From Halanaerobium salsuginis (GTDB lineage: Bacteria; Bacillota; Halanaerobiia; Halanaerobiales; Halanaerobiaceae), in assembly GCF_900114545.1 (NCBI RefSeq), contig NZ_FOTI01000003.1:62001-126000 (forward strand): a stretch of 64,000 nucleotides of DNA. The letters run 5' to 3'. How positions within the stretch are numbered: the stretch's first letter is position 1; each line of letters opens with the position of its first letter. The notes under the pieces are model-generated. The model was given only the letters and a program-made list of their open reading frames with translations, did no database searches and was not told where the DNA came from. This document shows, in pieces, positions 1 to 64,000 of the stretch. The translations under genes were made by a program, and so were the position numbers.

Positions 1-183
1 AAAGCCAGTAATAAAACTGGCTGCACTAATTAATAAGGTGAGTTTAGCACTTTGTTTTTCTTTTGTGCTGTAATCAGCAACCAAATAGGCCAGATAAGTT
101 GGAATTAAAGGTAAGATACAGGGAGAAAAGAATGACAAAATACCAGCTGAAAAAGCTGTTAAAAGACTAATGTCAATTGACAC
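1..183 (-). CDS. ccdA: CcdA/DsbD-type membrane protein (N-terminal part, cut by window edge)
   Basis: Reverse-strand frame of 61 codons running off the left edge. It starts at GTG (183-181) behind an AGAGGTGA ribosome-binding site. The translation has the typical CcdA first membrane helix, with the motif FSAGILSFFSPCILPLIPTY holding the redox-active Cys-Pro. Proteins of this family pass electrons across the cytoplasmic membrane to extracytoplasmic thioredoxin-like proteins, for example in cytochrome c maturation or disulfide reduction. Only the first helix and the following cytoplasmic stretch are present, so the exact subfamily cannot be decided. It is divergent from the outer-membrane block at 436. 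Confidence 0.75.
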   Translation of the reverse strand, partial: MSIDISLLTAFSAGILSFFSPCILPLIPTYLAYLVADYSTKEKQSAKLTLLISAASFITGF

Positions 184-391
184 TTAATCACCTCTTTAAG
201 TTATATTATTTTGCTAAGCTAATTATACCAGAGAAGCTCTCGTAAGTCTAAATAATACCACCAATCTGATTTAAATGGTCTGTAAATAGCTGCTCAAATT
301 AATGTGAAAATATTCTGTAGAATTATAAAAAAATATTAGATTTTCTTAGCTTAATCTGTCTGCTGATCTGGATAATTAGTCTATTTTCTGA

Positions 392-397
392 TATAAT
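392..397 (+). promoter_or_regulatory. Possible -10 element of the envelope-protein block
   Basis: TATAAT lies 39 bases before the TTG start at 436. No convincing -35 hexamer sits 16-18 bases upstream, so this is only a weak promoter prediction. The divergent gap 184-435 otherwise shows nothing recognisable. Confidence 0.3.
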
Positions 398-435
398 AAA
401 TTTGACTAGATAGAATCAAGAAAGGAGGCAGGCAG

Positions 436-1404
436 TTGCAGAAATTTATTGTGTTACTTTTAACTTTAATTTTACTTTTAACAGGTGGAATCAATGTTTT
501 TGCTGCTGAGCAGGAACAGGCAGCAGAAAAACTTACCGATCAAACCACAGCTGAACTTGACCTGTCTCAAAGTAAAGTTTTTTCTGAAGCAGCCCGGCAG
601 CAGTTATTAGGTATTGCTTCCCAATATGATAATGAAGATGTTTTTGCTGAACAAAATACTGAGGTAGAAATCGGCAGTAAAGATTTTACTATTATTGAAA
701 ATCAAATTAAAGATAAACAAAATTTAAATTTATTGACTGACTTAAATTTTAATGCAGATTATTCTAAATCAGTTATTGATAATAAGCTGCAGAGTGAGGC
801 AGATTTAAAACTTGAATATTCTTTAAACCCGCGTACCTTAATTAGAGCTGGTTATTCAGTTATTAATGAGGAAGGTTGGGATGTACAACGTAATAATTCA
901 GCTGGCAGCCTGGCTTCAGCTGGTGATAAAACTTATTTTGATGATCTTGAAAGCAGTAAAAGTGTTGGTCTGGCTTATAAAAGTACCGATCGAGTTACTG
1001 TTTCGGCAGATTTTATTGAGAATAATGAGTTTGGTAGTTATTATAATGAAAATCTTGATGTTTACGGTAATTCAACTGTATTTGGTCTTCAATATGATGA
1101 TCCAGGCGGATCTTCAATTAGAGCTAGATATCAGGTTGACCTGGGAGATGATGTGACTCAGAGAATCGCCGGGGTTGATTTTGCTTTTAATAATCTAGCT
1201 ACTTTTAGTGCTTCTTATAAATTACTCGATCCGAAAGCAGTAGAATCTGTTTTAGCAGAAGAAAAAACTGCCTGGGATTTAGGCTTGGGAGTTAATCTTA
1301 ATGATCAATATGGGGTTTCACTTGGTTACGAATTAATTCAAAGTAAAGATCAGTCAGAAGAGCCCGAGAAAAAAATTAAAGCTTCTTTTGAAATAAATTT
1401 CTAA
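436..1404 (+). CDS. Exported putative outer-membrane beta-barrel protein, 322 aa
   Basis: Not recognised as a named family. Residues 1-23 form a signal peptide (hydrophobic LLLTLILLLTGGINVFA, then AE). From about residue 100 the chain has alternating polar and hydrophobic stretches, many Tyr/Asn/Asp residues and a terminal Phe (ending FEINF), as expected of an outer-membrane barrel. The TTG start follows a strong AAAGGAGG at 420-427 with good spacing. It is the first gene of a same-strand block leading to lptD, which supports an envelope role. A structural or porin-like role is inference only. Confidence 0.6.
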   Translation: MQKFIVLLLTLILLLTGGINVFAAEQEQAAEKLTDQTTAELDLSQSKVFSEAARQQLLGIASQYDNEDVFAEQNTEVEIGSKDFTIIENQIKDKQNLNLLTDLNFNADYSKSVIDNKLQSEADLKLEYSLNPRTLIRAGYSVINEEGWDVQRNNSAGSLASAGDKTYFDDLESSKSVGLAYKSTDRVTVSADFIENNEFGSYYNENLDVYGNSTVFGLQYDDPGGSSIRARYQVDLGDDVTQRIAGVDFAFNNLATFSASYKLLDPKAVESVLAEEKTAWDLGLGVNLNDQYGVSLGYELIQSKDQSEEPEKKIKASFEINF

Positions 1405-1422
1405 AAGGATGGTGGAGTTAAT

Positions 1423-2355
1423 TTGTCACAAACATTAAAAAAATTAATTAGTACACTTTTATTAACAGCCTTAATTTTTACCCCTTTTATGCAGCTTACT
1501 CACGTTCAGGCAGCTGGTATAATACCATTGAGTAAGTTAGGAAGAGTTGAAGAATTACTCTATGGATCTGTTTCAGAAAAACCTATTCTGGAGCGAGTTG
1601 CTGTTATTGAAAAAACAGTTTATAATTCTACACAGTCAGGTTCTATTGTCCAGCGCTCAAATAAAATAATTTCAGATCTTTTAATTACTGATGAAAAATC
1701 TACTTCTTTATTATTTCTTTTAAATACAGTTGAGTGGTCAATTACTGGTGAACTTGGAACTGGTAACTTAATTGATCGGCTAAATAATCTAGAAGAACAA
1801 GTTAGTGGTCAGCGAGCAGATGGACCTCTTAAAACTAGAATTAAGAATTTATATGAACTAACAATTAAAGGCCAGGATCTACCAGTTAAAAAAGTTGAAA
1901 GTATGAATGATCAATTAATTAGAATTAAATTATTAGCAAAAATAAATTCTGGCACAGCTCGTAAAGGCGAAAAAGTACCTTATCAGGTTATGGAAGATAT
2001 CAAAGTTCAAGATACTTTAATTATTCCCCGGGGTACCAAAGGTGAACTTGAGATAACTAAAATTGAAGAAGCTGGTAAAATGGGAAAAGATGGTGATATA
2101 AAAATAGGTTTTCCCAGTCTGGAGGCTATCGATGGAACTAAGCTAACTGTTGCAATTCAGAAAGAAGCCCAGCAGGAAAATGAATCTCAAAAATTAGCAA
2201 TTGGAGCAAGTGTTCTGGGGACTGCTCTACTTGGTCTGCCAGGAGTAGTAGCTGGTTATTTTGTAGAAGGAAAAGATGAAGAAATACCAGCTGGTTCTAC
2301 TTTTTATATTCAGGTAACTGAAAACAAGGAATTATATGGTGTAGAAGTTAAATAA
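1423..2355 (+). CDS. Exported protein of unknown function, 310 aa
   Basis: Residues 1-30 form a signal peptide ending in VQA-AG. The mature part begins with a helical region (LGRVEELLYGSVSEKPILERV and similar) and ends with a domain around residues 190-305. That domain contains a PYQV..DIKVQDTLIIPRGTKG stretch and a Gly/Ala-rich hydrophobic segment (about 260-282) that could enter the membrane. The TTG start has AAAGGATGGTGG upstream. It sits 18 bases after the preceding barrel-like gene and before a terminator and lptD, so an envelope function is likely. No specific function can be assigned. Confidence 0.55.
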   Translation: MSQTLKKLISTLLLTALIFTPFMQLTHVQAAGIIPLSKLGRVEELLYGSVSEKPILERVAVIEKTVYNSTQSGSIVQRSNKIISDLLITDEKSTSLLFLLNTVEWSITGELGTGNLIDRLNNLEEQVSGQRADGPLKTRIKNLYELTIKGQDLPVKKVESMNDQLIRIKLLAKINSGTARKGEKVPYQVMEDIKVQDTLIIPRGTKGELEITKIEEAGKMGKDGDIKIGFPSLEAIDGTKLTVAIQKEAQQENESQKLAIGASVLGTALLGLPGVVAGYFVEGKDEEIPAGSTFYIQVTENKELYGVEVK

Positions 2356-2388
2356 TTTAGTGATTAAATTTACTCAATGAATTTAAAG

Positions 2389-2430
2389 ACCTGCCCGGCA
2401 AAATTAAGCTGCCTGATGGCAGGTTTTTTT
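2389..2430 (+). terminator. Intrinsic terminator after the first two envelope genes
   Basis: Two alternative pairings give a hairpin just before a T-run at 2424-2430: CTGCC-TGAT-GGCAG (2409-2422), or the outer ACCTGCC (2389-2395) with GGCAGGT (2418-2424). It separates the gene ending at 2355 from lptD at 2455. Confidence 0.75.
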
Positions 2431-2454
2431 AAAAATTAATTTAGGAGAGTTAGT

Positions 2455-4137
2455 GTGGAAAAAAAAGCAGTCAGCTTAAATTATAAATGGATAAATTTTT
2501 TGTTATTAATTTTTTTATTAATAGTTCAGCCTCTACAGGCCGAAGAAGTTACAACAGATAATTATATTTTAGAGGCAGAGCAGATTATTTTTAAACAGGA
2601 ACAAAATTTAGTTTTTTTTCAGGGTGATCCCTCCTTTAAAACTACAAATATTACTGTATTTGCTGATAAAATGAAGGTTGATACAGCAAATAAGATTGTG
2701 ACAGCTGAAGCTAACGTTATAATTAGTTCAGATAAAAACGATCTTTATGGTGAAAAACTCATTTATAATTATGAAACTGAACAGGGAGAGCTCTATGGAG
2801 TAAAAGGTACTGTAGGTGAGCTGCATCTTACAGGTGAAAAATTAAATATTCTTTCAGTTTCTCCCCTTACAGGTGAGATTGAGTCAGCTACCTTTACTCC
2901 CTGTTCCCGTAAAAGTCCGCATTATTATTACTGGTCTAAACAAGTAAAAATTAATGCTGATAATACTCTCGATATTTATCATATAGTTCCTCATATTAAA
3001 AAAATACCTATTTTTTATCTACCATATTATTCGGTTACTTATGACCCCAGTGATGAAGAACATCCCTTTAAAGATAGTTCGCCAATTCCTAAAATCGGTT
3101 ATAATAATGATCGAGGTGTAACAGTTGACTTTAATTATCCCTATCGTCTAACAGATAGCAATTATGGTAATCTTCATTACATAACAGAAGGTACAGATGA
3201 AGAACGTTATGAAACAAGAACTTTTACTAATTATCAGCGTTTAACTGAGACTTTAACTTTAAAAAACAGATATTATTATCTTTATAATTATGATATTGAT
3301 GATGAAGAACTAGATGATGAAGATGAGGAATATTACACTTCATTAGTATATCGCAAAAACCGACTTAGATTAGAAGCTGGTTTTGGCCGGGATTTAATGG
3401 AAGAGGAAAAAAAATCACGTCAGTTTATTGCTGGTGGTTATAGTCTAAAAAATGGTCTAGCAATGTCTTTTCGCCAGGAATTCCATGAACAACAAAAAAT
3501 GAAAGAGAGTTATTCGTTAAGTTTTAATAAATATCCAATTCGCTGGAATTTACGTTATCGTGATGGTTATGATTATAATTATTACAGTTATTTAACAGTT
3601 TCTTTGCCAGCCTGGTATGGACTGCGAACAACGTTAGCCAGTGGTCGAGTTGAAAATTATGGAGTTGAATTAAATAAAAATAGGCTTAACCTCAATTATC
3701 GTTATCATTTACCGCTTCCGGCTGGATTTTCTTATCATTTGAATTATAATTATCGGCTGGATGATTATATGAGTGGTTACAATAGTAATTACTATTATAC
3801 TCAAATCAATACTGGATTACGATATAGAAAAAAATTAAATGAAAAGTTAACTTTAAATTCCGCTTTGTTTTATCAGCGTAATCATGCCTGGGGAATTAGT
3901 CCCCTGGCTGATGATCGGGAAGATGAAGACCATTACTGGAAACCGGCTTTAAGTCTTAATATTAAGCGGCCACTGCCAAATTCTTCAATTTCTCTGGAAA
4001 CTGATGCTAAGTATGATATTGATCTGGAGGATTGGGATGAAATAAATCTTAGAGTTCGTCAAAATGAAGATTGTTACAGCCTTTATATTGGTTATGATTT
4101 AGTTGATAATGCTTTTAGTTTTGGTATAGAAATATAA
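2455..4137 (+). CDS. lptD: LPS-assembly protein LptD (OstA-like outer-membrane protein)
   Basis: LptD inserts lipopolysaccharide into the outer leaflet of the outer membrane. Residues 1-29 are a signal peptide. Residues about 36-130 are an OstA/LptA-type beta-jellyroll (YILEAEQI, LYGEKLIYN, GELYGVKG). The rest, up to 560, is a Tyr-rich barrel containing the family-typical KIPIFYLPYYS stretch. Only two cysteines are evident (about residues 150 and 543), so the four-Cys disulfide pattern of proteobacterial LptD is not conserved. At 560 residues it is shorter than the proteobacterial protein, as in other diderm Firmicutes. The start is GTG behind TTAGGAGAG. Its presence is the strongest single argument for an outer membrane here. 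Confidence 0.85.
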   Translation: MEKKAVSLNYKWINFLLLIFLLIVQPLQAEEVTTDNYILEAEQIIFKQEQNLVFFQGDPSFKTTNITVFADKMKVDTANKIVTAEANVIISSDKNDLYGEKLIYNYETEQGELYGVKGTVGELHLTGEKLNILSVSPLTGEIESATFTPCSRKSPHYYYWSKQVKINADNTLDIYHIVPHIKKIPIFYLPYYSVTYDPSDEEHPFKDSSPIPKIGYNNDRGVTVDFNYPYRLTDSNYGNLHYITEGTDEERYETRTFTNYQRLTETLTLKNRYYYLYNYDIDDEELDDEDEEYYTSLVYRKNRLRLEAGFGRDLMEEEKKSRQFIAGGYSLKNGLAMSFRQEFHEQQKMKESYSLSFNKYPIRWNLRYRDGYDYNYYSYLTVSLPAWYGLRTTLASGRVENYGVELNKNRLNLNYRYHLPLPAGFSYHLNYNYRLDDYMSGYNSNYYYTQINTGLRYRKKLNEKLTLNSALFYQRNHAWGISPLADDREDEDHYWKPALSLNIKRPLPNSSISLETDAKYDIDLEDWDEINLRVRQNEDCYSLYIGYDLVDNAFSFGIEI

Positions 4138-4204
4138 TAAATTTTAAAAACTAGCAGGAGTTTAAAGCTGCTAACGTGAAACTAAAAAGAAAAGGGTGAT
4201 TTTA

Positions 4205-4906
4205 GTGGAAAAGAAAATTTTCTTCTTTAATGTAATTTTTTTCTTTTTAGTTTCTTTGTTCTTATTTTTGGCATTAATTAGGCCAGGCAAAGTATTGGCA
4301 AAAAATTATCGGCCGGAGATTAGTGGCAGTTTTGAAAGTGGGGATAAGCTTTATACAGATCCAGGTGATCTAGATGAAGATGATCCGCTTGATTACTATC
4401 GTTATGATAAACAGTGGTTAAAATATAAGCAGAAATTAGCAGTAGGAGAATATTATTACCTAAAAATACAGCGTCAGCAGAGAATTTATGAAAATAGTAT
4501 TGGCTATAATAATCTTAATTTAGAAACAGAAGGTAATTATACTTTTTACTTAACTGAAAGACTTCGAAATAGATTTAAATTGCTTTTACGAGATAAAGAT
4601 TATATAGAATCTGGTTATGAAAACAAGGACTACCGATTGGCCCGTTTGCAGTACACTTTGCAATTTGATTATAATCAGGTCCATTCTTATCAGTTGATTT
4701 TGCAAAAACAGTGGACAAATTATCAGCATAATCATGCACATGATTATCAGCGAAATCGAATTGCTCTCAAATGGGATTGGGAGCTTAGTGCTGATTTTGA
4801 AGTAGATACAAAACTTCAATATGACTGGCAGCGCAATGATAGTAATTCTAAAATAAGTAATAAAGATGGTCGTAAGATAGCGGTGAGTTTTAAGTATAAG
4901 ATTTAA
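4205..4906 (+). CDS. Exported barrel-like protein, 233 aa
   Basis: No family recognised. A long hydrophobic signal segment (FFFNVIFFFLVSLFLFLAL) ends near a VLA-KNY cleavage-like site. The remainder is Tyr/Asp/Arg-rich with alternating strands and ends in VSFKYKI, typical of a small outer-membrane barrel. An in-frame GTG at 4196 exists, but the ribosome-binding site AAAGGGTG (4191-4198) overlaps it, so GTG 4205 is chosen. It lies 67 bases after lptD and may be an accessory to that block. Function is not known. Confidence 0.55.
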   Translation: MEKKIFFFNVIFFFLVSLFLFLALIRPGKVLAKNYRPEISGSFESGDKLYTDPGDLDEDDPLDYYRYDKQWLKYKQKLAVGEYYYLKIQRQQRIYENSIGYNNLNLETEGNYTFYLTERLRNRFKLLLRDKDYIESGYENKDYRLARLQYTLQFDYNQVHSYQLILQKQWTNYQHNHAHDYQRNRIALKWDWELSADFEVDTKLQYDWQRNDSNSKISNKDGRKIAVSFKYKI

Positions 4907-4984
4907 TACTATCATTTAAATGAAGAGGCTGCTGAGCGATAATTGCTATTTTTGCAAAAACTTTATAATGAATTTTTTTTGTGA

Positions 4985-4990
4985 TATAAT
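4985..4990 (+). promoter_or_regulatory. Possible -10 element for the phosphohexomutase gene
   Basis: TATAAT at 4985-4990, with a second TATAAT at 4964-4969. Both are upstream of the TTG start at 5050, but neither has a good -35. Low-confidence promoter call. Confidence 0.3.
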
Positions 4991-5049
4991 ATTTCCAATG
5001 AGTAGCATAATTATTTGAGATCGTTTATCAACAAAGGAGTTGATCAATT

Positions 5050-6795
5050 TTGAGTTATATGTCCAGATATCGCGACTGGCTTTTAAGTGATTATTTTGAC
5101 GAATCAACTAAAGCAGAGCTAGAAGCCATCAAGGAAAATGAAGCAGAAATCGAAGATCGTTTTTATAAAAATCTGGATTTTGGTACTGGTGGAATGCGCG
5201 GTAAAATGGGGGCTGGAACCAATAGAATAAATAAATATACTGTTCGTAAAGCAACACAAGGATTAGCAAATTATATTATAAATTATAGTGATAATGGTCG
5301 GCAGCGAGGGGTTGTAATTGCTTATGATTCGCGGCATAATTCAGCCGAATTTGCTCTGGAGGCTGCTTTAGTACTGGCTGCAAATGGTATTAAAACTTTT
5401 CTTTTTTCTGAAATGCGGCCTACTCCCGAACTTTCTTTTGCTGTTCGACATTTAAATGCAGTAGGTGGAATTGTAATTACTGCCAGTCATAACCCACCTG
5501 AATATAATGGTTATAAGGTTTATTGGCAGGATGGAGGACAGGTTGTGCCTGCTCAGGCAAGAGATATTATAGCTGAAATTGAAGAAATTGATGATTTTGC
5601 TATAGTAAAAACTATTAGTAAAGAAGCTGCCCAAGCAGATCGATTATTAAAATATCTTGATCAGGAAGTTGATGCTGCTTATCAGCAGGCCTTAATTGAT
5701 GTATTACCACAGCTTGATTTAGCTGCTGAGCAGGGTAAAAAGTTAAAAGTTGTCTATACACCATTGCATGGGACAGGTAGCACAGCTGTGCCGCAGTTAT
5801 TAAAGAAAATAGGATTTACAAATTTTAAGTTAGTTAAAGCTCAGGCAGATGGGGACCCAGAATTTTCTACTGTAGAAAGTCCTAATCCTGAAGATAGATC
5901 TGCTTTTAAATTAGCTCTAGAATTAGCTGAACAGGAACAAGCTGATCTTATTTTGGCAACTGATCCTGATGCTGACCGTATGGCAGCAGTAGTCAAAACA
6001 GCTTCTGGTGAATATCAGGCTTTAAATGGCAATGAAACTGGTGTTCTCTTTACAGATTACCTTTTAAATACTGGTCAAAAAAATAATAGTTTGGCAGCTA
6101 CAGGAGTAATTGTTAAGACAATAGTTTCTACTGAGATGGCAGCTCAGATTGCTGCTGCTTATAATATAGAAATAGTTGATGTATTAACTGGGTTTAAGTA
6201 TATAGGAGAAAAAATTACTGAATTTGAAAAAGAAGACAACAAAAAATTTCTGCTGGGCTTTGAAGAAAGTCTGGGTTATTTAATCGGTGAATATGCTAGA
6301 GATAAAGATGCAGTAGTAGCTGCTGCTCTATTTGCAATTATGGCTTTGAGTTACCAGCTGCAAAATAAAACAGTGCTAGATAGATTAGCGGAATTAAGAG
6401 CAGAATATGGTTATTATCTTGAAGATCTAGAATCTCTACGTTTAGAAGGTAAAGAAGGTCAAGAAAAAATAAGTAAAACTATCAATAAGCTGAGAGAAGA
6501 GTTACCAACTAAAATTGCTGGTAGGAAAGTAGTTAATGTTAAAGATTATCAGCAGAGTAAAGAATTTGATCTAACAGCAGATACAGAAAAAGAAATTAAA
6601 TTACCAAAGTCTAATGTACTGCAGTTTCTCTTAGCTGATCAGGCCAAATTGACAATCCGACCTTCTGGTACAGAACCTAAGCTAAAACTCTACTTTGCTG
6701 TTTGCGAAGAAGATGAAGAGCAGGCTGAAGAAAAATTAGCTCAGTTTAAGGCTGAATTTATGGAACAAGTAGAAAAACTAATTAATAGTTTTTAA
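5050..6795 (+). CDS. pgcA: Phosphoglucomutase/phosphomannomutase (alpha-D-phosphohexomutase)
   Basis: Interconverts hexose 1- and 6-phosphates through a phosphoserine enzyme. The active-site loop is TASHNPPEYNGYK with the catalytic Ser at residue 146. The metal-binding loop is TDPDADR near 304-310, the sugar-binding loop GFEESLGYL near 402-410, and the phosphate-binding loop RPSGTEPK near the C-terminus. The length of 581 residues matches the Firmicute PgcA type. The TTG start follows AAAGGAG. Its product glucose 1-phosphate is the substrate of the galU gene that follows, so the two probably supply UDP-glucose for envelope polysaccharide. Confidence 0.9.
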   Translation: MSYMSRYRDWLLSDYFDESTKAELEAIKENEAEIEDRFYKNLDFGTGGMRGKMGAGTNRINKYTVRKATQGLANYIINYSDNGRQRGVVIAYDSRHNSAEFALEAALVLAANGIKTFLFSEMRPTPELSFAVRHLNAVGGIVITASHNPPEYNGYKVYWQDGGQVVPAQARDIIAEIEEIDDFAIVKTISKEAAQADRLLKYLDQEVDAAYQQALIDVLPQLDLAAEQGKKLKVVYTPLHGTGSTAVPQLLKKIGFTNFKLVKAQADGDPEFSTVESPNPEDRSAFKLALELAEQEQADLILATDPDADRMAAVVKTASGEYQALNGNETGVLFTDYLLNTGQKNNSLAATGVIVKTIVSTEMAAQIAAAYNIEIVDVLTGFKYIGEKITEFEKEDNKKFLLGFEESLGYLIGEYARDKDAVVAAALFAIMALSYQLQNKTVLDRLAELRAEYGYYLEDLESLRLEGKEGQEKISKTINKLREELPTKIAGRKVVNVKDYQQSKEFDLTADTEKEIKLPKSNVLQFLLADQAKLTIRPSGTEPKLKLYFAVCEEDEEQAEEKLAQFKAEFMEQVEKLINSF

Positions 6796-6898
6796 TTATG
6801 ATAGTTTAATTGTTTATTTAGGTTAAATATTTTACAATTTATAGATAAAACTTAGCTATTTAATTCAGACAATCTTTAAGTTTAATAGTGACTATTTG

Positions 6899-6922
6899 AG
6901 GACAGTTTTCGCTGTCCTTTTT
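6899..6922 (+). terminator. Intrinsic terminator after pgcA
   Basis: AGGACAG-TTTTCG-CTGTCCT followed by T residues, 104 bases after the mutase stop. Confidence 0.85.
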
Positions 6923-6972
6923 AATAAAAATAAGCATAATTAAATTTAGTTATGCTTGCTAGGAGTGATAAA

Positions 6973-7845
6973 ATGAAAATAAAGAAAGCTGTAATTCCTG
7001 CTGCTGGTTGGGGAACACGACTATTACCGGCTACTAAAGCACTCCCAAAAGAAATGCTGCCAATAGTAGACAAACCATCTATTCAATACATAGTAGAAGA
7101 AGCTGTTGCAGCAGGAATAGAAGATATACTTTTAATTACTTCTAAAGATAAACAGAGTATTGAAGATCATTTTGATAAATCAACAGTTTTAGAGTCAGTT
7201 CTGGCAGCTCAAGGAAAAGATAAGCTGTTAAAAACTGTGCAGGATATCTCAGAAATGATTACCATTCATTCAGTCAGACAAAAAGAACAAAAGGGTTTGG
7301 GACATGCTATTTATTGTGCCCGGAGTTTTATTGGAAATGAGCCTTTTGCTGTTTTGCTTGGCGATGATATTATTCATGCCGAAACTCCTGTTATTAAACA
7401 GATGATGAAAGTATATGAAGAAAAAGAAACAGCAGTTATTGGCTGCAAACAGGTTCCAGAAACAGATGTTAGTAAATATGGAATTATTGATTATAGTCGT
7501 AGTGAAGGCGATGTTTATAAAATTGAGGCTATGGTTGAAAAGCCAGCAGTAGAAGAAGCTCCTTCTAATCTGGCAATTTTGGGACGTTATATAATTACCC
7601 CTGATATATTTAATATTTTAGATAATACTGCGCCTGGTAAAGGAGGAGAAATTCAGCTAACAGATGCTCTCCAGACCTTATTGGCTAAAAGAGTAGTTTA
7701 TGGCTATGATTTTAAAGGGAAACGTTATGATATTGGTAATAAAATGGGTTTTTTAAAAACTACTGTTGAACTTGCACTGGCCAATGAAGATCTTGGCCAG
7801 GAATTTAAGTCTTATTTAAAAGATCTAGTGACAAAATTAAGTTAA
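6973..7845 (+). CDS. galU: UTP-glucose-1-phosphate uridylyltransferase
   Basis: Makes UDP-glucose from UTP and glucose 1-phosphate. The N-terminus MKIKKAVIPAAGWGTRLLP carries the nucleotide-binding GxGTRxLP loop and is followed by ATKALPKEMLPIVDKP. Family motifs LGDDI, GRYI and KGGEIQLTDAL are present in order. The start is ATG 6973 because TAGGAGTG (6960-6967) lies directly before it; the in-frame ATG at 6952 has no ribosome-binding site. The length of 290 residues is normal. Glucosyl donor synthesis fits the envelope genes around it. Confidence 0.92.
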   Translation: MKIKKAVIPAAGWGTRLLPATKALPKEMLPIVDKPSIQYIVEEAVAAGIEDILLITSKDKQSIEDHFDKSTVLESVLAAQGKDKLLKTVQDISEMITIHSVRQKEQKGLGHAIYCARSFIGNEPFAVLLGDDIIHAETPVIKQMMKVYEEKETAVIGCKQVPETDVSKYGIIDYSRSEGDVYKIEAMVEKPAVEEAPSNLAILGRYIITPDIFNILDNTAPGKGGEIQLTDALQTLLAKRVVYGYDFKGKRYDIGNKMGFLKTTVELALANEDLGQEFKSYLKDLVTKLS

Positions 7846-7890
7846 TTATTAGCTAGTTTTTTATCAGTTAAAAATCTTAAATAAAGGTGT

Positions 7891-9531
7891 TTATTTATTT
7901 AAAAATAGTTCGTTAATTAGTTTTTCAGGAAATTGTCTGCCCAGAATTGTTCTAAATTCTTGTTTTGATTTAGGCTTTTCCACTAAGATTCGGGAGGCTC
8001 TTTTGCTGCCTATACCCGGAATAGCTTCCAGTTCTTTTTGCGAAAAACATCTGCTTTTAGTTGACCAATTTAGAGCAGTTAAAGAACGGTAACCGTGATC
8101 AATAACTTTTACTTTAGCAAAGAAGTTAGCCTGCTGATCAATTACAGCAGTCAGGATAGGATAGGTTCCCAGCTGACGGCAGTAATTAAGGGAACCTTTC
8201 TTTTTTTCTGAATAAAGATTTTTTAAAATTACTCCTGTGGGAAAGACTCTTTTTAACATTTCATAATTAATCTCCTGATTTATTTTTTCTTTATATTTTT
8301 TAAACTTATTTTTACTATATTTTATTTCTGGATAGCTGCCTAACTGGACTACCTGTCTGATATTAATTCTCCGTACCAGCAAGTTAGCTTTCAATAATTT
8401 ATGCAAAAAGTCATAATTATAGTTTAAAGTTTTTTTGCTTTCTCCAATTAGACCGTGCAAAAAGTTTAAGCCAGGTAATAATTTTGGAATCCCATCTTCG
8501 CGTTGCCCACCAATTTCATTTAAAAGTTTAATCGCAAAAAAAGTATCGGCTGTAGTACTATCTATATTATTTTTCTGCAGGACAGTCGGATCAGCAGATT
8601 CAAGTCCAAAAGCTGCTGTATCACCGGGAGTGTTGTATTTACTTATAATCTCTATTATCTCAGCTGCTTCAACGGGATTTCTAGCTATTTCAGCTGGATT
8701 CATATTATCAAGATGAAGAACTTGAAGCTCAGGATCAGCCTGCCTAATTCCACTGTAAAGCTGGCGCAGATAATTTGGTTTTAAATTGAAAGAGCTGCCA
8801 GTTCGTTCAGCTCCATAAAGTAAAATATCTGTCTGGCTGCCCAGGCGATAATGATGAATTCCTACAGCAGCAATTGCTTTTACTTCTTGATGAATTTCTG
8901 CCGGGCTGCGCCAGTAATTAATTTTTTTCAACCGCTCACTGCAAAATGCACAGTGGCTTGGACGAGGACAGCCGCGAAAGGTTTCAATTTCTGCGACTAA
9001 ATTAGGATAGGCAGGGTGCTGAGTAAATACTGCTGCTCCTTTTACTGCCCAGGTTTTTAGATGTGCAGGAAGATTATCAGTTTTTATTTCTGTTTCGGTT
9101 AGGCGCTGGAAAATATCAAGAGCAGTAATTTCCGAACTTATAATATCATAATTTGTTTTAAAACGGTCTCGCATATTTTTAATTAAAGTTATTGGGCCGC
9201 CCAGAACTTTAGTCGGATAAAATAACTTTTGTCCAATTTCCTTTATTTCAGCTGCAGAAGCTGGTTGTCCACCCAAATAATGACCGGGAACTGTAGTACC
9301 AGCAATTAAAATTATAATATCTTTTTCTTCTAATTCATTTAGATATTTTTCTTTTTGCTGACGTAAACTGTCGATAGTTAAATAATCAAGTTGGTCAGGA
9401 TTAATTCCTGCAGTTAATAATGCACCCCAGAGATATCGAATATGAGGGGAAAGATAGGGTGGTACCCCAAGACAGGATGGTTCATCAAGATAACCATCAA
9501 TGATTGTAATTTTAAGTTGATTTATTTTCAT
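7891..9531 (-). CDS. Radical SAM protein with C-terminal helix-hairpin-helix (COG1031-like)
   Basis: The 546-residue protein has an N-terminal B12-binding-like region (about 5-150). A radical SAM core follows, with its iron-sulfur cysteines at 188, 194 and 197 in RGCPRPSHCAFC, a C-x5-C-x2-C spacing rather than the usual C-x3-C-x2-C. The C-terminus has a helix-hairpin-helix (AIPGIGSKRASRIL, about 497-510). Uncharacterised Fe-S oxidoreductases of the COG1031 type share this layout. Its reaction is unknown. It is the only minus-strand gene in the first 16 kb and stands alone between galU and the glycosidase gene. The start is ATG with AAGGGTTT upstream. Confidence 0.75.
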   Translation of the reverse strand: MKINQLKITIIDGYLDEPSCLGVPPYLSPHIRYLWGALLTAGINPDQLDYLTIDSLRQQKEKYLNELEEKDIIILIAGTTVPGHYLGGQPASAAEIKEIGQKLFYPTKVLGGPITLIKNMRDRFKTNYDIISSEITALDIFQRLTETEIKTDNLPAHLKTWAVKGAAVFTQHPAYPNLVAEIETFRGCPRPSHCAFCSERLKKINYWRSPAEIHQEVKAIAAVGIHHYRLGSQTDILLYGAERTGSSFNLKPNYLRQLYSGIRQADPELQVLHLDNMNPAEIARNPVEAAEIIEIISKYNTPGDTAAFGLESADPTVLQKNNIDSTTADTFFAIKLLNEIGGQREDGIPKLLPGLNFLHGLIGESKKTLNYNYDFLHKLLKANLLVRRINIRQVVQLGSYPEIKYSKNKFKKYKEKINQEINYEMLKRVFPTGVILKNLYSEKKKGSLNYCRQLGTYPILTAVIDQQANFFAKVKVIDHGYRSLTALNWSTKSRCFSQKELEAIPGIGSKRASRILVEKPKSKQEFRTILGRQFPEKLINELFLNK

Positions 9532-9749
9532 TTAATAAAACCCTTTCTTAAAAATAACTTAGCTTATTATTAATCTTTAATAACTTTTATTTATAAGATA
9601 ATTATATCATATTTTAGTGTTTAGCAAAGCAGGTTAAAAAATTAGTAATTATTTTAGTATCCAGGCAGGATTTAGCAGTTTAAGATGAAATATATATAAG
9701 TAAGTAAGAAAGTTAGCCTTAAATACTTTGCATTATGGAGATGAATATT

Positions 9750-12005
9750 TTGCAGAAATCAAACCGATTTAATTCGATTTTGTTTTATATACTTTTAATT
9801 ATACTTTTGCTTTCTACTATTTCTCAGACCAGTCTGGCAGAATATTTTAATTCAGGTCTACAGGATTTTGTCCAATCAGATCGGGATATTTTAGTTCCAC
9901 TTACTACTGCTCAACCTACTTATGAACTGTATTCAGCAACACCAATTACCCTTAGATCTTCAACTGGTGCAGAACTTATCTTGCCTGCTGGCAAGATTTA
10001 TTACTTAAGTCAGCAAGAGCCAGAGACTCGAATTACAGCAGAAAATAATTCTGCTGAACAGAAGTCCAGCCATGATTCCGCGGCATCCCAAGCTATAAAA
10101 AAAGTTTGGGGAGTGCAGGTAATGGCTAGTTCGGCTGCTGATACTGCTGCTGATTATAAAAGTAAGTTAGCAGCCCAGCTGAATTATCCTATTAAAGTTA
10201 AGCAGGAAGCCGATTTATATAAGGTACTTGTAGGTGACTTTACTGATCGTCCAGCAGCAGATAAATTACAGCAGGATTTAGCTCAGCATGGTTTTTCAGG
10301 TTGGGTGCGTCAATATACTTTAACGCAAATAGATAAGATAGAAAATAAAAATAAAGAACCAATTTTAAATAAGCAGCAGCCACCGGCCATTATTGATTGG
10401 ACTGCAGCTGACATAGCAGATAGTTTAGCTGAACAGCCTATATTTTTGACAGCTGCTGATGGCAGTCGAATAATTAAAGCAAATAGCTTTGAACTAACCG
10501 GTGATTTTGAACTAAAAAATAAAAATTATAGTGGCGATTTCGAGTTTGCCAGTTTAGCTGATAGAATTATTTTTAATTTACAGAGTAATTTAACTGAAAT
10601 AACAGCTTATTTGCTGCAGCATTATTTTAATCCTGGAGCCCCAAAGCAGGCTTTATTAGCTCAGGCAATAATTTATCGCAGTTCACTAATTTATCAATTA
10701 GAAACTTCCGGCTCACAGCTGGAAAATTTAGCTCAGCTTGATTTTTCCCGGCTTAGTCCAGTTTTTAGAAAAGCAGCACAAGATACTGCTAATTTAGTAC
10801 TTGTTAATGATGAAAGCTTTTATTATAATACAAACTATAGTTTGAAGACAATAAAAAAACCGCGTGCTGGTCTTATTCCACTGGCCCAGGCAGATTATAA
10901 TTATCAGGAAATTTTAGCTTATTATTATGAAAGAGCTCAAGTTACCTCGTTAAATGAGCTGGTTGATAGTGAAATTAAATTTACGGCTAACATAACCAAT
11001 GGTTTGCAATTAAAAGAAATTAGACAGTTCAGTTGGGCAGGTCCCCGGGTAATTACAGTTATTGATTATGATTTAACAGCAAAACAGCTTAAGCTGAAAC
11101 CTGTTTTAGCTCAAGGAGTTGTACCAGGGCGAGAAGATTTATCTGATATTATTAAGAATAATGCTGCTCTGGCTGGAGTTAATGGGGGCTACTTTCATTA
11201 TAATGGACGCCCACTGGGACTTATCTATTTAAATAAAACTCTTGTTAGTGAACCCTTATATAATCGAACTTCACTTTTAATCAATCAACAGGGTGAGCTT
11301 TCTTTTGCTAATGTAAGCTGGACAGGAAGTTTTACTATTGATCAACTTGCTAAAAATATTAATCTAGCTGGTATCAATAGAGCACCGGCTGCAGATGAAA
11401 TTGTGCTATTTAATGCTTATTATGGCAGTCATATGCCTCCTTTAACAGCTGATTATTATGATATTGTAGTTAATGATGGCAAAATACTTGGTGTAGAAAG
11501 ATCTCCCGGAACTGCAACTCCCATTCCACCTGCTGGTTGTGTACTAAGGGTTGGCAAAAAACAAGTGGAGCTACCTGAAACTACTTTATTGAGAAATAAA
11601 GAGATTTCAATTAATAACAAATTTCAACCTGACTTTGATCAGCTAAAAATTTTGCATGCAGTTGGAGGTGGTCCTCGCCTTTTAAAAGCTGGTAAAATAG
11701 AAATTACTGGTCAAAAAGAAAGTTTTAGATCTGATATTTTGGCAGGAAGAGCACCGCGGACTGCTCTTGGTCTTACAGCTGATAACCATCTTTTAATGCT
11801 GACAATTGATGGTCGTCAAAATGAGCTTAGTGTGGGAATGACATTAGCTGAGGTAGCCCAATTATTACAAAAATTAGGAGCAGTTGAGGCAATGAATCTT
11901 GATGGTGGAGGTTCGGCTCGTATGGTTATTAGAGGATTTACAGTAAATAATCCCAGTGAAAAGCGATTAATTGGCAATGGAGTTATTGTTAACCAGGAAG
12001 GCTAA
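9750..12005 (+). CDS. SPOR-domain protein with SpoIID-like and phosphodiester glycosidase domains
   Basis: Exported 751-residue protein. After a signal anchor (residues 1-30) comes a SPOR domain (about 118-195, from VWGVQVMASS to GWVRQY), a fold that binds glycan strands lacking stem peptides. Next is a region resembling SpoIID (about 255-380, with LLAQAIIYRSSLIYQLE). The C-terminal half (about 415-745) is a NAGPA/DUF2233 phosphodiester glycosidase domain with NGGYFHYNGRPLG and AMNLDGGGSARMV. A role in peptidoglycan or secondary-polymer turnover is likely. The TTG at 9750 is preferred because GGAGATGA (9737-9744) lies six bases before it; ATG 9735 has no ribosome-binding site. Confidence 0.75.
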   Translation: MQKSNRFNSILFYILLIILLLSTISQTSLAEYFNSGLQDFVQSDRDILVPLTTAQPTYELYSATPITLRSSTGAELILPAGKIYYLSQQEPETRITAENNSAEQKSSHDSAASQAIKKVWGVQVMASSAADTAADYKSKLAAQLNYPIKVKQEADLYKVLVGDFTDRPAADKLQQDLAQHGFSGWVRQYTLTQIDKIENKNKEPILNKQQPPAIIDWTAADIADSLAEQPIFLTAADGSRIIKANSFELTGDFELKNKNYSGDFEFASLADRIIFNLQSNLTEITAYLLQHYFNPGAPKQALLAQAIIYRSSLIYQLETSGSQLENLAQLDFSRLSPVFRKAAQDTANLVLVNDESFYYNTNYSLKTIKKPRAGLIPLAQADYNYQEILAYYYERAQVTSLNELVDSEIKFTANITNGLQLKEIRQFSWAGPRVITVIDYDLTAKQLKLKPVLAQGVVPGREDLSDIIKNNAALAGVNGGYFHYNGRPLGLIYLNKTLVSEPLYNRTSLLINQQGELSFANVSWTGSFTIDQLAKNINLAGINRAPAADEIVLFNAYYGSHMPPLTADYYDIVVNDGKILGVERSPGTATPIPPAGCVLRVGKKQVELPETTLLRNKEISINNKFQPDFDQLKILHAVGGGPRLLKAGKIEITGQKESFRSDILAGRAPRTALGLTADNHLLMLTIDGRQNELSVGMTLAEVAQLLQKLGAVEAMNLDGGGSARMVIRGFTVNNPSEKRLIGNGVIVNQEG

Positions 12006-12063
12006 AAAATGTTTTTAATTTTTACCAATTGATAAACTAAAAAATTTACTAAGGGGATCAAAA

Positions 12064-12588
12064 ATGACAAAAAATATTATCTTACTAACTCTATTAATAG
12101 TTGCTTTAATTGCTGTAACTGGAGTTAATGCAGCTGATTTATTATCGGTCAACTATCTTATTTCAGGTGACTCACTTGATATTGATACACTCCAATTAGA
12201 ACCAGAATTTGAGTTCAATAGTGGTCAGCCTGCTTTACTTAATTTAGCTTATGATGGTGATGATTTACATTTAGGCGCAGGTCTGGGTTTAAATATTATG
12301 GCACAGCCAGATTTTAAACTTGATTTAAATATGTTACTAACTGATCAAGTTGATAATGAGGATTTTGGCAAAGGAATTGGTGTTGCAGCTAGTACTTTAA
12401 ACAAACAGCTAAATTTTTATTTAAAAACTTATTATTTTATTGATGATGGATTAGATGATCATGTTTATTATAGAGGAGGGGCTACTTATCGGCTTGGCCA
12501 GCATAGTGATCTTGATCTTAGTATTTCTAATCAGTATTGGGATCTTGACGAAAAAGTAATGAATATTGGTATTAAATATAAATTGTAG
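12064..12588 (+). CDS. Small exported barrel-like protein, 174 aa
   Basis: Family not recognised. A signal peptide of about 23 residues ends GVNA-AD. The mature part has regular alternating strands (for example PALLNLAYDGDDLHLGAG) and ends IGIKYKL, consistent with a small eight-strand-type outer-membrane barrel. ATG start with AAGGGGATC upstream. It ends ten bases before the heptose kinase gene, so it may be co-transcribed with the heptose genes. An envelope location is inference from the signal peptide and composition. Confidence 0.55.
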   Translation: MTKNIILLTLLIVALIAVTGVNAADLLSVNYLISGDSLDIDTLQLEPEFEFNSGQPALLNLAYDGDDLHLGAGLGLNIMAQPDFKLDLNMLLTDQVDNEDFGKGIGVAASTLNKQLNFYLKTYYFIDDGLDDHVYYRGGATYRLGQHSDLDLSISNQYWDLDEKVMNIGIKYKL

Positions 12589-12597
12589 GAGGACTTT

Positions 12598-13608
12598 ATG
12601 AGTGATTTTTCCAGCGCAGAACTGATTAAATATATTAATGAATTTAAAACTAAAAAAATTCTTGTTTTGGGTGATTTAATTGCTGATCGTTTCATAATTG
12701 CTGATCCAGAAAGGCTTTCCCGGGAAGCACCAGTTTTAATTCTACGTCACCAGCAAGAAAAAGTTTTACCAGGTGGAGGAGCAAATGCAGCAGCTAATAT
12801 TGCTAGTTTTGGTGTTGAAGTAGACTTGCTGGGAGTAATTGGTGCAGATAGTTCGGGAAAAGATTTATGTTCCGAATTAGAGAAAAGAAAAATTAATACA
12901 AAGCACTTATTAATTGATGATTCACGACCCACAGCGGAAAAAACTAGAATAATGGCCGGGGGAGATCAAATAGTACGTCAGCAGGTGGTCAGAGTAGATA
13001 AAGTAGTTACTTCTAAACTAAAACCAGAATTAGCTGCTCAGATCACCAATTATTTTGCAGAAAAATTAACTGACTATGATGCAGTGTTATTTTCTGACTA
13101 TGGGAATGGTATTTTTAGTCAGCAGACAGCAGCTAAGTTAATTGCTGCTGCTAATAAAGCCCAAAAAATAACTGCTGTAGATAGTCGGTATCAACTTGGC
13201 CTATTTAAAGGAGCAGTGATTGCTACTCCTAATTTAGAGGAAGCATCAGCAATTTATGGTCAGGAACTAAAAAGTCAGTCGGAAGTTGAGCAGGCTGGAC
13301 TAGTGATGAGAGAACAATTAGATTTAAAATATTTGCTAATTACCCAGGGTGGGGCAGGAATGACACTTTTTTCGCCCGGGTCTAAAATAGATCATATTCC
13401 AGCGGCTAACTTTGCAGAAGTATTTGATGTAACAGGTGCTGGTGATACTGTAGTAGGAACTTTGCTGCTTGCCTTAGCTGCGGGAGCTTCTCCCAATTTA
13501 GCGATTAGAATTGCTAATTATGCAGCTGGAATAGTAGTTCGCAAAAGTGGTGTTGCAGCAGTAACAACAGCAGAATTAATCAGGGAAGTGAAAAATAATG
13601 GCAGCTAA
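12598..13608 (+). CDS. rfaE1: D-glycero-beta-D-manno-heptose-7-phosphate kinase
   Basis: PfkB-family sugar kinase that phosphorylates heptose 7-phosphate at C1 in ADP-heptose synthesis. The N-terminus has VLGDLIADRFI and the substrate-binding PGGGANAAANIASFG. The C-terminus has the PfkB signature DVTGAGDTVVGTLLLALAAG with the catalytic Asp. The length of 336 residues corresponds to the kinase half of proteobacterial HldE. It overlaps the nucleotidyltransferase gene by 11 bases, so the pair together supply the two HldE activities from separate genes. ADP-heptose would serve LPS core or S-layer glycan. Confidence 0.88.
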   Translation: MSDFSSAELIKYINEFKTKKILVLGDLIADRFIIADPERLSREAPVLILRHQQEKVLPGGGANAAANIASFGVEVDLLGVIGADSSGKDLCSELEKRKINTKHLLIDDSRPTAEKTRIMAGGDQIVRQQVVRVDKVVTSKLKPELAAQITNYFAEKLTDYDAVLFSDYGNGIFSQQTAAKLIAAANKAQKITAVDSRYQLGLFKGAVIATPNLEEASAIYGQELKSQSEVEQAGLVMREQLDLKYLLITQGGAGMTLFSPGSKIDHIPAANFAEVFDVTGAGDTVVGTLLLALAAGASPNLAIRIANYAAGIVVRKSGVAAVTTAELIREVKNNGS

Positions 13609-14077
13609 ACTTAAACAACTAGCTGATTTAAAAAAAGAAGTTAACCTGGCTAAAAAGCAGGGAGAATTAATAGTTTTTACAAATGGTTGTTTTGATATTT
13701 TACATGTAGGTCATATTCGCTATTTAAAGAAAGCAGCTGCCCTGGGTGATAAATTGATAGTAGCTGTAAATAATGATAATTCAGTTAGAGAATTAAAAGG
13801 TAAAACAAGACCGTTGGTTCCAGAGCAGGAAAGAGTTGAAATGCTGTCTGCTTTAGAAATGATAGATTATTTACTCCTTTTTGCAGAAACAGATTGCAAA
13901 AAATTATTGTCTGAACTTGAACCTCAACTTTATGTAAAGGGTGGAGATTATCGGGTAGAGGATTTACCTGAAGCAGAAACTGTTTATAGTTATGGTGGTA
14001 AAATTATTTTAATAACCCAGGTAAAAGGGAGATCTACAACTAATCTAATTAAAAAAATAAGGAAAAACAGCAGATGA
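13598..14077 (+). CDS. rfaE2: D-glycero-beta-D-manno-heptose 1-phosphate adenylyltransferase
   Basis: Cytidylyltransferase-fold enzyme forming ADP-heptose. It shows the nucleotide-binding motif FTNGCFDILHVGHIRYL near the N-terminus, VAVNNDNSVRELKG in the middle, and the GRSTTNLIKKI end that corresponds to the ISSSxLI-type motif. The length of 159 residues matches the C-terminal half of HldE. Its start lies within the last codons of the kinase gene, implying translational coupling. It is followed by a tiny membrane ORF overlapping its stop by four bases. Confidence 0.88.
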   Translation: MAAKLKQLADLKKEVNLAKKQGELIVFTNGCFDILHVGHIRYLKKAAALGDKLIVAVNNDNSVRELKGKTRPLVPEQERVEMLSALEMIDYLLLFAETDCKKLLSELEPQLYVKGGDYRVEDLPEAETVYSYGGKIILITQVKGRSTTNLIKKIRKNSR

Positions 14078-14178
14078 AAAAATTCTATTTACAGATTTTG
14101 ATTTTGCTAATCTTGCTTTTATTAGGAGCAACACTGCTGGAACTAGGAGTTAGTTTTCAGGATATCATGAATTTTTAA
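14074..14178 (+). CDS. 34-residue single-pass membrane peptide overlapping rfaE2
   Basis: Starts with ATG inside the ATGA that contains the rfaE2 stop. The translation is MKKFYLQILILLILLLLGAT followed by 14 further residues to TAA at 14176-14178. Two lysines followed by an unbroken hydrophobic run give a single transmembrane helix of about 20 residues. The ribosome-binding site is weak (AAGGAAAA), as expected for a stop-start coupled gene. The next gene, sigH, begins 15 bases later. No family is recognised. The four-base overlap and clean coding pattern favour a real gene, but it could be chance. Confidence 0.5.
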   Translation: MKKFYLQILILLILLLLGATLLELGVSFQDIMNF

Positions 14179-14192
14179 GCCATGAGTCCAGG

Positions 14193-14834
14193 ATGGGGGG
14201 GTTTTTCTTGTTTAAAGAGAAGGAAGAAGAAGAGATCATAGAGATGGCCCAGGCTGGTAATAATTTTGCTATTGAGTATTTAATTGATCAAAATATGGAT
14301 ATTGTATATGCTAAAGCGCGCTTCTTTTTTATTAAAGGACTTGACCGTGAAGACGTAATTCAGGAAGGCCGGGTTGGTTTGTATAAAGCAATTCGTGACT
14401 TTAAAGAAGGTAAGGGTGCTTCCTTTCGTGGCTTTTCTCAACTCTGTGTACATCGACAACTTGTTTCTGCTATTAAAAAAGCCAATCGGCAGAAACATAT
14501 GCCGCTTAATACATCAGCTTCTCTGGATAAGAGCCTTGATTATGGAAATGAAACTGGTCGTACTTTTAATGAGATTTTGCCTGATGAAGGCGAAGATCTC
14601 GAAAAAAAGTTTATCTGTCAAGAAACACTGACAACTATTATTGAAGAACTATCAGAAGAATTAACTATTTTAGAATGGAATGTTTTTATGCTTTATCTTG
14701 ATAGTAAGTCATATCAAGAAATTTCAGATGAATTAGAAATTAATGTAAAAACAGTTGACAATGCTTTACAGAGAGCCAGAAAAAAAATTGATGATTTACG
14801 TGAACACTATAATCTTAGAGGAGTTGTTAACTAA
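14193..14834 (+). CDS. sigH: RNA polymerase sigma-H factor (Spo0H type)
   Basis: Sigma-70-family factor of the transition-phase/sporulation type. It has region 2 (IEYLIDQNMDIVYAKARFFF, DREDVIQEGRVGLYKAIRDF) and region 4 with a helix-turn-helix (LDSKSYQEISDELEINVKTVDNALQRARKKI). The length of 213 residues matches SigH. The ATG at 14193 reads through GGGGGG. TTG at 14208 is an alternative, with AGGATGG acting as its ribosome-binding site. A sigma-H-like promoter lies ahead of hpf at 15653, two genes downstream, suggesting this factor acts locally as well. Confidence 0.85.
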   Translation: MGGFFLFKEKEEEEIIEMAQAGNNFAIEYLIDQNMDIVYAKARFFFIKGLDREDVIQEGRVGLYKAIRDFKEGKGASFRGFSQLCVHRQLVSAIKKANRQKHMPLNTSASLDKSLDYGNETGRTFNEILPDEGEDLEKKFICQETLTTIIEELSEELTILEWNVFMLYLDSKSYQEISDELEINVKTVDNALQRARKKIDDLREHYNLRGVVN

Positions 14835-14836
14835 AA

Positions 14837-15583
14837 TTGGGGTTAATTGAGATTTTAAAAGATTTAGTTTATCCTGAAAAAGCTGTTTGTCTGGCCTGTG
14901 GTAGAAAATATGATCATTCTGAAATTGAAGGAATATGTGATCGCTGTTTGACCAGATTTTCTTTTATTACAGAAGGTTGCCCAATTTGCGGCCGTGAGGT
15001 AATCCCGGCTACTTTAATTGCCGGAGAGCCTTGTCCTGAATGTAGAGCAGAGCGGCCTCCTTTTAAACTGGCCCGGAGTGTATTTAGTTATTCTGGTTAT
15101 GCTAGAGAAATTTTATTGGAGTTTAAATATGGCCATCGACCTGATCTAGCGAAGCCATTTGCTGATTTATTATATTTATATTATGCTGAATATCTAGCCG
15201 ATAAAGAGATAGATTTCATTATTCCTGTCCCAATGCATGGAGAACGCAAAAACTATCGTGGTTATAATCAGGCTGAAAGGCTTGCTGCTCAACTTTCTCA
15301 AAAAACAAAGCTTGAATATAAAGATATTTTACAGCGAGTTAAAAATTCACTTCCACTTTATACTTTAACAAAAAAAGCAAGGAAGCTTGAGTTAGAAGGT
15401 GCTTTTGCACTAAAAGAAGAAATTAAAACAGATATTTTTAGGGGCCAGAATATTTTAGTAATTGACGATATTATTACTACCGGAACTACTGCTGCTGAAA
15501 TTTCTCATTTTATTTTGGAGATTATGCAGGCAGAAAATGTATATATTTTGACAACTGCTTCTGTACCTGTTAAGGTAATGTAA
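14837..15583 (+). CDS. comFC: ComFC-family double zinc-ribbon phosphoribosyltransferase-like protein
   Basis: The N-terminus carries two CxxC pairs typical of the ComF zinc ribbon (CLACGRKYD, ICDRC, GCPICGREV, CPEC). The C-terminal part is a type I phosphoribosyltransferase fold with the PRPP loop ILVIDDIITTGTTAAE. ComFC proteins help DNA processing during natural transformation; catalysis is not established. The gene begins two bases after the sigH stop with a TTG start, so it is in the same transcript. The length of 248 residues is normal. Confidence 0.82.
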   Translation: MGLIEILKDLVYPEKAVCLACGRKYDHSEIEGICDRCLTRFSFITEGCPICGREVIPATLIAGEPCPECRAERPPFKLARSVFSYSGYAREILLEFKYGHRPDLAKPFADLLYLYYAEYLADKEIDFIIPVPMHGERKNYRGYNQAERLAAQLSQKTKLEYKDILQRVKNSLPLYTLTKKARKLELEGAFALKEEIKTDIFRGQNILVIDDIITTGTTAAEISHFILEIMQAENVYILTTASVPVKVM

Positions 15584-15623
15584 AAGGAAAGAACCTGCTT
15601 GTTTAAGCAGGTTCTTTCCTTTT
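15583..15623 (+). terminator. Strong intrinsic terminator after comFC
   Basis: Perfect 18-base-pair stem: AAAGGAAAGAACCTGCTT (15583-15600) pairs with 15605-15622 across a GTTT loop. It overlaps the last base of the comFC stop and closes the rfaE-sigH-comFC operon. Confidence 0.9.
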
Positions 15624-15652
15624 AATCCTTTGTGGAATAATTATAATTTTGA

Positions 15653-15679
15653 GCAGGAATTATTGCTGATTTGTAGAAT
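15653..15679 (+). promoter_or_regulatory. Sigma-H-type promoter for hpf
   Basis: GCAGGAATT (15653-15661) matches the Bacillus sigma-H -35 consensus RnAGGAwWW. After 11 bases comes GTAGAAT (15673-15679), matching -10 RnnGAAT. It lies 64 bases before the hpf start. In Bacillus subtilis the hpf orthologue is also under sigma-H/sigma-B control. Confidence 0.6.
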
Positions 15680-15742
15680 AATATATATAACCCAGTAAGT
15701 TTAAATAATAAAATAATAATTGTTGTGAGAGGAGTGAGCTTC

Positions 15743-16327
15743 ATGAAAATTATGACTTATGGTAAAAACATTGATGTTACCCCGGCTTTAAAGGAGCATG
15801 CAGAGGAGAAAGTAAGGAAGCTAGAGAGGTATTTCAATGGAGAACCGATGGAAGTTCAGATCTCCATGGAGGTAGAAAGAGAAAGACATATTGTTGAAGT
15901 TACCGCCTTTGTTAAAGGCTTAATTCTCAGAGGAGAAGAGGCTTCAGGAGATATGTATGCTTCTATTGATGGTGTTATGGACAAATTAGAACGTCAGGTC
16001 AGAAAATATAAGACCAAGATTCATGATAGATATATTGAAAAGAAACAGGAACAGAAAAAAGAATATAAAGAAAGACGGAAAGAAGAAATTTTAAATAACG
16101 GTTTGAATACAATTACAGAGGAAGTAGAAAGTGATGTTTTTGAACCAAAAATTGTTAGGACTAAACGCTTTCCAATGAAGCCTATGAATGTGGAAGAAGC
16201 CTGCATGCAGATGGATCTGCTGGATCATGACTTCTTTGTTTTTTATAATGCAGATTCTGAAGAAACTAATGTAGTTTATAAAAGAAAAGATGGTAACTAT
16301 GGTTTAATCGAACCAACTTTTGGCTAA
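15743..16327 (+). CDS. hpf: Ribosome hibernation promoting factor, long form
   Basis: Long-form HPF dimerises stationary-phase 70S ribosomes into 100S particles. Residues 1-100 are the S30AE domain (MKIMTYGKNIDVTPALKEHA). A charged linker follows (KKQEQKKEYKERRKEE), then the C-terminal dimerisation domain (VRTKRFPMKPMNVEEACMQM to the end). ATG 15743 is chosen because AGAGGAGTG lies just upstream; the in-frame GTG at 15725 has no good site. The length of 194 residues fits. A sigma-H-like promoter and flanking terminators make it a single-gene transcript. Confidence 0.9.
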   Translation: MKIMTYGKNIDVTPALKEHAEEKVRKLERYFNGEPMEVQISMEVERERHIVEVTAFVKGLILRGEEASGDMYASIDGVMDKLERQVRKYKTKIHDRYIEKKQEQKKEYKERRKEEILNNGLNTITEEVESDVFEPKIVRTKRFPMKPMNVEEACMQMDLLDHDFFVFYNADSEETNVVYKRKDGNYGLIEPTFG

Positions 16328-16402
16328 AATAGCGTATAGTAAAATTGATTGTTAGACTTTATTCTTTGATAAAATATTAACCAAAATAAATTAATAAATA
16401 AA

Positions 16403-16432
16403 AAAAGAGTGCCTCATTTGAGGCACTCTTTT
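16403..16432. terminator. Bidirectional terminator between hpf and the autotransporter gene
   Basis: The stem AAAAGAGTGCCTC (from 16403) pairs with GAGGCACTCTTTT (to 16432) around ATTT. It has an A-run on one side and T-run on the other, so it can end transcription from both convergent genes. Confidence 0.85.
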
Positions 16433-16461
16433 CTGACTTTAAACAGTTTACTTATCAATAA

Positions 16462-19400
16462 TTAATCAGTTGGTTCACTGTGATTAGTTTCTTTAATCAA
16501 AGGGTCAATACTGCTTCCAAAACTATTTTCACTTATTACTTTTTCCTGGTCAAAAATAATTTTTGCAAGTTCATTTCCCATACTTTCTGTATAAAGTCCT
16601 ATACCACCTGCTAAAGCCTGGTTAATTATATTACCAGAAATAGCAGCTGTTGTTTGAGCAGGATAGTAAATATAAAGATCAGAATCATAGTCATAATTAC
16701 GATTAATCACACTTTCTAAGTTAATTCCATATTGGCCTGCATAACCAAATTGATTATTATTTACTTTAAGTTGCAGATCTTTAATTCCCTCATTCAAAAC
16801 CACTAATCCATTGGAAAGCGATCGGTTAAGCAAGTTATTACTCACATTAAATGCAAGTTTATCAGCTTGATTAGTAAAGTTTAATGCCTCCACTAAGACT
16901 CCACTTCCACCACTAAATCTAACTTGATTATTAGTTATTTCAGTATTAGCTTTTACAAGTGTATAATTATCATCAGTATTTGATCTTTCTTTATTATAAA
17001 GCAATTCAACAGCATTACCAGCAATATTACCTAAGTTATTAGAATTAATAGTATTGTCAACTGTAAATGACTTTTGGTCTGTCATGTTTCTAGCTCGATA
17101 GTCAACTATAATACCAGCTATTTGGGAGTTTTCTATAGTATTGTTATTTATGTTGCTAGTCAAATTACTGCTTCCAGCAACACTAATTGCCCCAGTTGGA
17201 GTATCAATAGCATTTACTATAAATTCATTATACCTAATTCCTCTTCCGGATACATAGGCTATCTGATTATTACTGATGGTCAGATCTGTATTTAGGGTAT
17301 CTCTTGTAACAGCAGCAATTGCACTTTCATTACTTTTTTGAATAATATTGTTATCGATTAAAATACTATTACTAAGATTATTATTTAGATAATAATCAAG
17401 CTTAATACCAACTGTTTCAGAATCATTAATAATATTGTTAATTACTTGAGTCTTAATCTGGTCAATGTCATTTGCGGATAGAGCAATTGCTCCGGAGGAA
17501 CTAATAGCACTAACTCCATATAGTCCTGATGATATTAAAACTTGACCAATTTGATTATTGCTAACAGTAAATTCTGTATTGTCATAGCCATCTGCAGCTA
17601 TACTAATCGCAGATCCATCACTTTTCTTAATTATATTATTATCAACTAAGATTTTATTGCTATAAATAGAATCAGCATTATTTTTAATTAGCTTGTTTTT
17701 AGAAATATTATTATTATTATAAGCAATGGTAATACCATTTGACATAGAATCATTAATTGTATTATTGATAACTTTAGTCTCAATTTGATCGATATCATTT
17801 GCAGATAGATAAATTGCTCCAGGATACCGAGCTGCTTCTTTTAAAATTATTGTCTTATATGATTTTGGTCTTGTTACTTGATTGATTTGATTATTAGCAA
17901 TTGTTATTTTAGCCTGGGTAGAACTAGTCAGGTCAACATCAATTGCACCATAGTTACTTTGATCAATGGTATTATTAGCAACTGTAATTTGAGAAGATTC
18001 AGCACTATAACCAGAGTGGACTGATATAGCAGAGGCAGATGCTGCTTCTAAATAGTTGTTTTCAATATTTAATTTATCATTTTTATTATAAGAGGTATCG
18101 ACTGTAATACCATTATTAAATTCACCAATCAGTGAGTTGTTATTAATTTCAATCTGATTATCTGCAGTATTTTCGGTAGAAACATGGATTGCCTTTAGAG
18201 CTAGATTATCAAATTGATTATTATTTATTGTAATTTTTGTTGAATTAGAATCATTACTAACTGTATTTGTGTGACCATTTTTAATAAAAATCCCTTGGCT
18301 AAGATTGCTAAAACTGTTGTTGCTGATAGTTAAATTGTTTGAATTATTATCAGCTAGTTCACTATTAATAGCTATAATATTTGAATCTTGGCTGCCAACA
18401 AAATTAATTCCAGAAACTGTATTATTATGAGCCAGTTCTATTAAATTTATGTCATTAGCACTGGTTAAAGTAGCCTGGGTTCCAGTTGGTTTAAAATATG
18501 CTAAATCAGAATTGTTTTTAGCTGAACCTAATCTTACTGCTCCGCCTGGAGAGAGTAATTTGTTACCGTTTTGTAGAGTAAGGCTATCGGTAAGTTTAAA
18601 ATCTCCTTTATCCCCCAGTAAAACGACAATATCATTATCATTGAGGCCACTTCCACTGCTTAGATCTTTTAAACCGGCTGGATTACTTTTGCTGCCATCA
18701 CCAGTTCCATCTACAGTCACATAAAATGGAGAAGTAATTGTTTTACCTGTTTCGGGATCAACAGCAGCAGATTCGGAGATTACTTTTTTAACTTCTTTAG
18801 TCTGATTAACTATAATATCAATATCACGATTCGGTGCTTCTGTCATTCTGCGGGCCAACTTACTTTTTTGACTTGGTCGATTAGCAGCAGTCTGACCGCC
18901 AAAAGGAATTGAAACTCCTAAAGTTGTTTCAAAGTTATTACCTCTAACATCGTCATCCTGCCAATCAAAACCAAAAGTCCAGAGAGCTTTGTCAGGATTA
19001 CCAAATTGAGTGTTAACTTTAACTCCATTTCCACTTACATCTTCCGAGTCATCACCACTAAATTTAAAAGTTCTTAGATAAACTCCAATATCAAATGGTA
19101 GATTATCTGAAAAACGTCGTCCTATTTCAAAGTCATAGCCGTGTAGAGCTTCATAGTATGTATCTAGAGTTGATGCCTGATAACGAAGTTCATTTCCCAC
19201 AGTTATAATTTGATCAGCTCTACTACTATTGGCAAGCACCTCATCCTTGATTGGATAATAGAGATTAAGTCTAAAGTCAGCTGCTTTAGTTAATAATTCA
19301 CCCCCAACTGTCCATTGATTCCAGTCAGCATCGTATTCATCCCGGTAGTCCCGGAAAACATATCCTCCCAGAATATATTTATCATTAGCAGATTTATGTC

Positions 19401-19653
19401 GATAGCCAAGCCCCAGATTCCATTCTGAAACATCATCACTGCTAAACATGGTTCTAAAATCAGTATAAAAGATAGAGTCTTTACTGCTGATAAGTGGATA
19501 GACTATACCTACTTTACCTAAAGAGTCATCAGATTGAGTTCTCATTTCCAGATTAAAATTGGGCTGCCATAAATTGTTGCTTTCAGCAGCAGCACTAAAA
19601 TTAAAGCTAAAGATAACTCCCACTACAAGTAAAATTGTTAATAGTTTTTTCAA
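16462..19653 (-). CDS. Inverse-autotransporter-like beta-domain fused to a right-handed beta-helix
   Basis: The 1063-residue protein has a signal peptide (about 1-23, ending AAA-ES). Residues about 28-255 resemble the intimin/invasin beta-domain (LEMRTQSDDSLGKVGIVYPL, LGLGYRHK, VGGELLTKAADFRLNLYYP). A linker with PSQKSKLARRM leads to a passenger (about 305-1050) of Asn-rich, short repeating turns (ISNNSF, INNNQF, VINNTIND) typical of a parallel beta-helix. The arrangement of N-terminal barrel then passenger matches type Ve secretion. TTG start with AAGGGGG upstream. An adhesin or surface role is inference; no cysteines or catalytic motif were seen. Confidence 0.75.
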   Translation of the reverse strand: MKKLLTILLVVGVIFSFNFSAAAESNNLWQPNFNLEMRTQSDDSLGKVGIVYPLISSKDSIFYTDFRTMFSSDDVSEWNLGLGYRHKSANDKYILGGYVFRDYRDEYDADWNQWTVGGELLTKAADFRLNLYYPIKDEVLANSSRADQIITVGNELRYQASTLDTYYEALHGYDFEIGRRFSDNLPFDIGVYLRTFKFSGDDSEDVSGNGVKVNTQFGNPDKALWTFGFDWQDDDVRGNNFETTLGVSIPFGGQTAANRPSQKSKLARRMTEAPNRDIDIIVNQTKEVKKVISESAAVDPETGKTITSPFYVTVDGTGDGSKSNPAGLKDLSSGSGLNDNDIVVLLGDKGDFKLTDSLTLQNGNKLLSPGGAVRLGSAKNNSDLAYFKPTGTQATLTSANDINLIELAHNNTVSGINFVGSQDSNIIAINSELADNNSNNLTISNNSFSNLSQGIFIKNGHTNTVSNDSNSTKITINNNQFDNLALKAIHVSTENTADNQIEINNNSLIGEFNNGITVDTSYNKNDKLNIENNYLEAASASAISVHSGYSAESSQITVANNTIDQSNYGAIDVDLTSSTQAKITIANNQINQVTRPKSYKTIILKEAARYPGAIYLSANDIDQIETKVINNTINDSMSNGITIAYNNNNISKNKLIKNNADSIYSNKILVDNNIIKKSDGSAISIAADGYDNTEFTVSNNQIGQVLISSGLYGVSAISSSGAIALSANDIDQIKTQVINNIINDSETVGIKLDYYLNNNLSNSILIDNNIIQKSNESAIAAVTRDTLNTDLTISNNQIAYVSGRGIRYNEFIVNAIDTPTGAISVAGSSNLTSNINNNTIENSQIAGIIVDYRARNMTDQKSFTVDNTINSNNLGNIAGNAVELLYNKERSNTDDNYTLVKANTEITNNQVRFSGGSGVLVEALNFTNQADKLAFNVSNNLLNRSLSNGLVVLNEGIKDLQLKVNNNQFGYAGQYGINLESVINRNYDYDSDLYIYYPAQTTAAISGNIINQALAGGIGLYTESMGNELAKIIFDQEKVISENSFGSSIDPLIKETNHSEPTD
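17110..17900 (-). repeat. Internal repeats of about 107 codons in the beta-helix passenger
   Basis: Related units recur about every 310-320 bases. Two near-copies are clearest, around 17431-17500 and 17751-17820; they encode GAIALSANDIDQIKTQV and GAIYLSANDIDQIETKV. A more diverged third copy lies near 17110-17190. Each is followed by VINN-type turns and a VDNNII or IDNNII segment. The boundaries are approximate. Confidence 0.6.
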
Positions 19654-19730
19654 ATTTTTTCCCCCTTGATTAGTGTGCTAATTTTTTGATATTTTAGATA
19701 ATTCCTTTCTCATATTCAAAAAATTAATCT

Positions 19731-19758
19731 ATTATAAAGTAATTAGACATTTATTCAA
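19731..19758 (-). promoter_or_regulatory. Sigma-A promoter of the autotransporter gene
   Basis: On the minus strand, TTGAAT (19758-19753), a 16-base spacer and TATAAT (19736-19731), 78 bases before the TTG start. The 372-base gap 19654-20025 holds this promoter and the one for secA, with nothing else recognised. Confidence 0.55.
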
Positions 19759-19887
19759 AAAAACCTTTAAAAACTCTAAATTTTTTGCGATAATTTTCGA
19801 TATTTTAACTAAAGAAGAGATAATTATCCAATTTAAGAAAAATAATAAGAATTAATCTAATTCTAATCAGCAGCAGTAGCTTCTTAA

Positions 19888-19916
19888 TTGAGTTTTAATA
19901 TTTAAGATGATATAAT
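19888..19916 (+). promoter_or_regulatory. Sigma-A promoter of secA
   Basis: TTGAGT (19888-19893), 17 bases, then TATAAT (19911-19916), about 110 bases before the secA start. It is divergent from the autotransporter promoter. Confidence 0.65.
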
Positions 19917-20025
19917 TAATTTGATTGTAATAGCAGTTAGACAGGCAAATTCACTGACGATAAAAATTAATTAAAATCCAGCTAGCTATTCAGTAGCTGC
20001 TTAGATTGATTAGGGAGGAAGTAAA

Positions 20026-22590
20026 ATGTTTAAGTTCCTCAAGAACTTATTTAAAGATCCAAATCAGAAACAACTAGAGAAATTAGCACCAACTGTAAAA
20101 GCAATAAATGATTTAGAACCGACTATGCAGAGCTTATCAGACGATGAACTACAGGCCAAAACTGCTGAGTTTAAGCAGCGTTATCAGCAAGGAGAAACTC
20201 TCGATGACCTGCTTCCAGAAGCCTTTGCGGTAGTCAGAGAAGCTTCTCAACGTTCAACAGAAGGTCAGCTGCGCCACTTTGATGTGCAGCTTTTGGGTGG
20301 AATAGTTTTACATCAGGGTAAGATAGCTGAGATGAAGACTGGAGAAGGTAAGACACTTGCTGCTACTCTACCAGTATATTTAAATGCACTGGCAGGTCAA
20401 GGTGTACATGTAGTAACAGTTAATGATTATCTGGCTGCTCGTGATAGTGAGTGGATGGGTAGAATATATCAGTTTTTAGGTCTAAGTGTTGGAGTGATTT
20501 TAAATGGAATGACACCAGCAGAACGCCGCCAGGCTTATCGCTGTGATATTACTTATGGAACTAATAATGAGTTTGGTTTTGATTATCTGCGTGATAATAT
20601 GGCATACCGCGAAGAAGAGTTAGTTCAGCGTGGACATCACTACGCTATTTTAGATGAGGTTGATAGTATTTTGATTGATGAAGCCAGAACACCGCTGATT
20701 ATTTCAGGACCTGTTCAGGAAAAAAGTTCTGATTACCGTAAATTCAATCGAGTAATTCCTAACTTAGCAAAAGAAGTAGATTATGAAATTGATGAGAAAA
20801 ATAAATTAGTAACCTTGACTGAAGCAGGAGTTAAAAAAGCAGAGAAAAAATTAAATGTAGATAATCTTTATTCAGAAGAAAACTTTCAGCTGAATCATCA
20901 ATTAAATCAAGCCTTAAAAGCCCATACTTTAATGAAAAAAGATCGGGACTATATAGTTAAAGATGGTCTGGTCAAGATTGTTGACGAATTTACTGGCCGG
21001 GTGATGGAAGGCCGTCGCTATAGTGAGGGTTTACACCAGGCAATTGAAGCAAAAGAAGGAGTAGAAGTACAAAAAGGGAGTCAGACTTTTGCTAAAATAA
21101 CCTTACAGAATTTTTTTCGAATGTATGATAAATTAGCTGGTATGACAGGTACTGCTGAAACAGAAGAAGAAGAATTTATTAAAATCTATGATATGTCAGT
21201 TGTTGTTATTCCAACTAATGAGCCTATGATCAGAGATGATATGGCAGACTTAGTTTTTACAAATAAAGCTGCTAAGTATCGTGCTGCCATTGCAAAAATT
21301 AAAGAACTTTATCAAAAGGGACAGCCTGTTTTAGTTGGAACTGCAGATATTGAGAATTCAGAAATGCTTAGTCAGCAGTTAAAAAGAGAACGAATACCGC
21401 ATCAGGTTTTAAATGCTAAGAATCATGAACGCGAAGCTGAAATTGTCAAAGACGCAGGTCAAAAAAATAGTGTAACAATTGCTACTAATATGGCAGGTCG
21501 GGGAACAGATATTGTTCTGGGACCTGAAGTTAAAAAGTTAGGTGGCTTACATGTCTTGGGGACAGAAAGACATGAAAGCCGTCGGATTGATAATCAGCTC
21601 CGCGGTCGGGCAGGACGTCAAGGTGATCCTGGCTCTTCTCAGTTTTATGTGTCGCTAGAAGATGATTTATTGCGGTTGTTTGGCTCTGATAAGATAAATG
21701 GTTTACTTGATAAACTTGGTGTTGAAGAAGACCAGCCAGTTGAGCATAAATTGATTTCTAATTCTATCGAAAGAGCTCAGCAAAAAGTCGAAGGTCGTAA
21801 TTTTGATATCAGAAAAGCAATTTTGGAATACGATGATGTTTTAAATAAGCAGCGTGAAGTTATTTATAGTCAGCGTAGAACTTTATTAACAACTCCTGAT
21901 CTGGAAGATAAAATTGCCGGCATGTTAAAGCAATTGCTGGATAATGTTCTAGATATGTTTATGTCAGAAGATCTTCATCCTGATGAATGGGACTTAACTG
22001 GTATGGTTGAGTATTTAAGTGGGATTGGACTTGCTGCTAATTTAGTTGCAGCAGATTTAGCTAAACTATCCCTTCCAGAAATAAAAGAGAAGGTTTATCT
22101 GCAGGCTTTAGCCTCGTATCAGGAAAAGAGAGAACAGGTTGATTCAGAAAGATTTGAGGAAATTATTAAATTCCTTTGTTTACGAGTCATTGATCGCAAG
22201 TGGATGACTCATCTTGATAATATGGATGAATTAAGGCAGGGAATTGGTTTGCGAGCATATGGTCAGAAGGATCCTCTAACTGAATATAAATTTGAATCAT
22301 TTGATATGTTTAATGAGTTAACTGCTTCAATTCGGGAAGATATAATTGAAACTGCCTTTAAAATTGAAGTTGAGCAAAAAGGCCCCCAAACACAGCAGCT
22401 GAATCAAAGACAGCTTAATTACTCATCTCCAGAAAATGCACTTAGCTCTGGTAGTAAGAGTAGTTCAACCTCAAATGCTGGTGATGGTAGTATTGGTAAA
22501 AATACAGTTGTTAAAGCTGAAGAGCCAGGTAGAAATGATCCCTGTCCCTGTGGAAGTGGCAAAAAATATAAAAAATGCTGTGGGAGATGA
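20026..22590 (+). CDS. secA: Preprotein translocase ATPase SecA
   Basis: Motor of the Sec export pathway, working with SecYEG at the cytoplasmic membrane. Seen: Walker A in [35 protein letters not shown], the helicase motif [18 protein letters not shown], and the C-terminal zinc-binding tail [16 protein letters not shown]. The length of 854 residues is typical. The start is ATG with AGGGAGGAAG upstream. It is followed four bases later by prfB, a conserved Firmicute arrangement. The many exported envelope proteins in this window would depend on it. Confidence 0.96.
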
Positions 22591-22594
22591 TTAA

Positions 22595-23693
22595 ATGGAG
22601 ACTAATTTTAAAAATAAACTAATCGACTTAAAAGAACGTTTTGCTGATTTGAGTGATTTACTTTGACCGGGATCAATTAAAAATAAAGAAAGAAAAAATT
22701 GAAAAAGAAATGGCAGCAGCAGACTTCTGGGATGATCAAGAAAATGCTCGTCAGAAATCAAGACAGCTAGATCGAATAAAAAAACGTTTAAAAATAATTG
22801 ATTCTTTAGCAGAACGTTTTGAAGAAGCTGAAGTATATTTAGAGCTGGCAGCTGAGTCTGCTGCTGATCTAACAGCTGAATTAAAAGATACCTTTCAGCA
22901 GTTAGAAAAAGAGTTAGCAAAACTTGAGTTAAAATTACGGTTAAATGAGCCTTATGATGACAGTAATGCTATTTTAGCTATTCATCCTGGTGCTGGAGGA
23001 ACAGAATCACAAGATTGGGCCCAGATGCTGCTAAGAATGTACAGTCGTTGGGCAGAGGCAAATGATTATCAGCTGGAAACACTTGATTTTAATCCGGGCG
23101 ATGAAGCTGGTATTAAAAGTGTAACTTTGCTTATTTCTGGAGATTATGCTTATGGTTATTTAAAGGGAGAACGTGGTGTGCATCGTCTGGTCAGAATTTC
23201 TCCTTTTGACTCTTCAGGGCGACGACATACCTCTTTTGCTTCAGTTGATGTTATGCCTGAACTTGATGATCAACTGCAGGTGGAGATTGATGAAAATGAT
23301 TTAAAGATAGATACTTATCGTGCCAGTGGAGCTGGAGGACAGCATGTTAATAAAACTGATTCGGCTGTACGAATAACTCATCTACCTACTGGTGTTGTTG
23401 TCCAGTGTCAAAATGAGCGTTCTCAACATAAAAATAAAGCAACTGCTATGAAAGTTTTAACAGCTAAACTGCTTGAATTAAAAGAAGAAGCTCAGGCTGA
23501 AAAAATCGATGAATTAAGTGGTGAACATAAAGAAATTGCCTGGGGTAGCCAGATTAGATCTTATGTTTTTCACCCTTATAATTTAATTAAAGACCATCGA
23601 ACCAATTTTGAAGAAGGTAATGTTAGTAAAGTTATGGATGGTTATTTAGATGATTTTATAGAAGAATATCTACGCTTACAGAGTAAGCAATAG
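22595..23693 (+). CDS. prfB: Peptide chain release factor 2, programmed +1 frameshift
   Basis: Release factor for UAA and UGA. It starts at ATG 22595 and reads 23 codons to CTT (22661-22663) followed by in-frame TGA (22664-22666) and C. A +1 slip continues at GAC 22665 to the stop at 23693, giving 365 residues. The coding parts are therefore 22595-22663 and 22665-23693. Downstream are the SPF stop-recognition motif ([11 protein letters not shown]) and the GGQ catalytic loop ([17 protein letters not shown]). The upstream GAGTGA could act as the stimulatory internal Shine-Dalgarno, though weaker than in E. coli. Frameshifting makes RF2 self-limiting, relevant here because RF2 competes with selenocysteine at UGA. 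Confidence 0.93.
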
Positions 23694-23763
23694 GCCCTTT
23701 TTTGCAGTAGTGGCTGGTCTAAACTTAATCGATTTGATATTATCAAGAAATAGGTGAAGATAC

Positions 23764-25719
23764 TTGAAAAAAATTTTGCTTTTAATAATTATAATAACTC
23801 TTATTTTTGCTGGGGCAGGACTTAAGGCTAGAGTTAATTATTTTGCTCAGCAAAAAGGGATTGAGATTGTTTTTGATGGTGACAGTTATCTTGAATTAAA
23901 ATCACTTGTACCACAATTAACTATGCAAAAACTACAGGAAGCTGGTGTGACAGGATTTGCTGTTTATCAGCAGACTTTAAAAGATCTACTCGAAAATGGT
24001 AGTCTGCAGAAAATTGATCAGATTAATTTTGCTTTCTTACAGCAGGAATTAAGGACTAAACTCCAGGCATCTAATCTAGATCTACAGCAGTCAGCCAATA
24101 CAGCTCTTTTTATGGCTGTAAATCCTAATCTAATTGAACAGCTTAAAAATTTGGCACCAGAATTAGAAGCTGATTATCAGGTTCATTCATTTGAAATAGC
24201 TGATCAGTATTTTCTCTATTTTCCTCACTGGCATAAAACCTTAGAAAATTTAAGTCTTGGCTATAATCAGCACTTAGTTGATCAAGCTCAAAAAGCTGGT
24301 CTAAAAATTGCCTATCGGAGTGGAAACAAATTAAATGCCTTTGCTGTTTTAAAAAATAGTATTGCTGCTATTAAGCCGCAGTTATTAATTTTTGATGGTG
24401 ATGAAGTAACTGGTTATCCAGCTGATTTAAGAAAAACTGCTGAGTTAATTAAGCAAAATAAGCTTATTTATGGTAATATTGAAGCATTTATTGCTGATCA
24501 GTCGGGAGCAGATAAGTTAACTAAACTAACTAATTTTAAACTCCTGCGCACTCATAGTATGCAGCAGGAAGAAGTTGAAAAGTCAACTAAAGCTAAAATT
24601 ATTGAACGCTATTTATTAGCAGTCCGGGAACGAGCTGTTAAAATAATTTATCATAAACCTTTTCTAAAAGGTGATAAATTGCTGGAGCGTAATCTTGATT
24701 TATTAAACAGTTTAGAAAGTGATTTAAAGACAGCTGGTTATCAAATTGGCCAGGCCAGACCTCTCGGATATTTTAACTCAAGCAGACTTAATTTAGTATT
24801 TGTTTTATTCGGAGTAACAGCTGCCGGGATTTTATTGCTTTACTATTTTGTTGGCTGTCGTTATTTAAAAGCATTAACTTTATTCTTTTTAGCAACTGGT
24901 TTAATGGCTTTAGTTTTAATTAATTTAGATAAAATTATTTTACTGCGTCAGATAATAGCATTTGCAGCAGCGATTATTTTTCCTTCTTTAGCAATAATAG
25001 CTTTTCTGTTAAATAATAAAGCAGGGGTAGCTGATCTTAAAAAAGATAAATTAGTTTTTTTAATTTTTAACTATACAGCAGCTTTTTTAACTGCTTTAGC
25101 AGGAGCTATTTTTGTCAGTGCTGCTTTAAATACTAGTGATTTTATCTTTAAAGTTAATAACTTCCGTGGGATAAAGTTAGCCTTTTTGTTACCACTGGTT
25201 TTAATTAGTTTTTATTTTATAGTTCAACCAGCCAAGCATAATTTTACTGGTAAGCTACCTTTGCTTTTAGAGAAAAATATTAAAGTTAAGCATCTAATTT
25301 TAGCTGCTGGCTTAGCTCTTTTAGCTGTAATATATATTGGTCGAACAGGAAATTTCCCGTTATTGCCTGTGCCTGCCTGGGAGTTAACTATTAGAAGTTT
25401 ATTGGCCAAAATTCTCTATGTAAGACCTCGCTTTAAAGAATTTTTAATTGGCTATCCACTTTTAATTTTTGCTCTTTATTTAAATGGAGAACAGAAAAAG
25501 AAACTTATTTTTTATCCATTATTAATGTTGGCTTCAGTTGGAGTAATTACAACTGTTAATACTTTTTCTCATCTTCACACACCAGTATTAATTTCATTAT
25601 TTAGAACTTTTCATTCTTACTGGTTAGCATTAATTATTGGTAGTTTATTAATTTTATTTTATAAAGTGTTGCTTAAGCTCTGGCATAAATATAGTTATTT
25701 ATTTAAAGCTGCAAATTAA
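23764..25719 (+). CDS. DUF5693-type polytopic membrane protein
   Basis: The 651-residue protein starts with TTG. It has an N-terminal membrane anchor (residues 3-20) and an extracytoplasmic domain (about 25-340) with repeated QxLxxLL elements. About nine hydrophobic helices follow from residue 345 to the end (LNLVFVLFGVTAAGILLLYYF, then LIFALYL and ALIIGSLLILFY). The family has no known reaction but is commonly found directly before csaB in Firmicutes, as here (86 bases). This suggests a part in synthesis or export of a pyruvylated cell-wall polymer. The role is inferred only from neighbourhood. Confidence 0.6.
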   Translation: MKKILLLIIIITLIFAGAGLKARVNYFAQQKGIEIVFDGDSYLELKSLVPQLTMQKLQEAGVTGFAVYQQTLKDLLENGSLQKIDQINFAFLQQELRTKLQASNLDLQQSANTALFMAVNPNLIEQLKNLAPELEADYQVHSFEIADQYFLYFPHWHKTLENLSLGYNQHLVDQAQKAGLKIAYRSGNKLNAFAVLKNSIAAIKPQLLIFDGDEVTGYPADLRKTAELIKQNKLIYGNIEAFIADQSGADKLTKLTNFKLLRTHSMQQEEVEKSTKAKIIERYLLAVRERAVKIIYHKPFLKGDKLLERNLDLLNSLESDLKTAGYQIGQARPLGYFNSSRLNLVFVLFGVTAAGILLLYYFVGCRYLKALTLFFLATGLMALVLINLDKIILLRQIIAFAAAIIFPSLAIIAFLLNNKAGVADLKKDKLVFLIFNYTAAFLTALAGAIFVSAALNTSDFIFKVNNFRGIKLAFLLPLVLISFYFIVQPAKHNFTGKLPLLLEKNIKVKHLILAAGLALLAVIYIGRTGNFPLLPVPAWELTIRSLLAKILYVRPRFKEFLIGYPLLIFALYLNGEQKKKLIFYPLLMLASVGVITTVNTFSHLHTPVLISLFRTFHSYWLALIIGSLLILFYKVLLKLWHKYSYLFKAAN

Positions 25720-25805
25720 AACAACTTGGTCTTGATTGCGGACTAAAAAAACAAACTGGCTTGTAATTTTAAGCAAAAGAATCAGGACAGGATGGTTAAA
25801 AATAC

Positions 25806-26858
25806 ATGAAAAAAATTGTTATTTCAGGTTATTATGGATTTGAGAATCTTGGTGATGAGGCAGTTCTGGAGGGGATTATAACTTTATTGGGAGCAGCTGA
25901 AGTAGAGATAACTGTTTTATCTGCCCGGCCAGAAATTACTAGTAAAAGATATGGAGTTAAATCGATTGGCCGTTATTCTATAATACAGATTTTAGCTGCT
26001 CTAGCAGAAGCGGATTTATTTATTAGTGGAGGAGGTAGCCTGTTACAGGATGTAACTGGCAGCTTCTCTGTACCCTATTATCTATCATTAGCCTGGCTGG
26101 CTAAATTGCAGGGGGTAAAAACTATTTACTATGCTCAAGGAGCTGGTCCGTTAAATAAATTTTGGAGCCGCAAACTTACTGCACTAAGTTTAAATAGATT
26201 TAATCTGCTGGGAGTTAGAGATCAAGGGTCTTATAATTTATTAAAACAAATTGGAGTTAAGCAAAAGCTTAATCTGACTGTTGATCCAGTTTTTGCTTTA
26301 GCTGATTTTGAATATAATTTACATAAAAAAATTAAAGGTAAGTTAGAAATTGGAGTTGCTGTCCGGCCCTGGTCAGCAGATTATATATCAGAATTGGCAG
26401 CTGGATTAAATAGATTTTCAGCTGAAAGCAGCTGTAAATTTTTGCTGTTTTCTTTTCATAAAGGCAGTGATGAAAAAACAGCAGTCCAATTGCAGAAGCT
26501 TTTAAAAGCTGAATCAGAATTGGTTAAACTTCCTAACCAACCGAATAAAGCTCTCAGCTTTTTTAGTGAGCTTGATCTTTTTGTTGGTGTTAGATTGCAC
26601 AGCCTCATTTTTGCTTTATTAAATCAAATTCCACTGCTGGCTATTAGCTATGATCCTAAAGTAACTGGCCTAATGGCTGATCTAGATAGTTTGCCCTGCC
26701 TTGAAATCACAGAACTAAAGGCAGCTCAAGTTACAACTGCTCTGACTGAATTACATGAGCAGAGATATCAGCTTAGAAAAGAAATTAAAACATATCTTAA
26801 ACAGCAAAAACAGCAGGCTAATGTTTTTGCCCGGATGGTCTTGGAGGTAATTAGTTAG
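25806..26858 (+). CDS. csaB: Polysaccharide pyruvyl transferase CsaB
   Basis: Adds pyruvyl ketal groups to a secondary cell-wall polymer, the anchor for SLH-domain proteins. The N-terminus is KKIVISGYYGFENLGDEAVLEG, a family hallmark. A glycosyltransferase-B-like fold follows, with SGGGSLLQDVTGS, YAQGAGPL and VRLHSLIFALL. The length of 350 residues is normal. ATG start with AGGATGG upstream. It overlaps the following tagA by one base. In diderm Firmicutes such anchoring can tether the outer membrane through OmpM/SLH proteins, a possible role here. Confidence 0.88.
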   Translation: MKKIVISGYYGFENLGDEAVLEGIITLLGAAEVEITVLSARPEITSKRYGVKSIGRYSIIQILAALAEADLFISGGGSLLQDVTGSFSVPYYLSLAWLAKLQGVKTIYYAQGAGPLNKFWSRKLTALSLNRFNLLGVRDQGSYNLLKQIGVKQKLNLTVDPVFALADFEYNLHKKIKGKLEIGVAVRPWSADYISELAAGLNRFSAESSCKFLLFSFHKGSDEKTAVQLQKLLKAESELVKLPNQPNKALSFFSELDLFVGVRLHSLIFALLNQIPLLAISYDPKVTGLMADLDSLPCLEITELKAAQVTTALTELHEQRYQLRKEIKTYLKQQKQQANVFARMVLEVIS

Positions 26859-27598
26859 TGAGAACTACACTTAAAATTTTAGGAGTAAAAATTGACATAC
26901 TTGACCTGACTGGAGCCGTAAATAGAGTTATTGAATTTACCAAACAAGATTCAGCTGCTAGGCCTGCTCTAATAGTTACCCCTAACTCGGAGATGTTAGC
27001 TTTAGCCAGTTCAGATCAGGAATTGTTTAATATTTTAAACTCAGCCCAATTAGCAACAGCCGATGGAATTGGAGTTGTAATTGCGGCCAGAATTATGGGA
27101 CAACAGCTGCCCGAACGGGTAGCTGGATTTGATCTTATGCAGCAGCTTCTGGCAAACTCAGCGTCTGGTGAAAGAAGTTTTTATTTTCTGGGCAGTAAAC
27201 CGGGAGTAGTTGACCAGGCAGTAAATAATTTGCAAGAGCACTATCCCGATCTAAATATTTCTGGTTATCATCATGGTTATCTTAACCAAGAGAATACAGC
27301 CGAAGTATTGCAAGAAATAAATCAGCAGCAGCCTGATCTTTTGCTGGTTGGAATGGGAGCACCGCTTCAGGAAAAATTTCTGGCGGCTAATCTTTCTCGT
27401 CTAAAAGTTAAGGCTGCTTTTACTGTTGGAGGAAGTTTTGATGTAATAGCGGGGCAGGTTAATCGAGCTCCTCGCTGGATGCAAAAAGCTGGTCTGGAAT
27501 GGCTTTATCGGTTGTTACAGGAGCCAAGTCGTTTGGGGAGAATGATGGCTCTGCCTTATTTTGTTTATTTAGTTTTGAAAAATAGATTTATCAAATAA
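26858..27598 (+). CDS. tagA: WecG/TagA/CpsF-family glycosyltransferase
   Basis: Transfers N-acetylmannosamine or a related sugar onto a lipid-linked GlcNAc. Motifs in order: ILDLTGAVNRVIEF, VTPNSEMLALA, TADGIGVVIAARIMG, FYFLGSKPGVVDQA, GMGAPLQEKF, and GGSFDVIAGQVNRAPRWM near the end. The length of 246 residues is standard. The GTG start overlaps the csaB stop by one base (TAGTG), indicating coupling. Together with csaB it points to a teichoic-acid-like or secondary wall polymer pathway. Confidence 0.88.
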   Translation: MRTTLKILGVKIDILDLTGAVNRVIEFTKQDSAARPALIVTPNSEMLALASSDQELFNILNSAQLATADGIGVVIAARIMGQQLPERVAGFDLMQQLLANSASGERSFYFLGSKPGVVDQAVNNLQEHYPDLNISGYHHGYLNQENTAEVLQEINQQQPDLLLVGMGAPLQEKFLAANLSRLKVKAAFTVGGSFDVIAGQVNRAPRWMQKAGLEWLYRLLQEPSRLGRMMALPYFVYLVLKNRFIK

Positions 27599-27735
27599 TC
27601 TTTAAATTCAGCAAAACAAGTTGAAAAGTTAATCAAACTGAGGATTATCATAAAGAAGTAAGGAGAAAAACTTGCAAATTAAGCTATAATGTTTAATAAT
27701 AAAAGGTATTAGATTTATGCAGAGGGGGATGAGCT

Positions 27736-28578
27736 TTGAACAAAAGAACTATTATTGATTACCTTGGTATAACTCTGGGGTCTTTCTTGATAGCACTTGC
27801 CCTAACTACTTTTTTAGTGCCCAATAGAATTGCTGCGGGAGGGGTAAGTGGTCTGGCAACAGTTATCTATTATTTAACTGATTTTCCGATTGGTATTACA
27901 ATGCTTTTAATTAATATTCCACTCTTTATTGCAGGAGTTAAAATATTAGGAGGGGGATTCGGCACTAGAACAGTCTATGGTATTATAACATTATCAATTT
28001 TTACAGATTTCTTGCAGCCTCATATGACTGCTCTAACTAACGATCTTCTTTTAGCTTCGATTTATGGAGGAGTCTTAGGTGGGATTGGTTTAGGAATAGT
28101 TTTTCGATCCCGGGGAACTACTGGTGGAACTGATATGGTATCTGCTTTGATTAATCATTTTACTGGAATAACAGTTGGTGAGGGCTTGTTAATAGCAGAT
28201 GGCTGTGTAGTTGCTTTAGCAGGGATATTTTTTAATCTTGAAGTGGCTTTATATGCTGCAATAACTATTTTTATTAACTCTAGAACAGTTGATATTGTGC
28301 AGGAAGGTCTTAATTTCAAAAAAGGTGTTTTAATAATTTCTGAACAACCAACTGCTATTAAACAGATGGTAGTAAATGATCTTAATCGTGGGGTAACTCG
28401 CTTTGAAGCTAAAGGGGGCTACACTGGTAACAAAAAAGAAGTATTACTTTGTGTGATATCTCGTTCTGAAGTATCTGAACTGAAAAAAGCAGTTTCTGAA
28501 ATAGATAAAAATGCATTTGTAATTATTAATAATGTTCATGAGGTTCTTGGAGAAGGTTTTACTGAAATAGTTCACTAA
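27736..28578 (+). CDS. YitT family membrane protein (DUF161/DUF2179)
   Basis: Residues 8-170 hold five or six hydrophobic helices (LGITLGSFLIALALTTFL, then GGVLGGIGLGIVF). The cytoplasmic C-terminal domain (about 190-280) ends with FVIINNVHEVLGEGF, typical of DUF2179. YitT proteins are widespread Firmicute membrane proteins of unsettled function; some are proposed transporters. TTG start with AGAGGGGGATG upstream. It is followed by a protease gene 86 bases on. No clear terminator separates the two. Confidence 0.8.
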   Translation: MNKRTIIDYLGITLGSFLIALALTTFLVPNRIAAGGVSGLATVIYYLTDFPIGITMLLINIPLFIAGVKILGGGFGTRTVYGIITLSIFTDFLQPHMTALTNDLLLASIYGGVLGGIGLGIVFRSRGTTGGTDMVSALINHFTGITVGEGLLIADGCVVALAGIFFNLEVALYAAITIFINSRTVDIVQEGLNFKKGVLIISEQPTAIKQMVVNDLNRGVTRFEAKGGYTGNKKEVLLCVISRSEVSELKKAVSEIDKNAFVIINNVHEVLGEGFTEIVH

Positions 28579-28664
28579 CTGCTGACTGAAGCTGTTTTTT
28601 GAGCAGTTAATAAAAGCATGACTCTATTATTCAGCCAGGAGAATTTATTAAATTAAGGGAGCAG

Positions 28665-29891
28665 GTGGCAAGATTGACTAAAAATTTTAGAAATCGATTT
28701 ATTATTAGCTTAACTTTATTAATTTTATTTGGAGCAGCAGTTAGCGCTGCAGCTCAGCCTAACAATAATCAGCAGTCAGTAGCTGAGGAGCAGAGTAGTT
28801 ATACGAAGGCGGATGCTTTTCAAGACGTAATGTTTTTGCTGCAAAATTACTATGTAGAAGATATTAAATTTGATGCTTTGATTGAGGGTGCAATTAACGG
28901 GATGCTAAATACTGCTGACCGTTATTCTTACTATATGACACCTAAAGAATATGCTGAAATGCAGGAAGAGTATGAGGGCCATTATGGTGGAATAGGAATT
29001 GTTATTACAATGCGGGATAATAAATTAACTATTGTTTCTCCAATTAAAAATACTCCCGGCGAAAGAGCTGATCTAAGAGCAGGCGATATAATTGTAGCAA
29101 TTGATGGCCAGCAAACAAGCGAAATGTCGCAGATGAAAGCTGTTGGAATGATGCGTGGGAAAGAGGGAACAGATGTTACTCTGACTATTGATCGGGGCGA
29201 TCAGGAAGAATTTGAAGTTGAAATCACCCGGGAAGATATTGAAGTTCCTTATGTTGAATCAGAAATGAAGACAGATGAAATTGGCTATATTAGTCTGGCT
29301 CAGTTTATCGAAGAGGTGGGCAGTAAAGTTGAAGCTGCTGTTACTGATCTGCAGAACCAGGGAGCCAGAGGAATTATTTTAGATCTAAGAAATAATCCTG
29401 GTGGATTATTAAATGAAGCTGTTAATGTTGCTTCAGTTTTTATTGATCAAGGTGTGGTCGTCTCAGTTCGGCAAAAAGATCAAACAGAGCGAGTGCTGGA
29501 TGTTAATCCTGAGATAAATTCACATCCTGATATTCCACTTATAATTTTAACTAATAAAGGTTCAGCTAGTGCTTCTGAAATAGTTTCGGGAGCAGTTAAA
29601 GATTATAATCGGGGTAAACTAATGGGAGTTACTACTTTTGGTAAAGGGGTAGTTCAATCTGTAGTTCCTCTAGAAGATGGTTCGGCAGTTAGTTTGACAA
29701 CTGCTCGTTATTATACTCCAGCTGGTAATTATATTCATGAAAAAGGTATAAAACCAGATATTAAAGTAGAACTTGATATTGAAGCAGCCAAAGCAGATGG
29801 CAGTGATAATCAGCTTGATCAGGCGATTGAAGAAATGAAAAATATGATTTTTGTCAGAGACTTTCAGGAAAACAAGGCTTCTGGCCAGTAA
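28665..29891 (+). CDS. ctpA: Carboxy-terminal processing protease (S41 family)
   Basis: Exported serine protease. N-terminal signal or anchor (about 10-30, ending SAAAQ). An N-terminal helical region is followed by a PDZ domain (about 100-185, YEGHYGGIGIVI to ITRED). The S41 core comes next, with catalytic Ser in LTNKGSASASEIVSGA and Lys in TTFGKGVVQSV. GTG 28665 is chosen with AAGGGAG five bases upstream; TTG 28674 is an alternative. Such proteases trim envelope or sporulation proteins. The substrate here is unknown. Confidence 0.88.
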   Translation: MARLTKNFRNRFIISLTLLILFGAAVSAAAQPNNNQQSVAEEQSSYTKADAFQDVMFLLQNYYVEDIKFDALIEGAINGMLNTADRYSYYMTPKEYAEMQEEYEGHYGGIGIVITMRDNKLTIVSPIKNTPGERADLRAGDIIVAIDGQQTSEMSQMKAVGMMRGKEGTDVTLTIDRGDQEEFEVEITREDIEVPYVESEMKTDEIGYISLAQFIEEVGSKVEAAVTDLQNQGARGIILDLRNNPGGLLNEAVNVASVFIDQGVVVSVRQKDQTERVLDVNPEINSHPDIPLIILTNKGSASASEIVSGAVKDYNRGKLMGVTTFGKGVVQSVVPLEDGSAVSLTTARYYTPAGNYIHEKGIKPDIKVELDIEAAKADGSDNQLDQAIEEMKNMIFVRDFQENKASGQ

Positions 29892-29913
29892 ATAAAAATT
29901 ATAATACTACTTA

Positions 29914-29942
29914 AAAGCCACCAGCTTTCTGAGGTGGTTTTT
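29914..29942 (+). terminator. Intrinsic terminator after ctpA
   Basis: CCACC (29918-29922) pairs with GGTGG (29933-29937), followed by TTTTT. Confidence 0.7.
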
Positions 29943-29977
29943 GAGTGAAAAATTTATATTTAACCAGGAGGTCATTA

Positions 29978-30862
29978 ATGAAACTTAAAAGCTTAAAAAT
30001 GTTTATTGAATTAATTGAACAGGGCAGTTTTTCTGTAGCAGCAGATCGGCTTTCAGTTAGTCAGCCTGCTATTAGTATGCAAATAAAATCTTTAGAAGAA
30101 TACTTTAAAACTAAGTTATTAGTTAGACAGGGTGGGGAAATATCTCTGACACCTGCTGGTAGAAAAGTTTATCAAAAATCACGTCAGATAATTAATTCCT
30201 GGGAATTACTTCAGCTTGACGTTGACCAGATTAAAGGATCTCAGTATGGTAAATTAGTGATTGGTTCCAGTACTATTCCTGCTGCTTACTTGATCCCTGA
30301 TCTGTTAGCTGCTTTTCATAAGAGTTTTCCAGAAGTAGAAGTTACAGTTGAAGTTGGGGATAGCACTGATATGATTAATAAACTAAAGAAGCAAGAAGTA
30401 GATTTAATAATTGTTGGCTCAAAACCAACTGAAAAACAATTTGATCAAATTGCAGTTGCAGAAGATCCTCTTGTTTTAATTGCCCCTCTTAATAGCCCGC
30501 TCGCTATTCAAAAGGAGATTAAGTTAAAAGATTTATATAATGAGTCAATGATTATTCGTGAGGCAGGTTCTGGAACAAGACAGGCTATGTTTAATGCTCT
30601 TCGGGAAACTGGATTTACCAAACATGATTTTCATATAGTAGCTTCTCTTGGTAGTACAGAAGCTATTATATCTGGGGTTGAGTCTGGTTTAGGAGTCTCA
30701 TTTGTTTCTGGACTAGCTGCTGAAAAAGCTTCTAAAAATAACCGAGTTAAACAGCTGAAATTGAAAAACTTAGTAATGGAAAGAAAATTATATCTTGCTT
30801 ATTATAAAAATCAAATTGAAGCACCATTAATAAAAAAATTTATTAAAATAGCCCAATTATAA
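29978..30862 (+). CDS. LysR-family transcriptional regulator
   Basis: N-terminal winged helix-turn-helix (residues 1-60: LKMFIELIEQGSFSVAADRL, SQPAISMQIKSLEE). A LysR effector domain follows (about 88-290, GKLVIGSSTIPAAYLIPDLL, GSGTRQAMFNALRE, GVESGLGVSFVSG). The start is ATG 29978 because CCAGGAGG lies directly before it; the upstream in-frame GTG 29945 is inside the terminator tail. The length of 294 residues is normal. The effector is unknown. The CysL-like type and nearness to the Prd and Sel loci make sulfur, selenium or amino-acid control possible, but this is inference. Confidence 0.82.
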   Translation: MKLKSLKMFIELIEQGSFSVAADRLSVSQPAISMQIKSLEEYFKTKLLVRQGGEISLTPAGRKVYQKSRQIINSWELLQLDVDQIKGSQYGKLVIGSSTIPAAYLIPDLLAAFHKSFPEVEVTVEVGDSTDMINKLKKQEVDLIIVGSKPTEKQFDQIAVAEDPLVLIAPLNSPLAIQKEIKLKDLYNESMIIREAGSGTRQAMFNALRETGFTKHDFHIVASLGSTEAIISGVESGLGVSFVSGLAAEKASKNNRVKQLKLKNLVMERKLYLAYYKNQIEAPLIKKFIKIAQL

Positions 30863-30949
30863 GGTCTTAAATTGATTGCTTTTAACTACATTAACAATTA
30901 TTAAGTAAATTATTATGGAATAAGCTTTATTTTTATGCTTTTAATTTGA

Positions 30950-30968
30950 TATAATAAACTGATATAAT
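30950..30968 (+). promoter_or_regulatory. Tandem -10 elements upstream of proS
   Basis: TATAAT at 30950-30955 and again at 30963-30968. The -35 regions are AT-rich and poor. No T-box stem or specifier structure is evident in 30863-31066. Confidence 0.35.
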
Positions 30969-31066
30969 GTAGTCTAATTTATTAGAAAATTATCTAGAGA
31001 GTAAAAATAAGCTAGTTGAAATCTTATCCTAGTTTATTTGTTTGTAATTTGAAAGGAGATTTTTTT

Positions 31067-32773
31067 ATGAAAATGTCAAAAATGTACATACCTACTTTAA
31101 AGGAAACGCCAGCTGATGCAGAAGTTGTTAGTCATCAGCTTATGCTTAGAGCGGGCTTGATGCGTAAATTGACCTCAGGTATTTATACTTACTTACCTCT
31201 GGGCTATAATGTAATTAGAAAGTTTGAACAGATTGTTCGAGAAGAAATGAATAGAGCAGGTGCCCAGGAGCTTTTAATGCCAGCTTTACAACCAGCTGAT
31301 CTCTGGAAAGAATCAAAACGCTTTGATGATTATGGTCCCGAATTAATGAAATTAAAAGATAGACATAATCGTGACTTTTGTTTGGGACCAACCCACGAAG
31401 AGGTAGTAACTGACCTGGTAAGAGATGAAATTAGGTCTTATAAAGATTTACCTTTAAACCTCTATCAGATTCAAACTAAATATCGGGATGAAGTGCGACC
31501 TAGATTTGGAGTATTGAGAGGTCGAGAATTTATTATGAAAGATGCTTATAGTTTTGATCTTGATCAGGCAGGTCTTGACCGTAGCTATCAAGCAATGTAT
31601 GATGCTTATTGTAAAATTTATGATCGTTGTGGTCTTAAATATAGAACTATTTTAGCAGATAGTGGGCCAATTGGAGGAGATGATTCTCACGAATTTATGG
31701 TTCTGGCTGAAGTAGGAGAAGATACTGTTGTTTATTGTGATAGTTGTGACTATGCTGCTAATTTAGAATTAGCTGAATCAGTTCTTAAATTAAGAGAAAT
31801 AGATGGATCTGATGAGGAATTATCAGCAGTAGCAACACCTGATGCCAAAACTATAGCTCAAGTAGCAGAATACTTAGATGTAGAAATTAACCAGGTTGTA
31901 AAATCTGTTCTTTATGAAACTCAGCATGGAGAACTTGTGTTAGCCTTAATTCGAGGAGATTATGAAGTAAATGAGGTTAAGCTGGCTAATTTATTGGGAG
32001 TGGTAAATCTGGAAATGGCTGGTGATAGTGTTTACGAAGAATTAAATACAGTCAAAGGATTTACTGGACCGGTAAATATTGGTGAAGTCAAGATTGTCGC
32101 TGATCATTCTGTTAGTAAAATAGTTGATGGAGTAATTGGTGCTAACGAAATAGATCAGCATTTGATTCATTTTAATTTTGCTCGAGACCTTGATTTGGAA
32201 GATACTTTTGATATTCGGGAAGTTAAAGCTGGTGAAGAGTGTGTTCATTGTGGAGGCGAATTGAAATTTGCTGAAGGAATCGAGGTTGGTCAGGTATTTA
32301 AATTAGGAACTAAATACAGTGAAGCTTTTGAGGCAACTTATTTAGATGAAGCAGGTAAATCTCAGTTGATGAAAATGGGTTGTTATGGAATTGGAATTAC
32401 CAGAACAATTGCTGCAGCAATTGAACAAAATCATGATGAGTATGGTATAAAATGGCCACTTGCTCTTGCCCCTTATCAGGTACATTTGTTGCCCCTTGGC
32501 AAGAGTGAAGATGTTATAAAAAAAGCAGAAGAACTTTATCAGGAATTAACTTCAACTGGAATTGAAGTTTTATTAGATGATCGTAATGAACGAGCAGGAG
32601 TTAAATTTAATGATGCTGATTTAATTGGTTGCCCGATTAGAGTTACGATCGGAGGACGCTCTCTAGCAGCAGGTGAATTAGAAGTTAAATATCGTCAGTC
32701 TGGTAAAGAATTTACTATTAGTACAGGCAATGAAGCGACTAAAATTAAAGATTTACTTGCAGAATTAGCTTAG
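31067..32773 (+). CDS. proS: Prolyl-tRNA synthetase (bacterial type)
   Basis: Charges tRNA-Pro. Class II core with MRKLTSGIYTYLPLGYNV, motif 2 around FRDEVRPRFG-like YRDEVRPRFGVLRGREF, and the catalytic-site FIMKDAYSFD. An inserted editing-type domain (about 235-390) and a C-terminal anticodon-binding domain (LALAPYQVHLLPLG to the end) follow. The length of 568 residues is typical. ATG 31067 is chosen because GAAAGGAGAT sits just upstream; the earlier in-frame start lacks a site. It lies just before the proline reductase locus, so two proline-consuming pathways are adjacent. Confidence 0.94.
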   Translation: MKMSKMYIPTLKETPADAEVVSHQLMLRAGLMRKLTSGIYTYLPLGYNVIRKFEQIVREEMNRAGAQELLMPALQPADLWKESKRFDDYGPELMKLKDRHNRDFCLGPTHEEVVTDLVRDEIRSYKDLPLNLYQIQTKYRDEVRPRFGVLRGREFIMKDAYSFDLDQAGLDRSYQAMYDAYCKIYDRCGLKYRTILADSGPIGGDDSHEFMVLAEVGEDTVVYCDSCDYAANLELAESVLKLREIDGSDEELSAVATPDAKTIAQVAEYLDVEINQVVKSVLYETQHGELVLALIRGDYEVNEVKLANLLGVVNLEMAGDSVYEELNTVKGFTGPVNIGEVKIVADHSVSKIVDGVIGANEIDQHLIHFNFARDLDLEDTFDIREVKAGEECVHCGGELKFAEGIEVGQVFKLGTKYSEAFEATYLDEAGKSQLMKMGCYGIGITRTIAAAIEQNHDEYGIKWPLALAPYQVHLLPLGKSEDVIKKAEELYQELTSTGIEVLLDDRNERAGVKFNDADLIGCPIRVTIGGRSLAAGELEVKYRQSGKEFTISTGNEATKIKDLLAELA

Positions 32774-32781
32774 TTGTTTTT

Positions 32782-32828
32782 AAAAAAGGAGGGATGATCC
32801 TGCTGCTAGCTGGATTATTCCTTTTTTA
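32782..32828 (+). terminator. Intrinsic terminator after proS
   Basis: AAAAAAGGA, a GGG bulge, then ATGATCC pair with GGATTAT and CCTTTTTT across an 11-base loop. The stem runs directly into the T-run. Confidence 0.7.
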
Positions 32829-32884
32829 TTTTACTAAATAATAAATTTTATTTTGGTGTTTTAAAAATTGGAGGAAATATTATA

Positions 32885-34708
32885 GTGGAAAGTAAATTTA
32901 CTTATTTGGATAAATTAAATAATCTTGTTGCTAAAGATATTATGGATATTCAAATGCTTATTATAAATAAAAATACAAATTTATCTGATGCGGTATTTTT
33001 AATGTTAAAAAATGATGTACAAGATGCCATTGTTGCAAATGATAACCAGATTTTTGGCTTAATTACTATCCATGATATTGCCAAGATTTTTAATATGGCA
33101 GAGCGAGAAAAGTTGCTACAGAAAAAGGTAAGCTGCTTTATGCAAAAAGATGTCGTTACAGTGCAATCTACAACTAAGGCGATTGATGCTAAAAATATAA
33201 TGAAAGCAAGAAAAATTGGTCGATTACCTGTTTTAGAAGATGATAATTTAATAGGTATAATTAGAATTAAGGATATTATTAATAAATTATATGATGTGAT
33301 TTCGGCTATGAATGATAATTTTGTTAATATTTTAAACTCAATTCATGAAGCTATTTGTATAGTTGACAAAGATTCTAATGTAGTGATGTGGGATCAGCAG
33401 GCAGAAAAGCTCTATGGAATTAAGTCAGCAGATATTATAAATCAGAGTTTGAAAGACTTTTTCCCCACCGCTCTTATCCATCAGGTTATGAAAAAAAGAG
33501 AACCTATAGAAAATGTCTGTCATAGTCCTAAAGAGGGAACTTATGCAATAATTAGTGCAATGCCACTTTTTATTGACGATGAATTTGTAGGAGCTGTTTC
33601 TACAGATAGAAATATAACTGAAATAACTAATTTGACTTCTGAGTTAGAAGAAACTAAAGATAAACTTCATTATTTAGAACAGGAAGTAAAAAAAATAAGT
33701 GATGCTAATTATTCTTTTAATAAGATTTTAGGTAATAGCAATATTATGAAAGAAAAAATAGCAAGAGCCCAAAAAGTTGCTGTAACTAATGTAAATATCT
33801 TAATTACTGGACAGAGTGGAACTGGAAAAGAGCTTTTTGCTAGGGCTATCCACCAGGCTAGTAAAAGAGAGGGTCCATTGGTCGCTGTTAATTGCAGTGC
33901 AATTCCAGAGAATCTTTTTGAAAGTGAAATGTTTGGTTATGTTAGTGGTGCATTCACTGGTGCTTCTAAAAAGGGAAAAGCAGGTTACTTTGAGTTAGCC
34001 AACCATGGGACACTATTTTTAGATGAAATTGGTGATATGCCAATGTTTATGCAATCTAAATTACTACGTGTGTTACAGGAAAATAAAATAAAAAGAGTTG
34101 GTGCAGAAAAAGATATTGAAGTTGATGTCAGAATAATTTCTGCTACTAATCGTGCATTAGAAACAATGATTGAAAATGAAAAATTTAGAGAAGACCTTTT
34201 TTATCGAATCAATGTAATTAAAATTGAATTACCCGGACTAAGAGAGCGTAAAGAAGATATTCCAATCTTAGTGAGACATTTCATTCATCAATTTTGTCAA
34301 CAAAATCAATTGAAAATACCTAAATTAGAACCAGAAGTCTTAACTTTATTAATGGGCTATAAATGGAAAGGCAATATTAGAGAGCTCCAGAATACTGTTG
34401 AAAACTTAGTCGTATTTTCTCAAGAAGGAGAAATTAGAGCTGATAGTTTGCCACAAAAGATAATTGAAAATCAACTTAATGATAAGATTATGGAGCTAGA
34501 ATTTCTAAAAGATAGGAAATCAATAAATTATCAGGATGAACTTGATCTTGACTTAAATGAGATAATATCTGAAATAGAAATTAAAACTATTAAAAAAGCC
34601 CTTGCTATAACTAAGGGCAATAAAAAGCAGGCTGCTCGTTTGCTAAAAATACCGCGTAGTACACTTTATTATAAAATTAAATACTATGATTTAACTGAAT
34701 TAATGTAA
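32885..34708 (+). CDS. prdR: PrdR, sigma-54-dependent activator of the proline reductase operon
   Basis: The 607-residue enhancer-binding protein has two CBS repeats (about 12-135), a PAS domain (about 140-250, ILNSIHEAICIVDKDSNVVMW) and a short coiled coil. The AAA+ domain (about 278-510) has Walker A GQSGTGKELFARA, the sigma-54-contacting GAFTGA loop and DEIGDMP. A Fis-type helix-turn-helix closes the protein (NKKQAARLLKIPRSTLYYKI). GTG start with TTGGAGGAAAT upstream. In Clostridioides difficile PrdR activates prd genes in response to proline. The same layout and position before prdC support this name. Its likely target promoter is at 35122. Confidence 0.88.
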   Translation: MESKFTYLDKLNNLVAKDIMDIQMLIINKNTNLSDAVFLMLKNDVQDAIVANDNQIFGLITIHDIAKIFNMAEREKLLQKKVSCFMQKDVVTVQSTTKAIDAKNIMKARKIGRLPVLEDDNLIGIIRIKDIINKLYDVISAMNDNFVNILNSIHEAICIVDKDSNVVMWDQQAEKLYGIKSADIINQSLKDFFPTALIHQVMKKREPIENVCHSPKEGTYAIISAMPLFIDDEFVGAVSTDRNITEITNLTSELEETKDKLHYLEQEVKKISDANYSFNKILGNSNIMKEKIARAQKVAVTNVNILITGQSGTGKELFARAIHQASKREGPLVAVNCSAIPENLFESEMFGYVSGAFTGASKKGKAGYFELANHGTLFLDEIGDMPMFMQSKLLRVLQENKIKRVGAEKDIEVDVRIISATNRALETMIENEKFREDLFYRINVIKIELPGLRERKEDIPILVRHFIHQFCQQNQLKIPKLEPEVLTLLMGYKWKGNIRELQNTVENLVVFSQEGEIRADSLPQKIIENQLNDKIMELEFLKDRKSINYQDELDLDLNEIISEIEIKTIKKALAITKGNKKQAARLLKIPRSTLYYKIKYYDLTELM

Positions 34709-34758
34709 ATTAATTTTAGTTTTTTTAAGAAAAGATAAATAATTCACATAAAATTTAT

Positions 34759-34787
34759 TTGACATTTTAATAAGACAAGTTTATAAT
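34759..34787 (+). promoter_or_regulatory. Full-consensus sigma-A promoter in the prdR-prdC gap
   Basis: TTGACA (34759-34764), 17 bases, TATAAT (34782-34787): all twelve consensus positions and ideal spacing. It is about 50 bases after the prdR stop and is followed within 90 bases by a terminator-like hairpin, not a gene. Confidence 0.75.
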
Positions 34788-34793
34788 AAAAAT

Positions 34794-34877
34794 AAGAAAA
34801 AATTATATAAAATCTTTCAAATAACCTTATGTTGGTGAATTGACATGTGTCAGTTTTCTGACAATGAGGTTTTTTTA
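34794..34877 (+). ncRNA. Candidate small RNA or terminated leader of about 84 nt
   Basis: Predicted transcript from the consensus promoter at 34759-34787. It ends at a structure in which ACCTTAT (34824-34830) pairs with ATGAGGT (34864-34870) around an inner TGTCAG-TTTT-CTGACA hairpin (34848-34863), followed by a run of T residues. No start codon with a ribosome-binding site opens a useful frame inside it. It could act in trans, or it could be a leader from which some transcripts read through toward prdC. Both ends are predictions. Confidence 0.4.
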
Positions 34878-34943
34878 TTTTCTAAATGCTTCAAAACAAC
34901 GTTGAACTTGATTTCCAATTTTTAAATTATAAAAATATATTTT

Positions 34944-34973
34944 AAAACCGTCAGCTTACTGACGGTTTTTTTT
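34944..34973 (+). terminator. Intrinsic terminator upstream of the prd operon
   Basis: AAACCGTCAG-CTTA-CTGACGGTTT followed by more T residues. It would stop read-through from prdR and from the consensus promoter before the sigma-54 promoter. The dyad GTCAG-CTTA-CTGAC resembles the upstream hairpin at 34849-34862, so it may also be a protein-binding site. Confidence 0.8.
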
Positions 34974-35121
34974 ATTTGTTAACAAATTAGTTAAGTTCAG
35001 AGCTAGTTTAAAGCTATTTTAAAATAATTTTAAAACAAAAAAGCAAATTTTTACTATATAATTAGCCTAAAAACAAAAAAAAAGAGAGATCAAATACTTT
35101 TTTTAAGTAAATTTGAATTTG

Positions 35122-35137
35122 TGGTATGAAAATTGCA
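35122..35137 (+). promoter_or_regulatory. Sigma-54 promoter of the prd operon
   Basis: TGGTATGAAAATTGCA carries the invariant GG (35123-35124) and GC (35135-35136) separated by exactly ten bases, close to the TGGCAC-N5-TTGCA consensus. It lies 57 bases before the prdC start. The adjacent prdR encodes a sigma-54 activator, which supports it strongly. Confidence 0.85.
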
Positions 35138-35193
35138 TATTAAACATAGTGAGTAATAACACAAGTGTAAATTTTCAAGGAGGTGAATGAAAA

Positions 35194-36477
35194 GTGAGTG
35201 TAGTAATTTTATTAAAACAGCATATTGGATCAACATGTAAAGCAGTTGTTGAAAAAGGTGAAGAAGTTAAACGGGGACAATTAATTGGAAAACCTGTTGG
35301 TCTGGGTGCTAATATTCATGCAAGTGTTTCTGGTAAGATTACTGAAGTTACTGATTCATTTATTAAAATATCAGAGTCTGGAGAACAGACTACAGATTAT
35401 ATTAAGATAAAAAAATCAGATAATAAGTTAGCAATGATTGAAGAAGCTGGGATTGTTGGTGCTGGTGGTGCTGGTTTTCCTACTCATGTGAAATTGAATA
35501 TAGATTTGACTGGAGGCTGTGTAATTGCAAATGCAGTAGAATGTGAGCCTGTATTAGCCCATAATATTGAGTTAATAGAAAAATCACCAGAATTAGTCAT
35601 TAAAGGACTAAAATATATTAAAGAAATTACAAATGCTGATCATTGTTATATAGCAATTAAAACTAAATATAAAAAGGCTGTAAAAGAGCTCAAAAAAGCA
35701 TTATATTTAGAAAATGATATAAAATTAAAAATTTTACCTGATATGTATCCTGCTGGTGATGAAAGAGTTATTGTTAGAGAAATATTGGGAATTGAGTTGG
35801 AGCCAGGTCAATTGCCGAGTGCAGCTAAAGCTGTAATTCAAAATGTTGAAACTCTTAAAAATATAGTTAGAGCAATTGAAGAAAGAAAACCAGTAATAAC
35901 AAAAGATTTTACTGTGGCAGGGAGAGTTAAAAATGCTAAAACAGGTCAGGTTTTTTTGGATGTTCCAATTGGAGAACCTGTGAGTAAATATATTGATCTA
36001 TGTGGTGGATATCTTGAACCACATGGAGAAATAGTACTCGGTGGTCCATTTACTGGTCGACCAGGCAATGAGGATTCAGTAGTTAATAAAACAACTGGTG
36101 GTATTTTAGTTGCCATGCCTTTTCCAGAAGAAAAACGCAAAATTGGTCTACTAGCATGCGAATGTGGTGGTCAAGAAGCCCGATTAAGAGAAATAGCCAC
36201 TCAAATGGGAGCGGAAATAGTTGCAGTAGATAGATGTAAGCGAATGGTTGAAGTAAATGGTCGATATAGATGTGATAAACCAGGTGTTTGTCCTGGCCAG
36301 GCAGAGAAAGTACTGAAGTTAAAAAATAAAGGAATGCAGGTCTTATTAACAGGTACTTGTGGTGACTGAACTAATACAGTCATGAATGTAGCTCCTCGGG
36401 TAGGAGTTCCCACGTATCATAGCACAGATCATGTTCTTAGGGCAATAGGCCATAAATTAATTAGAAAAACAGACTAG
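35194..36477 (+). CDS. prdC: PrdC, selenocysteine-containing electron-transfer protein of proline reductase
   Basis: RnfC-like protein thought to pass electrons to D-proline reductase. The N-terminal barrel-sandwich region (about 1-75) has IGKPVGLGANIHASVSGKI. The SLBB/RnfC core has EEAGIVGAGGAGFPTHVKL. The cysteine-rich C-terminal part contains LLACECGGQ, VDRCKRM and VCPGQAEKV. The reading frame meets TGA at 36367-36369 in TGTCGD-U-TNTVMN and continues to TAG at 36475-36477, giving 427 residues with Sec at 392. A SECIS-like hairpin follows. A stop at this TGA would remove 36 residues with good coding character. The start codon is GTG behind AAGGAGGTG. Confidence 0.9.
36390..36408 (+). promoter_or_regulatory. 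SECIS-like hairpin of prdC
   Basis: AGCTCCT (36390-36396) pairs with AGGAGTT (36402-36408; one G-T pair) around the loop CGGGT. It begins 20 bases after the Sec TGA, within the spacing expected of bacterial SECIS elements. Confidence 0.6.
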
Positions 36478-36500
36478 AGAAAGAATAAGGAGGGATTTAA

Positions 36501-38447
36501 ATGTCGATTACTAACGAAACAGCACAGGAACATATAAATGATTTAGCAGTTTTATGTTGTCGAACAGAGGAAGGAACTATTTTAGCTCCAAGTAATCTAG
36601 AAGATCCAAATATTTTGCCTGATTTAGAAGATTCAGGTTTATTAGAAATTCCATCAGATAATTTAAAGATAGGAGAAGTTTTAGGGGCTAAGTTGTTAAA
36701 AACAGTAGATTCATTGACTCCTTTAACACCAGACTTATTGGAAGGTATTAAAGAGTTAACAGCTGAAAGTGAAAGCGAAGAAGATCAAGACAATAAGAAT
36801 CAACAGAAAAAGATATCTGAGCAGAGTAGTTCGGCTGATAATTTAGTTGAAGATCAAATTAAGTCAAAACAAACTACTAGTAATTTTAGTAATGGTATTG
36901 TTAAAATTCATATTGGTGAAGGTAAAGATATAAATCTCGAAATTCCTATTGGTCTATCAGGAGTTAATGCAGGAGAAAATACAATTGTTAACTCTAACGA
37001 TGGAGCAGAACATAGTTTGCAATCAGAAAAAGTTGAAAGTCCTGCAGAAGAATCATTAACAAAGGAAATTAATGAGGATAAAAAAATTAGATCTTTAACT
37101 AAAAAACATTTCCAGATTGATGAAGTAGAAATTGGGGATGAAACTAAGATAGAAGGAACTACTCTCTATTTAAGGGAAAACATTTGTCAAGATGCAGTAG
37201 GAGCAGATGATTTAGTTTGTTCAATCAAGTTTGATATCATAACTCCTGCTGATTATGATAAATACAGTGAAACTATAATGGATGTTCAACCTATAGCTAC
37301 CAAAGAAGAAGATTGCAACCTTGGAGAAGGTGTAACTCGTGTTTTAGATGGGGTAGTAATTGTAGTTACCGGAACTGATGAAACAGGAGTTCAAATTGGT
37401 GAATTTGGTTCTTCAGAAGGTATTCTAGAAAGAAATATTATGTGGAACCGCCCTGGCGCACCGGATAAAGGTGAAATTTTTATTAAAACAGAAGTAATAA
37501 TTAAAGAAAAAACTAATATGGAAAGACCTGGTCCTTTAGCAGCTCATAAAGCTAGTGACTTTATCACTCAAGAAATCCGAAACGCTTTAAAAGAAGTTGA
37601 TGATAGTTTAGTTACTAAAGAAGAAGAACTTACTCAATATAGAAGACCAGCCAAGAAAAAGGTTGTAATTATCAAAGAAATTATGGGACAGGGTGCAATG
37701 CATGATAATATAATTTTACCCATAGAACCAGTTGGTATATTAGGTGGGGAACCTAATGTTGATTTGGGTAATGTACCACTTGTTTTATCTCCACTTGAGG
37801 TCTTAGATGGTGGCATCCATGCTTTGACTTGTATTGGACCTGCCTCTAAAGAAACTTCTCGTCATTATTGGAGAGAACCTTTAGTAAAAGAAATTATGGC
37901 TGATGATGAGCTTGATCTAGCAGGGATAGTTTTTGTTGGATCTCCACAGGCAAATTCGGAAAAATTTTATGTTTCAAAAAGACTTGGTATGTTAGTTGAA
38001 ACAATGGATGTTGATGGTGCATTTATTACTACAGAAGGATTTGGGAATAATCATATTGACTTTGCTAGTCACCATGAGCAAGTTGGTATGCGAGGAGTAC
38101 CTGTGGTAGGAATGTCTTTCTGTGCTGAGCAGGGTGCTTTAGTAGTTGGAAATAAATATATGAAATATATGATTGATAATAATAAGTCAGAGCAAGGAAT
38201 TGAAAATGAGATACTTTCTAATAATACTCTTTGCCCAGAAGATGCTGTGAGAGCAGCGGCAATGCTAAAGGCTGCTATGTTTGGTGCAGATGTTAAAGAG
38301 GCAGAAAGACATTTTAATCACCATGTAAAAGATAAAAATATTGACTTGATTGAAGAAGAAACTACTCGGGAAGTTGAGCTTGTACCAAATGAGCAAATCT
38401 TACCTAAAAGTAAAAAACGTCAAGAAATTTATGATACTGATGAATAA
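36501..38447 (+). CDS. prdA: D-proline reductase proprotein PrdA
   Basis: Pyruvoyl-containing subunit precursor of D-proline reductase, which converts D-proline to 5-aminovalerate. The proprotein cleaves at a cysteine that becomes the pyruvoyl group. Here the expected site is Thr443-Cys444 in HALTCIGPASKETSRHY. The N-terminal part (about 1-90) and the core from about 205 are well conserved. Residues about 92-205 form an acidic, Ser/Asn-rich low-complexity linker. The 648-residue length is close to known PrdA. ATG start behind AAGGAGGG, 23 bases after prdC. The paralogous pair prdD/prdE downstream corresponds to its two cleaved halves. Confidence 0.92.
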   Translation: MSITNETAQEHINDLAVLCCRTEEGTILAPSNLEDPNILPDLEDSGLLEIPSDNLKIGEVLGAKLLKTVDSLTPLTPDLLEGIKELTAESESEEDQDNKNQQKKISEQSSSADNLVEDQIKSKQTTSNFSNGIVKIHIGEGKDINLEIPIGLSGVNAGENTIVNSNDGAEHSLQSEKVESPAEESLTKEINEDKKIRSLTKKHFQIDEVEIGDETKIEGTTLYLRENICQDAVGADDLVCSIKFDIITPADYDKYSETIMDVQPIATKEEDCNLGEGVTRVLDGVVIVVTGTDETGVQIGEFGSSEGILERNIMWNRPGAPDKGEIFIKTEVIIKEKTNMERPGPLAAHKASDFITQEIRNALKEVDDSLVTKEEELTQYRRPAKKKVVIIKEIMGQGAMHDNIILPIEPVGILGGEPNVDLGNVPLVLSPLEVLDGGIHALTCIGPASKETSRHYWREPLVKEIMADDELDLAGIVFVGSPQANSEKFYVSKRLGMLVETMDVDGAFITTEGFGNNHIDFASHHEQVGMRGVPVVGMSFCAEQGALVVGNKYMKYMIDNNKSEQGIENEILSNNTLCPEDAVRAAAMLKAAMFGADVKEAERHFNHHVKDKNIDLIEEETTREVELVPNEQILPKSKKRQEIYDTDE

Positions 38448-38715
38448 AAGAGACATTGACGCTAAAATGAAATATGGTGACAGCATTATCAAAATGGAAG
38501 GCATTATTGTTGAAGTTGAAGATGGTGCTGTTGCAGTAGATTTCAAGGGACGACTAGGTTATTTAAAGGTTCCCAAGAGAATGATAATTTGTGATTATCC
38601 TCTTAAAGTGGGTCAGGAAGTTGGTCTTAAGATGAGTTTTCTTGAAGTTTTAAGTCCTGAAGTTAATGAAAAATATATTAGCAATCTTGCTAAAAAGGAA
38701 ATAAAGGGAGGCTGA
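38440..38715 (+). CDS. CBO2463/CBO2479-type small protein of the prd cluster
   Basis: A 91-residue protein in the gap between prdA and prdB, as seen in other prd clusters. The ATG at 38440 overlaps the end of prdA by eight bases and gives MNKRDIDAKMKYGDSI. ATG 38428 is an in-frame alternative, and neither has a strong ribosome-binding site, suggesting coupling. The core GIIVEVEDGAVAVDFKGRLG looks like a small beta-barrel fold, with VPKRMIICDYPLKVGQEVGL following. Function is unknown. Its place between the two catalytic subunits suggests assembly, maturation or structural support of the reductase. Confidence 0.7.
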   Translation: MNKRDIDAKMKYGDSIIKMEGIIVEVEDGAVAVDFKGRLGYLKVPKRMIICDYPLKVGQEVGLKMSFLEVLSPEVNEKYISNLAKKEIKGG

Positions 38716-38721
38716 ATAAAG

Positions 38722-39450
38722 ATGACTAAAATGACAGTTGTTAATGGATTACAATCTGAAATATATGTACCAATTACACCAAAGCCTGTCTGGGCCCAGG
38801 TAGAAAAAGAATTAAAAGAAATGCGAGTAGCATTAGCTACTGCAGCAGGAGTTCATTTGAAAACAGATAAGAGATTTAATCTAGCAGGTGATTTTACTTT
38901 TCGCAAGATACCTGGAGATACTCCAACTAATGAATTGATGGTATCGCACGGTGGTTATGATCAGGCTGATGTTAATAAAGATATCAATTGTATGTTTCCA
39001 ATTGATAGGTTGAGAGAATTAGCGGAAAGTGGCTTTATCAAAGAAGTTGCACCAACTCATATAGGATTTATGGGTGGTGGAGGTGACCAGAAAAAATTTA
39101 ATGAATATACTGGTCCAGAAGTCGCAAAAATTTTGAAAGAAGAACAAGTTGATGCTGTATTATTAACAGCTGGCTGAGGTACCTGTCACCGCTCTGCCGT
39201 GATTGTGCAGAGAGCGATTGAAAGTGCTGGTATTCCGACTATTATAATTGCCGCTTTACCTCCTGTTGTAAGACAGAGTGGTTCACCAAGAGCAGTTGCT
39301 CCAATTGTTCCAATGGGTGCAAACGCTGGTGAACCTAATAATATAGAAATGCAGACTGGGATTATTAAGGATACTTTGGAACAGCTTATCCAAATTCCAA
39401 GTGCTGGTAAAATAGTTAGTTTAAATTATGAATATAATGCAGAAGTTTAA
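38722..39450 (+). CDS. prdB: PrdB, selenocysteine subunit of D-proline reductase
   Basis: Catalytic subunit carrying the selenol that attacks D-proline. The frame from ATG 38722 (AAAGGGAGG upstream) meets TGA at 39175-39177 in AVLLTAG-U-GTCHRSAV and continues to TAA at 39448-39450. This gives 242 residues with Sec at 152, the position known in Acetoanaerobium sticklandii PrdB. The motif G-U-GTCHR is shared with glycine/betaine reductase GrdB-type proteins. A hairpin suitable as SECIS follows the codon. The downstream part (IVQRAIESAGIPTIII, SPRAVAPIVPMGANAGEPN) is clearly the same protein, not a separate gene. Confidence 0.93.
39190..39216 (+). promoter_or_regulatory. SECIS-like hairpin of prdB
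   Basis: CGCTCTGC (39190-39197) pairs with GCAGAGAGCG (39207-39216) with a two-base bulge, loop CGTGATTGT. It starts 12 bases after the Sec TGA. Confidence 0.6.
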
Positions 39451-39471
39451 GTTTTAAATTTAGGTGGATAT

Positions 39472-39544
39472 AAACTCTGTTCTTTTCATTTTATTCTAAT
39501 ATATTCTAGCTTAATATTAAGTTTTAAAGTTTAGAACAGAGTTT
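39472..39544 (+). repeat. 12-bp inverted repeat in the prdB-prdD gap
   Basis: AAACTCTGTTCT (39472-39483) and AGAACAGAGTTT (39533-39544) are exact reverse complements, 49 bases apart. The AT-rich loop contains the smaller palindrome CTTAATATTAAG. In RNA this would form a long hairpin between the Sec gene and prdD. There is no T-run after it, so it is not a classic terminator. Confidence 0.6.
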
Positions 39545-39564
39545 TACTGCTTAAGTTAATTGAG

Positions 39565-40335
39565 GTGGAAATTATTAAAAAATCAGAAAAAATAAGCAGT
39601 TTAATTATTAATTCTTTTCATATTAAAGATGTTGTTTTAGCAGATAAGTTTAAAATTGACAGAAATATTCTTAGTATTTCAACTAAAAATATTAGTAACT
39701 TAATTGCTGAAGAAAAGTTAGTAAGTAATATTGATTTAAAAATAATTAAGCCTAATAACCATAATCTTCAAATTAATACAATTATGGATATTATACCGAT
39801 TTCCACCAAAGTTTTAGGAGAAATTGGTGAAGGAATAACTTATACTTTAACAGGCGTTTATTTTATGTTAACTGGAATTGATAAATCTGGAAGGCAAATA
39901 TCTGATTTTGGTTCATCAGCTGGTTTGTTAAAAGATAAAATTTATTTTGGTAGAGCTGGTACTCCATCTCAAAAAGATTTTATAATTTCTTTTAACGTTA
40001 CTTTAGCAAGTGGATCAGCAATTAATCGTTCTGGCCCCATTGCAATTCATCGAGTTTGTGATCAATATATACAACTAATTCGTAATGTACTGAAAAATCT
40101 TTCTGCCAATAAAAGTGATGAAAAACACATATTTCATGATAAACGAACTCCTTCTAAAAAAAGGGTGGCAATTATCAAACAGGTCGCAGGTCAAGGAACA
40201 ATGTATGATAATTTATTATTTCCAGACGAACCCTCAGGTTTTAAAGGTGGCAAGTCAATTATTGATCTCGGAAATATGCCAGTTATATTAACTCCAAATG
40301 AATACAGAGATGGAGCTTTACATGCGATGACGTAG
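39565..40335 (+). CDS. prdD: PrdD, homologue of the N-terminal half of PrdA
   Basis: The 256-residue protein aligns with the PrdA beta part: STKVLGEIGEGITYTLTGVYFML against ATKEEDCNLGEGVTRVLDGV in PrdA, INRSGPIAIHRVCDQ against MERPGPLAAHKASD, and the end IDLGNMPVILTPNEYRDGALHAMT against VDLGNVPLVLSPLEVLDGGIHALT. It stops exactly where PrdA has its scissile Thr-Cys. Its role in the reductase complex is not established. The GTG at 39565 lies inside the ribosome-binding site GAGGTGG, so the true start may be ATT 39574. The TAG stop is followed by a short gap to prdE. Confidence 0.82.
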   Translation: MEIIKKSEKISSLIINSFHIKDVVLADKFKIDRNILSISTKNISNLIAEEKLVSNIDLKIIKPNNHNLQINTIMDIIPISTKVLGEIGEGITYTLTGVYFMLTGIDKSGRQISDFGSSAGLLKDKIYFGRAGTPSQKDFIISFNVTLASGSAINRSGPIAIHRVCDQYIQLIRNVLKNLSANKSDEKHIFHDKRTPSKKRVAIIKQVAGQGTMYDNLLFPDEPSGFKGGKSIIDLGNMPVILTPNEYRDGALHAMT

Positions 40336-40360
40336 AACTTTATTTCGGGGGGGGATTAAA

Positions 40361-40822
40361 ATGGGCATCGGCCCTTCAACTAAAGAAACAACTTTACATC
40401 ATTTTAGAGATCCTTTATTAAATGTTGTAGATGCTGACCAAGATGTTGAAATAGTAGCTGTAATTATTGCTGGAACACCTCAAGATAACAAGAGTAAAGA
40501 ATTCATAAGCAAAAGGACAGCAAATTGTCTAGAAGCTATGCGAGTTGATGGAGCAATTATTTCTAGTGACGGCTGGGGTAATAGTGATCTTGATTTTGTA
40601 AATACAATTGGTGAAGTAGGCAAAAAAAAGATTCCAATAGTGGGCTTAAATTTTATTGGTACTCAAGCTGAATTTGTAGTTACAAACCAATACATGGATA
40701 CTATTGTTGATTTTAATAAGTCAGATGCAGGTATAGAAACTGAAGTTGTTGGTGAAAATAATGTCATTGAGCTCGATGCCAGAAAAGCACTTGCATTTTT
40801 AAAATTAAAAATGAGAAAATAA
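40361..40822 (+). CDS. prdE: PrdE, homologue of the C-terminal half of PrdA
   Basis: The 153-residue protein begins MGIGPSTKETTLHHFRDPL, matching PrdA CIGPASKETSRHYWREPL just after its cleavage site. The pyruvoyl-forming Cys is replaced by Gly, so it cannot form the cofactor in the same way. Further matches are VIIAGTPQ, EAMRVDGAIISSDGWGNSDLDF and VGLNFIGTQAEFVV. ATG start after a GGGGGGGG tract that serves as ribosome-binding site. It lies 25 bases after prdD in another frame. Prd clusters elsewhere carry the same small subunit-like protein; an accessory or regulatory subunit is likely. Confidence 0.82.
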   Translation: MGIGPSTKETTLHHFRDPLLNVVDADQDVEIVAVIIAGTPQDNKSKEFISKRTANCLEAMRVDGAIISSDGWGNSDLDFVNTIGEVGKKKIPIVGLNFIGTQAEFVVTNQYMDTIVDFNKSDAGIETEVVGENNVIELDARKALAFLKLKMRK

Positions 40823-40864
40823 AAATCTAACTAAAGTATTTTAAATTATATAGGGAGGTAAATT

Positions 40865-41869
40865 ATGAATTTTATTAAAAGTATTCAAGCTGTTGATTCT
40901 CATACAATGGGAGAACCGACCAGAATTATAACTGGTGGTGTACCAAAAGTACCAGGTAAAAATATGGCTGAAAAAAAAGCATATCTAGCAGAACATCTAG
41001 ATAATATTCGAACTACAGTAATGTTTGAACCACGCGGTCACAATGATATGTTTGGTTCCATTATTCTTCCTCCGACTACTGAAGAAGCAGACTTAGGTAT
41101 TGTGTTTATGGATGGTGGTGGTTATCTAAATATGTGCGGCCACGGTAGTATTGGAGCAGCTACAGTTGCAGTTGAGACAGGAATGGTAGAGGTAAAAGAA
41201 CCTTATACAGAGGTTATTTTAGAGGCTCCAGCTGGTTTAATTAAAGCTCGGGTAGAAGTTAAAAATGGTAAAGCTAAATCTGTTTCTATAGTTAACGTTA
41301 ATTCTTTTGTTTATCAAGAAAACCTAGAAATTGAGGTGCCAGAAATTGGGCCAATAAAATTAGATATTTCTTTTGGAGGTAGTTTCTTTGCTATAGTTAA
41401 TGCCAAAGATCTTGGCATTCAAGTTAATCATGCTAATAGTGATCAATTAAAAAAGATTGGAATTCAAATCCGGGATATTGTAAATGAAACAATTAAAGTT
41501 GAGCACCCTGAAAAAAAATATATAAATACGGTTGACTTAGTAGAAATTTATGATGATCCATCTAACCCAGCTGCTGATAAGAAAAATGCAGTTATTTTTG
41601 GGCAGGGTCAACTTGACCGTTCTCCTTGTGGAACAGGAACTAGTGCTAAACTAGCTACTTTATATAAAAAGGGCCTGCTAAAAGAAAATGAAGAGTTTGT
41701 TTATGAAAGTATAACTGGAACAATGTTTAAAGGAAAGATAATAGCTTTAGCTAAAGTAGGAAACTTTGAGGCTGTTGTACCTGAAATAACTGCTAATGCC
41801 TATATAACTGGTTTTAATCAGTTTGTAATTGATCCTGAAGATCCTTTGCAATATGGATTTTGTTTATAG
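40865..41869 (+). CDS. prdF: Proline racemase
   Basis: Interconverts L- and D-proline, feeding D-proline reductase. The two catalytic cysteines are Cys91 in LNMCGHGSIG and Cys255 in DRSPCGTGTSAK. N-terminal IQAVDSHTMGEPTRII and FEPRGHNDMFGSI are also characteristic. The length of 334 residues is the same as the Clostridioides difficile and Acetoanaerobium enzymes. The start is ATG behind AGGGAGGTA. It closes the core prd set. Confidence 0.94.
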   Translation: MNFIKSIQAVDSHTMGEPTRIITGGVPKVPGKNMAEKKAYLAEHLDNIRTTVMFEPRGHNDMFGSIILPPTTEEADLGIVFMDGGGYLNMCGHGSIGAATVAVETGMVEVKEPYTEVILEAPAGLIKARVEVKNGKAKSVSIVNVNSFVYQENLEIEVPEIGPIKLDISFGGSFFAIVNAKDLGIQVNHANSDQLKKIGIQIRDIVNETIKVEHPEKKYINTVDLVEIYDDPSNPAADKKNAVIFGQGQLDRSPCGTGTSAKLATLYKKGLLKENEEFVYESITGTMFKGKIIALAKVGNFEAVVPEITANAYITGFNQFVIDPEDPLQYGFCL

Positions 41870-41923
41870 TAGTTATTTTTTAAATAAAACACTAATAAAT
41901 AGTATTTAAGAGGAGTGAATAAT

Positions 41924-42781
41924 TTGATTAATATTTTATTGGGTATGTTAGCCTTGTTGGGAAGTTGGTTTAGTGTTGAATTGGCTAGAGATACAGTTAA
42001 AAATCATAATAATATGGAAGCTAAAACAGATTGGATTAAATCAGGATTAATTGGATTTACTACTAATTTTTTTGATACACTTGGTATTGGTAGTTTTGCT
42101 CCCACAACTGCTTTGCTGAGAGGCTTTAAACAAATTAGTGACCGTGTTTTACCAGGTACTTTAAATGTTTCCTGTTCTATCCCTGTAATTATTGAGGCAT
42201 TTATTTTTATTTCTGTAATTGAGGTTGCTCCACTTACATTATTTAGTATGTTAGCTGCAGCAACAGTGGGAGCCTGGATTGGAGCAGGGGTTGTTTCAGA
42301 TTTACCTGAAAAAAAAGTTCAATATGGAATGTCGTTTGCTTTGTTTATTACTGCTTTTTTAATGATTGCTGGTCAACTGGGATGGATGCCAGTTGGCGGT
42401 GAGGCAGTAGGTTTAAGTGGGATAAAGTTAATGATTGCAATTGGTGCTAATTTTGTTTTGGGAGCTTTAATGACAGTTGGAATTGGGCTTTATGCACCCT
42501 GTATGGCTTTAATTTACATGTTAGGTATGAGTGCCCGGGTTGCTTTTCCTATTATGATGGGTTCCTGTGCGTTTTTAATGCCTGTTGCTTCAGTTAAGTT
42601 TATTAAAGAAGGTGCTTATAATCGTAAAGCTTCTCTGGCAGTCTCTATTGGAGGGGCAATTGGGGTTTTTATTGCAGCTTATATAGTAAAAACATTGCCA
42701 CTGAACATTTTAACTTGGTTAGTAATCTGTGTAATTTTCTACACTTCAATTACAATGTTTAGAGCTGCATCTAATAAGTAG
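41924..42781 (+). CDS. TSUP/TauE-SafE family membrane transporter
   Basis: The 285-residue protein has about eight hydrophobic helices and a repeated layout. Conserved stretches include IGFTTNFFDTLGIGSFAPTTAL and GIGLYAPCMALIYMLGM. Family members move sulfonates, sulfite or other organic anions. The TTG at 41924 is chosen because AGAGGAGTG lies seven bases upstream and overlaps the in-frame GTG at 41915. It follows prdF by 54 bases without a terminator and is probably the last gene of the prd transcript. The substrate is unknown; export of a proline-reduction product or uptake of a sulfur/selenium anion are both possible. Confidence 0.78.
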   Translation: MINILLGMLALLGSWFSVELARDTVKNHNNMEAKTDWIKSGLIGFTTNFFDTLGIGSFAPTTALLRGFKQISDRVLPGTLNVSCSIPVIIEAFIFISVIEVAPLTLFSMLAAATVGAWIGAGVVSDLPEKKVQYGMSFALFITAFLMIAGQLGWMPVGGEAVGLSGIKLMIAIGANFVLGALMTVGIGLYAPCMALIYMLGMSARVAFPIMMGSCAFLMPVASVKFIKEGAYNRKASLAVSIGGAIGVFIAAYIVKTLPLNILTWLVICVIFYTSITMFRAASNK

Positions 42782-42862
42782 TTGCTTCTTATCATTAAAA
42801 ACAGAAGAAATAATTTAAGTTAGCTTAAAAATATGAGTAATTTACTCTAAATAATTTGTTTT

Positions 42863-42919
42863 GGCAGGAGAAGATAAGATTACTCTATCAGAGTGCCATT
42901 TATCTCTTTTGCCTTTTTT
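42863..42919 (+). terminator. Large bulged terminator closing the prd operon
   Basis: GGCAGGAGA-A-GATAA (from 42863) pairs with TTATCTCTTTTGCC (to 42913) with a one-base bulge. An inner ACTCT-ATC-AGAGT hairpin sits at the top, and six T residues follow. Confidence 0.7.
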
Positions 42920-42937
42920 GAAAATGAATATTATAAT
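42909..42937 (+). promoter_or_regulatory. Possible sigma-A promoter of the NSS transporter
   Basis: TTGCCT (42909-42914), 17 bases, TATAAT (42932-42937). The -35 overlaps the tail of the preceding terminator. Confidence 0.45.
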
Positions 42938-42984
42938 TATAATAGTTTTAAATTTCACATATAGTTAAGGAGGTTTGATTAGCG

Positions 42985-44415
42985 ATTAAGAATGAACAAT
43001 GGTCTAGCCGGTGGGGCTTTATTGCAGCAGCAATTGGTATGGCAGCTGGGACAGGTAATATATGGCGTTTTCCTCGAGTGGCAGTTCAAAATGGAGGAGG
43101 TAGTTTTATTATTGCCTGGCTAGTAGCACTCTTTGTTTGGTCCATTCCTTTATTAATTGCTGAGATGGTAATTGGTAAGAAAACACGATTAGGTACAATT
43201 AAAGCATTTACCCAAATGGGAGCTAGCAAGTATAGTAAATTTTTTGGTAGCTGGATTACATGGGTTTGCATTGCAATTATGTCATATTATTCTGTTGTTA
43301 TGGGCTGGACAATTAAATATTTTATTTTGAGTTTAACTAATAATTTAACAACTAATACTAGTTTTATCTGGTCAACTTTTATTAATTCTCCAAATCAGAC
43401 AATTTCTTTTCATTTTTTAGCAGTATTGTTATGTGTATTTGTAGTTTATAAAGGAATAACAAATGGGATTGAAAAAGTTACTAAATTTTTAATACCAACT
43501 TTGTTTATAATTTTGATAGTTTGTGCAGTTAGAGCACTTTTGTTACCAAACTCAATCAAAGGAATAAATTACTTATTTACTTTTAAATTGCAAGAATTAT
43601 TAAATCCTAAGCTATGGTTAGAGGCATTTACTCAATCTGCCTGGTCAACAGGTGCTGGTTGGGGATTTATTATAACTTATGCAATTTATACTAAAAAAAA
43701 TTCTGATATTGCAGTTAATTGTTTTATAACAGGTATTAGTAATAATTTAGTTTCAATAATTGCAGCTTTAGGTATAATACCAACCATATTTGCTCTTTCT
43801 TCTCAGCAAGCAGCAATGGAAGCTATTAATTCTAGTAATACTGGTTTAGCTTTTATTTATTATCCTAAGTTATTTCCGACTATGGTTGGCGGAAAATGGT
43901 TAGCAATACTTTTCTTTTTAGCAATGGTCATGGCATCTTTAACTTCAATAATAGCAATGTTTGAAGTGGCTGTTAAAAACTTAATGGATTATGGTGTTAG
44001 CAGAAAAAAAGCTGCAGTTATTACAGGTATAGTTGCCTTTTTATTAGGGCTCCCTTCAGCTTATAATATTGAAATTTTAAATAATCAGGATTTTGTTTGG
44101 GGGGTAGGTCTTTTAGTTAGTGGTTTATTTGTTAGTCTAACTATTATTAAATATGGTGCAGAAAAGATAAGAAATAATGAAATTAATACAGAATATAGTC
44201 AACTTTATATTGGTTCCTGGTGGACAAAGTTTATAAAATTGATCCCCATTATATTTATATTTATTTTTGGTTGGTGGATTTGGCAATCTATTATCTGGTA
44301 TCCAGGCAATTGGTGGAATCCTTTTGCAGTTTATAGTTTAGGTAGTATTATTTTTCAATTTATAATAGTTTATTTGTTGATTTTATTAATAAATAAACTT
44401 AAATTTATAAACTGA
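42985..44415 (+). CDS. Sodium-dependent symporter, NSS/SNF family
   Basis: Sodium-coupled amino-acid-type transporter with about 11-12 helices. The first helix carries the family signature WGFIAAAIGMAAGTGNIWRFPRVAVQNGGGSF. The first ATG in frame (43039) would remove most of helix 1. The frame is open upstream to a TGA at 42976, and a perfect AAGGAGG (42967-42973) precedes it. The only plausible start in that space is ATT at 42985, giving 476 residues. The substrate is unknown; the position after the prd genes makes proline or another Stickland amino acid likely. A 38-base palindrome follows. Confidence 0.8.
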   Translation: MKNEQWSSRWGFIAAAIGMAAGTGNIWRFPRVAVQNGGGSFIIAWLVALFVWSIPLLIAEMVIGKKTRLGTIKAFTQMGASKYSKFFGSWITWVCIAIMSYYSVVMGWTIKYFILSLTNNLTTNTSFIWSTFINSPNQTISFHFLAVLLCVFVVYKGITNGIEKVTKFLIPTLFIILIVCAVRALLLPNSIKGINYLFTFKLQELLNPKLWLEAFTQSAWSTGAGWGFIITYAIYTKKNSDIAVNCFITGISNNLVSIIAALGIIPTIFALSSQQAAMEAINSSNTGLAFIYYPKLFPTMVGGKWLAILFFLAMVMASLTSIIAMFEVAVKNLMDYGVSRKKAAVITGIVAFLLGLPSAYNIEILNNQDFVWGVGLLVSGLFVSLTIIKYGAEKIRNNEINTEYSQLYIGSWWTKFIKLIPIIFIFIFGWWIWQSIIWYPGNWWNPFAVYSLGSIIFQFIIVYLLILLINKLKFIN

Positions 44416-44424
44416 CTAATTAAT

Positions 44425-44462
44425 CAAATGATATATTGGTAATATTACCAATATATCATTTG
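44425..44462. terminator. Perfect 38-base palindrome after the NSS transporter
   Basis: The left arm CAAATGATATATTGGTAAT is followed with no spacer by its exact reverse complement. It begins 10 bases after the transporter stop and is followed by AAATTTTG. It probably ends transcription or protects the 3' end, although the T-run is poor. Confidence 0.55.
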
Positions 44463-44583
44463 AAATTTTGCTTAAATAAAGTAGTTTTATATAGAAATCT
44501 TAGATTTAAAATGTTTTTTTATTTATCAAATAAGCAAAACTTATTCTTAAGATAAAAATTACTTATTACAGGAGTGAAAAACA

Positions 44584-45852
44584 ATGGCAAAACATTATGA
44601 AATGTGGGAAAAACTGGGCCTTGACTTAGAAAAACATGATCAATTTTTAAATCCAGTTCCAGAATTATTTACTGAAATATTTATTAAACAAGATAACCGA
44701 CCAGAAGGTATGGACTATTATGATTTTGTAGTTGGAGATATTCATGGAGTAAGAGTTAAAGAATTAGTTGCAGAAAAAGATAAAGGGAATCCAGTTATTT
44801 CTTCTTTTTGTGCTTTTGTACCAGATGAATTAATCATAGCTGCTGGTGGGGCAAGTATTGGGCTATGTGCTGGAGCTCAATTTCCTATTCCAAGAGCTGA
44901 ATTAGAATTACCAAATGATATCTGCCCTTTAATTAAATCATCAGTTGGTTTTAAATTAGAAAGAGTTTGTCCTTATTTTGAAGTATCAGATTTTGTAGTT
45001 GGTGAAACAACTTGTGATGGTAAAAAGAAAGCCTGGGAATTTTTAAATGAACATATTTCTACTTATGTAATGGAATTACCTAACACTAAATCTGCATCTG
45101 GCCATCAACTTTGGCAGTCAGAAATTGAAAGGTTTAAACTTGAAATAGAGGAGCGTAGCGGCCGTAAAATAACTACTGAAAAATTAGCTGAAGCAATTAA
45201 GTTAGTTAATAAAAAAAGATCTGTATTAGAAAGGCTTTATAATACCAGAAAAGCTAATCCGGCTCCAATTAGTGGTAGAGACACTCTTCTAATAACACAA
45301 TTAGCTTTTTTTGATGATCCAGCTAGATTCATTGAAAAAACAGAAAAACTTTGTGAAGAATTAGAAGCAAGAATAGCCAATAAACAAGGCGTTGTCAATT
45401 CTGAAGCACCTCGTATTTTGATTGCTGGAACACCAATGCCATTACCAAGTTGGAAATTACATTCTATTATTGAGTCTAATGGTGGTGTAGTAGTTTGTGA
45501 AGAAACTTGTACAGGAACTAGATATTTTGAGTCTAAAGTAGCAGAAAATGGACAAAATTTGGCTGAACAATTAGTTAACTTATCAGAGCGTGCAATGAAT
45601 ATCAATTGTGCCTGCTTTACTCCAAATGAAGCTAGAGTTGATGATATTTTGCGACTTGCTAATGAATATAATGTTGATGGAGTTATTTACTATAATTTGC
45701 AATTTTGTCAGACATATAATATGGAATACAATAAAGTTGCAGATGCTTTAAAAAAGGCTGATATTCCTGTTACTCAAATTGAAAGTGATTTTAGTGAAAA
45801 TGATAGTGGACAATTAAATACTAGGATTCAAGCATTTTTGGAGATGCTGTAG
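44584..45852 (+). CDS. Double-cubane-cluster-type reductase (HgdB/2-hydroxyacyl-CoA dehydratase D-like), copy 1
   Basis: The 422-residue protein of the COG1775 fold has two cluster-binding lobes. Conserved cysteine contexts in order: SSFCAFVPDE, NDICPLIKSS, RVCPYFEVSD, TTCDGKKKAW, VCEETCTGTRY, NINCACFTPN and LQFCQTYNMEY. The CPLIKSS-CPYF-CDGKKK set and a second CEETC lobe are the pattern of stand-alone double-cubane proteins, which receive low-potential electrons from an ATP-dependent activase. One activase gene lies at 52877. The substrate is not known. The start is ATG behind ACAGGAGTG. It heads a same-strand series of redox and transport genes. Confidence 0.82.
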   Translation: MAKHYEMWEKLGLDLEKHDQFLNPVPELFTEIFIKQDNRPEGMDYYDFVVGDIHGVRVKELVAEKDKGNPVISSFCAFVPDELIIAAGGASIGLCAGAQFPIPRAELELPNDICPLIKSSVGFKLERVCPYFEVSDFVVGETTCDGKKKAWEFLNEHISTYVMELPNTKSASGHQLWQSEIERFKLEIEERSGRKITTEKLAEAIKLVNKKRSVLERLYNTRKANPAPISGRDTLLITQLAFFDDPARFIEKTEKLCEELEARIANKQGVVNSEAPRILIAGTPMPLPSWKLHSIIESNGGVVVCEETCTGTRYFESKVAENGQNLAEQLVNLSERAMNINCACFTPNEARVDDILRLANEYNVDGVIYYNLQFCQTYNMEYNKVADALKKADIPVTQIESDFSENDSGQLNTRIQAFLEML

Positions 45853-45891
45853 TATATTATAATTATATAAGATATAAATATGGAGGTAAAT

Positions 45892-46473
45892 ATGAATAAT
45901 AAATCGTTGGCATTGACTATGGCTGCTCTTGGAATTGTAGTTAATCTTGTTTTAGGAACTACTGTAGCAATGCTTAAAATACCACTTCTGTTTCTAGATA
46001 CAGTAGGAACTATTTTTGTGGCAGCAGTATTGGGACCTGTATATGGAGCCATGGCGGGTGGCTTAACAAATTTAATTCAAGGAATGATTACAAATCCAGG
46101 AGATATTCCATTTGCTCTAGTTAATATTGTAATTGGAATTGTAGTAGGCTTAATTGCAAGGAAATATGGATTTAATTATTTAGTAGCGTTTTTAACAGGT
46201 TTGATTTTGGCAGTTATAGCTCCTTTAATTGGTACTCCTATTGTAGTCTGGTTATTTGGTGGAGTAACCGGAGGAGGAATTGACTTTGTTTTTGCCTGGT
46301 TATTGCATTCTACACAAAATATTTTTCAAGCTGCCTTTCTTTCTAGAATTACAGGTAACTTAGTTGATAAAGTAGCTAGCTGTTTATTAGTAGCTTTTTT
46401 AATTAAATATTTAGCAGATGATATTATTCGCCGCTTTGGCGATTTAAAGCAGAATAAGATTGATGGTAACTAA
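45892..46473 (+). CDS. ECF transporter S-component-like membrane protein
   Basis: The 193-residue protein has five to six hydrophobic helices. The first two (ALTMAALGIVVNLVLGTTVA, FLDTVGTIFVAAVLGPVYG) and the following GGLTNLIQGMI resemble substrate-binding S-components of ECF vitamin/cofactor transporters. No dedicated T or A components lie nearby, so it would have to share an energising module elsewhere. ATG 45892 is chosen over 45880 because TATGGAGGT sits at 45879-45887. It overlaps the next gene by one base. The ligand is unknown; this S-component and the next gene occur together in Clostridioides difficile (CD3073/CD3072 type). Confidence 0.72.
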   Translation: MNNKSLALTMAALGIVVNLVLGTTVAMLKIPLLFLDTVGTIFVAAVLGPVYGAMAGGLTNLIQGMITNPGDIPFALVNIVIGIVVGLIARKYGFNYLVAFLTGLILAVIAPLIGTPIVVWLFGGVTGGGIDFVFAWLLHSTQNIFQAAFLSRITGNLVDKVASCLLVAFLIKYLADDIIRRFGDLKQNKIDGN

Positions 46474-47012
46474 TGGAAAGAAGCAAAAAGATTGTATTAA
46501 TTGCTCATTGTATTTTAAATATTAATTCTAAAGTATCTGGACTTGCCAAAACTAACTTAGAAATGAAGTCAGTTATTCGCTTATTATTAGAAAAAGATCT
46601 TGGTATTATTCAATTACCTTGTCCTGAATTAACAATATATGGTAGCAGGCGCTGGGGGCATGTTAAGGAACAATTCGCAACTCCATACTATCGAAAACAT
46701 TGCCGAGAAATATTTAACCCTTATTTAGAACAAATAATTGACTATCAGGCTGCTGGTTATGAAATCATTGCTTTAATTGGGGTTGAAGGGAGTCCGAGTT
46801 GTGGAGTTAATAAAACTTGTTCAGCTTGCTGGCAGGGTGAAGTGACTGATCTTAAACCAGTTGAGCTCGCGAGTTTAGAAATGATTGCTGAATCTGGTAT
46901 ATTTATTGAAGAAATAAAAAAAGTATTAAAAGAAAAAGAAATAAAGCTTCCTTTAATAGCAATTGATGAAGAAAAACCTGGTTTAACTAAAAGAAAAATT
47001 AAAAACTTATAA
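46473..47012 (+). CDS. TudS-related putative desulfidase (CD3072 type)
   Basis: The 179-residue protein is related to the DUF523/TudS thiouracil desulfidases, which use a [4Fe-4S] cluster held by three cysteines to remove sulfur. Candidate ligands are Cys in LIAHCILNINSKVSG, LPCPELTIYGSRRWG and the cluster EGSPSCGVNKTCSACW. The start ATG shares one base with the stop of the ECF gene (TAATG), so the two are coupled. The pairing suggests uptake of a sulfur- (or selenium-) containing compound followed by chalcogen removal. The substrate is inference only. Confidence 0.75.
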   Translation: MERSKKIVLIAHCILNINSKVSGLAKTNLEMKSVIRLLLEKDLGIIQLPCPELTIYGSRRWGHVKEQFATPYYRKHCREIFNPYLEQIIDYQAAGYEIIALIGVEGSPSCGVNKTCSACWQGEVTDLKPVELASLEMIAESGIFIEEIKKVLKEKEIKLPLIAIDEEKPGLTKRKIKNL

Positions 47013-47037
47013 ATAAAAAATATTAATTGGAGGAATT

Positions 47038-47502
47038 ATGGTGAATAACAAACAAGAGGAATTAGTTAAAGAAGCTAGAAAAAGAGCAGAAGATTATTTC
47101 AGAAGAGGGGATTTTTATTGTTCTGAATCTGTTTTAACAACAATTAATGAGTTATTAGGAGAAGAAGTTGATCCAGAAATTGTTAAACTAGCTTCTGGAT
47201 TTCCGATTGGAATAGGTAAGTCAAAGTGTTTATGTGGAGCAGTTAGTGGTGGTGTTATGGCACTTGGTTTGAAATATGGCAGAACTAAGCCAGGAGCAGT
47301 AATGCCGGAAAAATGTTTTCCTGCCAATGCAGCTTTACATGATTATATAAAAGATACTTATGGATCTACATGTTGTCGGGTATTAACTAAAGATTTTGAT
47401 GAATTTGGCAGTCCAGAAAGAGCAGCTCATTGCATTCAAATCTCAGGTGAAGTTGCTGCCTGGGTAATGAAGCGCTTTATTGAGGATGGTGTTATTGAGT
47501 AA
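47038..47502 (+). CDS. C-GCAxxG-C-C family redox-active protein
   Basis: The 154-residue protein carries the family cysteine pattern. Cys in DFYCSESVL is followed by KCLCGAVSGGVMALGLKYGR (the C-GCAxxG element), CFPANA, TCCRVL and a final HCIQIS. Proteins of this family are often exported or redox-linked, with unknown substrates. No signal peptide is present here, so it is probably cytoplasmic. ATG start with TTGGAGGA upstream, 25 bases after the desulfidase-like gene. Its thiol-rich nature fits the sulfur/selenium theme of the neighbourhood. Confidence 0.8.
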   Translation: MVNNKQEELVKEARKRAEDYFRRGDFYCSESVLTTINELLGEEVDPEIVKLASGFPIGIGKSKCLCGAVSGGVMALGLKYGRTKPGAVMPEKCFPANAALHDYIKDTYGSTCCRVLTKDFDEFGSPERAAHCIQISGEVAAWVMKRFIEDGVIE

Positions 47503-47554
47503 TTTAATTAACTAAAATATATTAAATTAGTTACTAAAAAGGGGGAATTTAAGT

Positions 47555-48517
47555 ATGAAAAACTTAATTAGAAAAACGCCTATTCCAATTGCTGGTTTAA
47601 TGCTTGGTTTAGCAGGACTCGGGAACTTAGTAGTAGGACATGGAATTTACTACCGTTATTTAGCTGGATTATTATCATTTTTGATTACTATACTTTTAAT
47701 TATAAGGCTTTTTATGAGTAAAGATACTCTTAAAAGTGAATTTGATAATCCAATTGTTGCAAGTGTTACTCCAACCTTTTTTATGGGATTAATGATTCTA
47801 GCCACTTATTTAAAGGAAATTATTCCATCATTAGCAATTTATATCTGGTATTTTGCTATTATACTACATATAAGCTGGATTTTATGGTTTACTATCCGTT
47901 TTATATTTAATTTTAAGCTTAAGCAAGTTTTTCCCAGCTTTTTCATTGTCTATGTTGGTTTGGTAGTAGCAAGTGTAACTGCACCAGTATTTAATAATTT
48001 AAAACTAGGTCAATTTATATTTTATTTTGGTTTTGTTGCTTATTTAATACTTTTACCAGTGGTTATTTATCGAGTTTTATTTTTTAAAAATATTAAAAGT
48101 CCTGCTTTACCAACTATTACAATTTTTACTGCTCCAGCAGCTCTTTGCTTGGCTGGTTATCTTAGTTCTTTTTCAGAAAATAATTTTACACTGACTGCTG
48201 TACTTACCTTATTAACTATAGTTATGTTGCTCGGGGTTACAATTTATCTGCCCAGGATGATTAAAATTGGTTTTTATCCGAGCTTTTCTGCTTTTACTTT
48301 CCCTTATGTAATAAGTGCAATAGGGTTAAAGATGTCAGCAAAATTTTGGCAGAATAAATTTGGCTTTAATTGGTTTAAATATTTGGCTGGAATAACTGAA
48401 ATTTTAGCTATTGGATTAGTTCTATTTGTTTTACTAGCTTATATTAATTTCTTTCATAAAAGCTACCAGTATTTAAAAAATGGTCTACCTAATAAACAGA
48501 AAGTAGTTAGTAATTAA
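47555..48517 (+). CDS. TDT/TehA family membrane transporter
   Basis: The 320-residue protein has about nine to ten transmembrane helices (PIPIAGLMLGLAGLGNLV, FLITILLIIRLFM, and onward to LVLFVLLAYINFF). It resembles the tellurite-resistance/dicarboxylate transporter family, which also includes sulfite and anion channels. The start is ATG behind AAAAGGGGGAA. The ligand is uncertain. In context an anion of sulfur or selenium is plausible, but small carboxylates are equally possible. Confidence 0.75.
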   Translation: MKNLIRKTPIPIAGLMLGLAGLGNLVVGHGIYYRYLAGLLSFLITILLIIRLFMSKDTLKSEFDNPIVASVTPTFFMGLMILATYLKEIIPSLAIYIWYFAIILHISWILWFTIRFIFNFKLKQVFPSFFIVYVGLVVASVTAPVFNNLKLGQFIFYFGFVAYLILLPVVIYRVLFFKNIKSPALPTITIFTAPAALCLAGYLSSFSENNFTLTAVLTLLTIVMLLGVTIYLPRMIKIGFYPSFSAFTFPYVISAIGLKMSAKFWQNKFGFNWFKYLAGITEILAIGLVLFVLLAYINFFHKSYQYLKNGLPNKQKVVSN

Positions 48518-48637
48518 AAAAGAATAACTTATTAATTTTTAAAAGATAATTTTAAGTCTTTTTTATCTTGTATACTAGACTAGAGTTAATAATTAACTTT
48601 GTTTTAGTTATTATAAAAATCTAAGGAGATGTTAAAA

Positions 48638-49210
48638 ATGAAAGAAGTAGATGCTAGAGGACTTACTTGTCCCAAACCAGTTATAATGACAAAAAAGGCT
48701 CTATCTGAGGAAGAACAACTATTAGTTTTAGTAGATAATGAAGTTGCTGCTAATAATGTTGCAAAATTGGCTAAAAAAATGGGCTGTCAAGTAACTACAT
48801 TGGCGGAAAAAGGTAATTATAAGTTGACTATTAAACAGGTAGATAACTTAGACGCAAGCGAATCTAGAGCAGCTAGTATTGGTAAAACATATTTTATTAC
48901 TTCTAATTTACTTGGTGAAGGTGAATCAGAATTGGGCGAAATATTGATGAAGGGCTTTATTAGTACTTTATTAGAAATTGATCCCTTACCAGTTAAAATA
49001 ATTTTTATGAATAGTGGAGTTAAAATACCAACACTTAATAAAGCTGCATTAGAAAGTCTAGAAATACTGGCAGATAAAGGTGTAGAAATTTTATCTTGTG
49101 GAACATGTCTTGACTACTATGGATTAACAGAAAAATTAAAAATAGGAAATATTAGTAATATGTATGAGATTCTTGCGTCCTTAAATTCAGAAGATATAGT
49201 TAAAATATAG
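48638..49210 (+). CDS. yedF: YedF, selenium-metabolism sulfurtransferase-like protein
   Basis: The 190-residue two-domain protein has an N-terminal TusA-like domain (1-70) with the active Cys11 in DARGLTCPKPV. A C-terminal DsrE-like domain (about 85-190) has FMNSGVKI and ILSCGTCLDYYGL. YedF of this length is found almost only in selenium-using bacteria and is thought to handle selenium or persulfide. ATG 48638 is chosen because CTAAGGAGAT lies upstream and covers the in-frame ATG at 48629. It stands near selA-selD and the double-cubane genes. Confidence 0.88.
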   Translation: MKEVDARGLTCPKPVIMTKKALSEEEQLLVLVDNEVAANNVAKLAKKMGCQVTTLAEKGNYKLTIKQVDNLDASESRAASIGKTYFITSNLLGEGESELGEILMKGFISTLLEIDPLPVKIIFMNSGVKIPTLNKAALESLEILADKGVEILSCGTCLDYYGLTEKLKIGNISNMYEILASLNSEDIVKI

Positions 49211-49304
49211 TTAATTAGTAAATTATTAATTATAAACTCATTTTATATATAATTTAATAGTTATTTTACAGCAAAGAAAAATGTAATATAAGGAGGTGAA
49301 AAGT

Positions 49305-50465
49305 ATAACTAGTTTAAATGATTACTTTGCCCAACTACATATCGAAGATTTAAATGATTATGGTCCCATAGCTATCAAAAATTTAAAAGAAAATGAACAA
49401 AAAAATATTGTTGGTATTTATTGTGTATTTACCCCAACCGAGCTTATTTCAGCTGCTAATGCAATTCCAGTTAGCTTATGCAGCAAAAATGGATCTACAA
49501 TTCCAGATGCTGAGAAATATTTACCTCGCAATTTGTGTCCTCTTATTAAATCAAGTTATGGCTATGCAATAACTGATAAATGTCCTTATTTTCATTTTTC
49601 TGACTTGATAGTAGGAGAAATAACTTGTGATGGTAAAAAAAAGATGTATGAGTATTTAAATGAATTAAAACCTGTTCATGTAATGCAGCTGCCCCAAATG
49701 AATTCTCATGAGATTTATTTTGAGTTTTGGAAGCAAGAAATGATTAGGTTAAAAAAGAGGTTAGAAAAAGAATTTAACGTTCAGATAAACAATCAAAAAT
49801 TAGCTGCTGAAATTAAACTCAAAAATTCTGAAAGATTAGTTTTAAAAGAACTTTATCAATTGCAAAAACTAACTCCACCTCCGTTATTTGGATCTGAAGT
49901 TTTAAGATTATTAAACTTATCTCAGTTTACCTTTGATAAGCAGGTTGCCAATAATCGAACTAGAAAAGCTATAGATAAAATAAAACAATTATACCAAAAT
50001 GGAGATAAAAGAATTTCAGATTCTGCCCCCAGAATTTTAATTACTGGATGTCCAATGGGAAACTCTACTGAGAAAATTGTTAAATTAGTTGAAAAAAATG
50101 GTGGTGTAGTAGTTTGCTTTGAAAATTGTACTGGAATAAAAGATAAAGAAGATTTAGTTTTAGAAAATTGTGATCCAATTGAAGCTCTGACACAAAAATA
50201 TTTAAATATTCCATGCTCTTGTATGAGTCCTAATGATAATAGATTTGAGCTATTAATTAAAATTATTACTGAATATCAAATAGATGGAGTAATTGATATG
50301 GTTCTTCAAGCATGCCATACTTATAATGTTGAAACACTTAGAATGAAAGAATTTGTGAATATTGATAAAGAAATTCCATATATGAGTCTAGAAACAGATT
50401 ATTCTTCAGCTGACATTGAACAACTAAAAACAAGAATATCAGCTTTTTTAGAAATGATGTATTGA
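49305..50465 (+). CDS. Double-cubane-cluster-type reductase (HgdB-like), copy 2
   Basis: The 386-residue paralogue of the gene at 44584 has the same ordered cysteine contexts: GIYCVFTPTE, RNLCPLIKSS, DKCPYFHFSD, ITCDGKKKMY, VCFENCTGIKD, IPCSCMSPND and LQACHTYNVE. It also has an extra Cys in ITGCPMGN, where copy 1 has AGTPMP. The frame's only canonical start, GTG 49296, overlaps the ribosome-binding site AGGAGGTG (49291-49298). Initiation therefore more likely occurs at ATA 49305. The copies diverge widely outside the cluster motifs, so they probably act on different substrates or form a heteromer. Confidence 0.8.
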   Translation: MTSLNDYFAQLHIEDLNDYGPIAIKNLKENEQKNIVGIYCVFTPTELISAANAIPVSLCSKNGSTIPDAEKYLPRNLCPLIKSSYGYAITDKCPYFHFSDLIVGEITCDGKKKMYEYLNELKPVHVMQLPQMNSHEIYFEFWKQEMIRLKKRLEKEFNVQINNQKLAAEIKLKNSERLVLKELYQLQKLTPPPLFGSEVLRLLNLSQFTFDKQVANNRTRKAIDKIKQLYQNGDKRISDSAPRILITGCPMGNSTEKIVKLVEKNGGVVVCFENCTGIKDKEDLVLENCDPIEALTQKYLNIPCSCMSPNDNRFELLIKIITEYQIDGVIDMVLQACHTYNVETLRMKEFVNIDKEIPYMSLETDYSSADIEQLKTRISAFLEMMY

Positions 50466-50541
50466 TTTAAGTTAATTATAGTTTTAAATCATTTTAAGGT
50501 TAGTCCATTTCTATTTGGAGAATAAATTGGAGAGGATATTT

Positions 50542-51309
50542 TTGATAAAAATAGAAAATCTAAAAGTTATTTTTGGTGAACTTAATGTTTTAAAAAATAT
50601 TTCACTTAATATAAATAAAGGCGAAGTCATTGCTTTAATTGGTCCTTCTGGGGCAGGTAAATCAACTCTTTTAAGATGCATAAATTTTTTAACTAAACCA
50701 ACTGCAGGCAGGATTATAGTTGATGGATTTGTTTTTGATTCAGAAAAATATACTAAACAAGATATTTTAAAACTTCGCAAAAAAACTGCTATGGTTTTTC
50801 AAAATTATAATTTACTTAAAAACAAAACTGCTCTTGAAAATATCATGGAACCATTAATTATTGTGCAAAAGAAGCAGAAAAAAGAAGCGGAAAAAACAGC
50901 CAGTAACTTGCTTGCAAAGGTTGGCTTAATTGATAAAAGAGATTCATATCCAAAAGAATTATCAGGGGGCCAGCAGCAGAGAGTTGGTATTGCTCGTGCG
51001 ATGGCAGTTAATGCTCAGGTTATTCTTTTTGATGAGCCTACTTCTTCTTTAGATCCAGAATTGGTTGGAGAAGTTCTAAGTGTAATTAAACAATTAACTT
51101 TAGAAGATAATAAAACTATGCTAATTGCAACTCATGAGATGAAATTCGCTCGAGAAGTTGCTGATAAAATTATATTTTTAGAGAGTGGCCATATTGGTAG
51201 CATAGGAACTCCAGACCAAATTTTTCAGAACTGTAAAAATAGGCGAATAAGAAAATTTGTGAGCCAGATAGCTGATATAGAATATGAGGTGGGGCTTGAT
51301 GAATTTTGA
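50542..51309 (+). CDS. Polar amino acid ABC transporter ATPase
   Basis: Energises amino-acid uptake. Walker A GPSGAGKSTLLRC, Q-loop MVFQNYNLLKN, signature LSGGQQQRVGIARA and Walker B VILFDEPTSSLDPE, as in GlnQ-type ATPases. The start TTG 50542 is chosen since GGAGAGGA lies just before it; an earlier TTG at 50515 has no suitable site. The length of 255 residues is normal. It overlaps the permease gene by 11 bases. The substrate cannot be read from the ATPase. Confidence 0.9.
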   Translation: MIKIENLKVIFGELNVLKNISLNINKGEVIALIGPSGAGKSTLLRCINFLTKPTAGRIIVDGFVFDSEKYTKQDILKLRKKTAMVFQNYNLLKNKTALENIMEPLIIVQKKQKKEAEKTASNLLAKVGLIDKRDSYPKELSGGQQQRVGIARAMAVNAQVILFDEPTSSLDPELVGEVLSVIKQLTLEDNKTMLIATHEMKFAREVADKIIFLESGHIGSIGTPDQIFQNCKNRRIRKFVSQIADIEYEVGLDEF

Positions 51310-51958
51310 TCTGCAATGGTTTTTTAATTTGTTTTCTATTGTTCTACCTGGTTTGCGTATTACATTGGCAATATCTATTATTTCTTTAGTTTTTACTTTA
51401 ATATTATCTATTTTGATAGCAATTACCAGATATTATAAAGTGTGGGGATTGAATTTATTCTGGAAAGGATACATAACTTTTTTTCGCGCTACTCCACTTG
51501 TGGCACAGCTATTTATCCTTTATTTTGGCTTGCCAAGCATAATAACTTCTCTAAAATCAATGACAGCATTTCAAGCTACTGTGATAGCTCTTACTTTAAA
51601 TACAGCTTCTTTCATGGCAGAAGATTTAAGGGCAGCTCTTGAATCAGTAGATATTGGCCAACTTGAAGCATGTTATGCAATGGGAATGACAAAATATCAA
51701 ACAATGAAACGTGTCGTACTACCGCAAGCTTTAGAGACAGCATTACCGTCAATTGGTAATCGTTTTATTGGTATTATTAAGGGTTCTGCTTTAGGTTTTA
51801 CAGTTGGTCTGGCTGATATTATGGCTAAAGCAAAAATTGAAGCAGCTTTAAGTCTACGCTTTTTTGAGGCCTACTTATGTGTAACATTAATTTACTTAGT
51901 ATTAGTTTGTGTAGTTGAACATATTGAAGCACGGGTACAAAAAAAATTAAAGATATAA
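51299..51958 (+). CDS. Polar amino acid ABC transporter permease
   Basis: The 219-residue HisM/GlnP-type permease has about five helices. It has the conserved FFRATPLVAQLFILYFGLP region and the ATPase-docking EAA loop, EACYAMGMTKYQTMKRVVLPQAL. ATG 51299 lies six bases after GAGGTGG and overlaps the ATPase stop. Together with the binding protein at 51998 it forms a complete importer. It would function as a homodimer, as there is no second permease gene. Confidence 0.9.
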   Translation: MNFDLQWFFNLFSIVLPGLRITLAISIISLVFTLILSILIAITRYYKVWGLNLFWKGYITFFRATPLVAQLFILYFGLPSIITSLKSMTAFQATVIALTLNTASFMAEDLRAALESVDIGQLEACYAMGMTKYQTMKRVVLPQALETALPSIGNRFIGIIKGSALGFTVGLADIMAKAKIEAALSLRFFEAYLCVTLIYLVLVCVVEHIEARVQKKLKI

Positions 51959-51997
51959 TAAAAAATTTGTAAACTATCTAAAAAGGAGAAATATAAA

Positions 51998-52837
51998 ATG
52001 AAAAAATCTAAATTTTTATTTATAATGCTATTAATTGTGGGGGTAAGTATTTTAACTACTGGTTGTAACAAAGAGTCTGCTCAAGGAGAAATAAATTCTG
52101 CTTCAGATAAGATAACCAAGATTGTTGTAGCTTCAGGTTCATCTTCTATACCAAATAGTTATATTGAAAATGGTGAGCACAAAGGGCATGAAGTTGATAT
52201 TTGGAATGCTATTGCTAAAAAAACTGGTTTAAAAGTAGAGTTTATAACAGGTGAGTTTAATACTTTATTTGGTTATCTTGACTCTGGTAAAGCAGATACA
52301 GTAGGTAATACAATTACAATTAATGAAAAAAGAAAAGAGAAATATAATTTCTCGGAGCCATATGCCTATATTCCAGAGAAAGTAGTTGTCCATAGTGACC
52401 GATCAGATATAACAAAATTGAAAGATATTTCTGGTATGAATTGTGGTTTTTCTGCTGGTTCTAATGGAGGTAATTTATTTGAAGAAATTGCTAAAGAACA
52501 AGGGATTGAAATAAATATGATAGCCTATGATAGCTCTGAATTACTATGGTCAGCTTTTAGACAGGGAAAGGTTGATGCAATGATTTTAGCTGGAGCAGAA
52601 GCTGCTTATAAAATAAAAAATGATTTACTTGATGCAAGAATGGTAGAAGAAAATATAGCGGTTGGTGAAAAAGCATATCCTTTTGTTAAAAATAATGAAA
52701 GATCTGAAAAACTGAGAGCGATTGTCACAAAATCAATTCAGGAGATGAAGGAAGATGGTGAATTGGCTCAAATATACCAAAATTGGTATGGGGTTGATTT
52801 TAGTTCAAAACCAGCAGATGCTAAAATAGCTAATTAA
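51998..52837 (+). CDS. Amino acid ABC transporter substrate-binding lipoprotein
   Basis: The 279-residue family 3 solute-binding protein has a lipoprotein signal peptide with lipobox LTTG-C at Cys23. The mature part has SSSIPNSYIENGEHKGHEVD, GELDTL-like GKADTVGNTITI and FRQGKVDAMILAG. The ligand is unknown. The location beside yedF and sel genes would fit cystine, cysteine or selenocystine; the proximity of prd genes also makes proline conceivable. ATG start with AAAAGGAGAA upstream. Confidence 0.88.
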   Translation: MKKSKFLFIMLLIVGVSILTTGCNKESAQGEINSASDKITKIVVASGSSSIPNSYIENGEHKGHEVDIWNAIAKKTGLKVEFITGEFNTLFGYLDSGKADTVGNTITINEKRKEKYNFSEPYAYIPEKVVVHSDRSDITKLKDISGMNCGFSAGSNGGNLFEEIAKEQGIEINMIAYDSSELLWSAFRQGKVDAMILAGAEAAYKIKNDLLDARMVEENIAVGEKAYPFVKNNERSEKLRAIVTKSIQEMKEDGELAQIYQNWYGVDFSSKPADAKIAN

Positions 52838-52876
52838 GGTATAGAAATTTATTTAATATTAGGAGGAGTTAACAAT

Positions 52877-53638
52877 ATGTATTCCCTTGGAATTGATATT
52901 GGTTCTGTAGCTACTAAAGCAGTGCTTTTCGATGGAGATATTGTAGATAGAGTTATCCTGCCAACTGGCTGGAGCCCTAGACAAGCGGGAAAAGATGCTG
53001 TGATAGAATTATTAAAAAAGAATGGAATAAATCAAGTTAATAAAATAGTTGTAACTGGTTATGGTAGAATTGCCGTTGATTTTGCAGATAAAGTAGTTAC
53101 CGAAATAACCTGTCATGGGAAGGGAGCTTATGTTCTTAATAATAAAGTTAGAACTATAATTGATATCGGGGGTCAAGACAGTAAAGGAATTAATATTAAC
53201 AAGCATGGCAAAGTGATTGACTTTATTATGAATGATAAATGTGCAGCTGGGACTGGAAAGTTTTTAGAAGTAACTATTAATTCTCTTGGAGAAGATATTA
53301 CTGAGATTGATGAATTAACTAGAAAGGCTGTTGCTGAAAAAATAAATAGTATGTGTACTGTTTTTGCTGAATCAGAAGTTGTTAGTTTATTGGCTCAAGG
53401 CGCTGATAAAGCAAATATTATTATGGGGATTATAGATTCAATAGCAGCTAGAACAGTTTCGTTGCTTAATAAGATAAATATAACTGATGAAGTTTTGTTT
53501 ACTGGAGGACTGGCAAATAGTTCACAGATAACAAATCAATTAACCAAAGTATTACAAAAAAAAGTAAAGACAGATACAAATTCTCAATTTGCTGGAGCCA
53601 TTGGAGCAGCGATCATTGGTTGGGAAGAACTTCAGTAG
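52877..53638 (+). CDS. ATP-dependent activase (HgdC/BadF-type) for the double-cubane reductases
   Basis: The 253-residue ASKHA-fold ATPase forms a homodimer bridged by one [4Fe-4S] cluster and donates electrons at low potential. Seen: phosphate loop LGIDIGSVATKAVLF, IDIGGQDSKGI, the cluster cysteines in NDKCAAGTGKFLE and SMCTVFAESEVVSLLAQG, and the adenosine motif LFTGGLANS. It is the only activase in the window while there are two candidate partners (44584 and 49305). ATG start with AGGAGGAG upstream. It lies 39 bases after the ABC binding protein and is the last gene before selA. Confidence 0.88.
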   Translation: MYSLGIDIGSVATKAVLFDGDIVDRVILPTGWSPRQAGKDAVIELLKKNGINQVNKIVVTGYGRIAVDFADKVVTEITCHGKGAYVLNNKVRTIIDIGGQDSKGININKHGKVIDFIMNDKCAAGTGKFLEVTINSLGEDITEIDELTRKAVAEKINSMCTVFAESEVVSLLAQGADKANIIMGIIDSIAARTVSLLNKINITDEVLFTGGLANSSQITNQLTKVLQKKVKTDTNSQFAGAIGAAIIGWEELQ

Positions 53639-53652
53639 GGTAACTATAATGT

Positions 53653-53682
53653 TTGCTAGCTTGTTTTTTTATATGTTATACT
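53653..53682 (+). promoter_or_regulatory. Possible sigma-A promoter of selA
   Basis: TTGCTA (53653-53658), 18 bases, TATACT (53677-53682), 42 bases before the selA start. Confidence 0.5.
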
Positions 53683-53724
53683 AAGATAGAGTAAACCTTG
53701 AGCTAAGAAAAGAGGGAGTTATCT

Positions 53725-55161
53725 GTGGAGAAACAAAGAAAAAAACTTTTAAGTAAACTACCAGCTATAAATGATTTGTTAGATTCTAAACAAGGACAAT
53801 CTTTAATTGATGTTTATGGACATCAAATGGTTGTTGATGCTAGCAGACACGCTATAGATGAATTAAGAAATACAATCTTAAATACAACTTCAAGTATGCT
53901 AAGTGAGTTTGAATTACTTAGTCTAGATAAGCTGAATGAAAAAATATCAGCTTATCTAGAATCTAAACAACAAAATGGACTGCAGCCAGTAGTTAATGCT
54001 ACAGGCATTGTTGTTCACACCAATTTAGGAAGATCATTATTATCTACTTCAGCTAAAAAATCAATTTCTGAAATAGTCAGTAGCTATTCTAATCTAGAGA
54101 TAGATAAGTTGACAGGTGAGCGAGGTTCACGTTATCAGCATGTTGCTAAATTATTGAGAGAATTGACTGGAGCAGAGGCGGCTCTAGTAGTGAATAATAA
54201 TGCTGCAGCTGTGTTTTTAATTTTAAGTAGTTTGGCGGTTGGTAAAGAGGCAATTATTTCGCGCGGCGAAATGGTCGAAATAGGTGGTTCGTTCAGGATT
54301 CCAGATGTAATGAAGCAAAGTGGCGTTATTTTGAGGGAAGTTGGCTGTACTAATAAAGTCCATCTTTCAGATTATGAAGCTGCAATTAATGAAAATACTG
54401 GCTTATTTCTAAAGGTTCATACTAGTAATTATAAAGTAGTTGGTTTTACTGAAGAAGTAGAATTTGCTGAATTAGTAGGTCTTGGAGAGCAGTATGGGTT
54501 ACCAGTAGTTGATGATCTTGGTAGTGGAATTTTAGTTGACCTCAGTGATTGGGGATTGAGTTATGAGCCCACTGTTCAGGATAGGATTTCAGCTGGAGTT
54601 GATGTAGTAAGTTTTAGTGGAGACAAAATGTTGGGAGGGCCCCAGGCGGGAATAATTGTTGGCAAAAAAAAATACATAGAAGAAATGAAAAAGCATCCTT
54701 TAAATAGAGCTTTAAGAGTTGATAAATTAACTTTAATTGCTTTAGAAGCCACTTTAAAGGAATACAGGCATCCAGAAAAAGTATTTGATGAAATACCAAC
54801 TCTAAAAATGATAACCGCTAGTAAAAGCCAGCTTCAGTGTAGAGCTCAAAAACTTTATCAAATTTTAAAAAAAGTTATCTCAACAAAACTATCATTGCAA
54901 ATCAATAGTAGTTTTTCCCAAACAGGTGGAGGTGCTTTTCCGCTTGATAAATTACCTACAGCAGTAATTGAGTTAACTTCAGTTCAGGTAAGTATTGTCG
55001 ATATAGCAAAACAGCTGAGACTTAACCATCCACCGATTTTTACTAGAATTGCTAACCAGGCAATTATCTTTGATTTAAGAACAATTAAAGATAGTGACTT
55101 TATGATTTTAGCAGATGCACTGCAAAATATTAATCTTTCAGGAGGTGAAAACGGTGAGTAA
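53725..55161 (+). CDS. selA: L-seryl-tRNA(Sec) selenium transferase
   Basis: PLP enzyme converting Ser-tRNA(Sec) to Sec-tRNA(Sec) using selenophosphate. The N-terminal domain contains LPAINDLLDSKQGQSLIDVYG. The core has QPVVNATGIVVHTNLGRSLLS, LTGAEAALVVNNNAAAVFL and the PLP-lysine motif SFSGDKMLGGPQAGIIVG. The length of 478 residues is typical. GTG start with AGAGGGAG upstream. It overlaps selB by eight bases and heads the selA-selB-selC-desulfurase-selD block. Confidence 0.95.
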   Translation: MEKQRKKLLSKLPAINDLLDSKQGQSLIDVYGHQMVVDASRHAIDELRNTILNTTSSMLSEFELLSLDKLNEKISAYLESKQQNGLQPVVNATGIVVHTNLGRSLLSTSAKKSISEIVSSYSNLEIDKLTGERGSRYQHVAKLLRELTGAEAALVVNNNAAAVFLILSSLAVGKEAIISRGEMVEIGGSFRIPDVMKQSGVILREVGCTNKVHLSDYEAAINENTGLFLKVHTSNYKVVGFTEEVEFAELVGLGEQYGLPVVDDLGSGILVDLSDWGLSYEPTVQDRISAGVDVVSFSGDKMLGGPQAGIIVGKKKYIEEMKKHPLNRALRVDKLTLIALEATLKEYRHPEKVFDEIPTLKMITASKSQLQCRAQKLYQILKKVISTKLSLQINSSFSQTGGGAFPLDKLPTAVIELTSVQVSIVDIAKQLRLNHPPIFTRIANQAIIFDLRTIKDSDFMILADALQNINLSGGENGE

Positions 55162-57079
55162 AAATTTAATTATCGGAACAGCAGGTCATATTGATCATGG
55201 TAAAACAACTTTAATTAAAGCTTTAACAGGTGATGATACTGATCGGCTACAGGAAGAAAAAAAACGTGGTATTTCTATAGAACTAGGCTTTAGCTGTCTA
55301 AAACTAGATGATAATCTTCAGATTGGAATAATTGATGTTCCAGGGCACGAAAAATTCATTAAAAATATGTTAGCAGGTGCCGGTGGTGTTGATTTAGCTT
55401 TATTAGTAGTAGCAGCTGATGAAGAAATTATGCCTCAGACTGAAGAACATCTTGCTATTCTTGAGTTATTAAATGTTAAAGCTGGTATTATTGCCGTAAC
55501 TAAAATTGATTTAGTTGATCCAGAATGGCTGGAATTAGTTATTGCAGATATCAAAGAACAATTTGCTAATACTTTTTTAGCAGAATCTCCAATTGTTCCA
55601 GTTTCTGCAGTTACTGGAGCTGGTATTCCAGAACTTAAAGCTGCTATAAAGAAAAAGGTTACTGATCTTCCTGCTAAGAGCGAGATCGGGAATGTTTATT
55701 TTCCAATTGATAGAGTTTTTTCCTTAAGTGGGCATGGAACAATTGTGACTGGTACTTTAATTAGTGGTAAAATAGAGTTAGAAGATAATTTAACTGTTTA
55801 TCCTGAAGGCAAAAAGGTTAGAGTAAGGAGTATGCAAATTCATGAAAAGTCTGTTAGTACTGCTTTGCCAGGTCAGAGAGTAGGAATTAATGTGGCTGGT
55901 ATTGATCAAAATGAAGTTAATCGAGGTTCTGTTTTAGCAACTAATAATACGCTTAACCGAACAAATTATCTAGATGCTCATTTAAAGTTACTTGAGTCTG
56001 CTCCTTCTATTTTAAAGCATGGTGACCAAATTAGATTGCATTTGGGAGCAAGAGAAGTTTTAGGTAGAGTCTATCTACTTAATAAGGATGAATTACAACC
56101 AGGTGAAACTGCTTTTGTTCAATTCAATCTTGTAGAAGAAATAGTAGCTAGTTTTAAAGAAAGATATATTATTCGCCGTTATTCTCCAATGACTACAATT
56201 GGTGGGGGAGAAATTCTAACTACTAGACCACATCGTCATCGTAAATTTGATTCTGCAGTTTTAGCTAATTTAAAGATTAAAGCAACAGGAACTAATAAAG
56301 AAAGAGTTGCTCTAAGTATACAAGCTAATCAAGAGAGAAGTAGCAAATTAAATTATTTAGTTAAGGAAACTAGTCTGGCTTCCGAACAATTAATGCCTAT
56401 TTTAGTTGATTTGAAAAATTCTAATCAGATAGTTGAATTTAAAGTAGGTCAAGAATCAACCTGGTTGCATAAAAAACAATATAAAAAGTTAGAAGAACAG
56501 GTATTAAGTAATTTAGCAGAATACCATTCAAAAAATCATTTGGAGAGAGGTATGCTAAAAGAAGAACTGCGTACCAGGCTTACTATTAGACTAAGCACTG
56601 CTGAATATAATATATTAGTTAAAAATCTTATAGCAAAAGGTTTGCTTATTGATTTAGGTTCAGAAGTCGCGCGTTCAGACTTTAAGATAGAGTTAAATGA
56701 ACAAGAAACTTATCTTAAAGAAGAAATTTTGAAGACTTATCAGGTTGAATTTTTACAGCCACCAACTTTAGATAATTTAATTTCTGGATTTATAAAAGCT
56801 AAAGAGTCTGAATATGAAACAATTAAAAAATTGCTTAATCTACTCTTAGCTCAAGAAGATCTGGTTCAAGTTAGTGAAGATCTGTTTTTTTGGCCAGATG
56901 CTCTAGCCAAAGCAAAGCTGATTTTAATAAATTATCTGCAGGAAAATCAAATGATAGAGCTGGCAGAATATAGAGATTTGTTAAATAGCAGTCGTAAATA
57001 TGCTCTTGCTTTATTAGATTACTTCGATAAACAGAAAATAACTAAAAGACAGGGAAATCAAAGAATATTAGTTAAATAA
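55154..57079 (+). CDS. selB: Selenocysteine-specific elongation factor SelB
   Basis: GTPase delivering Sec-tRNA to UGA codons marked by SECIS. Motifs: G1 [18 protein letters not shown]3 [12 protein letters not shown] and G4 TKID. The EF-Tu-like domains 2 and 3 follow ([19 protein letters not shown]). The C-terminal half (about 375-641) holds the winged helices that bind the mRNA hairpin. GTG 55154 is chosen with AGGAGGTG nine bases upstream; it overlaps the end of selA. The length of 641 residues is normal. Its targets in this window are prdC, prdB and selD. Confidence 0.95.
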
Positions 57080-57142
57080 ATAAGAATAATTAAGATATAT
57101 TGTATTTTTATTTTAATTATGTTAAGATAGTATAGTCTTTAC

Positions 57143-57241
57143 GGGAATAGCTGTATCCATGGTGGATATCACGGACTTCAAATCCGATGGCAGGTAACTT
57201 TAGTTATCTGTGGTGGGTTCGATTCCCACATATTCCCGCCA
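57143..57241 (+). tRNA. selC: tRNA-Sec (anticodon TCA)
   Basis: The 99-nt gene includes an encoded CCA. Acceptor GGGAATA (57143-57149) pairs with TATTCCC (57231-57237). An eighth position, G57150 against A57230, would be a mismatch. The six-pair D stem GTATCC/GGATAT has a five-base loop. The anticodon arm CGGA-CTTCAAA-TCCG has TCA at 57178-57180. A long variable arm CAGGTAAC-TTTA-GTTATCTG (8 pairs) and the T arm GTGGG-TTCGATT-CCCAC follow. The long D stem, long variable arm and TCA anticodon identify it as the selenocysteine tRNA. It sits directly after selB. Confidence 0.95.
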
Positions 57242-57279
57242 ATTTAACTAAACTATTTTAAAATATAATATTCTTATTT

Positions 57280-57317
57280 AATAACAACTAAATATTAAAT
57301 TTTTAGTTGTTATTTTT
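57280..57317 (+). terminator. Intrinsic terminator after selC
   Basis: AATAACAACTAAA (57280-57292) pairs with TTTAGTTGTTATT (57302-57314), then T residues. Confidence 0.75.
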
Positions 57318-57425
57318 ATATCTATATTAATTTTCATTATAAATTAAAAGGTAAATTTATTTTTAGTCAGCTAAGTTAATTAATTAAAAATATTTAATTT
57401 TAGAACTGGCTTAAGGAGGGTAAAA

Positions 57426-58598
57426 ATGATTTATGTTAACAATTCTGCCACTACCTGGCCTAAACCAGAAAATGTTTATCAGCAGGTTAATGAATTTTTC
57501 CGTAATTCAGCTCTAAATCCAGGACGTTCTGGTACTAGTAGTCTTGGTATTTCACCGGTAGAAAGAAAGATTTTTAAAGTGAGAAAACAATTAGCAGATT
57601 TAATTGGTACAAAAAATTATGCTCAGATTATTTTTACTTCTGGAGCTACCCATTCATTAAATATTGCTCTGAAAGGTATTTTAAAACAGGGCGATCATGT
57701 TATTACAACCTGCCTAGAACATAATTCTGTCTTGAGACCATTAAAAAAACTTGAAAAAGATAGAGATATAAAAATAACAGTAATTAGTTTTGACCAGCAA
57801 GGATATATTTCTCCTACAACAATTGAGAAGGCAATTACTGAAAGGACAAGATTGATTGTGACGACTCATGCTTCTAATGTTATTGGAACTCTTGTTGATT
57901 TAAAGAAAATTGGTCAGCTAGCCCGGCAGCATAGTTTAATTTATTTAGTTGATGCTGCCCAATCAGCTGGAGTTTTTGAACTTGATGTTAAAGAAATGGG
58001 TATTGATTTGTTGGCTCTTGCTGGACATAAATCTTTGTATGGACCAGCTGGAATTGGAGCTTTATATGTAAACCCAGAACTTGAACTTGATACTTTAATA
58101 GAAGGTGGCACAGGTACTAATTCTCTATCGGTTGAGCAGCCGCTAGCAATGCCTGACAAATATGAAAGTGGAACACTTAACAATTTAGGAATAGTTGGTT
58201 TAGGAGCAGGGCTTGAGTTTATTAATCAAATAGGCATGGAAAAAATTCGTGAGCATGAGCTTGACTTAGTCAAGCAGTTACTCGAAGGACTTCAGAAAAT
58301 TAATGGAATTAAAGTATATGGTCCAGCAGTAGATAAATTACGAGCACCTGTAGTGAGTTTGGAGTTAACTGGTATGTCAGCAGCTGAACTTGGTCATTTG
58401 CTAGAAAATAAATTTGAGATTAGAGTTCGTTCCGGGCTTCATTGTGCACCACTATTGCATAGGGCTTTAGGAACTGAAGAAAGAGGCTTAGTTAGAATTA
58501 GTTTTAGTTATTTTAATACCAAAAAAGAAGTGGAATTTATTTTGCAAAGTCTAGCAGAGCTAGCTTTTAGACTAGAAAGGAGGCAGGAAAATGAGTGA
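57426..58598 (+). CDS. Cysteine desulfurase / selenocysteine lyase-like protein
   Basis: The 390-residue class V aminotransferase-fold PLP enzyme has MIYVNNSATTWPKPENVY at the start, IIFTSGATHSLNIAL, VDAAQSAGVFELDV and the PLP lysine in LALAGHKSLYGPAGIGALY. The catalytic-loop Cys is in RSGLHCAPLLHRALGT, the short-loop (group II, CsdB/SclA-like) form. It probably liberates selenium or sulfur for SelD. It overlaps selD by eight bases, so the two are translationally coupled, supporting a selenium role. ATG start with TTAAGGAGGG upstream. Confidence 0.88.
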   Translation: MIYVNNSATTWPKPENVYQQVNEFFRNSALNPGRSGTSSLGISPVERKIFKVRKQLADLIGTKNYAQIIFTSGATHSLNIALKGILKQGDHVITTCLEHNSVLRPLKKLEKDRDIKITVISFDQQGYISPTTIEKAITERTRLIVTTHASNVIGTLVDLKKIGQLARQHSLIYLVDAAQSAGVFELDVKEMGIDLLALAGHKSLYGPAGIGALYVNPELELDTLIEGGTGTNSLSVEQPLAMPDKYESGTLNNLGIVGLGAGLEFINQIGMEKIREHELDLVKQLLEGLQKINGIKVYGPAVDKLRAPVVSLELTGMSAAELGHLLENKFEIRVRSGLHCAPLLHRALGTEERGLVRISFSYFNTKKEVEFILQSLAELAFRLERRQENE

Positions 58599-59637
58599 AG
58601 AAATTAAGTTAACAAGTTACAGTAAAACTTCTGGTTGAGCAGCTAAAATGGGACCAGATTCCCTGGCGCAAGTCTTGCGTCAAGTTGATTTTAAAACATT
58701 TGATAAAAAACTATTAGTTGGGCTTGATAAATCTGATGATGCAATTGCCTATCAGCTTAATAAGTCTCAGGTAATAGTACAGTCAGTTGATTTCTTTACA
58801 CCGATTGTTGATGACCCTTATTTATTTGGTCAGATTGCAGCAGCTAATGCCCTGAGTGATATTTATGCAATGGGCGCAGAACCAATACTGGCAATGAATA
58901 TTGTCGGGTTTCCTTCCTGTCTGTCTGAAAATATTTTAGCTAAAATACTGCAGGGTGGAGCTGCTAAGGTAGCAGAAGCCGGGGCAATTATTGCTGGCGG
59001 CCATACTATTCAAGATGACGAACCGAAGTATGGTTTGTCGGTTACTGGTCTTGTTGAACCAGCCAAACTATTAACAAATTCAGGTTGTCAGCCAGGTGAT
59101 AAACTTATTTTAACCAAGCCATTAGGAATGGGAATTATGGCAACTGCAATTAAAGCTGGTTTAGCAGAGGGGGGGTTAGAAAACGAAGTAGTAAAAGCTA
59201 TGGCAGACTTAAATAAAACAGCTGCTAAAGTAATGCAGAAAATTGGAGTTAATGCCTGTACCGATATAACAGGATTTGGTTTTCTAGGTCACAGTCTGGA
59301 GCTTGCAAAAGGAAGTAAAGTTGGAATTGAAATATTTAGTCAAGATATTCCAATTTTTTCGGAAATAACAGAATATGCAGAAATGGGTCTTGTACCTGCT
59401 GGTGCATATACAAATAAAAATTATTTAGCAGATCAACTTACTCTAGCACCTGGTCTTGCCGAGACTACAAGTGATATTTTATTTGATCCCCAGACTTCAG
59501 GTGGTCTTTTAATCTCTGTATCATCAGCAAAAGTAGCTGATCTTTTAATAGAACTCTATGCAGCAGGAATTGAACAGGCTACTGTAGTTGGTGAAGTTTT
59601 TGCTAGCCCGAAGGGTGCTTTAATTGTAAAAAGTTAA
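58591..59637 (+). CDS. selD: Selenide, water dikinase (selenophosphate synthetase), selenoprotein form
   Basis: Makes selenophosphate from selenide and ATP. ATG 58591 (AAAGGAGGC upstream) gives SYSKTSG-U-AAKMGPDSLAQ, with Sec encoded by TGA at 58636-58638 (residue 16), the active-site position that is Cys in E. coli SelD. The frame continues to TAA at 59635-59637, 348 residues. Further motifs: SVDFFTPIVDDPYLFGQIAAANALSDIYAMG, IIAGGHTI and DITGFGFLGHSLELA. Starting at the later ATG 58648 would delete the catalytic residue. Making SelD itself Sec-dependent couples selenophosphate supply to Sec decoding. Confidence 0.95.
58664..58682 (+). promoter_or_regulatory. SECIS-like hairpin of selD
   Basis: TGGCGCAA (58664-58671) pairs with TTGCGTCA (58675-58682), one G-T pair, loop GTC. 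It starts 25 bases after the Sec TGA. Confidence 0.6.
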
Positions 59638-59651
59638 AATAAACTATGATA

Positions 59652-59667
59652 AGTTGATTAATCAACT
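59652..59667. repeat. 16-base perfect palindrome after selD
   Basis: AGTTGATTAATCAACT, in the selD-DUF3343 gap. It could be a weak terminator or an operator. No long T-run follows. Confidence 0.35.
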
Positions 59668-59723
59668 ATTTATTTGTAATTAATATTTTGTTTAAGACTA
59701 TCTAAATTGAAAGAGGTATTTTT

Positions 59724-59993
59724 ATGGAAGAAAAGCAGAAATATAATTTGATAATTTTTAATTCTACTCATCAGGCTTTAGCAGCAGAAGATTTGCTATT
59801 AGCAGCCAATTGCAAATTTAACCTCGTTCCAATCTTACCAGAGATAAGTGCTGATTGTGGCCTGGCAATACGCTTTCAGATCGAGCAAACAGAAATTTTG
59901 AACTTATTAAAGCAAGCTAAAATTGAAATGGCAGGTTATTATAAAGTGGTTAAATCAGGAATTAATAAAAACATAACTCAATTAGAGATTTAG
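59724..59993 (+). CDS. DUF3343 protein (putative Se/S carrier-like)
   Basis: The 89-residue protein begins EEKQKYNLIIFNSTHQALAAEDLL and has two cysteines, in AANCKFNLVP and SADCGLAIRF; the second Cys-Gly context is the conserved family site. DUF3343 proteins accompany selD and desulfurase genes in selenium-using bacteria and are proposed to carry selenium or sulfur. ATG start with AAAGAGGT upstream. It ends the selenium block, with a strong terminator 10 bases on. Confidence 0.82.
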   Translation: MEEKQKYNLIIFNSTHQALAAEDLLLAANCKFNLVPILPEISADCGLAIRFQIEQTEILNLLKQAKIEMAGYYKVVKSGINKNITQLEI

Positions 59994-60003
59994 TTAATGG
60001 TTA

Positions 60004-60039
60004 ATTAAAGTCTGGCTAAATAGCCAGACTTTAATTTTT
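60004..60039. terminator. Terminator between DUF3343 and the HAD gene
   Basis: ATTAAAGTCTGGCTA (60004-60018) pairs with TAGCCAGACTTTAAT (60021-60035), followed by TTTT. Convergent genes on both sides could share it. Confidence 0.85.
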
Positions 60040-60892
60040 AAATACTATTGCTTAATTCAGCAACATCTTTAAATAAGTAATCATGATAATTGGCAGCTGA
60101 ATTCTGCTGATTGAGCTGTTTAAGATCCGCCGCTGAAGTTTCTCCGCTTAGGACCAGTATCCCAGTAATTCCCGCTTCTTTTGCCATTTTCATATCAGTA
60201 TAAAGCCGATCACCAACCATAGCCAGTTCTGATTTTTTAAGCTGAAAACGTTCCACTATGTAATTAACTGTTGTCTGGGCAGGCTTACCAATAATCTGGG
60301 GCCTTTTACCGGTTGAAGCAGCTAGAAGTTCGATCATAGCACCACAATCTGGTTGAGTTCTACCACCTTTTAGAGGGCAAACTAAGTCAGGATGAGTAGC
60401 TACATAATCAACTCCGGCCAGAATTAAATCATGGGCTAACCAGAGTTTTTGATAGGTTAAGCTTTTATCAAAGCCGAGTACAACATAATCAACTGTAGCA
60501 GCTTTTTGACGTAAATTTTTTTCTTGATTAACTATTGTATGGCCAAAACGTTCCATTTCTAACTTTAAAGATTCAGTTCCTAACAAAAATATTCGCTTGC
60601 CCTGTTTGTTTTTATTAGAATTAATCTTAGCATTTTTAGTGGTTAAATGAGCAGCTGTTATTTCGCCAGAATTAATTATTTTTTCTGGAGAAACATCAAT
60701 TCCTAATTCAGCTAATTTTTGTTGATAATCAGCTCTATTTTTAGAAGAATTATTAGTTAAAAAAACAAAATCTTTTTGTTGTTTTTTTAACTTATTTAAA
60801 AAATCAAGGCTGCCTTTTAATAGTTTATTTTCAAGATAAATTGTCCCATCAAGATCAAGAATAAAGAAATTTATTTTAGCTAATTCAGTCAT
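60038..60892 (-). CDS. HAD-IIA family phosphatase (NagD/phosphoglycolate-phosphatase-like)
   Basis: The 284-residue protein has the HAD nucleophile motif FILDLDGTIYLENKLL at the start and FLTNNSSKN as motif II. Motif IV is AMVGDRLYTDMKMAKEAGI near the C-terminus. The IIA cap contains VVLGFDKSLTYQKL and ATHPDLVCPL. Substrates of this family are small phosphates (nitrophenyl phosphate, glycerol phosphate, phosphoglycolate). The start at 60892 is chosen because AAGGAGTG lies just upstream on the minus strand; an in-frame ATG further upstream has no site. It is a single gene against the direction of its neighbours. Confidence 0.85.
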   Translation of the reverse strand: MTELAKINFFILDLDGTIYLENKLLKGSLDFLNKLKKQQKDFVFLTNNSSKNRADYQQKLAELGIDVSPEKIINSGEITAAHLTTKNAKINSNKNKQGKRIFLLGTESLKLEMERFGHTIVNQEKNLRQKAATVDYVVLGFDKSLTYQKLWLAHDLILAGVDYVATHPDLVCPLKGGRTQPDCGAMIELLAASTGKRPQIIGKPAQTTVNYIVERFQLKKSELAMVGDRLYTDMKMAKEAGITGILVLSGETSAADLKQLNQQNSAANYHDYLFKDVAELSNSI

Positions 60893-61060
60893 TTTGCCAC
60901 TCCTTATGCAATTATTATTATTGAGTTTGATTATATTAAAAGCTGTTCTAAAAAACAAGTATTTTTCAGAATAAAAATAGTTTTAAAGATATTTATATTT
61001 ATTTAATTTGGCAAATATTTATATTCAAGTTAGCAGATAACAAAAATTAATACCTATTAA

Positions 61061-61083
61061 AAAATAGATGCTGGCTCTATTTT
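61061..61083. repeat. Inverted repeat before the sugar ABC operon
   Basis: AAAATAGA (61061-61068) and TCTATTTT (61076-61083) around TGCTGGC, 47 bases before the ytfQ-like gene. It could be an operator or a hairpin in the leader. Confidence 0.35.
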
Positions 61084-61129
61084 AAATTTGTTTCAAGCTT
61101 AAACTGTAAGAAAATAAGGGGGAACTAAA

Positions 61130-62083
61130 GTGAAGAAGTTCAGCAGGATAATGGTTTTAATGGTAATATTTTTAATGTTTTCTGGTCTTTTTGCAACTGT
61201 TGCTGCTCAGGATAAGATTGTTTTAGGCTTTTCACAGGTTGGAGCAGAAAGTGAGTGGAGAACTGCTAATACAGAATCGATTAAAAATGCTGTAGCTAAT
61301 GATCCTAGAATAGAACTTAAATTTTCTGATGCTCAGCAAAAACAGCAAAACCAGATTAAAGCAATTAGATCTTTTATTGCTCAGGGCGTAGATGTTATTT
61401 CATTTTCTCCAGTTGTACAGACAGGCTGGACAACTGTCTTAGAAGAAGCCAAGGCAGCTGGGATTCCAGTTGTTTTAACTGATCGTAAGGTTGACTCTGA
61501 CGAATCTCTTTATGTTACTTTAGTTGGATCTGACTTTGTAGAAGAAGGACGTAAAGCAGGAGCCTGGTTGGCTCAAGCTATGAATGGTCAAGCTAATATA
61601 GTTGAACTACAGGGTACAGTTGGTTCTGCACCTGCAATTGACCGTAAAGCAGGTTTTGAACAAATTATTCAACATTTTCCTAATTTAAAAATTATTAGAA
61701 CTCAGAGTGGTGACTTTACTAGATCAAAAGGAAAAGAAGTTATGGAATCTTTCCTAAAAGCAGAAGGAGAAAATATTGATGCCTTATTTTCTCATAATGA
61801 TGATATGGCAATTGGAGCAATCCAGGCAATTGAAGAATATGGTTTAAAACCAGGGGAAGATATTAAAATTGTTTCCATCGATGGTGTAAGAGGTGCCTTT
61901 GAAGCTATGATTCAGGGTAAATTAAATTGTACAGTTGAATGTAATCCATTACTTGGTCCTCAATTAGTAGAGATAGTTAAAGGTGTAGTAGATGGCAAAG
62001 AATTTCCTAAATATATACCTGTTAAAGAAAATATTTATGTTCAATCACAGGCTAAAGAAGTCTTTTCAGAACGTAAATATTAA
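61130..62083 (+). CDS. ytfQ: Sugar ABC transporter substrate-binding protein (YtfQ-like)
   Basis: The 317-residue periplasmic-binding protein of the ribose/galactofuranose type has a signal peptide of about 26 residues (VAA-QD). The mature N-terminus VLGFSQVGAESEWRTANTES and SDAQQKQQNQIKAIRSFIAQGVD closely follow E. coli YtfQ, the galactofuranose receptor. GTG start with AAGGGGGAA upstream. It is first of a ytfQ-ytfR-ytfT order. Galactofuranose is the best guess for the sugar; the exact ligand is not proven. Confidence 0.88.
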   Translation: MKKFSRIMVLMVIFLMFSGLFATVAAQDKIVLGFSQVGAESEWRTANTESIKNAVANDPRIELKFSDAQQKQQNQIKAIRSFIAQGVDVISFSPVVQTGWTTVLEEAKAAGIPVVLTDRKVDSDESLYVTLVGSDFVEEGRKAGAWLAQAMNGQANIVELQGTVGSAPAIDRKAGFEQIIQHFPNLKIIRTQSGDFTRSKGKEVMESFLKAEGENIDALFSHNDDMAIGAIQAIEEYGLKPGEDIKIVSIDGVRGAFEAMIQGKLNCTVECNPLLGPQLVEIVKGVVDGKEFPKYIPVKENIYVQSQAKEVFSERKY

Positions 62084-62153
62084 TTACTGAAACGAGCCAG
62101 CGTCTATTTTTTATCGGGTATTAAAATCTATTGATTTTGAGGAGGATGAAGTA

Positions 62154-63668
62154 ATGGCAGCGGCAGAACCAATTATTAAAATGGCAAAGATTGAAAAGTC
62201 TTTTCCTGGTGTTAAAGCTCTGCAGCAGGTTGACTTTGAATTAGCTGCTGGGGAAATTCATGGCTTAATGGGAGAAAATGGAGCTGGTAAATCTACTTTA
62301 ATTAAAGTTCTAACGGGAGTTTATAAAGCTGACTCTGGTCAGATATTTTTAGATGGACGGCCAATTAGAATTAAATCGCCTGAACATGCTCAAAAAATTG
62401 GGATCAGCACTGTTTATCAGGAGGTTAATCTTTGTCCCAATCTTTCAGTAGCGGAGAATATTTTTATTGGACGAGAACCTATAAAAAATGGAAGAATCGA
62501 CTGGAAAAAAATAAAAAATGAAGCTGAAACGGTTTTAGATAAATTTGATTTAAAGATAGATGTTGACCGCAAACTCTCTTTTTATTCAGTCGCAGTTCAA
62601 CAGATGGTAGCAATTGCCAGAGCTTTAATAATTTCAGCTAAAGTAATTATTCTGGATGAACCAACTGCTAGTCTTGATACAGATGAAACTAATAAGTTAT
62701 TTGAAGTAATGCGGCAGTTGAAATCCGAAGGAATAGCTATTATTTATATTACCCACTTTTTAAATAATGTTTATGAAATAACTGATCGAATTACTATTTT
62801 AAGAAATGGAGAATTAATTGATACCTGTTTAACCGAATCTTTACCCAGAATTGAGCTGATTTCTAAAATGATAGGTAAAGATCTTGAACAAATTAAAGAG
62901 ATGGAGAATTATAGTAAAAATATTGGTGAAAATAATAAAGTTCTTTTAAAAGCTGAAGGTCTAGCAAGTAAAGGTAATATTGAGGCTTTTGATTTAGAAC
63001 TAAAAGAAGGCGAAGTACTTGGTTTAGCAGGATTGCTAGGAGCTGGCAGAACAGAGATGGTCGAATTATTATTTGGTTTAAATAAAGCTGATCAGGGACG
63101 AATAATTATTGATGGCAAGGAAGTTAAACTAAATTCTCCTAAAGATGCTGTTGATTATAAGATAGCACTTTGCCCTGAAAATAGAAAAGAGGCAGGGCTG
63201 ATTGGTAATTTATCAGTTAGAGAAAATATTATTCTAGCTCTCCAGGTTACACGTGGTTGGTTTAGAAAACTGTCCCAGGCGCGGCAGTTAGAAATAGCTC
63301 AAAAATATATTGATTTAATTAATATTAAGACACCTGATACTGAGCAATTAGTCAAAAATTTAAGTGGTGGTAATCAGCAAAAAGTAGTGCTGGCCCGCTG
63401 GCTGGCAATTAATCCAGATCTGCTTATTCTGGATGAACCTACTAAAGGGATTGATATTGGAACTAAAGCTGATATTCAAAAATTGGTGCTTGAACTGGCC
63501 AGTGGTGAGGGAATGAGTGTAGTTTTTATTTCTTCTGAAATTGAAGAAGTTACTAGAATCAGTCAGAGGGTTGTAGTTTTATGTGATAGAGCTAAAATAG
63601 CTGAGTTAACCGGAAGCGAAATTAATCAAAAAGAAATAATGTATCGTATTGCAGGAGGTGAAGCTTGA
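62154..63668 (+). CDS. ytfR: Sugar ABC transporter ATPase (two-domain, YtfR/RbsA-like)
   Basis: The 504-residue protein has two ATPase domains. The first carries Walker A GENGAGKSTLIKVL and Walker B VIILDEPTASLD, but its signature loop is degenerate (SFYSVAVQQMVAIARAL). The second carries GLLGAGRTEMVELL, signature NLSGGNQQKVVLARWL and LLILDEPTKGIDIG. This asymmetry is normal in the CUT2 family. ATG start with GAGGAGGATG upstream, 70 bases after the binding protein. It ends two bases before the permease gene. Confidence 0.9.
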   Translation: MAAAEPIIKMAKIEKSFPGVKALQQVDFELAAGEIHGLMGENGAGKSTLIKVLTGVYKADSGQIFLDGRPIRIKSPEHAQKIGISTVYQEVNLCPNLSVAENIFIGREPIKNGRIDWKKIKNEAETVLDKFDLKIDVDRKLSFYSVAVQQMVAIARALIISAKVIILDEPTASLDTDETNKLFEVMRQLKSEGIAIIYITHFLNNVYEITDRITILRNGELIDTCLTESLPRIELISKMIGKDLEQIKEMENYSKNIGENNKVLLKAEGLASKGNIEAFDLELKEGEVLGLAGLLGAGRTEMVELLFGLNKADQGRIIIDGKEVKLNSPKDAVDYKIALCPENRKEAGLIGNLSVRENIILALQVTRGWFRKLSQARQLEIAQKYIDLINIKTPDTEQLVKNLSGGNQQKVVLARWLAINPDLLILDEPTKGIDIGTKADIQKLVLELASGEGMSVVFISSEIEEVTRISQRVVVLCDRAKIAELTGSEINQKEIMYRIAGGEA

Positions 63669-63669
63669 G

Positions 63670-64000
63670 GTGGATTCAGTTAAACATAAATTAATTAAAT
63701 TTCGTAATTCAAAGGCATTTACTCCTCTCTTAGCTCTTATCTTTTTATTTATTTTTAATTTTTTCTATATTGATGGATTTTTTCAAATTGAAATTAAAGA
63801 TGGTAGATTATTTGGTTATTTGATTGATATTCTTAATCGTGGTGCTCCTTTGATGATCATTGCAATTGGGATGACTTTAGTTATCGCTACAGAAGGTATT
63901 GACTTATCTGTAGGAGCTGTTGTTGCGATAGCAGGAGCCGTTGCTGCCAGCCTGATTGGAGGAGAAATGCAGATTACTCCAGCGGGAGAAATAGTCTATG
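63670..64000 (+). CDS. ytfT: Sugar ABC transporter permease (YtfT-like), 5' part cut by window end
   Basis: GTG 63670, seven bases after GGAGGTG, opens a frame to the right edge (110 codons seen). A first membrane helix (FTPLLALIFLFIFNFFYIDG) is followed by the CUT2-permease segment LNRGAPLMIIAIGMTLVIAT and EGIDLSVGAVVAIAGAVAAS, a family hallmark. It completes the importer with the preceding two genes. Confidence 0.88.
   Translation, partial: MDSVKHKLIKFRNSKAFTPLLALIFLFIFNFFYIDGFFQIEIKDGRLFGYLIDILNRGAPLMIIAIGMTLVIATEGIDLSVGAVVAIAGAVAASLIGGEMQITPAGEIVY

Follow-up and report, generated by a model that had tools for sequence, protein, structure and literature searches.

The closest described system is the PrdR/sigma-54 regulon of the Clostridiales. 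In Nie et al. (2019, PMC6615313), the enhancer sites of PrdR (UAS) are inverted repeats of TGT and ACA, 10-12 bp apart, which occur in multiple copies before the prd genes, mostly 100-250 bp from the -24/-12 promoter. In C. difficile, a SigL promoter of prdC is assigned to PrdR (PMC7438776). A second system is the BmoR-dependent promoter P_BMO, where an inverted repeat lies upstream of a sigma-54 promoter. In PMC8899819, this repeat is discussed as a hairpin and possible enhancer-binding site, and its bases tune promoter output, while deletion of the hairpin gave activation similar to the wild type.

The locus studied here resembles the PrdR regulon in its regulator family and target genes, and in the multiple palindromic TGT-N10-ACA sites upstream of a -24/-12 promoter. 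It differs in the 18-bp pairing of two sites and in a stem that would also act as the prdR terminator, neither of which is mentioned in the available parts of PMC6615313 and PMC7438776; its genome also lies outside the genera listed there for PrdR. With P_BMO it shares an inverted repeat that precedes a sigma-54 promoter, but the regulator is a different one, and a terminator role is not mentioned in the portion of PMC8899819 at hand.

We analysed a window of 64,000 nucleotides (64 kb; the whole stretch of DNA under study) from Halanaerobium salsuginis (GTDB lineage Bacteria; Bacillota; Halanaerobiia; Halanaerobiales; Halanaerobiaceae; genome 2.99 Mb), assembly GCF_900114545.1, contig NZ_FOTI01000003.1, positions 62,001 to 126,000 of the forward strand. 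Its features of interest, in window coordinates, are as follows.

32885..34708, + strand: prdR, encoding a sigma-54-dependent activator (CBS-PAS-AAA+-Fis-type HTH; NCBIfam NF041552 TF_PrdR)
34759..34787, + strand: sigma-A-type promoter, TTGACA (34759-34764), 17-nt spacer, TATAAT (34782-34787), exact at 12/12 positions
34794..34877, + strand: RNA of about 84 nt predicted from anatomy and fold, consisting of an A-rich leader (about 29 nt) and a terminator hairpin
34823..34876, + strand: hairpin of the UAS pair followed by T7, at which prdR transcripts, and any from the sigma-A promoter, are predicted to end by intrinsic termination
34830..34845, no strand: first PrdR UAS-like palindrome, TGTTGGTGAATTGACA, with degenerate left half (2 mismatches; TGT and ACA kept)
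34848..34863, no strand: second PrdR UAS-like palindrome, TGTCAGTTTTCTGACA, exact
34944..34973, + strand: second terminator-like hairpin (34944-34969), an 11-bp stem, with T-run, enclosing the third palindrome
34949..34964, no strand: third PrdR UAS-like palindrome, CGTCAGCTTACTGACG, lying 101 bp beyond its predecessor (2 mismatches; CGT and ACG)
35122..35137, + strand: sigma-54 -24/-12 promoter of prdC, TGGTATGAAAATTGCA, with -24 box TGGTA rather than TGGCA
35194..36477, + strand: prdC, encoding the proline reductase-associated electron transfer protein (TIGR04481, 552.9 bits, cut-off 490)

The product of prdR scored 791.6 bits against NF041552 (E 3.6e-238; cut-off 795), and the next best family scored 337. 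The standard code truncates prdC at an in-frame TGA (36367-36369). This codon is probably read as selenocysteine, and PrdC is very likely a selenoprotein, because the tail that follows it, TNTVMNVAPRVGVPTYHSTDHVLRAIGHKLIRKTD (to 36477), matches the C-terminus of relatives. The window also holds a selenoprotein gene prdB (38722-39450; TIGR04483, 420 bits with its in-frame TGA taken as Sec) and a tRNA-Sec gene (57143-57237). No prdC was found in the 11 genomes of the same genus that were searched, and the nearest PrdC proteins, 72% identical, come from genomes of other orders; these two findings suggest that the prd cluster (32885-45852) was acquired by horizontal transfer.

The stem of the hairpin downstream of prdR reads TGTTGGTGAATTGACA-TG-TGTCAGTTTTCTGACA, i.e. 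two TGTCA-N6-TGACA palindromes whose centres are separated by 18 bp. The original prediction had noted neither these palindromes nor the second terminator-like hairpin nor the sigma-54 promoter. The UAS motif TGT-N10-12-ACA is represented by the exact copy at 34848-34863, which is the only exact TGTCA-N6-TGACA in the 2.99-Mb genome, and by the two copies with two mismatches. All three lie upstream of the sigma-54 promoter of prdC, and their centres are 284, 266 and 165 bp away from its -24 box. A search for further PrdR targets in this genome yielded no candidate, as the exact palindrome is absent elsewhere; copies with one mismatch were no commoner genome-wide than a control (48 vs 68).

We gathered the gaps between prdR and prdC in Clostridia and in genomes related to that of the window. 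Across 23 gaps (the window included) we counted 57 palindromes with at most two mismatches, against 3.8 expected from dinucleotide shuffles; conservation of the sites thus goes together with the prdR-prdC arrangement in these genomes. A -24/-12 promoter was present in all 23 scanned gaps. The full pair of palindromes occurred in 12 genomes, at a spacing of 18-20 bp. In nine of these, the second site was located 249-266 bp and the third site 137-165 bp before the -24 box, while the other three (L004, L038 and L089) deviated from these distances. In contrast, the distance from the prdR stop codon to the pair ranged from 12 to 196 bp in the 12 genomes, and from 16 to 196 bp in the nine genomes with fixed geometry. 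Judged by these distances, it is the sigma-54 promoter that sets the position of the pair and the third site, as expected of an enhancer, since the distance to this promoter is fixed in 9/12 genomes while that to the prdR stop varies. The taxonomically nearest examined genome with the operon (G013, same family) showed no more than dispersed GTCA half-sites, and its sigma-54 box is weak.

The same stretch also shows conservation at the RNA level. Downstream of the sigma-A-type promoter, the original prediction had reported a hairpin and T-run, and both are present: the hairpin spans about 34823-34872 and the T7 run 34870-34876. For the 84 nt at 34794-34877, the fold has an energy of -22.0 kcal/mol (z -4.1; 0/200 shuffles were as stable). 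The 12 palindrome pairs were aligned, and RNAalifold returned one long stem in which 10 of the 17 pairs were doubly changed at least once. In an 18-pair version of this stem, 90.7% of the cells were paired and 31 cells were doubly changed (i.e. compensatory), compared with 11.8 +/- 3.0 after shuffling (0/500); the covariation score of this alignment was 0.465, against 0.196 in shuffled alignments, and slid registers did not exceed 0.163. Because the genomes share ancestry, which the shuffle tests ignore, these counts do not represent independent events.

Such pairing might simply result, with no selection on the RNA, from the adjacency of two palindromes that serve as a DNA site for PrdR. Conservation does peak in the TGTCA and TGACA arms and in the sigma-54 geometry, and a single UAS is already self-complementary. 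Part of the stem pairing follows automatically from the two palindromes being neighbours, and repeats of this kind can stay complementary through template-switching repair even where selection is absent. However, the core bases and the pairs flanking the sites, which a reader of TGT-N10-ACA has no need to fix, covary as well. Between the two sites, the six variable core bases paired within genomes in 59 of 72 cases, against 42.9 +/- 3.3 when permuted between genomes. Among the core pairs outside Watson-Crick rules, 14 were G-U on the sense strand and four were A-C. On the sense side, a run of at least five T followed the stem in 8/12 genomes; on the antisense side this was so in 1/12. Moreover, in locus L090 the pair has been cut to one site, the other being missing relative to its relative L088, and a separate hairpin with T-run precedes the remaining site. 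We therefore regard an enhancer with an incidental RNA hairpin as improbable. A DNA-binding protein needs neither the covariation, nor the sense-strand G-U bias, nor the sense-side T-runs, and these features fit an intrinsic terminator of prdR. A stable stem with a T-run on the transcribed strand is found here, and the stem shows compensatory changes in the prdR orientation among relatives, although four of the 12 genomes are without a good T-run after it.

A covariance model built from the 12 genomes matched nine further prd loci outside its training set (L041, L043, L044, L046, L048, L049, L090, L092 and L094), in some of which the match overlaps the prdR stop codon, and matched none of seven unrelated rnfC loci. 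Within the window's own genome its best match was the prdR-prdC element (E 5.9e-9). A second match (C40:68722-68772) was taken as chance, being a GCTGAC...GTCAGC hairpin that lacks a sigma-54 box and is flanked by divergent genes.

Our preferred reading, which we hold with considerable confidence, is that the hairpin is a composite cis element, combining a PrdR enhancer pair with the intrinsic terminator of prdR. As DNA, the tandem pair and the third site 101 bp downstream would load PrdR, which would then loop to RNA polymerase-sigma-54 at 35122-35137; in this way proline, acting through PrdR and sigma-54, would turn on prdC and the prd operon. As RNA, the same sequence would fold into a hairpin with U-tract that ends the prdR transcript, so that read-through from prdR would not feed prdC. 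Points that speak against this reading are the two mismatches in each of the window's first and third palindromes, its TGGTA box, the four genomes that lack a good T-run and the half-sites of G013. What was presumed to be a small RNA would thereby become a cis element with two jobs, one as DNA enhancer and one as RNA terminator, and the sense-strand covariation is unusual for an enhancer. This reading predicts the binding positions of PrdR, and transcriptional insulation between prdR and prdC, in a wide set of proline-fermenting bacteria.

The sigma-A-type promoter requires a separate explanation. As the original prediction held, it is a perfect match (12/12) and the best in the window, where it is the sole exact consensus with a spacer of 16-18 nt. 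It also points at no gene, as no ORF of at least 50 aa with a ribosome site was found within 300 nt downstream. A chance match without activity is conceivable in AT-rich intergenic DNA, and shuffled windows contained 0.11 exact matches on average, with 11 of 100 shuffles holding one; the promoter is, moreover, not conserved. Against this, TTGACA-17-TATAAT occurs 44 times genome-wide, compared with three occurrences of a reversed-pattern control, which implies that most exact matches are not due to chance and that this promoter is probably active. Furthermore, 22 of the 30 exact promoters that were inspected precede an ORF within 300 nt, and of the eight others, two are located at tRNA genes, one before a T-box leader and one at tmRNA. 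An inactive chance match is hence an unlikely reading, albeit one with some weight.

Among the genomes compared, the promoter appears specific to this one: none of 24 other prdR-prdC gaps contained a match above 10/12, in a comparison that covers no close relative of the locus, the same-genus genomes being without prdC. Checking relatives' gaps, as had been proposed, thus gave a divided answer, in that the hairpin is kept in 12 genomes and covaries whereas the promoter is not kept. Under the composite reading, the promoter would be a later, lineage-specific addition between the prdR stop codon and the element. It would probably fire and yield a short terminated RNA, and polymerase crossing the sites from it may interfere slightly with the binding of PrdR.

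It is plausible that a short terminated transcript is made, because most perfect promoters in this genome stand before genes, and some of those without an ORF are found at tRNA, T-box and tmRNA. The prediction of an 84-nt RNA is supported to this extent (44 vs 3 promoters), but the conserved hairpin is explained by the UAS and the prdR terminator. Small RNAs derived from 3'UTRs have their own promoter between the stop codon and the terminator of a gene, and the short RNA ends in the shared terminator; the known ones have demonstrated transcripts and targets. The predicted RNA is alike in anatomy, although its promoter is not conserved. If made, it would be a 3'UTR-type by-product.

It had further been proposed that the promoter makes an abundant RNA of about 84 nt, which might control prd or competing Stickland pathways in trans. 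The perfect promoter from an enriched class, the lack of an ORF after it, the comparable orphan promoters at RNA genes and a hairpin-T7 that makes a good terminator all speak for such an RNA. However, the promoter is absent from the 24 other gaps, and most relatives have only 1-50 nt between the prdR stop and the stem, which leaves little or no room for a promoter. The stem is the sole conserved part, and it is already accounted for. In the alignment of the 12 genomes, which includes no close relative of this locus, only the stem aligned and no conserved RNA body was found outside it; the A-rich leader showed no visible conserved seed. The segment gave nothing credible in Rfam, whether at the gathering threshold or with E values of up to 10. 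The genome contains just one copy of it, which counts against a dedicated RNA and also rules out a repeat or mobile origin. We consider action in trans very unlikely, there being no evidence in its support. The remark that no small RNA had been described between prdR and prdC agrees with our search of open-access papers, which found none.

The alternative of an attenuated leader, in which the sigma-A promoter gives basal prdC transcription that is restrained by the hairpins at 34823-34876 and 34944-34973 and subject to regulated read-through, lacks evidence as well. The promoter, the two serial terminator-like hairpins and prdC are all co-directional. In the minimum-energy structure, however, both hairpins stay side by side and no antiterminator fold is formed; the promoter is not conserved, and the sigma-54 promoter intervenes between the second hairpin and prdC. 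We judge attenuation to be very unlikely indeed. Directly after the second hairpin, there is a perfect 14-bp palindrome, ATTTGTTAACAAAT (34973-34986), with Rex-like letters that fall short of the full Rex consensus.

A further elaboration of the composite element would be a switch, in which UAS-bound PrdR blocks or alters transcription across its own terminator, and constitutive transcription from the sigma-A promoter adjusts prd induction by crossing the enhancer. This would couple the short RNA to enhancer occupancy and to termination of prdR; we rate this as quite improbable. More generally, these results caution that a promoter, hairpin and T-run beside a regulator gene need not represent a small RNA.

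Three other perfect sigma-A promoters, at L055, L079 and L080 (genome G000), are followed by no Rfam family and, within 300 nt, by no ORF of at least 50 aa that has a ribosome site, and RNAs of an undescribed kind are possible there. At L081, CRISPR direct repeats (CRISPR-DR7; 1040-1371) lie beside a tRNA that carries a perfect consensus promoter.

Follow-up and report, generated by a model that had tools for sequence, protein, structure and literature searches.

Double-cubane-cluster reductases (DCCPs) work with an activase, and ATP-driven electron transfer from the activase onto an [8Fe-9S] cluster is known for the family. Reduction of acetylene, hydrazine and azide is reported for the Carboxydothermus enzyme, and DCCPs are regarded in the literature as archetypal for the benzoyl-CoA reductase/hydroxyacyl-CoA dehydratase family, with nitrogenase-like chemistry. 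In Calderihabitans, DCCP and DCCP-R form one unit together with a LysR gene and are down-regulated under CO; a link to CO metabolism was rejected as a lead, since expression falls under CO and points to no substrate. The 2-hydroxyacyl-CoA dehydratases and class I benzoyl-CoA reductases have the HGD-D fold family and the activase in common with DCCPs, but these enzymes turn over CoA esters and pair two subunits, one of them alpha-type, in a heterodimer. TudS, a thiouracil/4-thiouridine desulfidase, is also placed in the wider BCR I/HAD family.

Earlier mentions of a selenium link of DCCP, both provisional, date from 2015 and 2023. Lin et al. (2015; PMC5322559), who proposed YedE, YedF, LysR and DUF3343, give a STRING table in which HGD-CoA dehydratase subunit and activase genes of Slackia lie near SelA, SelB, YedF, DUF3343 and Sec lyase, the same gene association as described here, although those HGD/activase genes are neither discussed nor named double-cubane. 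Kountz and Balskus (2023; PMC10418091) provisionally link DCCP to selenium metabolism and draw DCCP and DCCPR in mlp clusters; the accessible sections of their paper gave no survey of DCCP itself. The breadth of the survey presented below was not found in the literature consulted.

We analysed a 64,000-nucleotide stretch of the Halanaerobium salsuginis genome (the window), in which two DCCP genes and one activase gene lie in a cluster just upstream of selA (Table 1). Both reductases are intact ORFs where the initial annotation had put them (44584 and 49305), with Pfam HGD-D matches at E-values of 6e-123 for DCCP1 and 4e-118 for DCCP2, and both exceed the 350-bit cut-off of the NCBIfam double_cubane model NF040772. 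The description of the two as alike in their cysteine motifs and otherwise divergent also held, their identity being 37% over 384 aligned residues. The start codon of DCCP2 is GTG 49296 or ATG 49305, and the protein is shorter by some 35 residues at its N-terminus. Alignment to the BzdN ligands (36/73/100/263/293/327) assigns the [8Fe-9S] cluster to C76, C114, C144, C309, C342 and C375 (DCCP1 numbering), where C342 pairs as C344 in the raw alignment; all six are kept in both proteins and are invariant across both DCCP clades. Judged by family score, ligand cysteines and activase partner, DCCP1 and DCCP2 are stand-alone double-cubane-cluster reductases.

Table 1. Features of the DCCP cluster and the adjoining selenium genes, with positions in the window
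Feature	Position	Strand	Evidence
18-bp hairpin with T-rich tail	44424..44463	+	top-scoring terminator-like site of scan; likely end of preceding transporter gene
DCCP1, long-form double-cubane-cluster reductase	44584..45852	+	NF040772 499 bits; phmmer 1e-161 to 6ENO; Carboxydothermus DCCP of known structure (6ENO/7YYL) is its counterpart
CD3073-family ECF transporter S component	45880..46473	+	NF045596 241 bits, cut-off 180
TudS-related CD3072-family putative desulfidase	46473..47012	+	NF045597 195 bits, cut-off 130
C-GCAxxG-C-C putative redox protein	47038..47502	+	PF09719 7e-29; TIGR01909 over cut-off
TDT/SLAC1 family transporter	47555..48517	+	PF03595 1.7e-21
YedF, TusA-DsrE fusion	48629..49210	+	TIGR03527 211 bits, cut-off 110
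DCCP2, short-form double-cubane-cluster reductase	49296..50465	+	NF040772 518.5 bits; phmmer 3e-77 to 7YYL; same six ligand cysteines
Polar amino-acid type ABC importer: ATPase, permease, binding protein	50515..52837	+	SBP_bac_3 2.6e-36
Activase, DCCP reductase/HgdC type ATPase	52877..53638	+	TIGR00241 270 bits, cut-off 125; 7YYL DCCP reductase chain 2e-49
selA	53725..55161	+	TIGR00474 4e-184
selB	55115..57079	+	ORF between selA and tRNA-Sec; name from sequence reading, without family search
tRNA-Sec	57143..57237	+	Rfam RF01852 64 bits; ARAGORN
Cysteine desulfurase/selenocysteine lyase type (csd)	57426..58598	+	TIGR01977 462 bits, cut-off 377
selD, one in-frame TGA (Sec)	58591..59637	+	TIGR00476 2e-116 across TGA
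Small DUF3343-type protein with DC motif, putative Se/S carrier	59724..59993	+	position and Cys45

Compared with the C. hydrogenoformans DCCP/DCCP-R (6ENO, 7YYL), the locus encodes the same family, with DCCP1 aligning over its full length, the six BzdN-inferred cysteines kept and a single activase of the same kind; the initial annotation's HgdC-type assignment of that activase is borne out by its family score and its match to the 7YYL reductase chain. Unlike in that system, the activase here is shared by two paralogues of different clades, in the midst of selenium and transport genes; one activase beside two DCCPs is a layout that recurs in other loci. No dehydratase alpha subunit or CoA-transferase was found in the cluster, as first described, and the only full-length HGD-D genes in the whole genome are DCCP1 and DCCP2, both of the double-cubane type. 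With scores far under the cut-offs of HadC (122 and 100 bits, cut-off 700) and bzdN (107 and 53 bits, cut-off 454), a fermentative 2-hydroxyacyl-CoA dehydratase was rejected. Elsewhere in the genome, a further contig carries a distant HGD-D-like gene accompanied by its own BadF-type ATPase.

The earlier reading of the pair as a heterodimer found no support. DCCP1 and DCCP2 fall in two separate deep clades of the tree and usually occur each alone: among 87 classified DCCP genomes, 36 have only DCCP1, 35 only DCCP2 and 16 both, where 12.9 with both would be expected among selenium users, a similar figure. The pair is therefore unlikely to be an obligate heterodimer, and that reading was rejected.

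The hairpin upstream of DCCP1 likely terminates the preceding transporter gene, and DCCP1 would thus open a new transcription unit; in the scan that found it, promoter- and terminator-like sites overall were no more frequent than in shuffles. Profile matches from Pfam and NCBIfam agree with the first naming of the ECF S component, the TudS-related and C-GCAxxG proteins, the TDT transporter and YedF. The CD3072 protein is related to TudS but belongs to a separate NCBIfam family and scores 21.7 bits against Pfam 2-thiour_desulf (PF04463), under the cut-off of 34.7; its C13, C50 and C110 are invariant in 18 sequences, and the CD3073-family ECF component adjoins the TudS-related gene in other genomes too. 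YedF has both motifs intact (CPKP at 14, CGTC at 157). In another genome (G117), a copy of the C-GCAxxG protein with 83% identity is encoded two genes away from DCCP1; no relatives of the TDT transporter were found near DCCP in other loci. For the importer binding protein the closest NCBIfam model is a cystine binder, with a score far under its cut-off, and a similar importer adjoins YedF-DCCP2 at a locus of the same genus (L022).

Directly after the cluster, the order is selA-selB-tRNASec-csd-selD-DUF3343. The initial annotation was right to place selA and selD there, but it missed selB, the tRNA, csd and the DUF3343 gene, as well as a D-proline reductase (prd) operon upstream of the cluster, with in-frame TGA codons in prdC and prdB. 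Against the selenocysteine lyase SclA model (NF040779), the desulfurase scores 369 bits, under the cut-off of 525. The DUF3343-type protein has no NCBIfam match and finds by phmmer a copy at another locus (L023) that belongs to PF11823 (Se_S_carrier).

Across genomes, the DCCP family is almost only found in selenium-using microbes. Our survey covered about 430 genomes in all, including 299 of the window's phylum and a second class, that of a Coriobacteriia MAG (53 genomes with DCCP, 76 without). Within the phylum, where 89 of 299 genomes have DCCP, SelA or SelD occurs in 88/89 DCCP genomes versus 118/210 without DCCP, and YedF in 88/89 versus 85/210, with Fisher p-values of 1.6e-16 and 1.8e-25 that overstate independence because the surveyed genomes are related; counted by family, YedF is present in 42/42 DCCP families versus 28/80 others. 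SelD accompanies DCCP in 50 of 53 genomes of the second class (53 of 76 for the others) and is likewise present in 19 of 20 named genomes that span many phylum names. Among 14 reference genomes, DCCP occurs only in E. coli and M. jannaschii, and SelD only in the same two. With these counts and the neighbourhoods described below, the proposed selenium link passed, over hundreds of genomes, the check set for its refutation. DCCP genomes lacking SelD are G118, G182, G271, G548, G558, G562 and a Methanothrix MAG; of these, G118 and G271 are incomplete genomes, and both have SelA. One further genome (G207) has SelD and DCCP but no SelA, which points to a DCCP role upstream of SelA.

A selenium gene lies within 7 kb of 28/54 DCCP1 loci and 19/54 DCCP2 loci; about half of the loci have none nearby. 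In the second class, DCCP is at most 10 kb from selD in 18 of 53 genomes (0.5 expected). Direct selA linkage was rejected as a general rule: visual inspection of the selA matches listed singled out G000 and G038 alone, which leaves yedF, selD, the desulfurase and DUF3343 as the informative neighbours. Many Clostridia (many Lachnospiraceae and others) have an operon of a Sec-lyase-type desulfurase, DCCP1, a DUF3343 Se/S carrier and the activase, the desulfurase being of the family that matches the SclA model (342-431 bits, under the cut-off of 525).

Since the family occurs almost only in selenium users, its role is probably to help supply usable selenium. On balance, we favor the view that DCCPs are ATP-driven reductases acting upstream of or at selenophosphate synthetase and giving selenide to SelD. 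Our data establish the family, the ligands, the operons and the genome-wide restriction to selenium users, whereas the chemistry, the substrate and the order of steps are inferences. The activase would use ATP hydrolysis to place low-potential electrons onto the [8Fe-9S] cluster, which would reduce a selenium substrate and free selenide for SelD. This substrate might come from the Sec-lyase-type desulfurase and the DUF3343 carrier, as in the commonest operon, or from an imported organoselenium compound, with YedF and DUF3343 relaying it; import of a particular sulfur or selenium compound with reductive release of its chalcogen, as first proposed, would be plausible. Counting against selenide supply, reduction of perselenide or selenite would need no ATP-driven electrons; the loci with no selenium gene nearby and the few DCCP genomes that lack SelD weigh in the same direction.

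The ATP requirement would be accounted for by a sharper form of selenide supply, a tentative possibility, in which DCCPs cleave the C-Se bonds of methylated or other organoselenium compounds, much as the nitrogenase-like MarHDK acts on carbon-sulfur bonds. The nearest relative of DCCP2 in the tree (G117, L016) shares its locus with a corrinoid activase and four genes of the corrinoid methyltransferase type, UroD/B12 neighbours occur at 11 DCCP loci, and DCCP2 often adjoins NMT1-type or other ABC importers. The mlp clusters (PMC10418091) are linked to methyl-selenium use, with DCCP listed by the authors, and have methyltransferases, whereas none was seen in the window's cluster; DCCP1 operons mostly carry the desulfurase and carrier instead. 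It is also conceivable, if doubtful, that the chalcogen at the bridge between the cubanes, a sulfide, can be exchanged, so that the site accepts selenium donated by a carrier or an organoselenium compound and, upon ATP-driven reduction, yields selenide for SelD; the clades would then serve different sources, DCCP1 selenocysteine via lyase and carrier, DCCP2 imported or methylated selenium.

We consider it unlikely that the system serves sulfur, with an imported thio-compound being desulfurated and the selenium genes mere neighbours. The TudS-related gene, the TusA and DsrE domains of YedF, the desulfurase and the TDT transporter would equally fit sulfur transfer; yet sulfur transfer is universal, while DCCP tracks SelD and YedF, and every genome with a CD3072-family match over cut-off (16/16) has SelA or SelD. 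A role in protecting or reactivating selenoenzymes instead of supplying selenium, for instance by returning a blocked or over-oxidised selenocysteine, or a metal cluster, to its reduced state, is quite improbable: the block does sit between the sel genes and the prd operon for the Sec-containing D-proline reductase, and in the same genus a sarcosine reductase gene follows it, but the neighbours that recur from locus to locus serve selenium delivery and do not point to any single selenoenzyme, and G207 lacks SelA. Equally improbable is a general small-molecule or detoxifying reductase sharing only an anaerobic lifestyle with selenium use, as the unspecific in vitro activities and the other neighbours at half of the loci might suggest, because DCCP lies near selD and yedF far more often than chance would give and selenium users make up 21/21 DCCP genomes but only 11/15 of those with only other HGD-D proteins.

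The biological function of DCCP is stated as unknown in the literature, and the selenide source for SelD in anaerobes is unsettled. The near-exclusive occurrence of DCCPs in selenium users, together with a conserved operon that includes a Sec-lyase-type enzyme and a Se/S carrier, opens both questions to test, and since E. coli has both DCCP and SelD, the role is testable there too.

A link between double-cubane-cluster proteins (DCCPs) and selenium, proposed in the initial annotation, was supported across genomes. In our main survey of 299 genomes of the window's phylum, which includes other members of the same genus, family and class, DCCPs were found in 89, and SelA or SelD was present in 88 of these 89 versus 118 of the 210 genomes without DCCP. 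YedF was distributed similarly (88/89 versus 85/210), also among selenium users only (87/88 with DCCP versus 79/118 without) and when counted by family (42/42 DCCP families versus 28/80 others). To control for an anaerobic lifestyle and for the fold, we searched 80 of the surveyed genomes for any protein of HGD-D, the Pfam fold family that includes 2-hydroxyacyl-CoA dehydratase subunits, and a hand count gave selenium users in 21/21 with DCCP, 11/15 with other HGD-D only and 26/44 with no HGD-D. The association was repeated in a second group, the class of a Coriobacteriia MAG, where 50/53 DCCP genomes have SelD versus 53/76 others (p 6e-4, inflated, like all our p-values, by relatedness of the genomes, with the same direction in every set), and DCCP lies ≤10 kb from selD in 18 genomes (0.5 expected). 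SelD was also present in 19 of 20 named DCCP genomes spanning many phylum labels, the sole exception being a Methanothrix MAG whose DCCP lies on a 7-kb contig, while among 14 reference genomes only E. coli and M. jannaschii hold DCCP, and the same two alone hold SelD.

Selenium-metabolism genes (yedF, selA, selB, selD, yedE, DUF3343 or desulfurase) lie ≤7 kb from 28 of 54 loci of the long DCCP1 and 19 of 54 loci of the short DCCP2, with yedF itself within 7 kb at 16 loci, compared with about 0.7 expected by our own estimate (1.15 copies per 2.6 Mb). The commonest layout among 73 loci with named organisms is desulfurase, DCCP1, DUF3343 and activase; Intestinibacter bartlettii and Muricomes intestini are two examples. 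These operon desulfurases belong to the TIGR01977 family and match the SclA Sec-lyase model strongly, yet under its cut-off; Enterococcus faecalis SclA prefers Sec, and its gene lies within a selD operon (2026 selenoproteome review). ABC importers and corrinoid methyltransferases are commoner beside DCCP2. A genome of the same genus (G227) shows the order ABC importer, YedF fragment, a gene without known identity, DCCP2, activase, DUF3343, YedF, SelD and sarcosine reductase subunit. In a genome of the same class (G117), the nearest DCCP2 relative in the tree is the last gene of a cluster that also holds four UroD-type methyltransferase genes, one for a corrinoid activase and one for a CobW-type GTPase (locus L016). 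In the same genome a 562-aa multi-rhodanese protein (L087:1016-2704) is flanked by DCCP1 and by a C-GCAxxG protein that shares 83% identity with its window counterpart.

The genome holding the window measures 2.99 Mb, and every gene from 44584 to 59993 lies on the plus strand. Two transporters, followed by an 18-bp hairpin (44424-44463), separate the prd operon from DCCP1. Since its full N-terminus needs an in-frame TGA, SelD, the selenophosphate synthetase, is itself a selenoprotein in this genome. The genes named in the initial annotation were correct, although its list was incomplete.

Features of the window, with the DCCP cluster in gene order
Feature	Position	Strand	Remark
Beta-helix, adhesin-like protein	16462-19653	-	1063 aa; judged by eye
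D-proline reductase operon	35113-41869		a short way upstream of cluster; prdC, prdB, prdA, prdD/prdE-like ORFs, proline racemase
prdC	35113-36477		one in-frame TGA at likely Sec position
prdB	38722-39450		one in-frame TGA at likely Sec position
Cluster, first half		+	DCCP1, ECF S component, TudS-related protein, C-GCAxxG protein, TDT transporter, YedF, DCCP2
Cluster, second half		+	polar amino-acid ABC importer (three genes), activase, selA, selB, tRNA-Sec, TIGR01977 desulfurase, selD, DUF3343-type protein
DCCP1	44584-45852	+	long
DCCP2	49296-50465	+	short
Activase	52877-53638	+
selD	58591-59637	+	one in-frame TGA (SGU motif)

Both DCCPs score above the NCBIfam double-cubane cut-off and far under the cut-offs of the NCBIfam dehydratase and benzoyl-CoA reductase subunit models. 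DCCP1 is alignable along its entire length with the crystallised Carboxydothermus DCCP, relative to which DCCP2 is without the N-terminal 35 residues, and the window activase matches the DCCP reductase chain of 7YYL. Cysteines matching the six [8Fe-9S] ligands of the benzoyl-CoA reductase subunit BzdN are conserved at >93% per clade in an alignment of 108 relatives plus the two window copies, and do not vary in a diverse set of 14. For C342, the assignment as a ligand is based on this conservation together with shifting the raw alignment by two residues. No further full HGD-D gene was found in the window genome; elsewhere in this genome, a distant HGD-D-like protein beside its own BadF-type ATPase (L212, G000:C38:58534-62292) is a second, different activase pair.

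The DCCP tree (n=110) splits into two fully supported halves, DCCP1 and DCCP2, and G117 holds the nearest relatives of both window copies. A fixed DCCP1-DCCP2 heterodimer, as initially considered, is unlikely given the mostly separate occurrence of the clades, with 36 genomes having DCCP1 only and 35 DCCP2 only versus 16 with both. Tandems with one activase were seen again in Clostridium carboxidivorans, C. drakei, G015, G134 and G147; thus, the shared activase is a recurring layout.

CD3072-family (TudS-related) proteins were above cut-off in 16/299 genomes, all 16 with SelA or SelD. They lie beside either a polar amino-acid ABC importer or the CD3073 ECF component, which is often accompanied by ATPase and membrane partners; the window has both types of neighbour. 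At L112-L128 the two alternate, and selD is close at three loci of one family. Three cysteines are invariant among 18 sequences, matching the expectation for a three-cysteine [4Fe-4S] site. The CD3072 gene and its transporter look like a module of their own for uptake and desulfidation (or deselenidation), joined to the DCCP cluster in the window.

In 2015, Lin et al. (PMC5322559) tabulated, without discussion, a 2-hydroxyglutaryl-CoA dehydratase subunit and activase among the Slackia STRING partners of YedF, DUF3343 and LysR. More recently, Kountz and Balskus 2023 (PMC10418091) describe DCCP as provisionally linked to selenium, and a 2025 structural paper still gives its function as unknown; DCCP is absent from the 2026 selenoproteome review. 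Our analysis adds the near-exclusive selenium profile, physical linkage across two large groups, the division into two clades and the conserved operon. More may be said in Haft and Gwadz 2023 and in the original DCCP papers.

Because G207 has DCCP and SelD without SelA, we place DCCP at a step before Sec synthesis. That electrons driven by ATP are needed might, speculatively, indicate either a bond that is hard to break, for example C-Se, or an exchange of chalcogen on the cluster, the latter recalling labile sulfur on an open iron, a theme of the wider family in the 2025 structural paper, where HAD and TudS carry [4Fe-5S]. In cells, the DCCP cluster would act on a selenium compound, freeing selenide for SelD, and DUF3343 and YedF may be carriers in this selenide supply.
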